Origin: a virus
Length of the DNA: 28,244 nt
Strand: one strand, 5' to 3'
IMG/VR virus record: IMGVR_UViG_3300019880_000041
Coordinates: 1-28,244 of that record
Part shown: positions 1 to 28,244 of the stretch, piece by piece
How positions within the stretch are numbered: position 1 is the stretch's first letter
Layout: each line of letters begins with the position of its first letter
Notes under the pieces: generated by a model
Told to the model about the DNA's origin: nothing
Databases searched by the model: none
Seen by the model: the letters and a program-made list of their open reading frames with translations, nothing else
Program-made: the position numbers and the translations under genes

Positions 1-31
1 TCCCTTGGCCCCTAGCCGACCAGTTCGTCAC
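1..31 (-). CDS. start of an unidentified gene running off the left edge
   Basis: A GTG codon at 31-29 follows directly on the TAA of the preceding gene (TAAGTG) and opens a frame that stays open to the window edge, reading V/M-T-N-W-S-A-R-G-Q-G. The tight junction is the same style of coupling used throughout the minus-strand genes. A terminase gene would be a reasonable expectation at this place in a phage map, but ten codons cannot show it. No product is assigned. Confidence 0.3.
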   Translation of the reverse strand, partial: MTNWSARGQG

Positions 32-406
32 TTACCCCGCTACCGTGGCACTCGGGGCGTCGTATTTCGTCGTTTGGCAGCCGATATGCTTATAATATTG
101 CGGAACATAATAAAAATATTCTAATTGCTCGGAAGTAAGTGAAGTTTCCGCTAAAGCCTCTAGAAACTCGTCTAGATCAATATTTGGATTCTCGTATTCA
201 CTTTCAATATGAGTTTGAATTTCCGGTTCAGGAACTACTACAACCTCAATAACAGGAGATATATATGGACTACTCTTTAATTCTTCAAGGTGTGTTTGAA
301 ATCTCTGAAATTCCTCATGTTCCTTTTGTTCTTGCTCATGGCGTTTATTCCAATACTCTTTCATTTTAATACCATGATTTATTCTACGAACAAGAGAGTG
401 CGGCAT
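32..406 (-). CDS. hypothetical acidic protein, 124 aa
   Basis: I do not recognise this protein. From the ATG at 406 it has a basic N-terminus, then a strongly charged Glu/Lys/Gln-rich helical stretch (about residues 15-45), a Pro/Val segment, and an acidic C-terminal half rich in Glu and Tyr. There is no visible zinc or catalytic motif and no membrane segment. The frame extends upstream to 457, but that longer start would overlap the divergent gene at 437. The ATG at 406 lies 6 bases after a TATACT box, which would suit a leaderless transcript. It directly precedes, and probably is coupled to, the gene leaving the left edge. It could be a small terminase-type protein by position only. Confidence 0.5.
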   Translation of the reverse strand: MPHSLVRRINHGIKMKEYWNKRHEQEQKEHEEFQRFQTHLEELKSSPYISPVIEVVVVPEPEIQTHIESEYENPNIDLDEFLEALAETSLTSEQLEYFYYVPQYYKHIGCQTTKYDAPSATVAG

Positions 407-436
407 GACTACAGTATACCTCAACAGGGTGAATAG
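407..436. promoter_or_regulatory. candidate compact divergent promoter region
   Basis: About 30 bases separate the leftward gene (ATG at 406) from the rightward gene (ATG at 437). A GTATAC palindrome at 414-419 offers a -10-like box in both directions: TATACT (413-418) on the minus strand, ending 6 bases before the ATG, and TATACC (415-420) on the plus strand, followed by the SD-like AGGGTG at 426-431. No good -35 box is visible on either side. The assignment is tentative. Confidence 0.3.
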
Positions 437-673
437 ATGATAGTTTATCGTTTTCAAGCTGCGTTTTGGACAGGAAGAATGCCATTAGATCATTTAGATA
501 GAGTAATAGAAGCTAAGGATATAGAAAAATTCTTAACTCCGTATCCCGGTGTGACCTTCAAGGTCACTACACTTATGGACATAGATGGGTGGCTCAGAAA
601 CGATAAAGAAACATACAGAAAGTTTATGTATAAAGCCATCGGAGAATTGGCTCGACCCCGCAACGGAATTTGA
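437..673 (+). CDS. hypothetical protein, 78 aa
   Basis: This is a small soluble protein of unknown function. The ATG at 437 has a fair ribosome binding site (AGGGTG, 5 bases upstream). The sequence looks like a mixed alpha/beta domain: a short strand (IVYRFQAAFW), a helix with IEAKDIEKFL, then FKVTTLMDIDGW and a basic C-terminal helix. There are no Cys or membrane motifs. It overlaps the start of the sigma factor reading frame by 89 bases, so the two are either co-translated with a long overlap or the sigma start is misplaced. It is probably the first gene of the short rightward operon 437-1539. Confidence 0.6.
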   Translation: MIVYRFQAAFWTGRMPLDHLDRVIEAKDIEKFLTPYPGVTFKVTTLMDIDGWLRNDKETYRKFMYKAIGELARPRNGI

Positions 674-1133
674 AGAACTTTATATAGCTGAGTCAGAACC
701 GTTATTCCGAAAAATTCGTACTCTAGTTAAGGATGAATCTTTAGCTAGAGAATTAATGCATGAGACATTTCTAAGAGCATACATTGCTAAGGATAGATAC
801 ATACCAACGGCCCCACCTGCGGCGTGGTTGTATAGAATAGGTCATAACCTAACCATCTCGTACATTCGTAAACAAAATACAGAAATTAAATACTCTCCGC
901 TGTTTAGGGAAGAAATGCAAGAAATTGATATAAAGAAGATAGATACTAAAATCGCGCTTGGTAAAGCTATGCGTTTTTTAAACAAGAACGAAAGAGAAGT
1001 AATTGATATGTACTACTTCCAAGACTTAAGCGATGGAATGATTGGAGATAAATTAGGAATTCCAGTAGCTACTGCGAGAAGTAGGCGCCGAGTTGCCATC
1101 GAGAAGATGCGTATAGAACTCGGTGTGGTATAG
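585..1133 (+). CDS. ECF-type (group IV) sigma-70 family factor
   Basis: This is a small sigma factor expected to bind RNA polymerase core and direct it to specific promoters. Region 2 spans about residues 34-97, with the ELMHETFLRAY helix (region 2.2 type) and WLYRIGHNL.ISYIRK (2.4 type). Region 4 spans about 126-178, with LNKNEREVIDMYY followed by a helix-turn-helix DGMIGDKLGIPVATARSRRR. At 182 residues and without regions 1.1 or 3, it has the ECF layout. The first ~28 residues are extra relative to typical ECF proteins, and the ATG at 585 has no visible ribosome binding site, so the true start is unsure; no better in-frame start codon is present. It ends with TAG. It faces away from the structural genes and may drive late or middle phage transcription. 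No anti-sigma partner is seen. Confidence 0.88.
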   Translation: MGGSETIKKHTESLCIKPSENWLDPATEFEELYIAESEPLFRKIRTLVKDESLARELMHETFLRAYIAKDRYIPTAPPAAWLYRIGHNLTISYIRKQNTEIKYSPLFREEMQEIDIKKIDTKIALGKAMRFLNKNEREVIDMYYFQDLSDGMIGDKLGIPVATARSRRRVAIEKMRIELGVV

Positions 1134-1148
1134 TAGTTTCGGGTGAAC

Positions 1149-1177
1149 TGCCGCTACCCATGCGGTATTTTCGTTTT
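1149..1177 (+). terminator. weak terminator or attenuator after the sigma gene
   Basis: TGCCGC (1149-1154) can pair with GCGGTA (1162-1167) around a 7-base loop, with one G-U pair. TTTTCGTTTT follows. It lies between the sigma gene and the next rightward gene and may reduce read-through. Confidence 0.4.
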
Positions 1178-1203
1178 CTACGGCTATGCCGAAAGGATCA
1201 CCC

Positions 1204-1539
1204 ATGCAGATAGACACAGGCAACCAACCTATTGTCGAAGCACGTTTTCTTTTAACAGAAATTACGTGGGTTCCAAACTGGAATTCAAATGATTACAAGA
1301 CCGCGAAAGGCGTAAAGATAAAGATGGCTGCGGCAAAGCATGGAACCTTTGGCAAGGCCACTCCTAGCGGTTCAATTGAAATGCTTATCAATAATCCAGA
1401 CGCATATGCGATTTTTGAAAAAGCATACAATGAATCAGCAACCTTCAGCGAATCAATTCCTATTGGAACTGCAAGACTACTAACTAAGCGTTACAAGGTT
1501 TATTTTGTTGAAGATGAAAACCAAGAGCCAGACAAGTAG
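1204..1539 (+). CDS. hypothetical protein, 111 aa
   Basis: This protein is not recognised. The ATG at 1204 is chosen over the ATG at 1186 because it is preceded by AAAGGA at a good distance, whereas 1186 has no ribosome binding site. The protein looks like a soluble alpha/beta or beta-barrel domain: strands around ARFLLTEITWVPNW, VKIKMAAAK, SIEMLINN, then a helix YAIFEKAYNES, and strands TARLLTKRYKVYFVED. It has no Cys, no membrane segment and an acidic tail. It ends with TAG just before a strong hairpin, and is the last gene of the rightward group. Early or regulatory function is possible from its position next to the sigma factor, but nothing in the sequence shows it. Confidence 0.65.
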   Translation: MQIDTGNQPIVEARFLLTEITWVPNWNSNDYKTAKGVKIKMAAAKHGTFGKATPSGSIEMLINNPDAYAIFEKAYNESATFSESIPIGTARLLTKRYKVYFVEDENQEPDK

Positions 1540-1544
1540 ATAAA

Positions 1545-1578
1545 TAAAAAAAGGAGTGTGTAGTTAGTTGCACACTCC
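1545..1578 (-). terminator. intrinsic terminator, strongest for leftward transcription
   Basis: GGAGTGTG (1553-1560) and CACACTCC (1571-1578) form a perfect 8-bp stem with a 10-base loop. On the minus strand the stem is followed by a run of T residues (complement of 1545-1552), a classical Rho-independent terminator for the leftward late operon. On the plus strand only CTTT follows, so it may also weakly end the sigma operon. Confidence 0.8.
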
Positions 1579-1609
1579 CTTTAATCCCGAGGGGGCCAAG
1601 CGTTCCCTG

Positions 1610-1774
1610 TTAAACGACTAGACTCAGAATTCGCTCCGAAAAATCCACCTGAATAGGTGCGTCGATTCGGTCTGAAGTTTCACGAATCTGCTCTGCCATA
1701 CGCGGGGCTTCGCACTCGATCTTCTCAGCGCAGCGATCTAACGCTTCCTGAACGATGGTTGAAATATGTTCCAC
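1610..1774 (-). CDS. small hypothetical ORF, 54 aa
   Basis: This ORF starts at a GTG (1774-1772) and ends with TAA. It encodes an acidic, helical peptide beginning M-E-H-I-S-T-I-V-Q-E-A-L-D-R-C-A-E-K. It lies in the same frame as the HNH gene, separated by that gene's TGA and five codons (TAC GTT ACT TTT ACT), so it could be an independent gene or the lost tail of a longer one. Its codons are visibly more GC-rich than the neighbours. No ribosome binding site precedes the GTG. The leftward terminator lies just downstream. Function unknown, and its existence as a gene is uncertain. Confidence 0.4.
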   Translation of the reverse strand: MEHISTIVQEALDRCAEKIECEAPRMAEQIRETSDRIDAPIQVDFSERILSLVV

Positions 1775-1789
1775 AGTAAAAGTAACGTA

Positions 1790-2215
1790 TCACACATTGC
1801 TTTCACTTGTCAATAGAGATGATTTCCGAGAGGCTGTTCGGAGTCTATGACAGTTGGCGCAGACAACATCGCACTTGGCTATCTCGGCCAGTAACCTCTC
1901 TAGTTTGTAGTGCATCACCCCGGCGATGGTGAATGACTTCTTTCCGCGAACGTGATCGAAGTCCATGCAAACAGAAGGAAATTTCCCTCCACAATCCATA
2001 CAGGGAACATCTTTAGCTTTTCTAATAACTTCTCTATGTTCTTGAAGTCCCTTTCTAACATGACCATTTCTATTTTGTTTTCTTGGAGTTCCTGCTTCTT
2101 TTCTTTTTAAGTATCTGGTTCGGCCATCTAGATTCCAAGCATCCTTACATGGTTCGCATCGACATTTATAATGACTATAAGTTGAAATCTTACCATGCTC
2201 TATTAATTTATTCAT
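1790..2215 (-). CDS. HNH endonuclease-like zinc protein
   Basis: This is probably a metal-dependent DNA nuclease of the HNH superfamily, 141 aa. The N-terminal part (residues 7-28) carries HGKISTYSHYKCRCEPCKDA, a short Cys module often seen ahead of HNH domains in phages. The HNH core follows: CMDC (72-75), DHV (87-89) and CANCHR (119-124), giving two CxxC zinc knuckles around the DH and NCH elements. A GAGGGA ribosome binding site lies 8 bases before the ATG. It stands apart from the late operon, behind a hairpin at 2231-2273. It may be a free-standing homing-type nuclease, or a packaging-associated HNH, which some phages place next to terminase. No target site is evident. Confidence 0.85.
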   Translation of the reverse strand: MNKLIEHGKISTYSHYKCRCEPCKDAWNLDGRTRYLKRKEAGTPRKQNRNGHVRKGLQEHREVIRKAKDVPCMDCGGKFPSVCMDFDHVRGKKSFTIAGVMHYKLERLLAEIAKCDVVCANCHRLRTASRKSSLLTSESNV

Positions 2216-2230
2216 TTAATTTATCCCTCA

Positions 2231-2273
2231 TAAAAAGCTTTTGGGGAATCAGGGTCATAACTCCCAATCCCCC
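2231..2273 (-). terminator. candidate terminator at the end of the late operon
   Basis: On the minus strand, GGGGA...GGG pairs with CCC...TCCCC with small internal mismatches (complement of 2243-2273), followed by AAAAGCTTTTT. This would end or attenuate the late transcript after the gene at 2332 and before the HNH gene. Confidence 0.45.
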
Positions 2274-2331
2274 TAACGCCGACTAGGATAACCCTAGCCC
2301 ATTTGACAGAGCGCGCTGCCTACTACTTAGA

Positions 2332-2646
2332 TTATAGCGCCCCGGCCATTGTGTTCCAGACCGCAGCAAGCATGTTTGTTATTTGAACGTCAGTTGAAGC
2401 GTTGTCCAAATTCTCAGCCGCCAACATTAATGCAAATGGTTCCATAAACCCAATTGGATTAGTTGAAACGGCCTTTGCTAACGCAGTTCTATTTGTATGA
2501 TTCGGAGTATTAACAGCTTCCGTTCCAACGTTAATCGCAGTAATAACCGCAGCCATTATTACTCGCTGCCGAAACTGTTCCGCAGAATCAGCGGGTGTTA
2601 ATGGTCTATCTGGATAAACTGCATTCCATTGCGTTTGAAGTGTCAT
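2332..2646 (-). CDS. hypothetical protein after endolysin, 104 aa
   Basis: This is a small, mostly helical soluble protein, Ala/Thr/Asn-rich, with no Cys, signal peptide or clear membrane segment. Its ATG overlaps the endolysin stop (ATGA), so the two are translationally coupled. Sequence landmarks are MTLQTQWNAVYPDRPLTPAD at the start, then helices with QFRQRVIMAAVITAINVG and PFALMLAAENLD. Its place as the last gene of the lysis block suggests a late accessory function, perhaps a virion or lysis helper, but I do not recognise the family. Confidence 0.7.
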   Translation of the reverse strand: MTLQTQWNAVYPDRPLTPADSAEQFRQRVIMAAVITAINVGTEAVNTPNHTNRTALAKAVSTNPIGFMEPFALMLAAENLDNASTDVQITNMLAAVWNTMAGAL

Positions 2647-3356
2647 TTGTTTGTAGCGAAAAACTTCCTAAAGAATTCAACAATTGCTTTCCATAAATCC
2701 ATCGGTTGAGGATCAACAGGAACAATTGGTGGAGTTACAACAACAGGGTCAACTGGAATAATTACTGGATCAACTGGCGGTGCAACAATAACGGGTGGAG
2801 GATCAATTGGTGGCGTAACAATTGGTGCTGGCGGTTTTACTGGAACGGGTTGTGGACGTTCTTTTGTAAGGATTGTTTTTGAAATAGCCGCAGCCCCACC
2901 ATATGCGTTTAATGATTTGATTCGTCCATCCCAAGGATCAGCAATCGTCCAATTGCCGGGACTTCCGCCAATTATCCAAACTCTATGAGTTGGAACTGAA
3001 GCACTTGAAATGTGGGCCTCTGCATATGTATCGGGAGTTGGAAGTGCCTTTGCAATTAAGTCATTTCTTAATCCAGCATATGATCCAACAAATGCAAATC
3101 TAGTCGGCCATAAAAGAGCGAGAGCATTATCTGGAAGAAAATCATACGTTCCAGTAGGATCACGTGTGAATATTTTCTTTGCAGTAAACGCTTCGTCCAT
3201 TTGTGCGGGATTAGTTGGATAACCTGCAAATGTGGCAATCATTGCCTTTACAGTATTAACGCAACCATAAGCTCCGATTGTTCCAAGTGCAGGGCCATAA
3301 CCTAAAACATGGCCTTTCCATCTTGGATCGTTTTGTGAATAAGGAACTACCTTCAT
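2643..3356 (-). CDS. C39-like cysteine peptidase endolysin
   Basis: This is a probable cell-wall-degrading enzyme that cuts peptide bridges in peptidoglycan. The N-terminal 165 residues have the papain-like C39 family pattern: YSQNDPRWK at the start, TIGAYGCVNT with the likely catalytic Cys32, THRVWIIGG with His124, and IADPWDG with Asp140. A Pro/Val-rich linker (about 169-218) follows, then an amphipathic Trp/Phe/Lys helix (220-235: LWKAIVEFFRKFF) that could contact membrane or wall. There is no signal peptide, so release would depend on holin. It lies directly downstream of small membrane proteins and overlaps both neighbours (TAATG upstream, ATGA downstream). A structural peptidase role is possible but less likely. 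Confidence 0.85.
   Translation of the reverse strand: MKVVPYSQNDPRWKGHVLGYGPALGTIGAYGCVNTVKAMIATFAGYPTNPAQMDEAFTAKKIFTRDPTGTYDFLPDNALALLWPTRFAFVGSYAGLRNDLIAKALPTPDTYAEAHISSASVPTHRVWIIGGSPGNWTIADPWDGRIKSLNAYGGAAAISKTILTKERPQPVPVKPPAPIVTPPIDPPPVIVAPPVDPVIIPVDPVVVTPPIVPVDPQPMDLWKAIVEFFRKFFATNK
2703..2852 (-). repeat. Pro/Val/Asp repeat linker in the endolysin
   Basis: Codons for endolysin residues 169-218 encode imperfect short units of the type V-x-P-P-[IV]-x-P-[VI]-D-P. The DNA shows the matching run of GGTGGA, GGATCAACTGG and similar segments. It looks like a flexible, extended linker between the peptidase and the C-terminal helix. Confidence 0.7.
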
Positions 3357-3721
3357 TACGTAACTGCATTCTCCGTCTTTGGAGACTGAGTAAGAATTGA
3401 GTACAGTCTTTGTGAAAGCGCCTCAACTGTTAGGAAGAGAGTAATTAAAGTTGGAATGTCTGTACCCTGAAGATCGCTAAATTTAGCTTCACCAGATATA
3501 AGCATTGAAACAACGGCGATTACAAGAGAAGAACCCATGCAAATAGCGATCATGTATTTGCCCGCTCGGGGAACGAACTTTAAAGCAAATGGAAGAATCA
3601 ACGCAAGAACACCTGCAATTCCAAATGCAGTCTGTTCAGTCTGCGCGCTTGCCGCTGTTAGAAATGCCCACATACTAACTATTAAGTATGCGATAGCAAA
3701 TCTCTTCAAAAGATTAATCAT
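3356..3721 (-). CDS. small multi-pass membrane protein, holin candidate
   Basis: The protein has 121 aa with an N-terminal signal-like segment (K6 R7 then hydrophobic 8-23, ending in an ASA-Q site at 24-27), followed by hydrophobic segments at about 32-50 and 55-76 and a weaker one at 88-102. The C-terminus is polar. Size, topology and the position immediately before the endolysin fit a holin, possibly of the signal-arrest kind, but holins are too diverse to name by eye. The stop/start overlap with the endolysin (TAATG) couples the two. Confidence 0.7.
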   Translation of the reverse strand: MINLLKRFAIAYLIVSMWAFLTAASAQTEQTAFGIAGVLALILPFALKFVPRAGKYMIAICMGSSLVIAVVSMLISGEAKFSDLQGTDIPTLITLFLTVEALSQRLYSILTQSPKTENAVT

Positions 3722-3927
3722 TTTCTTTTTAATTTCCTCATGTGTTTCTTGGCTTGTTTCATCATATCTCGACGCATCGCTCGATTAGGACTTATAGGCG
3801 CTCCCTGTATATTTCCTTCGGAGTTCGTATCTAACGTTCTGTTTGCTGTTTGAAATGCTAAATCCTTGGGCAGAAATAGACCCGATTCTCCCTTAATGAA
3901 TTCTTCAGGTGCCTTCGGGTCGATCAT
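3718..3927 (-). CDS. small basic protein, 69 aa
   Basis: This is a soluble protein with an acidic/neutral N-terminal half (PKAPEEFIKGESGLFLP) and a very basic C-terminus (NRAMRRDMMKQAKKHMRKLKRK region). The basic tail could bind nucleic acid or acidic phospholipid. Its ATG follows immediately on the TGA of the 48-residue membrane protein, and its own TGA overlaps the next ATG (ATGATT). Function unknown. Confidence 0.6.
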   Translation of the reverse strand: MIDPKAPEEFIKGESGLFLPKDLAFQTANRTLDTNSEGNIQGAPISPNRAMRRDMMKQAKKHMRKLKRK

Positions 3928-4074
3928 TCAGAGAAGTATAGCAGCAAACGCGAGAAGAAACAGCAAGCCGACTGGAAGAAAAGCCATGTGTCCTATTACA
4001 ATTAAAACAACTGTAATAAGTAGTCCGACAATAGCAAGAATGCGACCAAGACCCCATGATTGAACAGTAGCCAT
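3928..4074 (-). CDS. 48-aa two-span membrane protein
   Basis: This short gene has a strong ribosome binding site (AAGGAGG, 5 bases before the ATG at 4074) and ends with TGA directly against the next ATG. The peptide has a short polar start (MATVQSWGLG), a hydrophobic segment at about 11-28 (RILAIVGLLITVVLIVIG), and a second at about 31-48 (AFLPVGLLFLLAFAAILL). It is almost wholly membrane-embedded. It lies in the lysis region and could be a holin, antiholin or pinholin-like peptide. The strong initiation signal suggests it is made in quantity. Confidence 0.7.
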   Translation of the reverse strand: MATVQSWGLGRILAIVGLLITVVLIVIGHMAFLPVGLLFLLAFAAILL

Positions 4075-4085
4075 ATTACCTCCTT

Positions 4086-4382
4086 TTAGAATCCTCTAAT
4101 AGCGAACACGCCAATAAAAACTGATCCTATAGGTACTGTCGCTAAGAGATATCCGAGTTCTCTATGTCCGGTTAAAATGCCCAAGCCAGATATTATAATT
4201 AGCAAGTCAACTAATATAATAGCTGTCCAAACCTGAATGAATGTATTCGCTATAATTCTAAGCTTTCCATTCTCGCCAGATTCAGTAAGGGCTTGTTTTT
4301 GCCTAATTGCTTTCGTCATAAACCATGTATTAAACACTAAAGCAACTAAGGCCGTAGTAGTAAACGCTACAGTTATAGGCAT
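4086..4382 (-). CDS. 98-aa three-span membrane protein
   Basis: Hydrophobic segments are seen at about residues 3-22, 47-68 and 78-97, with a polar charged stretch (KAIRQKQALTESGENGK) between the first two. This matches the general layout of class I holins, although other phage inner-membrane proteins look alike. Its ATG directly follows the TAA of the preceding 66-aa gene. It is one of four membrane proteins between the tail genes and the endolysin, so which of them is the holin cannot be decided from sequence. Confidence 0.65.
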   Translation of the reverse strand: MPITVAFTTTALVALVFNTWFMTKAIRQKQALTESGENGKLRIIANTFIQVWTAIILVDLLIIISGLGILTGHRELGYLLATVPIGSVFIGVFAIRGF

Positions 4383-4583
4383 TTATTTTTGTCTGATCGC
4401 GGCCAAGCGCGCTATCCTTCTAAGATTCTCGATTCGTACATCAGTATCTCTCGTTTGCCCTTGTGCAACCTTGAGTGCTGCGGATGTTTCGGATTTTTGA
4501 ACTGCATTAAATTCCTTTCTCATTAGTGCATTTTCGGGCTTACGCCGCTCCTTGTGTTCTAATTTCTTTTGCTTGCCAAACAT
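4383..4583 (-). CDS. small charged helical protein, 66 aa
   Basis: This is a highly basic, helical, soluble protein (MFGKQKKLEHKERRKPENAL start; IENLRRIARLAAIRQK end) with no Cys or membrane segment. The ATG overlaps the stop of the preceding membrane/coiled-coil gene (TAATG). The high Lys/Arg/Glu content suggests a coiled coil or a nucleic-acid- or partner-binding role. Function unknown. Confidence 0.6.
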   Translation of the reverse strand: MFGKQKKLEHKERRKPENALMRKEFNAVQKSETSAALKVAQGQTRDTDVRIENLRRIARLAAIRQK

Positions 4584-4849
4584 TAACGCCTCCGAGGACT
4601 TATGGCCTTACTAAGAGTTTCAGTTACCTCAGTCAGTTTCTCTATTTGCGCTGCTTGATCCTTAACAGTCGCAGTTGCAGAGATAGCAATGTTTTTCCAA
4701 TCATCTCGATCCTTCATTACATCTCTGTGGGTGGCACCATAGTACCAGACGCCCCGCGATCCTAGTATTAAAATTCCGATTACCAATGATGCAACTGTTA
4801 CACCACCGGGAGCAAAGGATGTTGAAAGTAGTTTTAAAACTTCATCCAT
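4583..4849 (-). CDS. membrane-anchored coiled-coil protein, 88 aa
   Basis: One N-terminal membrane segment (about residues 16-38, GVTVASLVIGILILGSRGVW) is followed by a long charged helix with heptad character (about 40-84, with WKNIAISATATVKDQAAQIEKL). This layout (one span then a coiled coil) is common among lysis-cassette proteins such as spanin-like or XhlA-type haemolysin components, and the protein sits right after the tail genes. It lacks the lipobox expected of an o-spanin. Start overlaps the preceding stop (TAATG). It may be an accessory holin. Confidence 0.65.
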   Translation of the reverse strand: MDEVLKLLSTSFAPGGVTVASLVIGILILGSRGVWYYGATHRDVMKDRDDWKNIAISATATVKDQAAQIEKLTEVTETLSKAISPRRR

Positions 4850-5538
4850 TAGAGTGGCCCCATATATTCAACGTCAAAAAAGTTTGCAACTTGTGCATTA
4901 CTTCCGGCGTTCTGCGCCCCGGTCGGTTGTTGTGCGTACATTTGTAAAAAGTCACCTGCGAGAAGTGGGATTTGTGCAGTTCCACCTACAGCAAACGCCC
5001 CCGTTGTACTGGAAAGAATTGGTGACCTATAAACAGTTCCATTAATATAGAAATAAACAATCATCTCACCAGCAGTGGTTACCCTATATGATCCATTAGC
5101 ACGATATATACCCGAGTATGGAGCGGTAAATCCTGTTAAACCTGTATCAAAACATTTGTAAGGATCACGAACTAGAGTGTCCCAATTAATGGCGGTTGGA
5201 GATGTACCAATTGAGAACGTTCCTGCCAACGCTACTGTAGCGGTAAGTTTATGATGAGTTAATGGATATTTAATATATCCAGTATCTTCATCTCTCCATT
5301 CACATTCAACTTCATCCCCGATTCTTGGAACGTAACCGGGAATGGCGCAAATCCAGTCCATTCCATCCGGCCCTTCAGTTCTATCAATATTTACAGTAAA
5401 GGGCCAGTTTCCATCAGGGGCATCTACATGAACTATTGTTCCTTGAAAGTGGCGATTGACTGCTTTTTTAAGAGCAGAGTTTCTTTCAATAAGCGACCCT
5501 ATATAACCCCCCGCTTGTTCTTCAGACATTCTTTTCAT
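4849..5538 (-). CDS. tail-tip protein with C-terminal C1q-like domain
   Basis: The protein has 229 aa. Residues ~30-97 (FQGTIVHVDAPDG...IGDEVECEWRDEDTGYIKYP) look like a beta-barrel/OB-type domain seen in tail-tip proteins. Residues ~104-229 have the pattern of a C1q/TNF-like jelly roll: FTAPYSGIYRANGSYRV, VYFYINGTVYRS, then IPLLAGDFLQMYAQQ and the closing FFDVEYMG. C1q-like domains usually form trimers and bind ligands, so it is a good candidate for host attachment or a short fibre. It follows the hub-like gene with a TAATG overlap. An in-frame ATG at residue 4 is an alternative start. Confidence 0.7.
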   Translation of the reverse strand: MKRMSEEQAGGYIGSLIERNSALKKAVNRHFQGTIVHVDAPDGNWPFTVNIDRTEGPDGMDWICAIPGYVPRIGDEVECEWRDEDTGYIKYPLTHHKLTATVALAGTFSIGTSPTAINWDTLVRDPYKCFDTGLTGFTAPYSGIYRANGSYRVTTAGEMIVYFYINGTVYRSPILSSTTGAFAVGGTAQIPLLAGDFLQMYAQQPTGAQNAGSNAQVANFFDVEYMGPL

Positions 5539-6704
5539 TATCTTATTCGCTCAATTGAATGACTGGACATTTGGCCTGTTTTGCAAATCATATCCCATTT
5601 CATTTCAACGTATAGGAAATTATTAAACCCTTCATCGGGCGTACTGTAAATCCATCTATATACATCTCTGTTTTGACTTATCGGCCAAGGAAAAGTTCCA
5701 GCGGTTAGTTTTCCAAATACACGCGAAGCTGCCTGTCCTTCCGAAACAGCCCTTGCGATCATATGTTTCTTATCAGGAATAGAACTGGTACGAATAGTTA
5801 AAGTTTTAGGATGCCAGTTCTTTAACGAAACAGGGTCTTTTGGGTTATTGTTTTTCCATAAGTACGACATTCTTATGTTGTTAGTTTTACGAGCATCTTC
5901 AACAATAACCAAGACTTGATTATAAACCTTTGAAATATCAGGACGTTCCTGAATTGGAATCATTGTGATAGAAGAACCAGACGTTGTATCGAATAGAAAG
6001 GTTTCTTTAACTTTGGTATAGTCTGGAATCTTGGAAGAATGCATTACTCCAACTTCATCGAACCATGCAGGAAAATAGCTAATCGATGCAAGTAACTTAT
6101 TGATTGCTGACAGTCTAGTTTCACCAGCATCAAATGACCTACTAGCAGGAAGAATTGCATCCGACGGTTGAATGTTTGTAAATATAGGAGTTCGACCGCC
6201 ATAACCCTGAGCGATGGCCTTAACAGCGCCTACATAGTTAACATTCTTTCTAACCGTATAGGAAGATATAAATGTAGCGTCTGTTAATAACTGGCCGAAG
6301 TCGGGAGTTGTCAACATATTCCATGTATAACCGGGATATATGTCTTGATCGAATGGCGTCAATGTAAATCTTCCCAATTGCCATTCAACCCATCCGCCAT
6401 CAGGAGAACGTAATTGATAACGAACTCCAATGATATCAGAGAGAAAATTTATCTCTTTGAGTGGAGCGTCGCCGCGCAACGTCATTGTTAGTGACCGTTG
6501 AATAGCAGAAGTTGAATCATGCGTTATTCTAGGGGAAGTATTTTCAAAGTCTACATAAGGCGAAAAGTCAGTTTTATTTTTTAATGTAGCATCATACTGG
6601 TCGAAGAACCATCGCTCCTGACCTTGTTGATCCAGCAACATATCAGTAACAGCTTTGGCGTCATACGAAGTTCCTAATGTAGAAACCCTTGCAAGTTTTT
6701 GCAT
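5538..6704 (-). CDS. minor tail protein, baseplate hub-like
   Basis: The protein has 388 aa with no membrane segment or Cys-rich motif. Residues 50-150 are beta-rich (VDFENTSPRITHDSTSAIQR, SLTMTLRGDAPLKEINFLSD, then VRYQLRSPDGGWVEWQLGRF), followed by a helical insertion (AVKAIAQGYGG, ETRLSAINKLLASISYFPAWFD) and further strands. Repeated beta sheets split by a segment giving 'position, local frame' language is typical of the gp27/Tal-type hub of siphophage tail tips. Its place after the tape measure and the large tail protein supports this. It is overlapped on both sides by TAATG junctions. Exact family name not assigned. Confidence 0.65.
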   Translation of the reverse strand: MQKLARVSTLGTSYDAKAVTDMLLDQQGQERWFFDQYDATLKNKTDFSPYVDFENTSPRITHDSTSAIQRSLTMTLRGDAPLKEINFLSDIIGVRYQLRSPDGGWVEWQLGRFTLTPFDQDIYPGYTWNMLTTPDFGQLLTDATFISSYTVRKNVNYVGAVKAIAQGYGGRTPIFTNIQPSDAILPASRSFDAGETRLSAINKLLASISYFPAWFDEVGVMHSSKIPDYTKVKETFLFDTTSGSSITMIPIQERPDISKVYNQVLVIVEDARKTNNIRMSYLWKNNNPKDPVSLKNWHPKTLTIRTSSIPDKKHMIARAVSEGQAASRVFGKLTAGTFPWPISQNRDVYRWIYSTPDEGFNNFLYVEMKWDMICKTGQMSSHSIERIR

Positions 6705-9700
6705 TAGCCACCTACAAATACAAACTGCGTTTCAACTAGGTTAATTTTATCAGCATAGTAAAGATCAATATCTCTTGTTTGGGTTGGCATGAGGGCGCAG
6801 TAAATAACCGTTCCAAGTGTATCTCTGTAGACGATTATCTTTCCGGTCATTGCCTCTACCATTAAAGTATCCAGTAATACGATTTGAGAGTTAAGAGGAA
6901 TTACATCAATCGCAATGTTGCGATAATTAAACACTCCATACCTAACACTTGGAGCGGTATTTCCAAACATAACAGTAGCGGTTGAATCGACATTTCTTGT
7001 GTACTTAACTGGTGGCATGTTTGGAATTGGAACTCTGAATGTTGGCCCTTCAGTAAGTATGTGAAGCATCGCAGTCCAACCACCTAAATCTTGATGGTAG
7101 TCAGGACTGATTGTTCCGGTTCCAACTAAGTTAATTGCACTTTCAGTATCTTCACTTCCAGCAAGGGACGATACTCCAACGTCGATCTTTACACCTACTG
7201 GAATTGAATCCATCAATTCAAATACTTGGGGAGTTGCAATTAATGCAGCGATAGATTGCTTGGCAACTAACCAAACAGAACTTCCATTCTTTCTCCACCA
7301 CAATCTATTTGTAATGGGTGGAATGCCTGTGTTTGGATTTGTCCAATGCGCCGTAACTGAACCATTTACATTATCAACGGTCAAACTTAATGTAGTAGAG
7401 TTATCTGGCGCAGTATTAGTAGGGGTAAATGCTACAGGGATTGTACTTGTATTTGTTGATCCCGGCATTGGAACGTCGGTACTTGTAACGGTGATATTAA
7501 GGGATGCCGCTAAAGTCGAAGCAAGAAGTGGATACAACTTAGGGGCATAGAAGTTATCCTGACCAGCTACTATTCCTGAATCCGCAACAATTACAGCAGC
7601 ATTATTTAATACCTGAACTTCCCAAGAAGCTTCAGCGCCACCGCCAACTCCTGATAGATAATCAAAAGTTACAACAGGCTGACAAGAGTTTGACGCACCG
7701 CTTGGACTTGGATTTCCAATAGTCGGCGGTTGTCCAACTTTAACAGTAGTAGTTGATATGGGACTTGGATCGCCGTCAATATTAACCATTTGACAAGTGA
7801 TTGTTAATTCATCACCGTCATTGATATCGCCAATAAATAACGTACCAGTCGCAAGACCGTTTAGTGTTCCGTCAATTCCTCCAAAGGGAATAGTAACGTC
7901 CTGAGTTCCATCCTGATTATTGTTAAGTCCAGAACCAGTTGAAAGGTTTCCGACAATTAATGCAGTTCCTAATGGAGCAATAGAACTAGACCACGCTCTA
8001 ACATCACTTGGAACAGAGGCAGGATTAACCGATGCTTCAATTACCACATCCGTTGGAGCGGCGGCAACTGTTTGTCCACCAACTAAACATACAAATGGTG
8101 AACGTGTGCTTGTTCCACCTACAGGGATAATGCCATGATTTACTGCCATATGACGAGTTTGTGAACTTGCACCAGTAGTTCCATCTTGAACGTTGTTTGC
8201 ATTATTCTGAACATCAGATAATGTTGCTGTATTTGCAGCAGATAATACCCAACGAGACATTGAAATTACCAATTCTCCCGGCAAGGAATCCGGTGCGGGA
8301 GCGGCGGCAATCATTGACGACGAAGTTCCAGATTGTTTTACTGTTCCTATTTGATCTGTTGGTAGCGTTGTGTTGCCACCAGAAAATTCTAATAGCTGCG
8401 CAATCATTACTGAGTTACCACTTGCACTAGCAAATGCAGGGGCGGGATCAGATACAAGACTATTTGGCTTCATCCAGATCGTTAATTCTTCATCACCGTT
8501 TGGAAGGTCTGCAATTTTTGACCAACCAGTTGCAGTACCGGGATTACTTTGAGTAATTGGTGAAGGCGCACCTGTTCCAGATGTATAAGTTATGTAAGCT
8601 TGTAAGTGTCCACAAACATACGGGCCAGCACAAGTTCCAAATCCCGAAACAGAACCGGGAGCAGAAACATTAGTTTTGTAATCAAAAGTTCCAGAAGCAG
8701 CAACGCCCCATTCTGCATCATGCGCCTTGTCACGCCAGAATCCAATACGAATAGTTACACCTGCCGCAATAACAACACTTGGCATTGAGATGCTTCTTAA
8801 TGCTCGTCCAACACCAGCAGAGAATTGAGCAGACGATGCAATTAACGCGCCAGTTGCTCTATTCCAAATACAGAGTTTCGCGTTAACTGCGGCGGTATGA
8901 CCACCAAAATAACAAGAAATCTTTGTAACCGTAGCTCCACCAGCAGGGATTGTGAATAGCGCATCGGTGAATACTTCGTTATCACTATTGACTCCTGAGA
9001 AGTCAAAAGAAGAAGTTGCGGCGGAAGTTTCACCTAAAGTTAAATTAGGAGTTCCTGCGGTATGATCGCTTCCACTAACAAGAGCAAATAATTGATGACC
9101 TACTACAGTTGGAATGGGCCACGTTGGAGCGACAGCAGCATTAGTTCCAGTTAATATCGTTCCAGCCTGAACCAATGCCCATGTAGTCGCAGCTTTAAAT
9201 GATGCAACGATCATTGCAGAAGCACCTGAAACCAATGCACCTGCCGTAGTAATTGTTTCGGTTATTTTATCAGCAAGGTTTGATATTGCCAATAAGTCAT
9301 AGTCTGGAAGCGTTAATCCGCCACCCATCAACCACGATGGAGTTGGTAATGTTTGTGCAGAACTTGTCCATGCAGAAGGAGCTAATATTCCAGAAACACT
9401 ATTGTAATAAACGGTACTAACAGCGCCGGATGCTAAGTTAGTAGCAGAACCACCCATGTAGTAAATAGTGTTATTCTGTAATGCAATTAACGTACCGCCA
9501 GTTCTAACGGCGGGTAACGCTTGTTTCGCAGCGAATACACCGGACATTACTCCGGTAAAAATATTTACCTGTTCTGCATCAACAACCGCTGAAGCAGCAG
9601 AAGCACTTCCACCAATAAGAAGTATCCATCCCTGCGAGTTATTAACTACAACTATTCCAGCAGTTAAGTTATCTCTTGCAAATGTCGGGTTAACGGTCGC

Positions 9701-10420
9701 AGAAATGGCCGCAGTTATAGCTCCATCAGTAACATTTATCTGAACAGTTTTACAGTTTGGACTCTTCCAAATAACCAAGAAACCTGTACTTGAATTACCG
9801 TCCCAAAATCCGGTAAGTCCCGCATTCTGCCAGTTTGCATCTGATTGAGTAACAATTCCACCGGGAACCAAAACCCAAGTTCCAACAGTTCCGTCCTCGT
9901 TTATCTCTGCCATATACAAACCTGCGGCAGCAGAAATATATGAAGTATTTGAAGCAGTACAATAAAGACGACCAGCCACTTCCGTCATTGCATAAACAGT
10001 CGGAGAGATACCGGGAGTTGCAATAGGAAGTGGATTCTCGTATCGCCACGTTCCAACGGCGGGTGATCCAACAGGAGAGGACATTAACTGTCCATCTGAC
10101 GGCATGAAATAAAGTCGCTCGTTATAGTTAACTACACTATTTCCACCACACGCTCTCTTTTGGGCGGGTAGTTGATTAACGGCAGGAACGCCACCTACCC
10201 AACCTAAATCCCAAGTTAATTGCGGGGAGGAAGGGAGTCCACCAATTGCAGTTCTTTCTGCATACATTCGCAACAGAGACAGTGGATTAGTAGTACCGTC
10301 TGGATTACTTTGTCTTGCTCCAAATATAATCGAATCATCAGTAACGTTTCCACCATGAAAGTTCGTTAGTTGACCCGGTGTACCTGGAAGTGTAAATGCG
10401 GGACTATTCGGCGCAGTCAC
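6704..10420 (-). CDS. large multidomain tail protein with propeller-like and Fn3-like parts
   Basis: The protein has 1238 aa and is Ser/Thr/Ala/Gly-rich and beta-rich. The N-terminal ~400 residues contain repeated motifs such as NERLYFMPSDGQL, AGRLYCTASNTSY, and NNTIYYMGGSAT, which resemble a kelch/propeller fold. The middle (~430-840) holds jelly-roll-like segments (FTIPAGGATVTKISCYFGGH). The part from ~990 to 1090 looks like Fn3 modules (DNVNGSVTAHWTNPNTGIPP). The last ~120 residues (GGWTAMLHIL ... GKIIVYRDTLGTVIYCALM) resemble the Dit-like end of minor tail proteins in some actinophages. It starts at GTG overlapping the tape-measure TAG (TAGTG). A tail-tip scaffold fused to a receptor- or sugar-binding body is the best reading. 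It may also be a target of the phage glycosyltransferases. Confidence 0.65.
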   Translation of the reverse strand: MTAPNSPAFTLPGTPGQLTNFHGGNVTDDSIIFGARQSNPDGTTNPLSLLRMYAERTAIGGLPSSPQLTWDLGWVGGVPAVNQLPAQKRACGGNSVVNYNERLYFMPSDGQLMSSPVGSPAVGTWRYENPLPIATPGISPTVYAMTEVAGRLYCTASNTSYISAAAGLYMAEINEDGTVGTWVLVPGGIVTQSDANWQNAGLTGFWDGNSSTGFLVIWKSPNCKTVQINVTDGAITAAISATVNPTFARDNLTAGIVVVNNSQGWILLIGGSASAASAVVDAEQVNIFTGVMSGVFAAKQALPAVRTGGTLIALQNNTIYYMGGSATNLASGAVSTVYYNSVSGILAPSAWTSSAQTLPTPSWLMGGGLTLPDYDLLAISNLADKITETITTAGALVSGASAMIVASFKAATTWALVQAGTILTGTNAAVAPTWPIPTVVGHQLFALVSGSDHTAGTPNLTLGETSAATSSFDFSGVNSDNEVFTDALFTIPAGGATVTKISCYFGGHTAAVNAKLCIWNRATGALIASSAQFSAGVGRALRSISMPSVVIAAGVTIRIGFWRDKAHDAEWGVAASGTFDYKTNVSAPGSVSGFGTCAGPYVCGHLQAYITYTSGTGAPSPITQSNPGTATGWSKIADLPNGDEELTIWMKPNSLVSDPAPAFASASGNSVMIAQLLEFSGGNTTLPTDQIGTVKQSGTSSSMIAAAPAPDSLPGELVISMSRWVLSAANTATLSDVQNNANNVQDGTTGASSQTRHMAVNHGIIPVGGTSTRSPFVCLVGGQTVAAAPTDVVIEASVNPASVPSDVRAWSSSIAPLGTALIVGNLSTGSGLNNNQDGTQDVTIPFGGIDGTLNGLATGTLFIGDINDGDELTITCQMVNIDGDPSPISTTTVKVGQPPTIGNPSPSGASNSCQPVVTFDYLSGVGGGAEASWEVQVLNNAAVIVADSGIVAGQDNFYAPKLYPLLASTLAASLNITVTSTDVPMPGSTNTSTIPVAFTPTNTAPDNSTTLSLTVDNVNGSVTAHWTNPNTGIPPITNRLWWRKNGSSVWLVAKQSIAALIATPQVFELMDSIPVGVKIDVGVSSLAGSEDTESAINLVGTGTISPDYHQDLGGWTAMLHILTEGPTFRVPIPNMPPVKYTRNVDSTATVMFGNTAPSVRYGVFNYRNIAIDVIPLNSQIVLLDTLMVEAMTGKIIVYRDTLGTVIYCALMPTQTRDIDLYYADKINLVETQFVFVGG

Positions 10421-13400
10421 TATCCATTCCTTCTCTGTGCGGCAAATGCATTAATAGAAGATTCTTCATTTGCAATTTGCTGAAGTAACGAGGTTGCCTT
10501 CTCTAACAATTCTTCCATTCTCTTTGTACTAATAGGTTTAGTTGGCGCAACTTGATTAGCTGCGCTTCCGGCAGGAGTCGCGCTTGCAACTATAGCCTTG
10601 GAAACGCTACCTGTGCTTGTTCTTGGCCCGAGAAGGTTTGTAAGCATTCCAGAGATATTTCTTTGAAGTGTTGGAATTTCACTAAGAACACCCATCCAAA
10701 TACCTTGTGGGATTGGCTTACCAACTTCATCAGCCCACAATACCGAGGGAGACTTAGACTTATTTTTCTTCTTAGCAGCGGCAGCGGCATCTACCATTAA
10801 CTTATCAATGGCTGCAAACATTCCACCAACTGCACCTTTATTCAAAAGGCCATCAGCGATACCGTCAGTCATTGCTTGTCCAACATCATAGAATGTTCTG
10901 TATGCAGCTTTCTTTCTGTGAATACCAGCCTTAAGATCAGCGGCTTCCATCTTTTGTCCAGCGGTTTGCATATTAATGGAACCATCGTTTCCAATCTTGG
11001 AAGTCATATCCATAGTATTGTTGTAGACTTGCTGCCACATATTCTGATAAGTTCCGTCATACATTTTGGAGAAATCAGAAGCTGACTTTAATTGGTCTTT
11101 AGTTGTTCTATCTATAATCTTCGACATTGCATCACCAGTTGACTTTGCAACGCCGGGAATCTTCCAGAACTGTCCGGTCATGGTGTACCACGTAGTTAAA
11201 CCAAGACCAATTGCTAATGTGAATGCACCCTGAATTCCATCAGCAAATAACAAAATGGCGTCAAGCGCAATTCCAATTGCAACTGGAAGTCCTACTGCAA
11301 AGTCTGCAACTAACGTTGCAAATGCAGGACTTTTAATCCAAGCAACAATTGCCCTAGAGAAATCAGAAAATCCCTGAGTGGCGTTGTCCCATAGACCACC
11401 ATGTTCAGTAAGGGTATCTGCAAAATCTCCAAATGCAGTATCAAATAAAGGTTTAACTATTTTAAGACCACTTGAAATTATATCCCATATTGACTTTAGT
11501 GTATTCCAAAGTCTCGTTCCGGCAGGAACTACTCTTCTTTCCCAAAGATCAGAAAGTGATCCCCATATTGAATGAATGAAAAGAATGGCTCCTGTCAACA
11601 ATCCGGCAGCAACTACTAATCCTGCAAATACAAGTCCAACAACTCCCAATGCAGGAAGTCCAACCGCTCCAATTGCCAGTATCGCACCAGCAACCATTCC
11701 CAAGGCACCCAATACTAAAAGAGCAGTTCCAAATATTAACATTAGAGCAACTGCGCCGCCACCGATTCCAGCAGCTAAATCTTGATTATGTTCAATCCAA
11801 TCAGTAAAACCTTTAACGATTGGAGTCAAGAACCCAAGAATACTTACTAGCATAGGAATGAATGCATATCCCAATGCAAGACCCGCCGCATTTAAGGCTG
11901 AAGTAAAGTCCTTCCACATCTGAGCGGGGTCGTGATCTTGAATGAACTTAAAGTTCGTTCCAAGTAATTTAGCCTGTGCATTAACGGCAGCCGTTTTTGC
12001 AATCAAACGATCGTTTAGAGTGTTTATTTCTTCTGTTGTAAATCCTAATTTTCTAAGCTCTGCATTGGAGGCCCGAGTTCCAGTTTGAATATTTTCATAA
12101 AGCGTAATGATGGCCTTGCCCATCTTACCGCCACCAAATGCTTTATAAATAACTTCAGCTTGCCCTTCCGCATTTAAACCAGCGGCAGTCAAGTGTTTGT
12201 GTAAATCCTGCATTGCAATGATGATGCCGCCCGGTTTGCGAAGATCATCAGCTAATTGAGCGTGACGAATTCCTGCCTTCTCTAGTTTATTAGTCCAGTC
12301 CTGAGAAACAGAAGAAACCTGAGCGGTAGTTAATCCAAATTCCTTTAGAACTTTATCTGAAGCTCCGGTTGGAGCAGTCATTAAATAGATAGCCATTCGT
12401 AGTGAGTTCGCAGCCTGAGTTGCTGGAATTGCATAGTCAGTCATAGTGGCTAATGCACCACCGAAATCAGCAAGGCCAACATGAGAAGATTTAAGAGTTG
12501 CTAAAATACCAGTTCTTAAAGCGGCATTTAAATCTTCCATTGTCATCATGCCCTGACCGACAATGGCATCTAGTGCACCCATCGCACCGATTGGGCCACC
12601 AATAATAGTTGGAAATACCTGCATTACAGCAGCTAACGCTCTAGATGTTTGAATTAAATCAGAGTGACCAACAGCCGCACCCATTGCAGCAGCATGTAAA
12701 ATATCCAATGCGTGTGCAGCGGTTGTAGCGCCTGCACCTTGTGATTCAATTAAGTACATTGCATCGGCAAGTTTATTAGCAGAGAATCCGGTATCTCCTG
12801 CCATACTAAGAATGCCCTTTCTTAACAATTCCATTTGATCGACAGTCTTAGTGATTCCATTTTCTTTAACAGTTATGAATAATGGAACACGCGCCTGAGT
12901 ATGCAAGAGATATAACTTAGACTGAAAATCTCCTGCTTTTCCAGCAGCAAACAATAGCGCCGCAGCAACAATTCCACCACCAATTAAGAATGCAGCACCA
13001 AGACCCATTGCCATTGCGCTTGCTTGCTGAATCGATCCTGCAATAGCAACCACACCCGCCCTTGCAACGGCAACTTGTTCTATTAATGCCGCATTAACTG
13101 TATTAATAGCTGCGATTTGTGCAGCCGCACCCGCTTCCATCGTTGCGGTTTGTAGGGATTGCGCTCCCTCAATTTTACGAGAAGCTACTATCATTGCATC
13201 TGCTGATTGATTTGCAACTAAAGCTTCTTTTTCATAAGCAATTGCAATTTTATTGCTTGCTAATTCAGTTACAGTAGCTACTTCTGCAATTACAGCAGCA
13301 GACCTTGTATCGGCATTAGCAAGTAATAAAGCTTCAGATGCAGCAGTTTGCTCTGCAATTGCCCTCATTCCAAGAGCAGTAGCTAATCTATCATTAGCAG

Positions 13401-13935
13401 CAGCATTTAAATCTGCTCGATCAGATTCTAATGTATATGCGCGAGATGCAATTAATGCAAGATCGGATTCAGCCTGTGCCTGAAGATAGGCAGATTCTGC
13501 AACCTTTAAATGAGCAGCCTCTACTCGATTAAAAGCAATTGCCTGATCTTGCGCTGCCTCTATAATTAATTTATTTGATGCAGCAACAGTTTTGCCGTAT
13601 CGAAGCTCAGCTTCAATGACTCTATTTCTGGCAAGCATCCCATTAATCGATGCTCTATCAGTAACTAATTCAAGATTTCTTTGAGCGGCGGTAATGCCTT
13701 CGGTTGCAGCTATATTCCTAGCCGAAGATTCTTGAACTACAGTTGCGTACCTTTGATACGCAAGGCCGACAGCGTTTGCTGCCGCCTCACTTCTCCTATT
13801 CCAATCGACCATTACTTGTCCAGTTTCTCGGGATAAGCCACCGATCATTTTTAATGAACCGGAAACTTCACTTACTGCACCACGCAGGAAGTTATATCCC
13901 ATGAACCGGATTACAATAGTCTCTAGATTTTCCAA
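10420..13935 (-). CDS. tape measure protein
   Basis: At 1171 aa this is the typical long tail-length protein around which the tail tube assembles. Residues ~45-300 are an Ala-rich, nearly Cys-free coiled coil. A hydrophobic segment at ~305-331 is followed by a TP901-type core (ANKLADAMYLIESQG; SRALAAVMQV), then a large hydrophobic region ~722-790. Near the C-terminus, KSPSVLWADEVGKPIPQGIW is the SPS-x-x-x-G-x-x-x-x-x-G motif common in tape measures. Using the usual ~0.15 nm per residue, tail length would be near 175 nm. The start is TTG (13935), two bases after the TAA of the chaperone extension, and no strong ribosome binding site is visible, so coupling is likely. The stop is TAG. Confidence 0.93.
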   Translation of the reverse strand: MENLETIVIRFMGYNFLRGAVSEVSGSLKMIGGLSRETGQVMVDWNRRSEAAANAVGLAYQRYATVVQESSARNIAATEGITAAQRNLELVTDRASINGMLARNRVIEAELRYGKTVAASNKLIIEAAQDQAIAFNRVEAAHLKVAESAYLQAQAESDLALIASRAYTLESDRADLNAAANDRLATALGMRAIAEQTAASEALLLANADTRSAAVIAEVATVTELASNKIAIAYEKEALVANQSADAMIVASRKIEGAQSLQTATMEAGAAAQIAAINTVNAALIEQVAVARAGVVAIAGSIQQASAMAMGLGAAFLIGGGIVAAALLFAAGKAGDFQSKLYLLHTQARVPLFITVKENGITKTVDQMELLRKGILSMAGDTGFSANKLADAMYLIESQGAGATTAAHALDILHAAAMGAAVGHSDLIQTSRALAAVMQVFPTIIGGPIGAMGALDAIVGQGMMTMEDLNAALRTGILATLKSSHVGLADFGGALATMTDYAIPATQAANSLRMAIYLMTAPTGASDKVLKEFGLTTAQVSSVSQDWTNKLEKAGIRHAQLADDLRKPGGIIIAMQDLHKHLTAAGLNAEGQAEVIYKAFGGGKMGKAIITLYENIQTGTRASNAELRKLGFTTEEINTLNDRLIAKTAAVNAQAKLLGTNFKFIQDHDPAQMWKDFTSALNAAGLALGYAFIPMLVSILGFLTPIVKGFTDWIEHNQDLAAGIGGGAVALMLIFGTALLVLGALGMVAGAILAIGAVGLPALGVVGLVFAGLVVAAGLLTGAILFIHSIWGSLSDLWERRVVPAGTRLWNTLKSIWDIISSGLKIVKPLFDTAFGDFADTLTEHGGLWDNATQGFSDFSRAIVAWIKSPAFATLVADFAVGLPVAIGIALDAILLFADGIQGAFTLAIGLGLTTWYTMTGQFWKIPGVAKSTGDAMSKIIDRTTKDQLKSASDFSKMYDGTYQNMWQQVYNNTMDMTSKIGNDGSINMQTAGQKMEAADLKAGIHRKKAAYRTFYDVGQAMTDGIADGLLNKGAVGGMFAAIDKLMVDAAAAAKKKNKSKSPSVLWADEVGKPIPQGIWMGVLSEIPTLQRNISGMLTNLLGPRTSTGSVSKAIVASATPAGSAANQVAPTKPISTKRMEELLEKATSLLQQIANEESSINAFAAQRRNG

Positions 13936-13936
13936 T

Positions 13937-14173
13937 TTATCCGAAGGGTTTCTTCGCCTTACTCCTTTCTATTTCTTTATTTTCTTTTTCGATCTTGTAG
14001 TTACGGTATGCCAGAAGTAGTTTGAAGTCTCTTGGATTTCCTAAGTATTTCTGATAAACCTCCGATGGCATTTCATGTGCTTCATTTGCCCATTCAACTA
14101 TGAACTTTAAAAACGCCATGCCGGGATAAGCGGGAACTATCTTACCCCCGATTAATTTTTCCCCTTGGTCAGC
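13937..14173 (-). CDS. tail assembly chaperone C-terminal extension (T-type frame)
   Basis: The frame begins inside the upstream chaperone gene and reads ADQGEKLIGGKIVPAYPG then MAFLKFIVEWANEAHE...YLGNPRDFKLLLAYRNYKIEKE. This is typical of the T part of tail assembly chaperone GT pairs: hydrophobic helix, WANE, short acidic/aromatic spacer, basic end. It contains an ATG at 14119 that could give a 60-aa product, but that ATG has no ribosome binding site. The frame is open upstream as far as a TAA at 14225-14227 and lies +1 (or -2) relative to the chaperone gene. I therefore read it as produced by frameshifting, giving a fusion of about 233 aa. It sits immediately before the tape measure, as T does in many siphophages. 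Confidence 0.7.
   Translation of the reverse strand, partial: ADQGEKLIGGKIVPAYPGMAFLKFIVEWANEAHEMPSEVYQKYLGNPRDFKLLLAYRNYKIEKENKEIERSKAKKPFG
14122..14150 (-). other. hairpin downstream of the candidate frameshift site
   Basis: On the minus strand CGGGGGTAAG (complement of 14141-14150) can pair with CTTATCCCG (complement of 14122-14130) as two 4-bp blocks with a small internal bulge. It begins about 19 bases after the TGA. It could stimulate frameshifting, or be incidental. Confidence 0.35.
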
Positions 14174-14224
14174 TAAGTTGAAGAAACGTAGGAAGTGACT
14201 CTTCCTCTTCCTCCGAGTAACCGC
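14169..14224 (-). promoter_or_regulatory. candidate programmed frameshift window
   Basis: Between the TAA in the downstream frame (14225-14227) and the chaperone TGA (14171-14169), translation could move from the G-type to the T-type frame. Candidate shift codons are TTT-C (14184-14186; UUU to UUC) and CTT-A (14177-14175; CUU to UUA) two codons before the stop. CUU is the shift codon of bacterial prfB and of the yeast Ty1 heptamer CUU-AGG-C, which is close to the CUU-AGC-U here. A purine-rich SD-like run (GGAGGAAGAGGAAGAG) lies upstream. The direction (+1 or -2) cannot be settled by eye. Confidence 0.55.
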
Positions 14225-14639
14225 TTAACTTTGCGATTTCATTTACGATTGCAGTAATCTCTCCTGCAAGTTTTGACTCTAATTCACTTGGCATCATTGG
14301 CTGAAAACCCGGCCTTCCCCTATATGCCTTGTTAAGAGATTCACATGCCGTTAACGTGCGCAAGAGTTTAAGATCAACCCGCTTGCCCATACTAGGCTTG
14401 CCGGGATTAATCGGCTTCTCTGCACCCTTGCGAACTCTATCGGTTTCTGATTCCGTTAAAGCTGCAATTCTTAAACGACCAGCGCGAGTATTGACATAAC
14501 CAATAACTGCGCTATCGTCAGAAGTTAACCATTGTCTCGGGTCAATATCTTCAACAACTGCGACTTCCGCAACTCCATTGCCAGATATTTCTTCCGAATC
14601 TTCAACTTGACTAGCTAATGCTGGCTTCCGCGTGTCCAT
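14169..14639 (-). CDS. tail assembly chaperone (G-type)
   Basis: The protein has 156 aa; it is soluble, acidic at both ends with a central helical region (KRVDLKLLRTLTACESLNKAY) and an acidic C-terminal run EEEEES. Position just upstream of the tape measure and the frame relation to the next ORF fit the G partner of a G/GT tail chaperone pair, which binds the tape measure during tail assembly. The ATG at 14639 has an AAGGAG ribosome binding site and lies 29 bases before the end of the upstream gene. The gene ends in TGA, with CTT AGC TGA as its last three codons, a plausible shift region. Confidence 0.75.
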   Translation of the reverse strand: MDTRKPALASQVEDSEEISGNGVAEVAVVEDIDPRQWLTSDDSAVIGYVNTRAGRLRIAALTESETDRVRKGAEKPINPGKPSMGKRVDLKLLRTLTACESLNKAYRGRPGFQPMMPSELESKLAGEITAIVNEIAKLSGYSEEEEESLPTFLQLS

Positions 14640-15009
14640 TTAAGTTCTCCTTTATTTCCTGTTCTTCAACTAGATGATCGGTAATCCTGCGACCAACTAG
14701 GGTTCTTGTAGTTTCTACTTGCTCTGTAATTATGTCCATTACAATTATACGAATCGTGTCCCATTTTTCTGCTGGAACTCCAATTTTAATAATGTCAAGG
14801 ACTCGCTTTTGATAAGTCCAATGCAAACCATAAATAATTTGCTGAACCTCACTCTTTAACCCAAGAGGGGGAGAGCCACTTGTTAGAGAAACTCTAGTAG
14901 TTGACTCTCCCTTTTTGGCTTTCTTGGGTTTTGTTTCAGGTGGCTTTTGAATTTGCCTAGCCCTATTCATTTGATCGGGCGTAGGTGCCATGCCCTTAAA
15001 CGGTTCCAT
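14611..15009 (-). CDS. hypothetical protein between major tail protein and chaperone, 132 aa
   Basis: The N-terminus is basic and Pro/Lys-rich (KPPETKPKKAKKGE), followed by a helical body with QQIIYGLHWTYQKRVLDIIK and IRIIVMDIITEQVE, and an acidic C-terminus. There is no membrane segment or Cys. An AAGGAG site lies 12 bases before the ATG, which is rather far. The gene's last 29 bases overlap the chaperone gene. Position suggests a tail-assembly or minor tail role. I do not recognise the family. Confidence 0.6.
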   Translation of the reverse strand: MEPFKGMAPTPDQMNRARQIQKPPETKPKKAKKGESTTRVSLTSGSPPLGLKSEVQQIIYGLHWTYQKRVLDIIKIGVPAEKWDTIRIIVMDIITEQVETTRTLVGRRITDHLVEEQEIKENLNGHAEASIS

Positions 15010-15028
15010 AAATCTTTTAATCTCCTTG

Positions 15029-15049
15029 AAAACTCAATCCTAGAGTTTT
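15029..15049 (-). terminator. terminator-like hairpin just after the major tail gene
   Basis: AAAACTC (15029-15035) and GAGTTTT (15043-15049) form a perfect 7-bp stem with a 7-base loop, three bases after the TAA of the major tail protein. There is no T-run beyond the stem, so it may act as an mRNA-stabilising or attenuating structure rather than a full terminator. Confidence 0.4.
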
Positions 15050-15051
15050 AA

Positions 15052-15540
15052 TTACTGACCGTAAACGTCCTCTGCCTTAAAGGTGATATCCTCAGTCGTC
15101 ACCTTGTCAGACGCCCACTTAATAGTATCTTTTTCAAACGTAACGTTTGCAATGACCGTGTTAGGGTTAACAATACCCGAACCGGGCCAGTTCGCGTTAA
15201 GAATGATAATCTGATATCTAACAAATGGGTCTTGCGAATCATATGTTAATGGCCCTGATGCAGCCGCCGAAGGCGTTGCATATCCATTCCACATTGATCG
15301 CAATGCACCGTTAAGCCAATAGCCCTTAACAGTTCCTGAAACTTCAATACGACCTCTCCGATATCCGGTTCGGCGCGTACCAAGAATAGGAAGTGCTTCA
15401 AGTTTCTGGTCTGCATCGAAATCAATTTCATAGATTTCTCCGATGGTTACATAACCACCAGCAGGGCCAAGTGCCTGTAACAGAATTTCAGAACCATGAG
15501 CTACAGCTTCCGGCTGAATCGACATTAGAGATGGAGACAA
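15052..15540 (-). CDS. major tail (tube) protein
   Basis: The protein has 162 aa and is beta-rich. The pattern starts with helix-poor sequence containing GPAGGYVTIGEIYEIDFDA and repeats strand pairs through GRIEVSGTVKGYWLNG, RYQIIILNANW, ending in TTEDITFKAEDVYGQ, in agreement with siphophage tube proteins. Start is TTG (15540), preceded by a perfect AAGGAGG at 5-6 bases. This strong initiation signal fits a highly made tube subunit. The ATG at residue 6 is too far from the ribosome binding site. It follows the tail-completion gene and precedes the chaperone pair and tape measure. An adjacent hairpin (15029-15049) may protect its message. Confidence 0.8.
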   Translation of the reverse strand: MSPSLMSIQPEAVAHGSEILLQALGPAGGYVTIGEIYEIDFDADQKLEALPILGTRRTGYRRGRIEVSGTVKGYWLNGALRSMWNGYATPSAAASGPLTYDSQDPFVRYQIIILNANWPGSGIVNPNTVIANVTFEKDTIKWASDKVTTEDITFKAEDVYGQ

Positions 15541-15564
15541 ATTTACCTCCTTTTCTTAGAATTT

Positions 15565-16089
15565 TTACACATCAAGAGTGACATAAACATCCCCCTCAAT
15601 GACCACATCGTAACGGTAGAGTTGAGCCGAATCTTCTTTTGATTCATGGCTGTGAATCATCCGAAGATGCCTGATTTTGGAGAGGCGATTTCTATTGTAA
15701 AACATTGCTGCATATACTTCGCTTCCCAATTTTCGGGCCATATCCATTCCTCCTAATTGCTGATCTACCCAAATGCTAATTAGAAAGGACGGACTTGCTC
15801 TCCTACCAAGACGCCATTGTAGCGGTCCCGCGCCTACTCCTGTCTTGTCTATGTCACTAAACGAGCGCGTAGTCTCGACAGGCTCCATGCTAACAATTGA
15901 AATTATAGGTTTAGTCATTTGTTGATGATCCTTAGCCTCCATTTGTCTTATTAATTGCCAAGGCCATCCATCAACAACTAAAACGCCCTTATCATAAGTA
16001 TATCCACTAACTGGAAATGCATTACTAAAATCCCACGCTAAAAGTAAGTTCTTTTTAAGGTCGGTTAGAGGTTCGTCCTGAAGTCCCAT
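15565..16089 (-). CDS. tail terminator / tail-completion protein
   Basis: The protein has 174 aa. A first helix (EPLTDLKKNLLLAWDFSNAF) is followed by alternating strands and helices, the general pattern of phage tail terminator proteins: two strands, a helix, then strands (ISIVSMEPVETTRSFSDID; PSFLISIWVDQQ; LYRYDVVIEGDVYVTLDV). It is placed between the gp10-like neck gene and the major tail protein, exactly where the tail terminator gene lies in HK97-type gene orders. ATG overlaps the neck gene stop (TAATG). Family name inferred from order and layout. Confidence 0.7.
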   Translation of the reverse strand: MGLQDEPLTDLKKNLLLAWDFSNAFPVSGYTYDKGVLVVDGWPWQLIRQMEAKDHQQMTKPIISIVSMEPVETTRSFSDIDKTGVGAGPLQWRLGRRASPSFLISIWVDQQLGGMDMARKLGSEVYAAMFYNRNRLSKIRHLRMIHSHESKEDSAQLYRYDVVIEGDVYVTLDV

Positions 16090-16517
16090 TAAATTCCAGT
16101 GCCTCTTGCAACAATTCTTCCAGCTACCACCGTCTTTCTTGCGGTACTTGCTCTAAGTTCTGCAATAGTAACTGCCCAATATCCACGACCTTCATATGGA
16201 GCGCCAGCTTCGTGACCATATTCAACAAATATAGGATAGTAAACGCGGTGAAATCTATCTCTTGAAATATAAACTTGCCCCGCAGCCACAGCACCCTTTG
16301 ACTTTACCGTTCCAGATTTAACTGAATTCAGTAAATCATAAGTTCTTTTGTATCTAGTATTTGGCCCTTGTGGTCTTGCATAAACATATTCTTGAATATT
16401 CTTTCTAGCAATGTTTTTGCCCTACGCTTTATCTGCAAGTGCAACCCTAGCGGTTAATCTAGTTATTGTTCTTTCAATATCCGTTTCGGGATCGGTAATA
16501 GTGATGCCGCCAGCCAT
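16089..16517 (-). pseudogene. HK97 gp10-like neck/tail-joining gene interrupted by one amber codon
   Basis: A single reading frame of 143 codons runs from the ATG at 16517 to TAA at 16089, and is interrupted only by TAG at codon 32 (16424-16422). The upstream part reads MAGGITITDPETDIERTITR...VALADKA; after the TAG it continues GKNIARKNIQEYVYARPQGP...NRYKRTYDLLNSVKSG and ends ..VAGRIVARGTGI. Long helix, then conserved R/K-rich and Y-rich part and two beta strands (HRVYYPIFVEYGHE) suit the gp10-like family, a neck protein. Other genes here end with TAG (sigma, tape measure, GNAT, 1204-1539), so TAG is not reassigned. Point mutation, sequencing error or readthrough are all possible. Start and stop overlaps (TAATG) are kept on both sides. 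Confidence 0.7.
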
Positions 16518-16963
16518 TACCTAACTACCATTGTGACAGCCTTCCAAAATGACCCATCGGCACTTAAAACAGGATTTTCTAATTTAAACCTAACGCCAGA
16601 AGGGTCGAGAATAAAATCATCATCTTGAACAACCACTAGGTTATAGTTGTCGTCAATGGCAGGGAACTGAACTAAGAATCGCTCCATCCACATTCTTGAT
16701 GAAACTGTATCTCCACCATCCTGCGCAACGCCCCGAAGATTTAACCCATCCCATGTTGCCCAAATTAAAACAGGAGCAGACATAGGATTATCTGTTGATC
16801 GTGGGTTAGGTTGTGTATATTCAGTATTAAGACCCTGTGGGCCTACAGCGACTTCAGAACCTTCTTGAAGTCTGTGATAAAGAGATGCCTGTGGATGACC
16901 ATTTCCAATACAGCATTCTTTATGTAATTGATAAATTTCAATCTGACGATCGGTAGCGGGCAA
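16517..16963 (-). CDS. neck / head-closure type protein, 148 aa
   Basis: The start is TTG at 16963; an upstream stop in frame prevents a longer protein and no strong ribosome binding site is visible. Content is beta-rich (PVLIWATWDGLNLRGVAQDG; NYNLVVVQDDDFILDPSGVR; FKLENPVLSADGSFWKAVTM) with a Cys-containing N-terminal helix. It stands between the connector-like and gp10-like genes, the usual place of head-closure proteins, but the sequence does not match a family I can name. A short ORF just upstream shares an ATDxxxxxx-like pattern but is not in frame. Confidence 0.6.
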   Translation of the reverse strand: MPATDRQIEIYQLHKECCIGNGHPQASLYHRLQEGSEVAVGPQGLNTEYTQPNPRSTDNPMSAPVLIWATWDGLNLRGVAQDGGDTVSSRMWMERFLVQFPAIDDNYNLVVVQDDDFILDPSGVRFKLENPVLSADGSFWKAVTMVVR

Positions 16964-17025
16964 AATTATTTAAGTTCCATTGCTTTTAAAAATTGTCTCT
17001 CCGTAGAATTGCTATCAGTAGCCAA

Positions 17026-17856
17026 TTAATGACTCGCTCTTCCAACTGTTACAGCAGAACCTAATGCGTTTTGTACGTCTGCCCTGAGATTTTCTGCTTG
17101 CGCTCTAATTGAAGCGGGAGAACTCCACCGTTGCATAACTCCTGCTTTAAGTTGTGAACTTTTCGCCAACCTATCGGCTTCTTGGTCCAAAACTTCTGCA
17201 AGAGCGAATTTTGCAAAATACCTTTTGTGATTTTCTGGAACAGTCGGATAGGTGGGGTTTCCTTGACCATCAACGACAGCACTATAGCCAGATGTATAGC
17301 GAACAAAAATGGGTAAACCGGAAGTAGTAGGAATAGGAAAAATATCAATTACTGGCACTCCATCTGCACCCCTTGCGGTGCCCCAAAATCCTTTAGTGTA
17401 ATGATCTAATTCATCAAACATTTCCTCTCGAATAACCCTCTCAGAAGGTTTAGAGAGAATATTTCCCTGAGTATGAAACCAGTTAAATGGCGAAATTGGC
17501 ATTAACTGAAGATATGCTATTTCGGATGCAGCGGTAAAGACCCCTGAAGCCTTAAAGAGAACATCAATAACATCTAAAACTGGAAGTGTAAATCCATTCG
17601 CTATTGAACATGAATACCTACTGACGCCGGGAATAGTTGATAATGGAGAAGTCGGAGGTGTTCCACCAATATTTCCTACAACAATATCACCAATAGGCGA
17701 CCACTTTGCAAATTCTTCAGCAGCATTCTCTACGTAAATCGCCAATGAAGCATCAGGAATTTTAAAGGTCGGTCCTAAATCTTCAATTTGTCCACGAACA
17801 TAGGCAATAACGTCATACGTAAGTGCCGCTCCGATTTTACAAGTAAGTGGGGCCAA
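17026..17856 (-). CDS. head-tail connector (adaptor) protein
   Basis: The protein has 276 aa, helical at N-terminus (YVRGQIEDLG; AIYVENAAEEFAKWSPIGD), then Trp/aromatic-rich core and C-terminal long helices (ALAEVLDQEADRLAKSSQLK; SSPASIRAQAENLRADVQN) as in adaptors that bind the portal ring. It starts at TTG (17856), just after the TAA of the 46-aa gene, with AAGGAG 9 bases upstream. It begins the neck block after the glycan genes. The best reading is an adaptor or head-tail connector of the gp6/gp15 kind. Its stop is followed by 62 non-coding bases before the next gene. Confidence 0.65.
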   Translation of the reverse strand: MAPLTCKIGAALTYDVIAYVRGQIEDLGPTFKIPDASLAIYVENAAEEFAKWSPIGDIVVGNIGGTPPTSPLSTIPGVSRYSCSIANGFTLPVLDVIDVLFKASGVFTAASEIAYLQLMPISPFNWFHTQGNILSKPSERVIREEMFDELDHYTKGFWGTARGADGVPVIDIFPIPTTSGLPIFVRYTSGYSAVVDGQGNPTYPTVPENHKRYFAKFALAEVLDQEADRLAKSSQLKAGVMQRWSSPASIRAQAENLRADVQNALGSAVTVGRASH

Positions 17857-17997
17857 TTAAAGAATCTCCTTAGATGATATTACTGTAACCCATCCAATTG
17901 GACTTTTAACCCTTCTTGTTACCTTGGATTCGGTTAAAAACCGACAATTCTTTTTATGTTTCAGGATTTTAGATTTACAAACAGGACAGGCTTCCAT
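17857..17997 (-). CDS. 46-aa zinc-ribbon-like small protein
   Basis: This very short gene lies between the GT2 gene and the connector gene. It has AGGAGA as ribosome binding site 8 bases before the ATG at 17997. The peptide begins MEACPVCKSKILKHKKNC: a CPVC knuckle plus a third Cys at residue 18, then basic and Trp-containing sequence ending SSKEIL. The three Cys (and His14) could hold one zinc. Its TAA touches the TTG of the connector gene. It may be a small zinc-binding regulator or accessory; no family recognised. Confidence 0.65.
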   Translation of the reverse strand: MEACPVCKSKILKHKKNCRFLTESKVTRRVKSPIGWVTVISSKEIL

Positions 17998-17999
17998 TA

Positions 18000-18854
18000 T
18001 TAATTATCTCTCCTATAAGTCCACGTATACGTGACTCTACCGGGGATCATACGCTTTAAGTCCCGGTATTCGGTGAGGTAGCGGCGTTCACTTTCAAGAT
18101 AGACAGCGGTTCCAGCTTGCATTCCTTCAGGAATTTCAATGCGATGTTCCTTGCACCATTTTTCAGAGTCGGCTTCTATTTTTGGAATCAAAACTAAGGT
18201 CTGACCGCCCATGTGGTCTATTTCAATTCCGAGAACTCCAACGTGCCAACCGTTTTCAATCGCACGTAAGGGCCAAACTCTATCACCAAAATGATTTAAT
18301 GCAATGTTGTCATCAACACCCAAAACCCTAACAACAGGCTGGCGCATTGCAATAAAAAGGGAATCAAGAATAGCCGCCGGTTGTAGGTCGGTAATTTTCC
18401 GTCCTGTATGTTCCGCAAGCGCACCTTTTTCTCCCTTAAAATTCATCATCGTTCCACCACCACGACCGCCACGGTCATCAACTTCGCTTGATCCACAAAA
18501 ACCAACTATTCCTAAATTACCTTTTTCAACAAATGCCTTAACTAACCGACGATCCCACCCACCTTCATAAAAGATAAGATCGTTATGGCAAAGCGCAACA
18601 ATATCTGCCGTAGTTGCCATATCCGCTAAGTCGGTAATAGGACGATAGAATCCACGATTCGATTCACTTCTAACAACACGAATGGCCCATGGAAAATCCA
18701 AACGCCCCCAATCTCTCTTGTATGGAATCTCTGAACCGTTATCAAAAATTACAATAGTAAGTTGTTCGGGGTCAGCGACCGTAGCAGCTATTGATTGTAA
18801 ACATTTCTCGGTTAAGTCTTGATTATTTACAACGGGAATTCCTAAGTAAAACAC
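18000..18854 (-). CDS. GT2 family glycosyltransferase
   Basis: The enzyme has 284 aa and a GT-A fold and probably transfers a sugar from a nucleotide donor. Motifs are IFDNGS (36-41), NRGF (66-69), the DxD-equivalent HND (90-92) in ALCHNDLIFYEGG, and a later LNHFGDRVWPLRAIENGW, which takes the place of the usual acidic acceptor-site segment. The start is GTG overlapping the GNAT stop TAG (TAGTG). It is the third transferase of the head-region glycan set, grouped with the aminotransferase and acetyltransferase, so it may transfer the N-acylated amino sugar they produce. It could also work on the fibre proteins directly. Donor is unknown. Confidence 0.88.
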   Translation of the reverse strand: MFYLGIPVVNNQDLTEKCLQSIAATVADPEQLTIVIFDNGSEIPYKRDWGRLDFPWAIRVVRSESNRGFYRPITDLADMATTADIVALCHNDLIFYEGGWDRRLVKAFVEKGNLGIVGFCGSSEVDDRGGRGGGTMMNFKGEKGALAEHTGRKITDLQPAAILDSLFIAMRQPVVRVLGVDDNIALNHFGDRVWPLRAIENGWHVGVLGIEIDHMGGQTLVLIPKIEADSEKWCKEHRIEIPEGMQAGTAVYLESERRYLTEYRDLKRMIPGRVTYTWTYRRDN

Positions 18855-19480
18855 TAATCATAACTCTCTATTGCAATTTGATTCACTTCAATCATCTCCT
18901 GCGATATTGAACTAGATGCTATTTCTATAGGGGCTAGTTCCCGAACTACAGGTTTACCTAGTCCTGCAAGAATATCCTGTTCCTTAAATCGATATGATCT
19001 ATTACGATTGTGCTTCATTATCAAAAGAGCCTTGCCGTCAATATGCTTTTCTTCTTGAACTTCATATCCTACACGAATGTCACCAATTAATGCAAGATTA
19101 TCTTTCCAAACATCAATCCAAACATCATTAGCTTCACGATGGCCCATTTCAGTTATGTATGAGATAAGAAATCTAGAAAGACCCTTTGATCTGTAATCCT
19201 TTATTAATCCAGCAGTCATCCAATACTTATCATCATCCCACTTAAGAAGGCCATAGCCAATTGGAGTCAATCTATCATATAGAAGATAAGCTTCAAAAAT
19301 TCCATCACCACGAAACTCGGCTAGATGTTCATTGTAAAAAAGCTTCTGCTGTGGAGTATCGATGTATCCGGTATCGTGAGTCATTCCTTCACGACATTCA
19401 TTCCGAACATCTCTTAATTCAAGCGCCTGATGCCACTCTTCAACGCGAACAAATGAAAGTCTTAGTTTAGATTGCGGCAT
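18854..19480 (-). CDS. GNAT-type N-acetyltransferase, 208 aa
   Basis: The ATG at 19480 has AAGGAG 7 bases upstream, inside the end of the aminotransferase gene; the overlap is 14 bases. A longer frame reaching 19654 lies over that gene and has no better start. The acetyl-CoA loop is YRSKGLSRFLI (97-107) after strand-rich sequence (FEAYLLYDRLTPIGYGLLKW) and before the helix ISYITEMGHR. It ends with a ~50-residue tail beyond the GNAT fold. Placed right after a sugar aminotransferase, it probably acylates the amino group of the sugar, as in FdtC or PseH-type steps, but the substrate is inferred only. The stop TAG overlaps the next GTG. Confidence 0.8.
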   Translation of the reverse strand: MPQSKLRLSFVRVEEWHQALELRDVRNECREGMTHDTGYIDTPQQKLFYNEHLAEFRGDGIFEAYLLYDRLTPIGYGLLKWDDDKYWMTAGLIKDYRSKGLSRFLISYITEMGHREANDVWIDVWKDNLALIGDIRVGYEVQEEKHIDGKALLIMKHNRNRSYRFKEQDILAGLGKPVVRELAPIEIASSSISQEMIEVNQIAIESYD

Positions 19481-20603
19481 GGGACTTCTCCTTAACAAAA
19501 AACGAGTTGACAGTCGTACAAACATATTCTCTTTCCTTTTCAGATAAGTTCCAATGAACGGGAATTGAGACTTGTCGATCTGTGAAACTATCAACACCGG
19601 GAAGTGGATGCTTCTTGAACGGAGCAAAACAGGTGTGAGTATCGCAACGCGCATGAACTTGCGAAACCATTACTTTCTTTTCTTTCATATACTCCATAAA
19701 TTCAAGGCGCTGTTCTTTCGACTCGCAGAGTAAAGTGTAGAGCCAAAATGAAGAGTCTAGTAAATTCGATTGAGGAAACGCTGGCTTCGGGCCTTTCAGG
19801 TTCTCGTAATAAAAACGGGCATTCCTTCTTTGATTTGCAATGATACCTTCTAAATACTCCAACTGAACCATTCCGATTGTGGCATTGATATCGTTCATGT
19901 GCCACTTCCATCCTGCTTCTAAGATATCTTCTTCGCAACGCATATCCTTTCTAGGGGTGTCTCGGTCAATTCCATACCACCTTAGTAATTTTCCACGTTT
20001 ACTATCAGAAGTTCTTTTAGAAGCTAATATTCCTCCATCAACTGAAGTAATGGATTTAATTGCTTGTAATGAAAATGCGGTGAAATCGACATAACCCGAC
20101 CCGACCCTACGATGCCCGTAGAAGGCTCCAAGAGCATGGGCGGCGTCCTCGATCAACCGCACCCCGTACCGGGCCGCTGTGAGGCTCAGGCTGTGCCAGT
20201 CGCAGGACTGACCACCCCAATCCACGCCCATAATCGCCACAGTATCATCTTCGATCTTTCTGGCAACATCTACAGGATCAATTAATCCAGTTTCGCTATC
20301 AATATCTGCCCAAATAATTCTGCCACCACGCGCAAGGATTGCAGTATTTGTTGCAGAACAAGTCATTGGAGTGGAAACTACTGACGTTCCCTGTTTAACG
20401 CCAGATAAATGAAGTCCGAGTTCAAGCGCAGAAGTTCCTGAATTGAGAGTGAGTACGTTCTCATTACCCAAGTAAGTTGCGATCTTTCTTTCAAATTCAT
20501 CTACCTTCTTTCCTTGTCCAATATATCCAGAATGAAGAACTTCCAAGAGTGGTTTATCAACCGCTGCTGGCATATGAACTGCGAAAAGATTTACTTGTTC
20601 CAT
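19467..20603 (-). CDS. DegT/DnrJ/EryC1 family sugar aminotransferase
   Basis: This is a 378-aa PLP enzyme, a typical length, that should transfer an amino group to a keto-sugar nucleotide. Visible signatures: LNSGTSALELGL (53-64), EDAAHALGA (152-160), and FSLQAIKSITSVDGG with the PLP lysine K183, plus a C-terminal domain that ends with a short charged tail. Start overlaps the preceding stop (TAATG). It is directly followed by the GNAT and the GT2 gene, so amination, N-acylation and transfer can be done in turn. No dehydratase gene for the keto-sugar is in the window; the host or other phage genes must supply it. About 120 bases (residues 128-168) are much more GC-rich than the rest. Confidence 0.95.
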   Translation of the reverse strand: MEQVNLFAVHMPAAVDKPLLEVLHSGYIGQGKKVDEFERKIATYLGNENVLTLNSGTSALELGLHLSGVKQGTSVVSTPMTCSATNTAILARGGRIIWADIDSETGLIDPVDVARKIEDDTVAIMGVDWGGQSCDWHSLSLTAARYGVRLIEDAAHALGAFYGHRRVGSGYVDFTAFSLQAIKSITSVDGGILASKRTSDSKRGKLLRWYGIDRDTPRKDMRCEEDILEAGWKWHMNDINATIGMVQLEYLEGIIANQRRNARFYYENLKGPKPAFPQSNLLDSSFWLYTLLCESKEQRLEFMEYMKEKKVMVSQVHARCDTHTCFAPFKKHPLPGVDSFTDRQVSIPVHWNLSEKEREYVCTTVNSFFVKEKSHAAI

Positions 20604-20953
20604 TATATTGCCTTTAGCATAGCTATTGAAAAGAAATCTCCATCATCAACTAATCCGTTGTTATACGTAACGACATACTGACAAACATAGAGAATATGTG
20701 GATCGCTTGGAAGTGCAGGGGCAGGGAAATCACCGGGAATTACTTTATAGTTAAACCTTCCTATTTGTAAGTTTACGTACGTAACCGCCCCGGTTCCTGT
20801 ATGTGTAGTTCCGTCAGGATAAAGGATTCTAAGAGTAATAACTGAATTTGTAGTGTCAGGATTTCTTATATCCTTGGGGGTTTTGTCATCTTTAAGCCAT
20901 GTTTCGACCCACGTTAAATTTGTTTGAGTGCTAAATATAGGAGAGCGCGCCAT
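20603..20953 (-). CDS. hypothetical beta-rich virion protein, 116 aa
   Basis: This small protein is mostly strands (NLTWVETWLKDD; VITLRILYPDGTTHTGTG; AVTYVNLQIGRFNYKVIP; LYVCQYVVTYNNGLVDDGDF). The layout is that of an immunoglobulin-like or BppU-N-type sandwich. It has one Cys. It is coupled to the repeat protein upstream and to the aminotransferase downstream by TAATG overlaps. It may help fix the repeat/LamG fibre to the virion, but this is a guess from its position. Confidence 0.6.
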   Translation of the reverse strand: MARSPIFSTQTNLTWVETWLKDDKTPKDIRNPDTTNSVITLRILYPDGTTHTGTGAVTYVNLQIGRFNYKVIPGDFPAPALPSDPHILYVCQYVVTYNNGLVDDGDFFSIAMLKAI

Positions 20954-22680
20954 TAGTGTGTCCTCATTGTTTTAGTTGTTCCAATTCCATCTCTACTCGA
21001 TGTGATTCCAATTCCATCTCTTGAAGTAAAGTCTCCTACACCATCTCTAGACGAGACAATTCCACCATCTCTAGAGTATACCTCTCCAACGCCATCCCGA
21101 CTCCAAGTTATCGCATCTACAAATACTGGAATTCCAGCAAATATAAAAGCTGCATCAATTATTGATTGAATTACATCTAATGCTGTTCTTAAAAATGATT
21201 GTGGTCGTCTAAGGGTAGAGTCAGAAATAGTTACCAAAACATCGGACGCTGTTCGGTTTCTTGATGTTGATTGTCTTACGGTAGTATCAGATAATGCATT
21301 AAGTGCATCTGAAGCCGTACGAAACGCAGTTGCCTTTCTAGTAGTTGATTCAGTTATTGTAGCCAGTGTATCAATGGCAGTTCTTAAGAACGATTGAGGT
21401 TGTCGGGTTACGCTATCAGATATAACAGAAAGTGAATCACTAGCTGTTCGCAATCTACTCTGAGTGGCGCGGACTGCATTATCGGAAATTGCATTAAGTG
21501 TGTCAGAAGCGGTTCTAATAATACCTTTAATCATAGTAGCAACATCGGAAAGGCCAAGGCCGACATTGCCAGCGTTATAATGCGCTAATCCATCACTTAC
21601 TGAAAGTTCTCGATTGTATATAGCTACATGCGCCATATCCCCTTTATATTGAAGGTTATTTCCATTTCCAGCCAACCACAGAGTTGCCAAAACTCCAAAA
21701 ATTCCAGCAGGGTCATCAGCAACTAAAATACCATCAAAAATTAATCTAAATCGTCCGCCAGTTTTTCTCGTATAAAGAACGTGATGAACACCAGTAGTTG
21801 GAATGACGAAGCTTCCAAAACTATTATGTCTTATAGTTTCAAAATGTGTTGGGTAAGCGGTTCCGTCCCCATTCCATCGATCTAAATGTCCAGTACTAGT
21901 TCCTGTCGTTCCAAAGATATAATCAAGAGAAGCAGGTAATCCATTAAAATGCATCCACCACTCAATGCTTTGCCCATTAACATCATTTAATGCCGCAAGA
22001 ACATTTGCTTGTGAAGCTGCACCATTAACCGTTCCATCACAAGTTAAGGAAGTCGAACTTTCTGAAGGAAGCACATTTGGGCCTCCAAGAGTTGCACCAG
22101 CAACATTAGCGACAGTTAAGTTATAACCATTTCCTGTTGCATCTACAGCTACAGTTCCAACCGAATCATTCATAGGCCAATAGGCCGCTGGACTTTGTGA
22201 AAGGATGTAATTTTTGTAAGAAATTCCAAGACTATCTGTTGCGGTTCGTAAAAAGGACTGTGATTGTCTAAGTGCTGTATCTGAAATTGTAGAAAGTGAA
22301 TCCGCGACTGTTCTAACCCTTGAATGAGCCACCCTAACAGCACTATCGGTTATTGCTGAGAGTGTATCTGAAGCTGTGCGAGAAATTCCCTTAAATACTG
22401 CGGTTGTTTCTGACAATGCAGCAAGGGCATCGGAAGCGGTTCTTTGGAGTTTTATTAACCTACTAGCTGAATCTGATATCGAATTAAGAGAATCAGAAGA
22501 AGTTCTCAGAAAGGATTGAGGATTGCGAAATGCGGAATCCGTAAGTGCTGAAAGAGAATCAGAGGAAGTTCGGGGAAGTGCGACTATTCTAACTGCGCTA
22601 TCTGAAAGTGGATTAAGAGTATCAGACGCAGTTACGCTAGCGTGAGTTCCACTACTAATTAATGCAAGTAATAAACTCAT
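20953..22680 (-). CDS. repeat fibre protein with a nested LamG-like domain
   Basis: The protein has 575 aa. Two arrays of 21-22-residue units (consensus like RTASDSLSAISDSAxRxxQSFL) flank a laminin-G/concanavalin-like domain (about residues 155-375; SPAAYWPMNDS ... GNGYNL; SIEWWMHF; LDYIFGTTG; HHVLYTR; LIFDGILVADD; VAIYNRELS). The LamG sits inside one unit: residues 145-152 (RTATDSLG) match the first half and 377-388 (LSDVATMIKGII) the second half of the neighbour unit RTASDALAALSETTAVFKGIS. Residues 527-570 hold five short SRDG units. No signal or membrane segment. LamG suggests carbohydrate binding. The Ser/Thr-rich arrays may be glycan acceptors. Starts and ends in coupled junctions. Probably a head- or tail-associated fibre, to be verified. 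Confidence 0.75.
   Translation of the reverse strand: MSLLLALISSGTHASVTASDTLNPLSDSAVRIVALPRTSSDSLSALTDSAFRNPQSFLRTSSDSLNSISDSASRLIKLQRTASDALAALSETTAVFKGISRTASDTLSAITDSAVRVAHSRVRTVADSLSTISDTALRQSQSFLRTATDSLGISYKNYILSQSPAAYWPMNDSVGTVAVDATGNGYNLTVANVAGATLGGPNVLPSESSTSLTCDGTVNGAASQANVLAALNDVNGQSIEWWMHFNGLPASLDYIFGTTGTSTGHLDRWNGDGTAYPTHFETIRHNSFGSFVIPTTGVHHVLYTRKTGGRFRLIFDGILVADDPAGIFGVLATLWLAGNGNNLQYKGDMAHVAIYNRELSVSDGLAHYNAGNVGLGLSDVATMIKGIIRTASDTLNAISDNAVRATQSRLRTASDSLSVISDSVTRQPQSFLRTAIDTLATITESTTRKATAFRTASDALNALSDTTVRQSTSRNRTASDVLVTISDSTLRRPQSFLRTALDVIQSIIDAAFIFAGIPVFVDAITWSRDGVGEVYSRDGGIVSSRDGVGDFTSRDGIGITSSRDGIGTTKTMRTH
20971..21102 (-). repeat. five SRDG micro-repeats at the C-terminus
   Basis: Residues 527-570 comprise SRDGVGEVY, SRDGGIVS, SRDGVGDFT, SRDGIGITS and SRDGIGTTK, 8-9 residues each. 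The DNA shows the matching CCATCTCTAGA-like units on the plus strand. Function unknown; such short Gly/Asp units can bind metal or form beta-solenoid turns. Confidence 0.85.
21124..21552 (-). repeat. second array of 21-22-residue protein repeats
   Basis: It encodes residues ~377-519: the second half of the split unit, then units beginning at residues 389, 411, 433, 454, 476 and 498. It shares the consensus with the first array, including RQPQSFL and RRPQSFL units. The last unit decays to RTALDVIQSIIDAAFIF. Confidence 0.85.
22225..22632 (-). repeat. first array of 21-22-residue protein repeats
   Basis: It encodes residues ~17-152: six full or partial units starting near residues 17, 37, 59, 80, 101 and 123, and the first half of the unit begun at 145. 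Each starts with RT-[AS]-x-D-[ST]-L. PQSFL or QSQSFL endings recur in several units. The Ser/Thr content is high. Confidence 0.85.
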
Positions 22681-22683
22681 TCA

Positions 22684-23382
22684 TTAGTAAGCAGTTACTT
22701 CAGCAACTCTAGCTGTAAACGATGCAACCCAAACACCAGTACCGGGAACAGAAGCGCGAATTGCAATCCCCTCGTTTTGAGCGCAAACAATGGGATATGC
22801 ATTTTGATCTGGAACGGCGGGACTTGGATATATAGGAACAGCGCCGGGATAACCAACAGAAATTTGCGCAGAAGATTGAACTCCTACTTGAGTTTCGCCA
22901 CCAGCTACTGCAACACCCGTTGAAGTGTTTCCTCTAATTACGCGCAACGAAACAGTCGCAAGAGTTTTAGTTCCTGCACCTAATGCAGCGGTAGTTGCAA
23001 TACGAGCAGTTGCAGTTGGAGCAGCAAAAGAAGTACGAAGTTTTTCTGGAACCTGCGTAGCGCCACCAGTACCATCAACAGTCCATGCAGTTGCGCGTAT
23101 AACATCAAATGCCCATGTTCCAGCAACGAATGCTGTGGTGGCAACAAAACTCTCTAATACAACATCATAAATGAGAAGAAGGTTAGCTCCGGTATATCTT
23201 AATTGGAGAATTTCACTAGCAGCAGCAAGACCAGCCGCCATTGATCCAGTAACGCAACTTATCATGTATTGACCAAGAGAACCTACGTCATCAGGCTTAA
23301 GAATAACGTGCATTCCCTTTTGTGAAGCTGCGCCTACTTCAGCTAACGCACCGCTTGTTCCGCCAATAATTGGAAGTCCCAT
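22684..23382 (-). CDS. hypothetical virion structural protein, 232 aa
   Basis: A Gly/Ala/Val/Thr-rich protein with MGLPIIGGTSGALAEVGAASQ at its start, then strand pairs throughout (MHVILKPDDVGSLGQYMISC; LLLIYDVVLESFVATT; FDVIRATAWTVDGTGG; IAIRASVPGTGVWVASFTARV). This pattern is common in phage head or tail accessory proteins and gives no enzyme signature. The ATG follows directly on the TAA of the upstream gene. Five bases and a second in-frame stop separate its end from the repeat gene. Likely a decoration or fibre-associated subunit. Confidence 0.65.
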   Translation of the reverse strand: MGLPIIGGTSGALAEVGAASQKGMHVILKPDDVGSLGQYMISCVTGSMAAGLAAASEILQLRYTGANLLLIYDVVLESFVATTAFVAGTWAFDVIRATAWTVDGTGGATQVPEKLRTSFAAPTATARIATTAALGAGTKTLATVSLRVIRGNTSTGVAVAGGETQVGVQSSAQISVGYPGAVPIYPSPAVPDQNAYPIVCAQNEGIAIRASVPGTGVWVASFTARVAEVTAY

Positions 23383-23682
23383 TTAAATCCAAACCCATCC
23401 TACATTGTATTTGCCATAGAGTTTACCCGGTGTCATTCCTCCGATTGGGGGATCGGTACAAACTCCAAAAATAGTAATCGTATCGTTAACCTTCCAAGTA
23501 GCGGATACTTTTATGTTTTCAATTCTATGTTCATCTAAAGTATGATCTGTAGTTGCAGCAGGTTGTATCCAAGCTTCAACTAAAGAAGTGGCGACAACTC
23601 CGACAGTAGAAACGTCTTGTGTGATATCAGTTTTACCGGGAAACGCGCCAAAGTCCAGTAATACAGAACCAGAAGCACTCAA
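23383..23682 (-). CDS. hypothetical beta-rich protein, 99 aa
   Basis: The start is TTG (23682), directly following the TAA of the upstream gene; no strong ribosome binding site is visible, so it depends on coupling. The protein has strands such as SGSVLLDFGAFPGKTD, GVVATSLVEAWIQPA, KVSATWKVNDTITIFGVCTD and a Trp-ended C-terminus (NVGWVWI). There are no catalytic motifs. It is probably a small virion component placed between the 69-aa and 232-aa genes. Confidence 0.6.
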   Translation of the reverse strand: MSASGSVLLDFGAFPGKTDITQDVSTVGVVATSLVEAWIQPAATTDHTLDEHRIENIKVSATWKVNDTITIFGVCTDPPIGGMTPGKLYGKYNVGWVWI

Positions 23683-23892
23683 TTATTCTTTATCACTACT
23701 AGCTTCGGTTTTTTCTGTTTCCACCAGAGAACGAGAACCACCAAGAAAATGACCAGACGTAATAACACCGGAGTCAATAGTAACTTCAAGTTTCTTCAAT
23801 TCCTTTACTAACTTCATTGCCTTAGCCGTTACGTTCTTATCGATATTTTCATCGGTTGCTCGACCATGAATTGAAAGGTAGAAATCTGTCAT
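23683..23892 (-). CDS. hypothetical protein, 69 aa
   Basis: The start at 23892 is chosen because its ATG overlaps the preceding stop (TAATG); the frame also has an ATG at 23910, deeper within the upstream gene. The protein begins TDFYLSIHGRATDENIDKN and has a helix of KAMKLVKELKKLEVTID, followed by a Ser/Thr/Glu tail. It is soluble and without Cys. Function unknown. Confidence 0.55.
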   Translation of the reverse strand: MTDFYLSIHGRATDENIDKNVTAKAMKLVKELKKLEVTIDSGVITSGHFLGGSRSLVETEKTEASSDKE

Positions 23893-24971
23893 TAAAGTGT
23901 CACCGTCCAAGTTACTCGGATCGTATCACCAGAAGCAGTAACTGTACCCTGAGCAGAAAGAAGAGTTTCTAAAAAGAGAAGTGATCCCGCAGCAGCGAGC
24001 GAATTACACATTACAACTTTAGCTAATGTAATCGCTCCCGCTCCGTTATATGTCCATGTATGGTCAAGAATGTAAGTTCCTGATCCATAAGTAGGAGCAG
24101 TACCACCACCCTGTCCACAATAAGCTCTTGCTAAGTTTGCACCAGAACCACCACCTGTTCCTGAAACAGTTTCAGTAGCAGCGCCACCACCAGTACCATC
24201 TCCATATAAACCATCAGCAGTTCTTAAAATATCTCCTGCGGCGGCGGCTGCAACAGAAGTTGAAAGTCCAACCCATGCCGCCCAAGACATTCCCGGCAAA
24301 ATAACGTAGTTTCCTGTTGCATTTGGAGTTGTACCAGCCGCACCAGTTACGGGAATTGCATACCATTGATCGACAGTAATAACCGTTGCAGTATTAGAAA
24401 CGCAAACTCCAAATACTGCGGAACCTACGCCCGAGTTATTAGGGCCAACAAAGATTAACTTTCCTTGAAGTCCTGTGTTTCCAGCAGAACTTGCGCCTGT
24501 TGGTAAACCACCACCTGCGGGAGTTGCAGTATTAACAGAAACTGCCGTTAATGCACCCGCTTGTCCGTTACCAACTAATGCACCAATATCGCCCATTAAC
24601 AAAGGACGCTGCCATTGATCGCGGCCCATTGTTACGCGAAGATTCTTAGTTCTCCGAATAGCAGTTAATTCGCGTCGCTGGAAATCCCAAGCGCGATCAA
24701 CCCAAACGCCCTTTACTAATACAGGATCAGTAAAGTTTCTAGGGTCTTTTACTAAAAGTCTTTTGTCAATTTTTTGTCCGTGAGGAACGAGGGTTGTGAA
24801 CGTGGCTTCTACGGGATTTCGTGCAAGTTTGAAGCCATTCTCAAAACCTATCGGATCGATGATTCCTCTATTTCTGAGCCAAGTATCAATCCTTAAATGC
24901 TTGCGGGGATCGCGTAAGCGAACTAAAATACGACTTTCTTCTTCTATTGCATCAAGTGTATCTTGCGTCAT
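23892..24971 (-). CDS. hypothetical virion protein with Gly-rich C-terminal part, 359 aa
   Basis: The N-terminal ~140 residues are charged and look helical to mixed (LDAIEEESRILVRLRDPRKH; RKHLRIDTWLRNRG). The rest is Gly/Ala/Thr-rich beta sequence (GKLIFVGPNNSGVGSAVFG; VITVDQWYAIPVTGAAGTTP; TWTYNGAGAITLAKVVMCNS) ending in VTVTL-type strands. This resembles phage fibre or decoration proteins that carry a small anchoring domain. The ATG overlaps the previous stop TAATG. It could be the acceptor protein for the sugars made by flanking enzymes, but no direct evidence exists. Confidence 0.6.
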   Translation of the reverse strand: MTQDTLDAIEEESRILVRLRDPRKHLRIDTWLRNRGIIDPIGFENGFKLARNPVEATFTTLVPHGQKIDKRLLVKDPRNFTDPVLVKGVWVDRAWDFQRRELTAIRRTKNLRVTMGRDQWQRPLLMGDIGALVGNGQAGALTAVSVNTATPAGGGLPTGASSAGNTGLQGKLIFVGPNNSGVGSAVFGVCVSNTATVITVDQWYAIPVTGAAGTTPNATGNYVILPGMSWAAWVGLSTSVAAAAAGDILRTADGLYGDGTGGGAATETVSGTGGGSGANLARAYCGQGGGTAPTYGSGTYILDHTWTYNGAGAITLAKVVMCNSLAAAGSLLFLETLLSAQGTVTASGDTIRVTWTVTL

Positions 24972-25222
24972 TAATATGCATCCGAAGCGTATTCATTTGT
25001 TCCGGTCGGCCCCATATCGTCATTAACGCCCTGATCTGCGGGTTCAACAGCTTGTGAAGTTTGAATCTGCATTGAAGCATATGTCTCTTCGATGTTTTCA
25101 ATTAACTGTTCCATGGTAGTGACATTGCCAGCTATCATTGCTTTAAGAAGAGTGTTGTACGTAATGTTATCCCATTGATCGTGATTGTCAGATGGGATGC
25201 AACACCCACAACTCATGCACAT
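24971..25222 (-). CDS. small CxxCGC protein, 83 aa
   Basis: The sequence starts MCMSCGCCIPSDNHDQWDN, with five Cys in the first eight residues, then a helical segment (TYNTLLKAMIAGNVTTMEQL) and an acidic Ser/Thr tail. The N-terminal motif (CMSCGC-x-P-x-D-x-H) recurs in small proteins of actinobacteria and their phages, to my recollection, and suggests a metal-binding knot. The ATG overlaps the FkbM stop (TAATG). Function unknown. Placed at the end of the transferase group. Confidence 0.65.
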   Translation of the reverse strand: MCMSCGCCIPSDNHDQWDNITYNTLLKAMIAGNVTTMEQLIENIEETYASMQIQTSQAVEPADQGVNDDMGPTGTNEYASDAY

Positions 25223-25899
25223 TATCTATCCCAAAGCCCCCTCTTTTTAAAGTAAATGTCGTCATGTTCTTCAATTGGTGTCAATTTCATATATCCTTTA
25301 GTTGATAGAAAATCAATTACCTCTTGGGCTGACGCCTCACCATCGTACACCGGAGTAGCCGAACACTCGACCACTAGGAAAGCAAAGGCTGACAGTAACG
25401 ATCCAAAGCCTTTTAGAACTTCTAATTCCATTCCCTGAGCGTCAATCACTAAAGTGTTATATGATTCAATCATTACAAGGTTATTGTGATTCTTAAACCA
25501 AGTATCAAATCTAACCATAGGAACAGAAATTTCTTGCGTTACTGGAATCTTAGTCCAGTCATGACCTTCAGTTTCTATAGGAAGATACTTTGAACTTTTT
25601 TCGTGATCGCCGTCCTCTGGAATATGCAAAGTAAGAGGTTTATTTTCATCCCCTAACGCGAATGGGGAGCAAAGAGCAAACCTTCCATAAATCCGGTGTA
25701 ACTCTTTAAATGCTACTGGATGTGGCTCAAATGCGATAATTGGAAGATAGTAATGACATAGATACCAAGGAATCTCCTGTCCAGTATTGGCTCCAACGTG
25801 AACAATTCCCTTGATTGGAAAACCATTTTCAGGGAAATATTCAACATGGGCGCGCTCTAACTCATGCATTTCTTCCGTACGTAAACTTGGACGATTCAT
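25222..25899 (-). CDS. FkbM family SAM-dependent methyltransferase
   Basis: A 225-aa O-methyltransferase. Motifs: HVGANTGQE (34-42, SAM loop), AFEPHP (56-61), LGDENKPLTLHIP (82-94), and VIDAQGMELEVLKG (151-164), the FkbM signature. Members methylate hydroxyls of sugars or small molecules. With two glycosyltransferases upstream, it probably caps a virion sugar, as known in some phages and flagellin glycan systems. The ATG overlaps the GT2 stop (TAATG). No partner for DNA methylation is present, so that role is unlikely. Confidence 0.9.
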   Translation of the reverse strand: MNRPSLRTEEMHELERAHVEYFPENGFPIKGIVHVGANTGQEIPWYLCHYYLPIIAFEPHPVAFKELHRIYGRFALCSPFALGDENKPLTLHIPEDGDHEKSSKYLPIETEGHDWTKIPVTQEISVPMVRFDTWFKNHNNLVMIESYNTLVIDAQGMELEVLKGFGSLLSAFAFLVVECSATPVYDGEASAQEVIDFLSTKGYMKLTPIEEHDDIYFKKRGLWDR

Positions 25900-26600
25900 T
25901 AGACTCTTGCAAATCCTCTATTAAATGCAGTTATATATTTTTCATCACCGGGAATGCCGCCCCATTTTGCAATGTAATAATCACGGCATTTCGCCTGAGC
26001 CGCGCCTAACATTCCCCTTCTTTCATCACTAGTTCTAACTGTCATTGATCGATAGTGCCAGTAGGGTGCATAAGCGTACGCTTCAAATCCCGCGAGTTGG
26101 ATTCTTCTATGCATATCATTATCTTCGTAGTAAGCCGGATTAAAGTGTTCGTCAAATTCACCAACATTGTCAAACAACTTACGAGTAGTCGCAAAGCAAG
26201 AAAAGTCAGGGCCGGGTTGGAACTCAGGATTTTTTGCATTTAATAACTTCCAATTAACTTCATCCGTAAACATATCACCGTGATTGGCATGACGAGCAGA
26301 GATAAGAAGTAATTCCCTATCATAGCCCATCGTGAACTGTCTTTCTAGTAATGCACTAGCTAATTCTTCTCCGGTGGTTGGTCGAAGGACAATATCATCA
26401 TTCATAATAATTGCAACATCAAAACCCTCTTCCCTGCAAAGCCTGTTAATTGCGAAGTTCCACGCCTTTGAAAGGGGCCATCCATAGATACTATTGTCCA
26501 CTACAAGTAATCGGGAACCCTTGGGGATAGATTGAATGGTTTCTACTAACCGAGCGCCATTCCATGTGGCAATTGCATATGCATATCTAAATCTAGCCAT
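25899..26600 (-). CDS. GT2 family glycosyltransferase
   Basis: A compact 233-aa GT-A enzyme. Visible: LLVVDNS (31-37), the DxD-type NDD (67-69) in IIMNDDIVL, GPDFSCFATTRK (130-141), GEFDEHFNPAYYEDNDMHRR (147-166) with the acidic ED pair at 159-160, and the C-terminal YWHYRSMT. This is a full set for a small GT2. It is tightly linked with the upstream GT4-type gene (TAATG overlap) and the FkbM methyltransferase. It lies close to the capsid gene, so a virion protein glycan is likely. Donor and acceptor cannot be read from sequence. Confidence 0.9.
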   Translation of the reverse strand: MARFRYAYAIATWNGARLVETIQSIPKGSRLLVVDNSIYGWPLSKAWNFAINRLCREEGFDVAIIMNDDIVLRPTTGEELASALLERQFTMGYDRELLLISARHANHGDMFTDEVNWKLLNAKNPEFQPGPDFSCFATTRKLFDNVGEFDEHFNPAYYEDNDMHRRIQLAGFEAYAYAPYWHYRSMTVRTSDERRGMLGAAQAKCRDYYIAKWGGIPGDEKYITAFNRGFARV

Positions 26601-27862
26601 TACAAATACTTCCCTATAATTTTCATAACCGATTCAGCCTGTACTTCTAATGAGTGATATTTTCTAACATATTCAGCACCCTTTTTGCCTTTGCCATTTC
26701 CGTCTTTCCAATTCTCATAACACTTAGTTAATTGCGAAACAGCATGATGTTCGTCTGGAACCCACCAATTTCCAACTTGACCGAATTGTGTGGTATATCG
26801 ACTGGAAAACCCCACATTAGGTATATTCGCAGGTTCCATACCGGCAGTTCTAATCGGATAACACCACTTTTCATCTACAAAATCCCTCATGCCTGAATTA
26901 TCAGAACAGACTAATTCCATTCCAGTAGACATTGCTTCAAGTGGTGGTAATCCGCATCCTTCTCCTTTGGAGGGCCATAACAAACAATCATAGTGATTGT
27001 AAAAGTCAATCAATTTATGGGGCGGCGTATCATTTAAAATGACATTAATCCTAGGGTCATTTTCTGCAACTTTAATTACATCATGAATTCCATCTGCATT
27101 TCTCGATTTGATACAGAGTTCCCAATTAGGATTACCTTTAGAGGCATGTTGGAAAATTCTAATAGCCCCCATAGGATTCTTTCTTCCAGTTAATGCGCCA
27201 AGAATAAGAACCTTAAATTTGCCATCATTAGATCGTTCCTTATATGGAAAGGCATCCGTGTCAACACCTGACTTCATAACGGATATAGGAATCTTGCAAC
27301 CGCTTCTTTTCCAGATATCAGGTTGAAAACTTGAAGTTACAATTAAATGATCCATTGTGTTGACGTTTTCAACGTGTTTTTCGGGAATATGATCTGTTTC
27401 AAACTGAGTAATGATTATTTTATAGATTGATTGAACTTGGAAAATATGATATGGAAGCGTCATCATCAATGCTAGTTTAAGGGGCATTTTTCCAGCGTTT
27501 AAATAACGTGTAGATGAAATGTCACTTGGGAGATAGTTAGTGTCTATTCCCCATCCATCAGTTCTTAGAATTGGATGAATACCTATTTGCTGAAGTCCCT
27601 TGTAAATAGTTAATGCGTGACGACCATATCCGTCAACCGCCGACAAGGGACACCAGAAATCAAAAGTTTGCAATCCCTCGGAATCAACTGTTCGCATTTG
27701 CTCAGAAAATGATGAATAGTCAAATTCAAAATCCTTATCGAATCCATACTGTTCAACAAAGCTAATGGGAACCGTTTGCCACACACCGGGAGCGATAGTG
27801 TAGTTCCCACATATCTTGGAAACGTTCGCTTTATTTCGTACTGGAATTTGTGTATTAATCAT
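26600..27862 (-). CDS. GT4-type glycosyltransferase with an N-terminal extension
   Basis: A 420-aa GT-B enzyme. The C-terminal half has the donor-site features: LGALTGRKN (221-229) and SKGEGCGLPPLEAM (298-311), with the E-x7-E pair E301 and E309, plus SGVD (198-201). The first ~45 residues (VRNKANVSKICGNYTIAP, then GVWQTVP) form a small beta-type segment that I have not placed in the transferase fold; it could be a virion-anchoring or carrier-binding part. The ATG follows a hairpin after the capsid gene; only AGAGA precedes it as a weak ribosome binding site. It is the first gene of the glycan block. Confidence 0.9.
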   Translation of the reverse strand: MINTQIPVRNKANVSKICGNYTIAPGVWQTVPISFVEQYGFDKDFEFDYSSFSEQMRTVDSEGLQTFDFWCPLSAVDGYGRHALTIYKGLQQIGIHPILRTDGWGIDTNYLPSDISSTRYLNAGKMPLKLALMMTLPYHIFQVQSIYKIIITQFETDHIPEKHVENVNTMDHLIVTSSFQPDIWKRSGCKIPISVMKSGVDTDAFPYKERSNDGKFKVLILGALTGRKNPMGAIRIFQHASKGNPNWELCIKSRNADGIHDVIKVAENDPRINVILNDTPPHKLIDFYNHYDCLLWPSKGEGCGLPPLEAMSTGMELVCSDNSGMRDFVDEKWCYPIRTAGMEPANIPNVGFSSRYTTQFGQVGNWWVPDEHHAVSQLTKCYENWKDGNGKGKKGAEYVRKYHSLEVQAESVMKIIGKYL

Positions 27863-27879
27863 TCTCTATAAAAAGGAGA

Positions 27880-27906
27880 GAGGGGCTGACACTTTGCCAA
27901 CCCCTC
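27880..27906 (-). terminator. strong hairpin between capsid and glycosyltransferase genes
   Basis: Left arm 27880-27891 and right arm 27895-27906 form a 12-bp stem (two G-U pairs on the RNA) with a 3-base loop. On the minus strand it is followed by TCTCCTTTTTATAG. It lies between the capsid stop (27933) and the transferase start (27862), so it can end most transcripts and lower expression of the glycan genes compared with the capsid. Confidence 0.7.
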
Positions 27907-27932
27907 AATTTGACTGCGATTACTTCTAACTT

Positions 27933-28244
27933 TTAGAAGGTCAGCGGCTGCGGCCCGATAACTGGCTGGAAGCCGTAAGACTTCGTAACAAAGTCTGCGC
28001 TTCTTTCACGAATATTTCGTGTCCAAGAATCGTTGTTCAAATACGCACCTGTACCGACGTTGTAATCCCCGTAAATGGCTGGCATAACCTGTAATGGAAC
28101 GTAGGGTGCATAAATGTGCGAAGCCCACATCTGCGGAGGATTTGCGAGATACAAGAACGCAACGTTATCGGGAAGAAAGTCAGTACCCCAAATCTTCCAA
28201 CGTCCTGCATATGTTCCGTAATCGGTAATACCGATTGATGCAAG
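27933..28244 (-). CDS. major capsid protein, C-terminal 103 residues (runs off the right edge)
   Basis: The frame is open from the right edge to the TAA at 27933. The visible sequence includes GITDYGTYAGRWKIWGTDF, LPDNVAFLYLANPPQMW, IYAPYVPLQVMP and ends GFQPVIGPQPLTF. The aromatic 'YAPYVPL' element and the 'DFLPDN' element, in a long uninterrupted frame before neck and tail genes, fit the C-terminal part of phage major capsid proteins (HK97-fold). The gene's N-terminus is outside the window, so length and family are not determined. It is followed by a strong hairpin, as expected for a gene that needs much message. Confidence 0.8.
   Translation of the reverse strand, partial: LASIGITDYGTYAGRWKIWGTDFLPDNVAFLYLANPPQMWASHIYAPYVPLQVMPAIYGDYNVGTGAYLNNDSWTRNIRERSADFVTKSYGFQPVIGPQPLTF

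Follow-up and report, generated by a model that had tools for sequence, protein, structure and literature searches.

A candidate +1 frameshift site, UUU_CUU, in the tail assembly chaperone-like gene of a phage group known from metagenomes

Two overlapping frames between the tail tube and tape measure genes of a virus, here called G and T, are well supported by sequence comparison as a G/GT-type fusion made through the +1 frame, and the fusion probably arises when tRNA-Phe on UUU slips +1 to UUC at a UUU_CUU site. The window analysed here is the whole 28,244-nt stretch of IMG/VR virus record IMGVR_UViG_3300019880_000041 (positions 1 to 28,244), whose structural genes are carried by the minus strand (Table 1). 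The frames, their conservation and an invariant TTTCTT are observed directly, and the chaperone-like fold of G comes from a model. Most tailed phages make this kind of chaperone fusion by a −1 shift. G/GT shifts of −1, −2 and +1 are already known (PMC5009743), and what would set the UUU_CUU +1 site apart is its unusual context. In a SEA-PHAGES training set, forward sites are a minority (350 vs 2368 motif sites; PMC10885494).

In the window, G ends with TTT CTT CAA CTT AGC TGA, and T, which is +1/−2 relative to G, is open from 14224, after a TAA at 14227-14225, with the two frames overlapping over 14224-14171. The order tail tube, small ORF, G, T, tape measure is common to the window and three relatives (L002, L008 and L009), and these four, as well as a more distant relative, L019, carry an overlapping pair of frames flanked by the tail tube and tape measure genes. 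A previous sequence-only reading of the window had described a frame that stays open into the end of G at an offset of +1 (or −2). This observation is confirmed, and the +1 layout recurs in L002, L008 and L009, whereas the interpretation built on it is supported in part. The same +1 layout in three diverged relatives indicates more than chance.

Table 1. Coordinates of the features around the G/T junction (window positions unless another record is named)
Feature	Coordinates	Strand	Details
G, tail assembly chaperone-like gene	14169..14639	minus	156 aa, 0 frame; ATG 14639 with AGGAG upstream
T, +1 open frame	13937..14224	minus	coding conserved from ~14185 (FFNLAD...) to TAA 13939-13937
60-aa ORF at 3' part of T	14119..13937	minus	opens with ATG 14117..14119
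TTT CTT, putative +1 shift site	14181..14186	minus	invariant in 4 lineages, flanks vary
TGA stop of G	14169..14171	minus	9 bases past TTTCTT in 4/4 sequences
Purine-rich stretch TCGGAGGAAGAGGAAGAG	14199..14216	minus	encodes acidic segment of G
Upstream 132-aa gene	14611..15009	minus	overlaps G start by 29 nt; similar ORF at same position in L002, L008, L009
Tail tube protein	15052..15540	minus	PF09393 9.9e-5, PHROG 365 1.3e-4
Tape measure protein	10420..13935	minus	PHROG 28 9.5e-14; TTG start just past T stop
G of L019	5876-6352		T in frame of ORF 5848-6627; starts 28 bases apart

Relatives were obtained from IMG/VR with G, T and the tail tube protein as baits, which yielded the independent relatives L002, L008 and L009 plus the distant, GC-rich L019. 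The first three are 49-54% identical to the window in G, 36-58% in T and 66-81% in the tail tube protein. The junction of L008 is identical in L006 and L007, these contigs coming from three different metagenomes. With G, T, the tail tube protein and a 575-aa protein as queries (window 13937-22680), the phage group has no detectable relative among 50,697 records of sequenced phages, and the species genomes searched likewise gave no relatives. All the sequences compared are metagenome assemblies, and a sequencing or assembly error could in principle make a true single frame appear as G and T. Such an error is hardly credible, however, given that the offset is repeated in four diverged sequences, that one junction is identical across three metagenomes and that the G-frame TGA stands at the identical place in all.

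T lies in the +1 frame in all four sequences, whose junctions read ACG TTT CTT CAA CTT AGC TGA in the window, TCC TTT CTT CCG GTT AGC TGA in L002, GGG TTT CTT CCG GCT TTC TGA in L008 and TCC TTT CTT TCC TTT AGC TGA in L009. TTTCTT and the TGA at +15 are thus invariant in 4/4 while the neighbouring bases vary, and only one of the 15 bases 5' of TTTCTT is the same throughout. In parallel, pairwise identity in the T frame rises from 8-10% before TTT to 63-69% from TTT onward, where the residues are FFNLAD, FFRLAE, FFRLSD and FFPLAD, and identity in the G frame drops to 22% past TTT CTT. The jump in the T frame implies that selection on T as a protein begins at about TTT, where a shift would place it. 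The last codons of G, CTT AGC TGA, had been compared with the prfB and Ty1 sites, but the codons homologous to CTT AGC are GTT AGC, GCT TTC and TTT AGC in the relatives, and CTT AGC TGA was rejected as a site common to the group. The TTT-C mentioned second in the same reading is, on the other hand, the element that is invariant in all four.

The invariance of TTTCTT nevertheless has to be read with care. The chance of TTT CTT in 4/4 from codon usage alone is ~0.003 (product of usages, with F-L fixed), but the need to encode F-L in one frame and F-F in the other would by itself force TTTCTT, so that, with only four independent sequences, invariance alone is no proof of slippage there. Transcriptional slippage was also considered and was rejected, since no long homopolymer is common to the junctions.

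From these comparisons we infer that shifting occurs, and with it the exact codon, the +1 rather than −2 direction, the efficiency and the role in assembly, along the following lines. Most ribosomes would terminate at the TGA at 14171-14169 and release G, and a fraction would slip by +1 while tRNA-Phe is on UUU (14186-14184), re-pair with UUC and then read the T frame as UUC-AAC-UUA-GCU... The product would be a 233-aa G-T fusion (152 residues through TTT plus 81), in agreement with the ~233 aa expected by the sequence-only reading. If the lambda scheme applies here, G would bind to the tape measure protein, with the T part of the fusion bringing in the tail tube protein.

A re-pairing test of every codon in the overlap points to the same codon. 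Indeed, UUU to UUC re-pairs at 3/3 positions in 4/4 sequences, and UUU_C lies in the 0-frame phase within the overlap, also conserved in 4/4. Besides UUU, only the adjacent CUU re-pairs at +1 in 4/4, with a first-position G-U, so a slip may instead take place one codon later, with tRNA-Leu on CUU moving to UUC or UUU and a product reading ...F-L-N-L-A-D. A CUU with C or U after it is kept in all four sequences, with 3/3 re-pairing, CUU is the prfB slip codon, and the next codons in the relatives (CCG, CCG, TCC) are less common than CUU, the window's CAA being common. This later slip is nonetheless unlikely, as its re-pairing loses a Watson-Crick pair where UUU to UUC gains one, its A site holds no stop and varies among sequences (CAA, CCG, CCG, TCC), and no Shine-Dalgarno (SD) sequence stands at the prfB spacing. 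UUU_C is preferred because the slip to UUC gains a Watson-Crick third pair.

The same frame could also be entered by a −2 shift, with a product reading ...F-L-F-N-L-A-D, and there is a precedent in the G/GT pair of phage Mu (cited in PMC3498833, PMC5009743). A P-site CUU could in that case re-pair with UUC at 3/3 positions, including one G-U, in all four sequences. With UUU in the P site, however, re-pairing is 1/3 in all four, and when CUU is there instead, the tRNA in the A site re-pairs at 1/3 positions in the window and 2/3 in L002 and L008, which makes a −2 shift highly unlikely.

For the favoured +1 slip on UUU, the A-site codon CUU is common, at 22-34 per 1000 codons as judged by phage codon usage, and UUC, the codon in the +1 frame, is rarer than CUU, the reverse of what a rare-codon stimulus usually involves. 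Since CUU is among the commonest codons, the usual stimulus of a slow A site is absent by phage codon usage; UUU_CUU has neither a rare codon nor a stop in that position. The proved bacterial +1 sites are few, and most depend on a stop or a rare codon.

Other stimulators were evaluated by position and by folding. Fold z-scores against shuffles revealed no conserved stimulatory RNA structure at the shift site, the downstream values being ~+0.8 in the window and about 0 to +0.8 in L002. A hairpin at 14122-14150, which had been put forward as a stimulator, is no stronger than shuffled sequence and lies ~36-64 nt downstream of the site, and it was discarded. The upstream purine run pointed out in the same reading is common to all four sequences (GGAGG or GAGGAGG), but it codes for acidic residues of G and, at ~20-30 nt 5' of the site, is too far upstream to act as a prfB-type stimulator. 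Stimulatory SD sequences are spaced 3 nt from the site in prfB and about 10 in dnaX, and the run was rejected in this role as its spacing is wrong for either. A stem between the purine run and the TTTCTT pyrimidines appears in 100-nt folds; it was also rejected, as z is near 0 except in L008 and its 3' arm would lie under a ribosome positioned at the site. L008 folds strongly on both sides of the site (3330-3450; upstream z −3.9, downstream z −4.9), which is the case in neither the window nor L002.

T might also be started separately, either by initiation within the overlap or by ribosomes that restart past the G stop, in which case no frameshift would be needed. In the T frames of L002 and L008 an ATG abuts GGAGG, at −26 and −23, respectively, with GGAGG extended in L008 to a AGAGGAGGAGG run, and the window has the ATG at 14119. 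However, GGAGG and ATG are separated by 0 nt in L002, and the T frame between the ATGs of L002 and L008 and FF is unconserved, whereas the part from FF onward, 5' of the window's ATG, is conserved. In particular, the T frame of L009 lacks ATG, GTG and TTG around the junction, and that of the window lacks them upstream of 14119, so that half the family would need non-standard starts. Taken together, a separate start is highly improbable: it may be used in L002 and L008, but it cannot be the common mode across the four. As L009 has no standard T start near the junction, fusion is the natural route to T there.

The window's own ATG fits this picture. No SD-like sequence lies upstream of ATG 14119 (TAGTTCCCGCTTATCCCGGC), as had been noted for the 60-aa ORF, no ATG is found at the equivalent position in the relatives, and the 22 T-frame residues upstream of it include conserved positions; ATG 14117..14119 is probably an internal Met of T and not a start. 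The sequence-only reading had looked to relatives for an open frame, which is present in 4/4, and for the lack of a clear start, which L009 bears out; L002 and L008 have their GGAGG-ATG, which is unshared. T thus appears to be a second frame without its own start that is conserved across the junction, with the reservation that an ATG stands beside GGAGG in two of the four sequences.

The case for G as a tail assembly chaperone is good, though not conclusive, and is based on a predicted fold, weak sequence matches and a location with the tail tube gene on one side and the tape measure gene on the other. G matches Pfam TAC_5/XkdN weakly (1.2e-4, 22.5 bits, under the cut-off of 27), as it does the XkdN-like PHROG 389 (E 2.5e-4). 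An AlphaFold2 model of G (mean pLDDT 69), for which five sequences of the family were used, has YqbN of the XkdN family (3klu) as its best PDB match (probability 0.96, E 0.06), and among viral models it matches many annotated tail assembly chaperones (probability 0.9-1.0, E 1e-3 to 0.1). G and T were modelled apart, as TTTC does not single out the junction (an earlier TTT CAG is found in G and other TTTC in the relatives), and the T model (82 aa, mostly helical) gave no significant match in a fold search.

Known systems share parts of this arrangement. The G/GT pairs of lambda and Mu shift by −1 and −2, respectively, whereas here the frame is +1, with a shared UUU_CUU. In HF1-like haloviruses, TTT-CGC near the stop, within a conserved 15-bp block, has been proposed as a +1 chaperone site (PMC7230728); for these viruses and HSTV-2 a +1 shift is predicted in the same kind of gene pair as in the window. 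HF1-like viruses, however, infect haloarchaea and have CGC in the A site, where the window's group has the common CUU. A +1 shift at UUU_C has been demonstrated by experiment in influenza A PA-X, in which the next codon, CGU, is rare (PMC3498833), and UUU_CGN has been inferred as a +1 site in plant amalgaviruses (PMC5052127). Both resemble the present site in the P-site change from UUU to UUC, and L002 and L009 even have the PA-X context UCC_UUU_C, but they involve eukaryotic ribosomes, unrelated genes and CGN instead of CUU in the A site. Among phage structural genes, +1 frameshifts occur in tsh of Listeria phages PSA, A118 and A500 and in PSA cps (reviewed in PMC5009743, PMC3498833), although these use CCC_U sites and concern major tail and capsid proteins and not chaperones. 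Finally, prfB (release factor 2) shifts by +1 at CUU_UGA, and CUU is within the present motif too, but the window's junction has no A-site stop and no SD at 3-nt spacing.

The distant relative L019 differs in direction, as its T is −1 (or +2) relative to G. Its junction is GAG CTT TTC GGC TAA, read in the T frame as GCT TTT CGG CTA AGC, and the resulting AFRLS aligns with FFRLS. U_UUC is found at the homologous Phe codon (6340-6352) although TTT and CTT are rare in L019 (TTT is 8% of Phe codons). U_UUC fits the Z_ZZN tetramer class of −1 sites, which is known for −1 shifting (PMC4066793, PMC13313380). The alignment suggests that the shift switched direction at this Phe codon, in a single L019 assembly in which a 1-nt error would mimic the change. 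A family with +1 at UUU_C in four lineages and −1 at U_UUC in L019, the +1 shift proceeding without a rare A-site codon, a stop or an RNA structure, is a tentative and rather doubtful reading.

A conserved UUU_CUU without visible stimulus, together with an apparent −1 shift at the same Phe in L019, would allow the factors behind the direction and level of a frameshift to be tested directly by comparing relatives. In practical terms, gene callers will miss or mis-start T in this phage family.

Elsewhere in the window, sugar-related genes adjoin the structural genes (19467-27862). They include an aminotransferase (19467-20603), a methyltransferase (25222-25899) and two glycosyltransferases (25899-27862), the first of which shows 55-71% identity to its counterparts in the L002, L008 and L009 records. 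An HNH endonuclease gene is located at 1790-2215 (PHROG 3106, 8.8e-26).

Follow-up and report, generated by a model that had tools for sequence, protein, structure and literature searches.

Six sugar-modifying enzymes within the head-gene operon of an uncultured soil phage lineage: a probable virion-glycosylation module

The window, i.e. the whole 28,244-nucleotide stretch of viral DNA analysed (IMG/VR record IMGVR_UViG_3300019880_000041), derives from a soil phage and carries six sugar enzymes in its head-gene operon, all on the minus strand and directly downstream of the capsid gene (Table 1). All six enzymes of the original prediction were recovered at the positions given there, as GT4, divergent GT-A/GT2, FkbM, DegT, GNAT and GT2. 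One gene boundary had to be revised, as the GNAT reading frame is present but probably starts at 19480 rather than 19654, overlapping the DegT gene by 14 bp. The catalytic motifs are intact in all six genes, each of which is under purifying selection. Most of the enzyme genes are coupled to their neighbours by 1-bp stop/start overlaps, and this coupling, like the operon itself, is common to the enzyme genes and the presumed virion genes.

Table 1. Features of the module in the window, in the order of transcription
Feature	Coordinates	Strand	Supporting observations
Major capsid protein, T4 Gp23 type, C-terminal 103 residues (gene cut by window edge)	27933..28244	minus	68-90% identity to the ends of relatives' full capsid proteins
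Terminator-like hairpin in capsid/GT4 gap	27880..27906	minus	12-bp stem, T-rich tail
GT4 family glycosyltransferase, 420 aa	26600..27862	minus	PF00534 5e-15; PHROG 2170 3e-35; EGCGLPPLE motif
GT2a, divergent GT-A fold glycosyltransferase, 233 aa	25899..26600	minus	PHROG 29879 'galactosyl transferase' 2e-19; NDD and EDND invariant
FkbM-family methyltransferase, 225 aa	25222..25899	minus	PF05050 3e-16; TIGR01444 1e-14; VGANTGQE motif
Small protein with N-terminal Cys-rich MCxxCGC-type motif	24971..25222	minus	Conserved inside module
Interleaved presumed virion genes	20603..24971	minus	23892-24971, 23683-23910, 23383-23682, 22684-23382, 20953-22680, 20603-20953
DegT/DnrJ/EryC1/StrS sugar aminotransferase, 378 aa	19467..20603	minus	PF01041 8e-77; SLQAIK lysine and IEDAAHA motifs
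GNAT-family N-acyltransferase, 208 aa	18854..19480	minus	PF00583 0.002, below cut-off; YRxKGLSR motif
GT2b, GT2 glycosyltransferase, 284 aa	18000..18854	minus	PF00535 5e-10
Downstream head-tail and tail genes up to the tape measure, closing the module interval	10420..17856	minus	Order as in G001 and G007; PHROG tail matches at 15052-15540 and 14169-14639; tape measure 10420-13935, PF10145 8e-13

The reading of the upstream gene as a capsid gene was borne out by its relatives. The capsid C-terminus of contig L005 shares 83% identity with that of the window; the full-length L005 protein matches T4 Gp23 (PF07068, 1e-15) and is encoded beside a T4-type portal (PF07230, 9e-31), giving a T4-like head module of Gp23-type capsid and Gp20-type portal. 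The capsid is 21-25% identical to that of any isolate, and a search for a prophage or host with the capsid sequence gave no match in 84,980 species, each represented by a single genome. A stem of other sequence occupies the site of the capsid/GT4 hairpin in G001, G007, G005 and G008, and no stem is found there in G004; the hairpin may act as an attenuator.

The enzyme assignments differ in strength. GT2a falls below the Pfam cut-off (PF13641, 22.2 of 27 bits), while a structure model of moderate confidence matches GT-A glycosyltransferases in Foldseek (best 9omn, 9e-5). The profiles of GT4 (E limit 1e-12), GT2a and GT2b gave no match among the sequences of solved structures; relatives of GT2b are present in G001, G007, G004 and L031. 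The GNAT protein likewise scores under its Pfam cut-off, with 18.7 of 20.7 bits. A relative in L222 clears this threshold (36.8 bits), and the profile of the GNAT protein matches a solved N-acetyltransferase (5e-4); in combination with the Pfam score these matches support the GNAT fold, with an amino sugar as the putative substrate. For DegT, which carries the PLP lysine expected of the aminotransferase in a pathway of the Vio4NAc kind, the nearest solved sequences are 4zwv/4xau, followed by CalS13, ArnB and 2fn6. Its best match in bacterial genomes is 44%, and the matches are spread over many phyla with no host signal. By hydropathy all six enzymes appear soluble, with no strongly hydrophobic segment. 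The small Cys-rich protein has relatives within or beside the module in L002, L003, L004, L005, L006 and L009.

The enzyme genes form two blocks around approximately 5 kb of DNA, as originally described. This order is shared by three contigs, namely the window, G001 and G007, one of which is a complete 70-kb genome, and its conservation in the two other contigs shows that it did not arise by chance. The description of the intervening genes as virion-type fared less well, being presumed from position and synteny: several are kept in order in G001 and G007, and apart from a single Laminin_G_3 domain (6e-7) Pfam recognised hardly any family among them. This domain lies in the protein encoded at 20953-22680, which also carries 12 to 16 Ser/Thr-rich repeat units (24-25% Ser/Thr). 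The predicted structure of the protein encoded at 23892-24971 has a pLDDT of 32.

The coupling of the sugar enzymes to head genes was strongly supported and reaches far beyond the window. Relatives were found by capsid sequence, and in 10/10 informative contigs, i.e. those extending past the capsid gene, window included, a gene of the same GT4 family is the first sugar gene 3' of the capsid gene; the GC content of these ten contigs ranges from 41 to 71%. Other contigs of the lineage have a single block, to which a dTDP-glucose-4,6-dehydratase-like and/or a sugar-1-phosphate nucleotidyltransferase-like gene is added. The NDP-sugar 4,6-dehydratase was found in G004, G008, L031 and L222, and the L005 relative also carries one. 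Neither of the two added genes occurs in the window or in G001, its complete sister genome. Thus, the set is not self-sufficient, and the suggestion that it is unusually complete could not be upheld. Some relatives lack DegT or GNAT (e.g. L032), which indicates that the sugar differs between phages.

Outside this lineage, phages whose packaging genes are unrelated also carry the same six enzymes, together with the dehydratase, next to the portal gene. The cassettes of the uncultured viruses L222, L231, L201 and L203 resemble that of the window in having DegT, GT2b, GNAT and GT2a adjoining terminase or portal genes, with FkbM, dehydratase and GT4 also present in L222. They differ from it in having another portal and, where seen (L201), a GpA-type terminase. 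Their placement differs as well, being before the portal in the L222/L231/L201 type and beyond the capsid in L203, whereas in the window the set lies between the T4-type capsid and tail genes. A Fisher test for rich cassettes lying with head genes outside the clade gave p 0.022, which is no more than suggestive, since some of these loci had partly seeded the head-gene profiles. In L041 and L269 the cassette was found with no head gene detected. Flavobacterium phage immuto (MW353176, L117) likewise encodes several glycosyltransferases, WecE-type aminotransferases, a methyltransferase and an epimerase, and its DegT is 40% identical to that of the window; its cassette, however, lies away from the head genes, the neighbours in the 17-kb stretch covered being nucleases and hypothetical genes. 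The chances are about even that these loci represent one portable "sugar-coat" cassette (DegT, GNAT, FkbM, GT4 and two GT-A enzymes, the dehydratase and nucleotidyltransferase being optional), inserted beside head genes in several unrelated tailed-phage lineages from a largely virus-specific, reassorting enzyme pool. It would give a variable, virus-encoded coat of methylated N-acyl-amino sugar, in parallel to the glycan pathway of mimivirus. No description of this cassette was found in the literature searched.

Capsid glycosylation by phage glycosyltransferases is described for Che8, Corndog and Myrna (PMC12363180), and Che8 gp110 and Corndog gp38 are reported as the transferases that this capsid modification requires (Freeman et al. 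2023, as cited in PMC12363180, PMC12619734 and PMC11256854). These phages share with the window the phage-encoded glycosyltransferases, three in the window, and the proposed virion protein target. Their known targets are capsid and tail tube. Unlike Che8 and Corndog, the window combines its three transferases with enzymes for amination, acylation and methylation within the head operon. The transferase genes of the related phage Maravista map close to the 3' end (PMC11256854). By sequence, the system is not mycobacteriophage-like. The GC content is 40-44%, and in a tblastn search of 50,697 phage records with GT4 and GT2b the GT4 matches named no mycobacteriophage and GT2b had no match at all; together with the distant capsid, the GC content and the lack of GT4 and GT2b homologues in this search speak against such a relationship, although the transferases may still share a distant homology. 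A parallel in enzyme content is the UDP-Vio4NAc pathway by which mimivirus makes its fibril glycans (R141, L136, L142), which yields a 2-O-methylated product and whose cluster adjoins the gene for a glycosylated fibril protein (PMC9614988). Alike are the aminotransferase, the transferases, a putative N-acetyltransferase and a predicted methylated product, and relatives such as L005 also have the 4,6-dehydratase. The window differs in encoding a GNAT rather than a PglB-like acetyltransferase and an FkbM methyltransferase, in belonging to a tailed phage and in lacking a dehydratase of its own.

O-antigens and capsules are built by the same enzyme families as those found here, and the enzymes might alter the host envelope so as to convert the serotype or mask receptors, with the head operon doing no more than providing late expression. 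Phages are known to carry serotype-converting genes (PMC12619734). Still, such a role is improbable: neither a Wzx-type flippase (PF01943, the flippase type covered) nor an initiating phosphoglycosyltransferase (PF02397) was found in eight lineage members, the enzymes carry no strongly hydrophobic segment, late capsid-coupled expression would come too late for shielding the producing cell, and the link to head genes is kept across unrelated lineages. Decoration of hypermodified bases in the phage DNA appears less probable again. Virus-encoded DNA-modifying glycosyltransferases exist (Pyle et al. 2024, as cited in PMC12619734), but no thymidylate synthase homologue (PF00303) was found in the eight members, no recognised base-modification enzyme is present among 48 other ORFs of G001 and G004, and the genes sit between capsid and tail genes, away from replication genes. 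Taken together, these absences and the soluble enzymes favour cytoplasmic glycosylation of a virion protein over modification of DNA or envelope. That the set is decaying cargo, recent passenger genes with no virion function, would fit the varying enzyme content of the relatives and is nonetheless hardly credible: the genes are under purifying selection and coupled by stop/start overlaps, their order is conserved, and base composition is uniform.

A further alternative accepts virion glycosylation and places the glycan on the Ser/Thr-rich repeat protein, as a fibre- or lectin-like appendage, instead of the capsid. The protein is encoded between the enzyme blocks, is coupled to the second and is placed likewise in G001 and G007. 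Its repeats may be purely structural, and no member of the repeat family was recovered from the G004, L031 or L032 contigs, which keep the enzymes, so that it is not the sole acceptor in the lineage; as an account of the window this reading is rather unlikely. The best reading of the gene set, held with fair confidence, is that it serves virion glycosylation in an uncultured lineage of tailed phages whose capsid is of the T4 type. Against it stand the weak GT2a and GNAT calls within the window itself, the positional nature of the virion assignment for several intervening genes, the lack of DegT or GNAT in some relatives, the position of the immuto cassette away from head genes and the L041 and L269 cassettes with no head gene detected.

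The families and motifs of the genes are shown here, as are the structure of the operon, its conservation and its placement; the sugar, the order of steps, the acceptor, the attenuation and the purpose of the module are inferred. The window set probably uses a keto-sugar nucleotide of the host, which would supply an NDP-4-keto-6-deoxy sugar during late gene expression, most simply dTDP-4-keto-6-deoxyglucose; some relatives would draw on a dehydratase and/or nucleotidyltransferase of their own. DegT would aminate the keto sugar, probably at C-4, and GNAT would N-acylate the resulting amino sugar. The three soluble glycosyltransferases could then act in the cytoplasm, building a short glycan straight onto a virion protein; GT4 would be the constant, perhaps protein-proximal, step, and FkbM would cap a sugar by O-methylation. 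The glycan would most likely be placed on the capsid protein, on the accessory virion proteins encoded between the blocks, or on both, and the hairpin 3' of the capsid gene may hold enzyme expression below that of the capsid.

The glycans of a few mycobacteriophages have been reported to shield the particles from antibodies. Antibodies are not normally encountered by phages in soil, so that a conserved amino-sugar pathway built into their head operon prompts the question of what a glycan coat would do in nature; protection, attachment to particles, adsorption and stability are candidate roles. Glycosylation of phage virions as such is already known, and the novelty lies in a sugar-synthesis cassette that is coupled to head genes, apparently portable and present in lineages with no isolates. 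As judged from its genes, phages with this cassette probably make a custom methylated amino sugar and attach it to their own particles. As a simple sequence marker, the capsid-GT4 link could serve to predict which virions are glycosylated, and with the recurring cassette the frequency of sugar-coated phages becomes testable.

Relatives of the window were gathered by two scans with the capsid sequence, not with the enzymes, and these returned contigs of one lineage, whose capsid is T4 Gp23-type by Pfam and only 21-25% identical to that of any isolated phage. In every contig with enough sequence (the window and the related viral contigs L002, L003, L004, L005, L006, L009, L010, L031 and L032) the first sugar gene downstream of the capsid is a GT4 relative, 45-71% identical; contigs without it stop at the capsid gene or within about 1 kb of it. 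L002, L003 and L004 are near-identical, and the independent count is therefore nearer eight. GT4 is usually the immediate next gene, the exceptions being L005 and L006, where small ORFs intervene, and L032, where an HNH endonuclease, possibly a homing-type insertion, separates the two. Because GC spans about 41 to 71% across these contigs, the capsid-GT4 association survives large compositional change; the window is 40-44% GC throughout. In one relative (L027/G006) the capsid gene lacks its usual C-terminus and continues into unrelated sequence, through a frameshift or a chimeric assembly.

Features of the sugar module and its surroundings (window positions unless a contig is named)
Feature	Position	Strand	Remark
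Capsid gene, last 103 codons	right edge of window	(-)	then leftwards GT4, GT2a, FkbM
Hairpin	27880-27906	(-)	between capsid stop and GT4
Cys-rich small protein	24971-25222; L005 17990-18169; L006 12760-12894; L009 13006-13158		
Seven genes	between FkbM and DegT	(-)	mostly without family match
Ser/Thr-rich repeat protein	20953-22680; G001 66366-68342; G007 23513-25852		
DegT aminotransferase, then GNAT, then GT2b	leftward of the seven genes	(-)	
Head-tail and tail genes with tape measure	leftward of GT2b	(-)	
1238-residue protein	6704-10420		behind tape measure
Extra GNAT and FkbM copies	G004 7772-8254 and 10100-10777; G007 4466-5143		
HNH endonuclease	L032 11346-12017		
Capsid gene without usual C-terminus	L027/G006 10001-11590		
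Cpn60 chaperonin gene	L222 2922-4544		directly adjoining DegT
Distant GT4 relative	L118 7983-9113		Microbacterium phage Magritte

In the window, an entire virus record of 28,244 bases, the main genes run along the minus strand. One-bp stop-start overlaps join GT4, GT2a, FkbM and the genes at 24971 and 23892, and again those at 20953 and 20603 and DegT, then GNAT and GT2b, with a DegT/GNAT overlap of 14 bp, so that the enzymes are closely packed into a single run with presumed virion genes. The coupling to structural genes claimed in the original prediction is borne out by these overlaps and by the capsid-GT4 link in all informative contigs, and its coordinates stand apart from the GNAT start, probably 19480. 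Directly behind the capsid gene is a strong 12-bp hairpin with a T-rich tail, whose structure is kept while its sequence changes: a stem occupies the corresponding place in the related genomes G001, G007, G005 and G008, not in G004, and a clear T tract is limited to the copies of the window and G001 type. Read as an attenuator, it would hold enzyme expression below that of the capsid.

Four of the six enzymes pass Pfam cut-offs, and GT2a and GNAT, which fall below on their own, are also upheld. GT2a, a divergent GT-A glycosyltransferase, matches PHROG 29879 with invariant NDD/EDND motifs, and its predicted model (mean pLDDT 59, moderate confidence) has GT-A glycosyltransferases as top PDB matches; the GNAT relative in L222, a cassette from another lineage, passes the cut-off. 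The DegT PLP lysine and IEDAAHA, GT4 EGxGLPPLE and FkbM SAM motifs are intact. The six genes are under purifying selection, with dN of 0.16-0.47 against G001 and G007, similar to the tail genes tested, and synonymous differences of 0.65-0.82 per site, near saturation.

Two-block and one-block forms of the module were compared (TWO ARRANGEMENTS). The window's two-block order recurs in G001 and G007, and in this branch about 5 kb of other genes sit inside the enzyme set. G004 (L005) and L031 carry a single contiguous block of GT4, dehydratase, GT2a, DegT, GT2b and GNAT, to which G004 adds a nucleotidyltransferase and FkbM. L032 has GT4, nucleotidyltransferase, a GT2, FkbM and a second methyltransferase; G008 matches GT4, nucleotidyltransferase, dehydratase and FkbM, its GT2b match being weak. 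From these arrangements the enzymes form one functional set. The extra GNAT and FkbM copies suggest that decorating steps differ between phages. The module also retains, within it or next to it, a small protein whose N-terminus bears a Cys-rich MCxxCGC-type motif.

Similar sets recur in other viral lineages. GT2a and DegT relatives occur in at least 439 and at least 520 stretches of uncultured viruses, respectively. L222 and L231 carry DegT-GT2b-GNAT-FkbM-GT2a-RmlB, followed a few kb later by a non-T4 portal, with GT4 confirmed in L222; the cassettes of L201, whose terminase is GpA-type, and L203 are similar. Partial sets in L040, L043, L044, L045 and L090 adjoin terminase, portal, protease or capsid genes (PHROGs-confirmed). 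A Cpn60 gene adjoins the L222 cassette. Of 80 viral DegT loci 21 hold a GNAT relative, against none of 80 bacterial ones, by a profile whose viral origin favours viral matches. In a quick tree (fast method, modest support) the window DegT groups with viral sequences only, and 4 label changes suffice for the viral rows, where shuffles give about 54. Among 50,697 isolated-phage records only 15 hold a DegT relative, and none a GNAT or GT2b relative.

As regards phage DNA as the target, eight lineage members have no thymidylate synthase homologue, and G001 and G004 show no modification enzyme among their 48 other ORFs. Modification of the host envelope is likewise opposed by the lack, in eight members, of a Wzx-type flippase and an initiating phosphoglycosyltransferase, and by the lack of a strongly hydrophobic segment in any of the six enzymes. 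The virion as target is instead favoured by the constant capsid-GT4 linkage, by the interleaving with virion genes, by the set's reappearance next to head genes of unrelated phages, and by the precedent of mycobacteriophages (PMC12363180). Within the lineage no neighbour other than the capsid is constant. In the two-block branch, the Ser/Thr-rich repeat protein makes an appealing further candidate acceptor: about 25% Ser/Thr, it has 12 to 16 units, varying in number, of a 21-22-residue repeat (RTASDSLSAISDSA...) and ends in SRDGVG-like repeats, the portion beside the repeats being replaced between relatives. It was not found in G004 and has no match in isolated phages. The 1238-residue protein is 20% Ser/Thr and matches no Pfam or PHROG family.

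Virion glycosylation would start from an NDP-4-keto-6-deoxy sugar of host or phage origin. DegT, an aminotransferase by family, would aminate it, probably at C-4 judging by the nearest solved relatives, and GNAT, supported as to family, may N-acylate the product; GT4 and two GT-A steps, whose families are likewise established, would then transfer sugars to a putative cytoplasmic virion protein, and FkbM, a methyltransferase by family, would add an O-methyl cap. The logic resembles the mimivirus 2-O-methyl-Vio4NAc pathway, which uses a PglB-like acetyltransferase where the window has GNAT (PMC9614988). Neither PF01370 nor PF00483 occurs in the window or in G001, a 69,908-bp contig (L002) classed as linear, whose ends overlap by 70 bp and are spanned by L003 at 100% identity; it is therefore a complete, circularly mapped genome. 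In the window's branch the sugar precursor would thus have to come from the host, and the set is not the 'unusually complete' one that had been proposed. G004 encodes dTDP-glucose-4,6-dehydratase-like and glucose-1-phosphate-cytidylyltransferase-like enzymes.

The sugar set in the head cluster is confirmed, and its reading as virion glycosylation is partly supported and considerably extended. Predicted from genes alone, the module would be a variant of known phage virion glycosylation and work alike; the comparisons that were run revealed no sequence homology to the transferases of mycobacteriophages. In the isolated phage Magritte, a distant GT4 relative lies between the tail terminator and major tail protein genes, which could make this phage a cultivable system for testing virion glycosylation.
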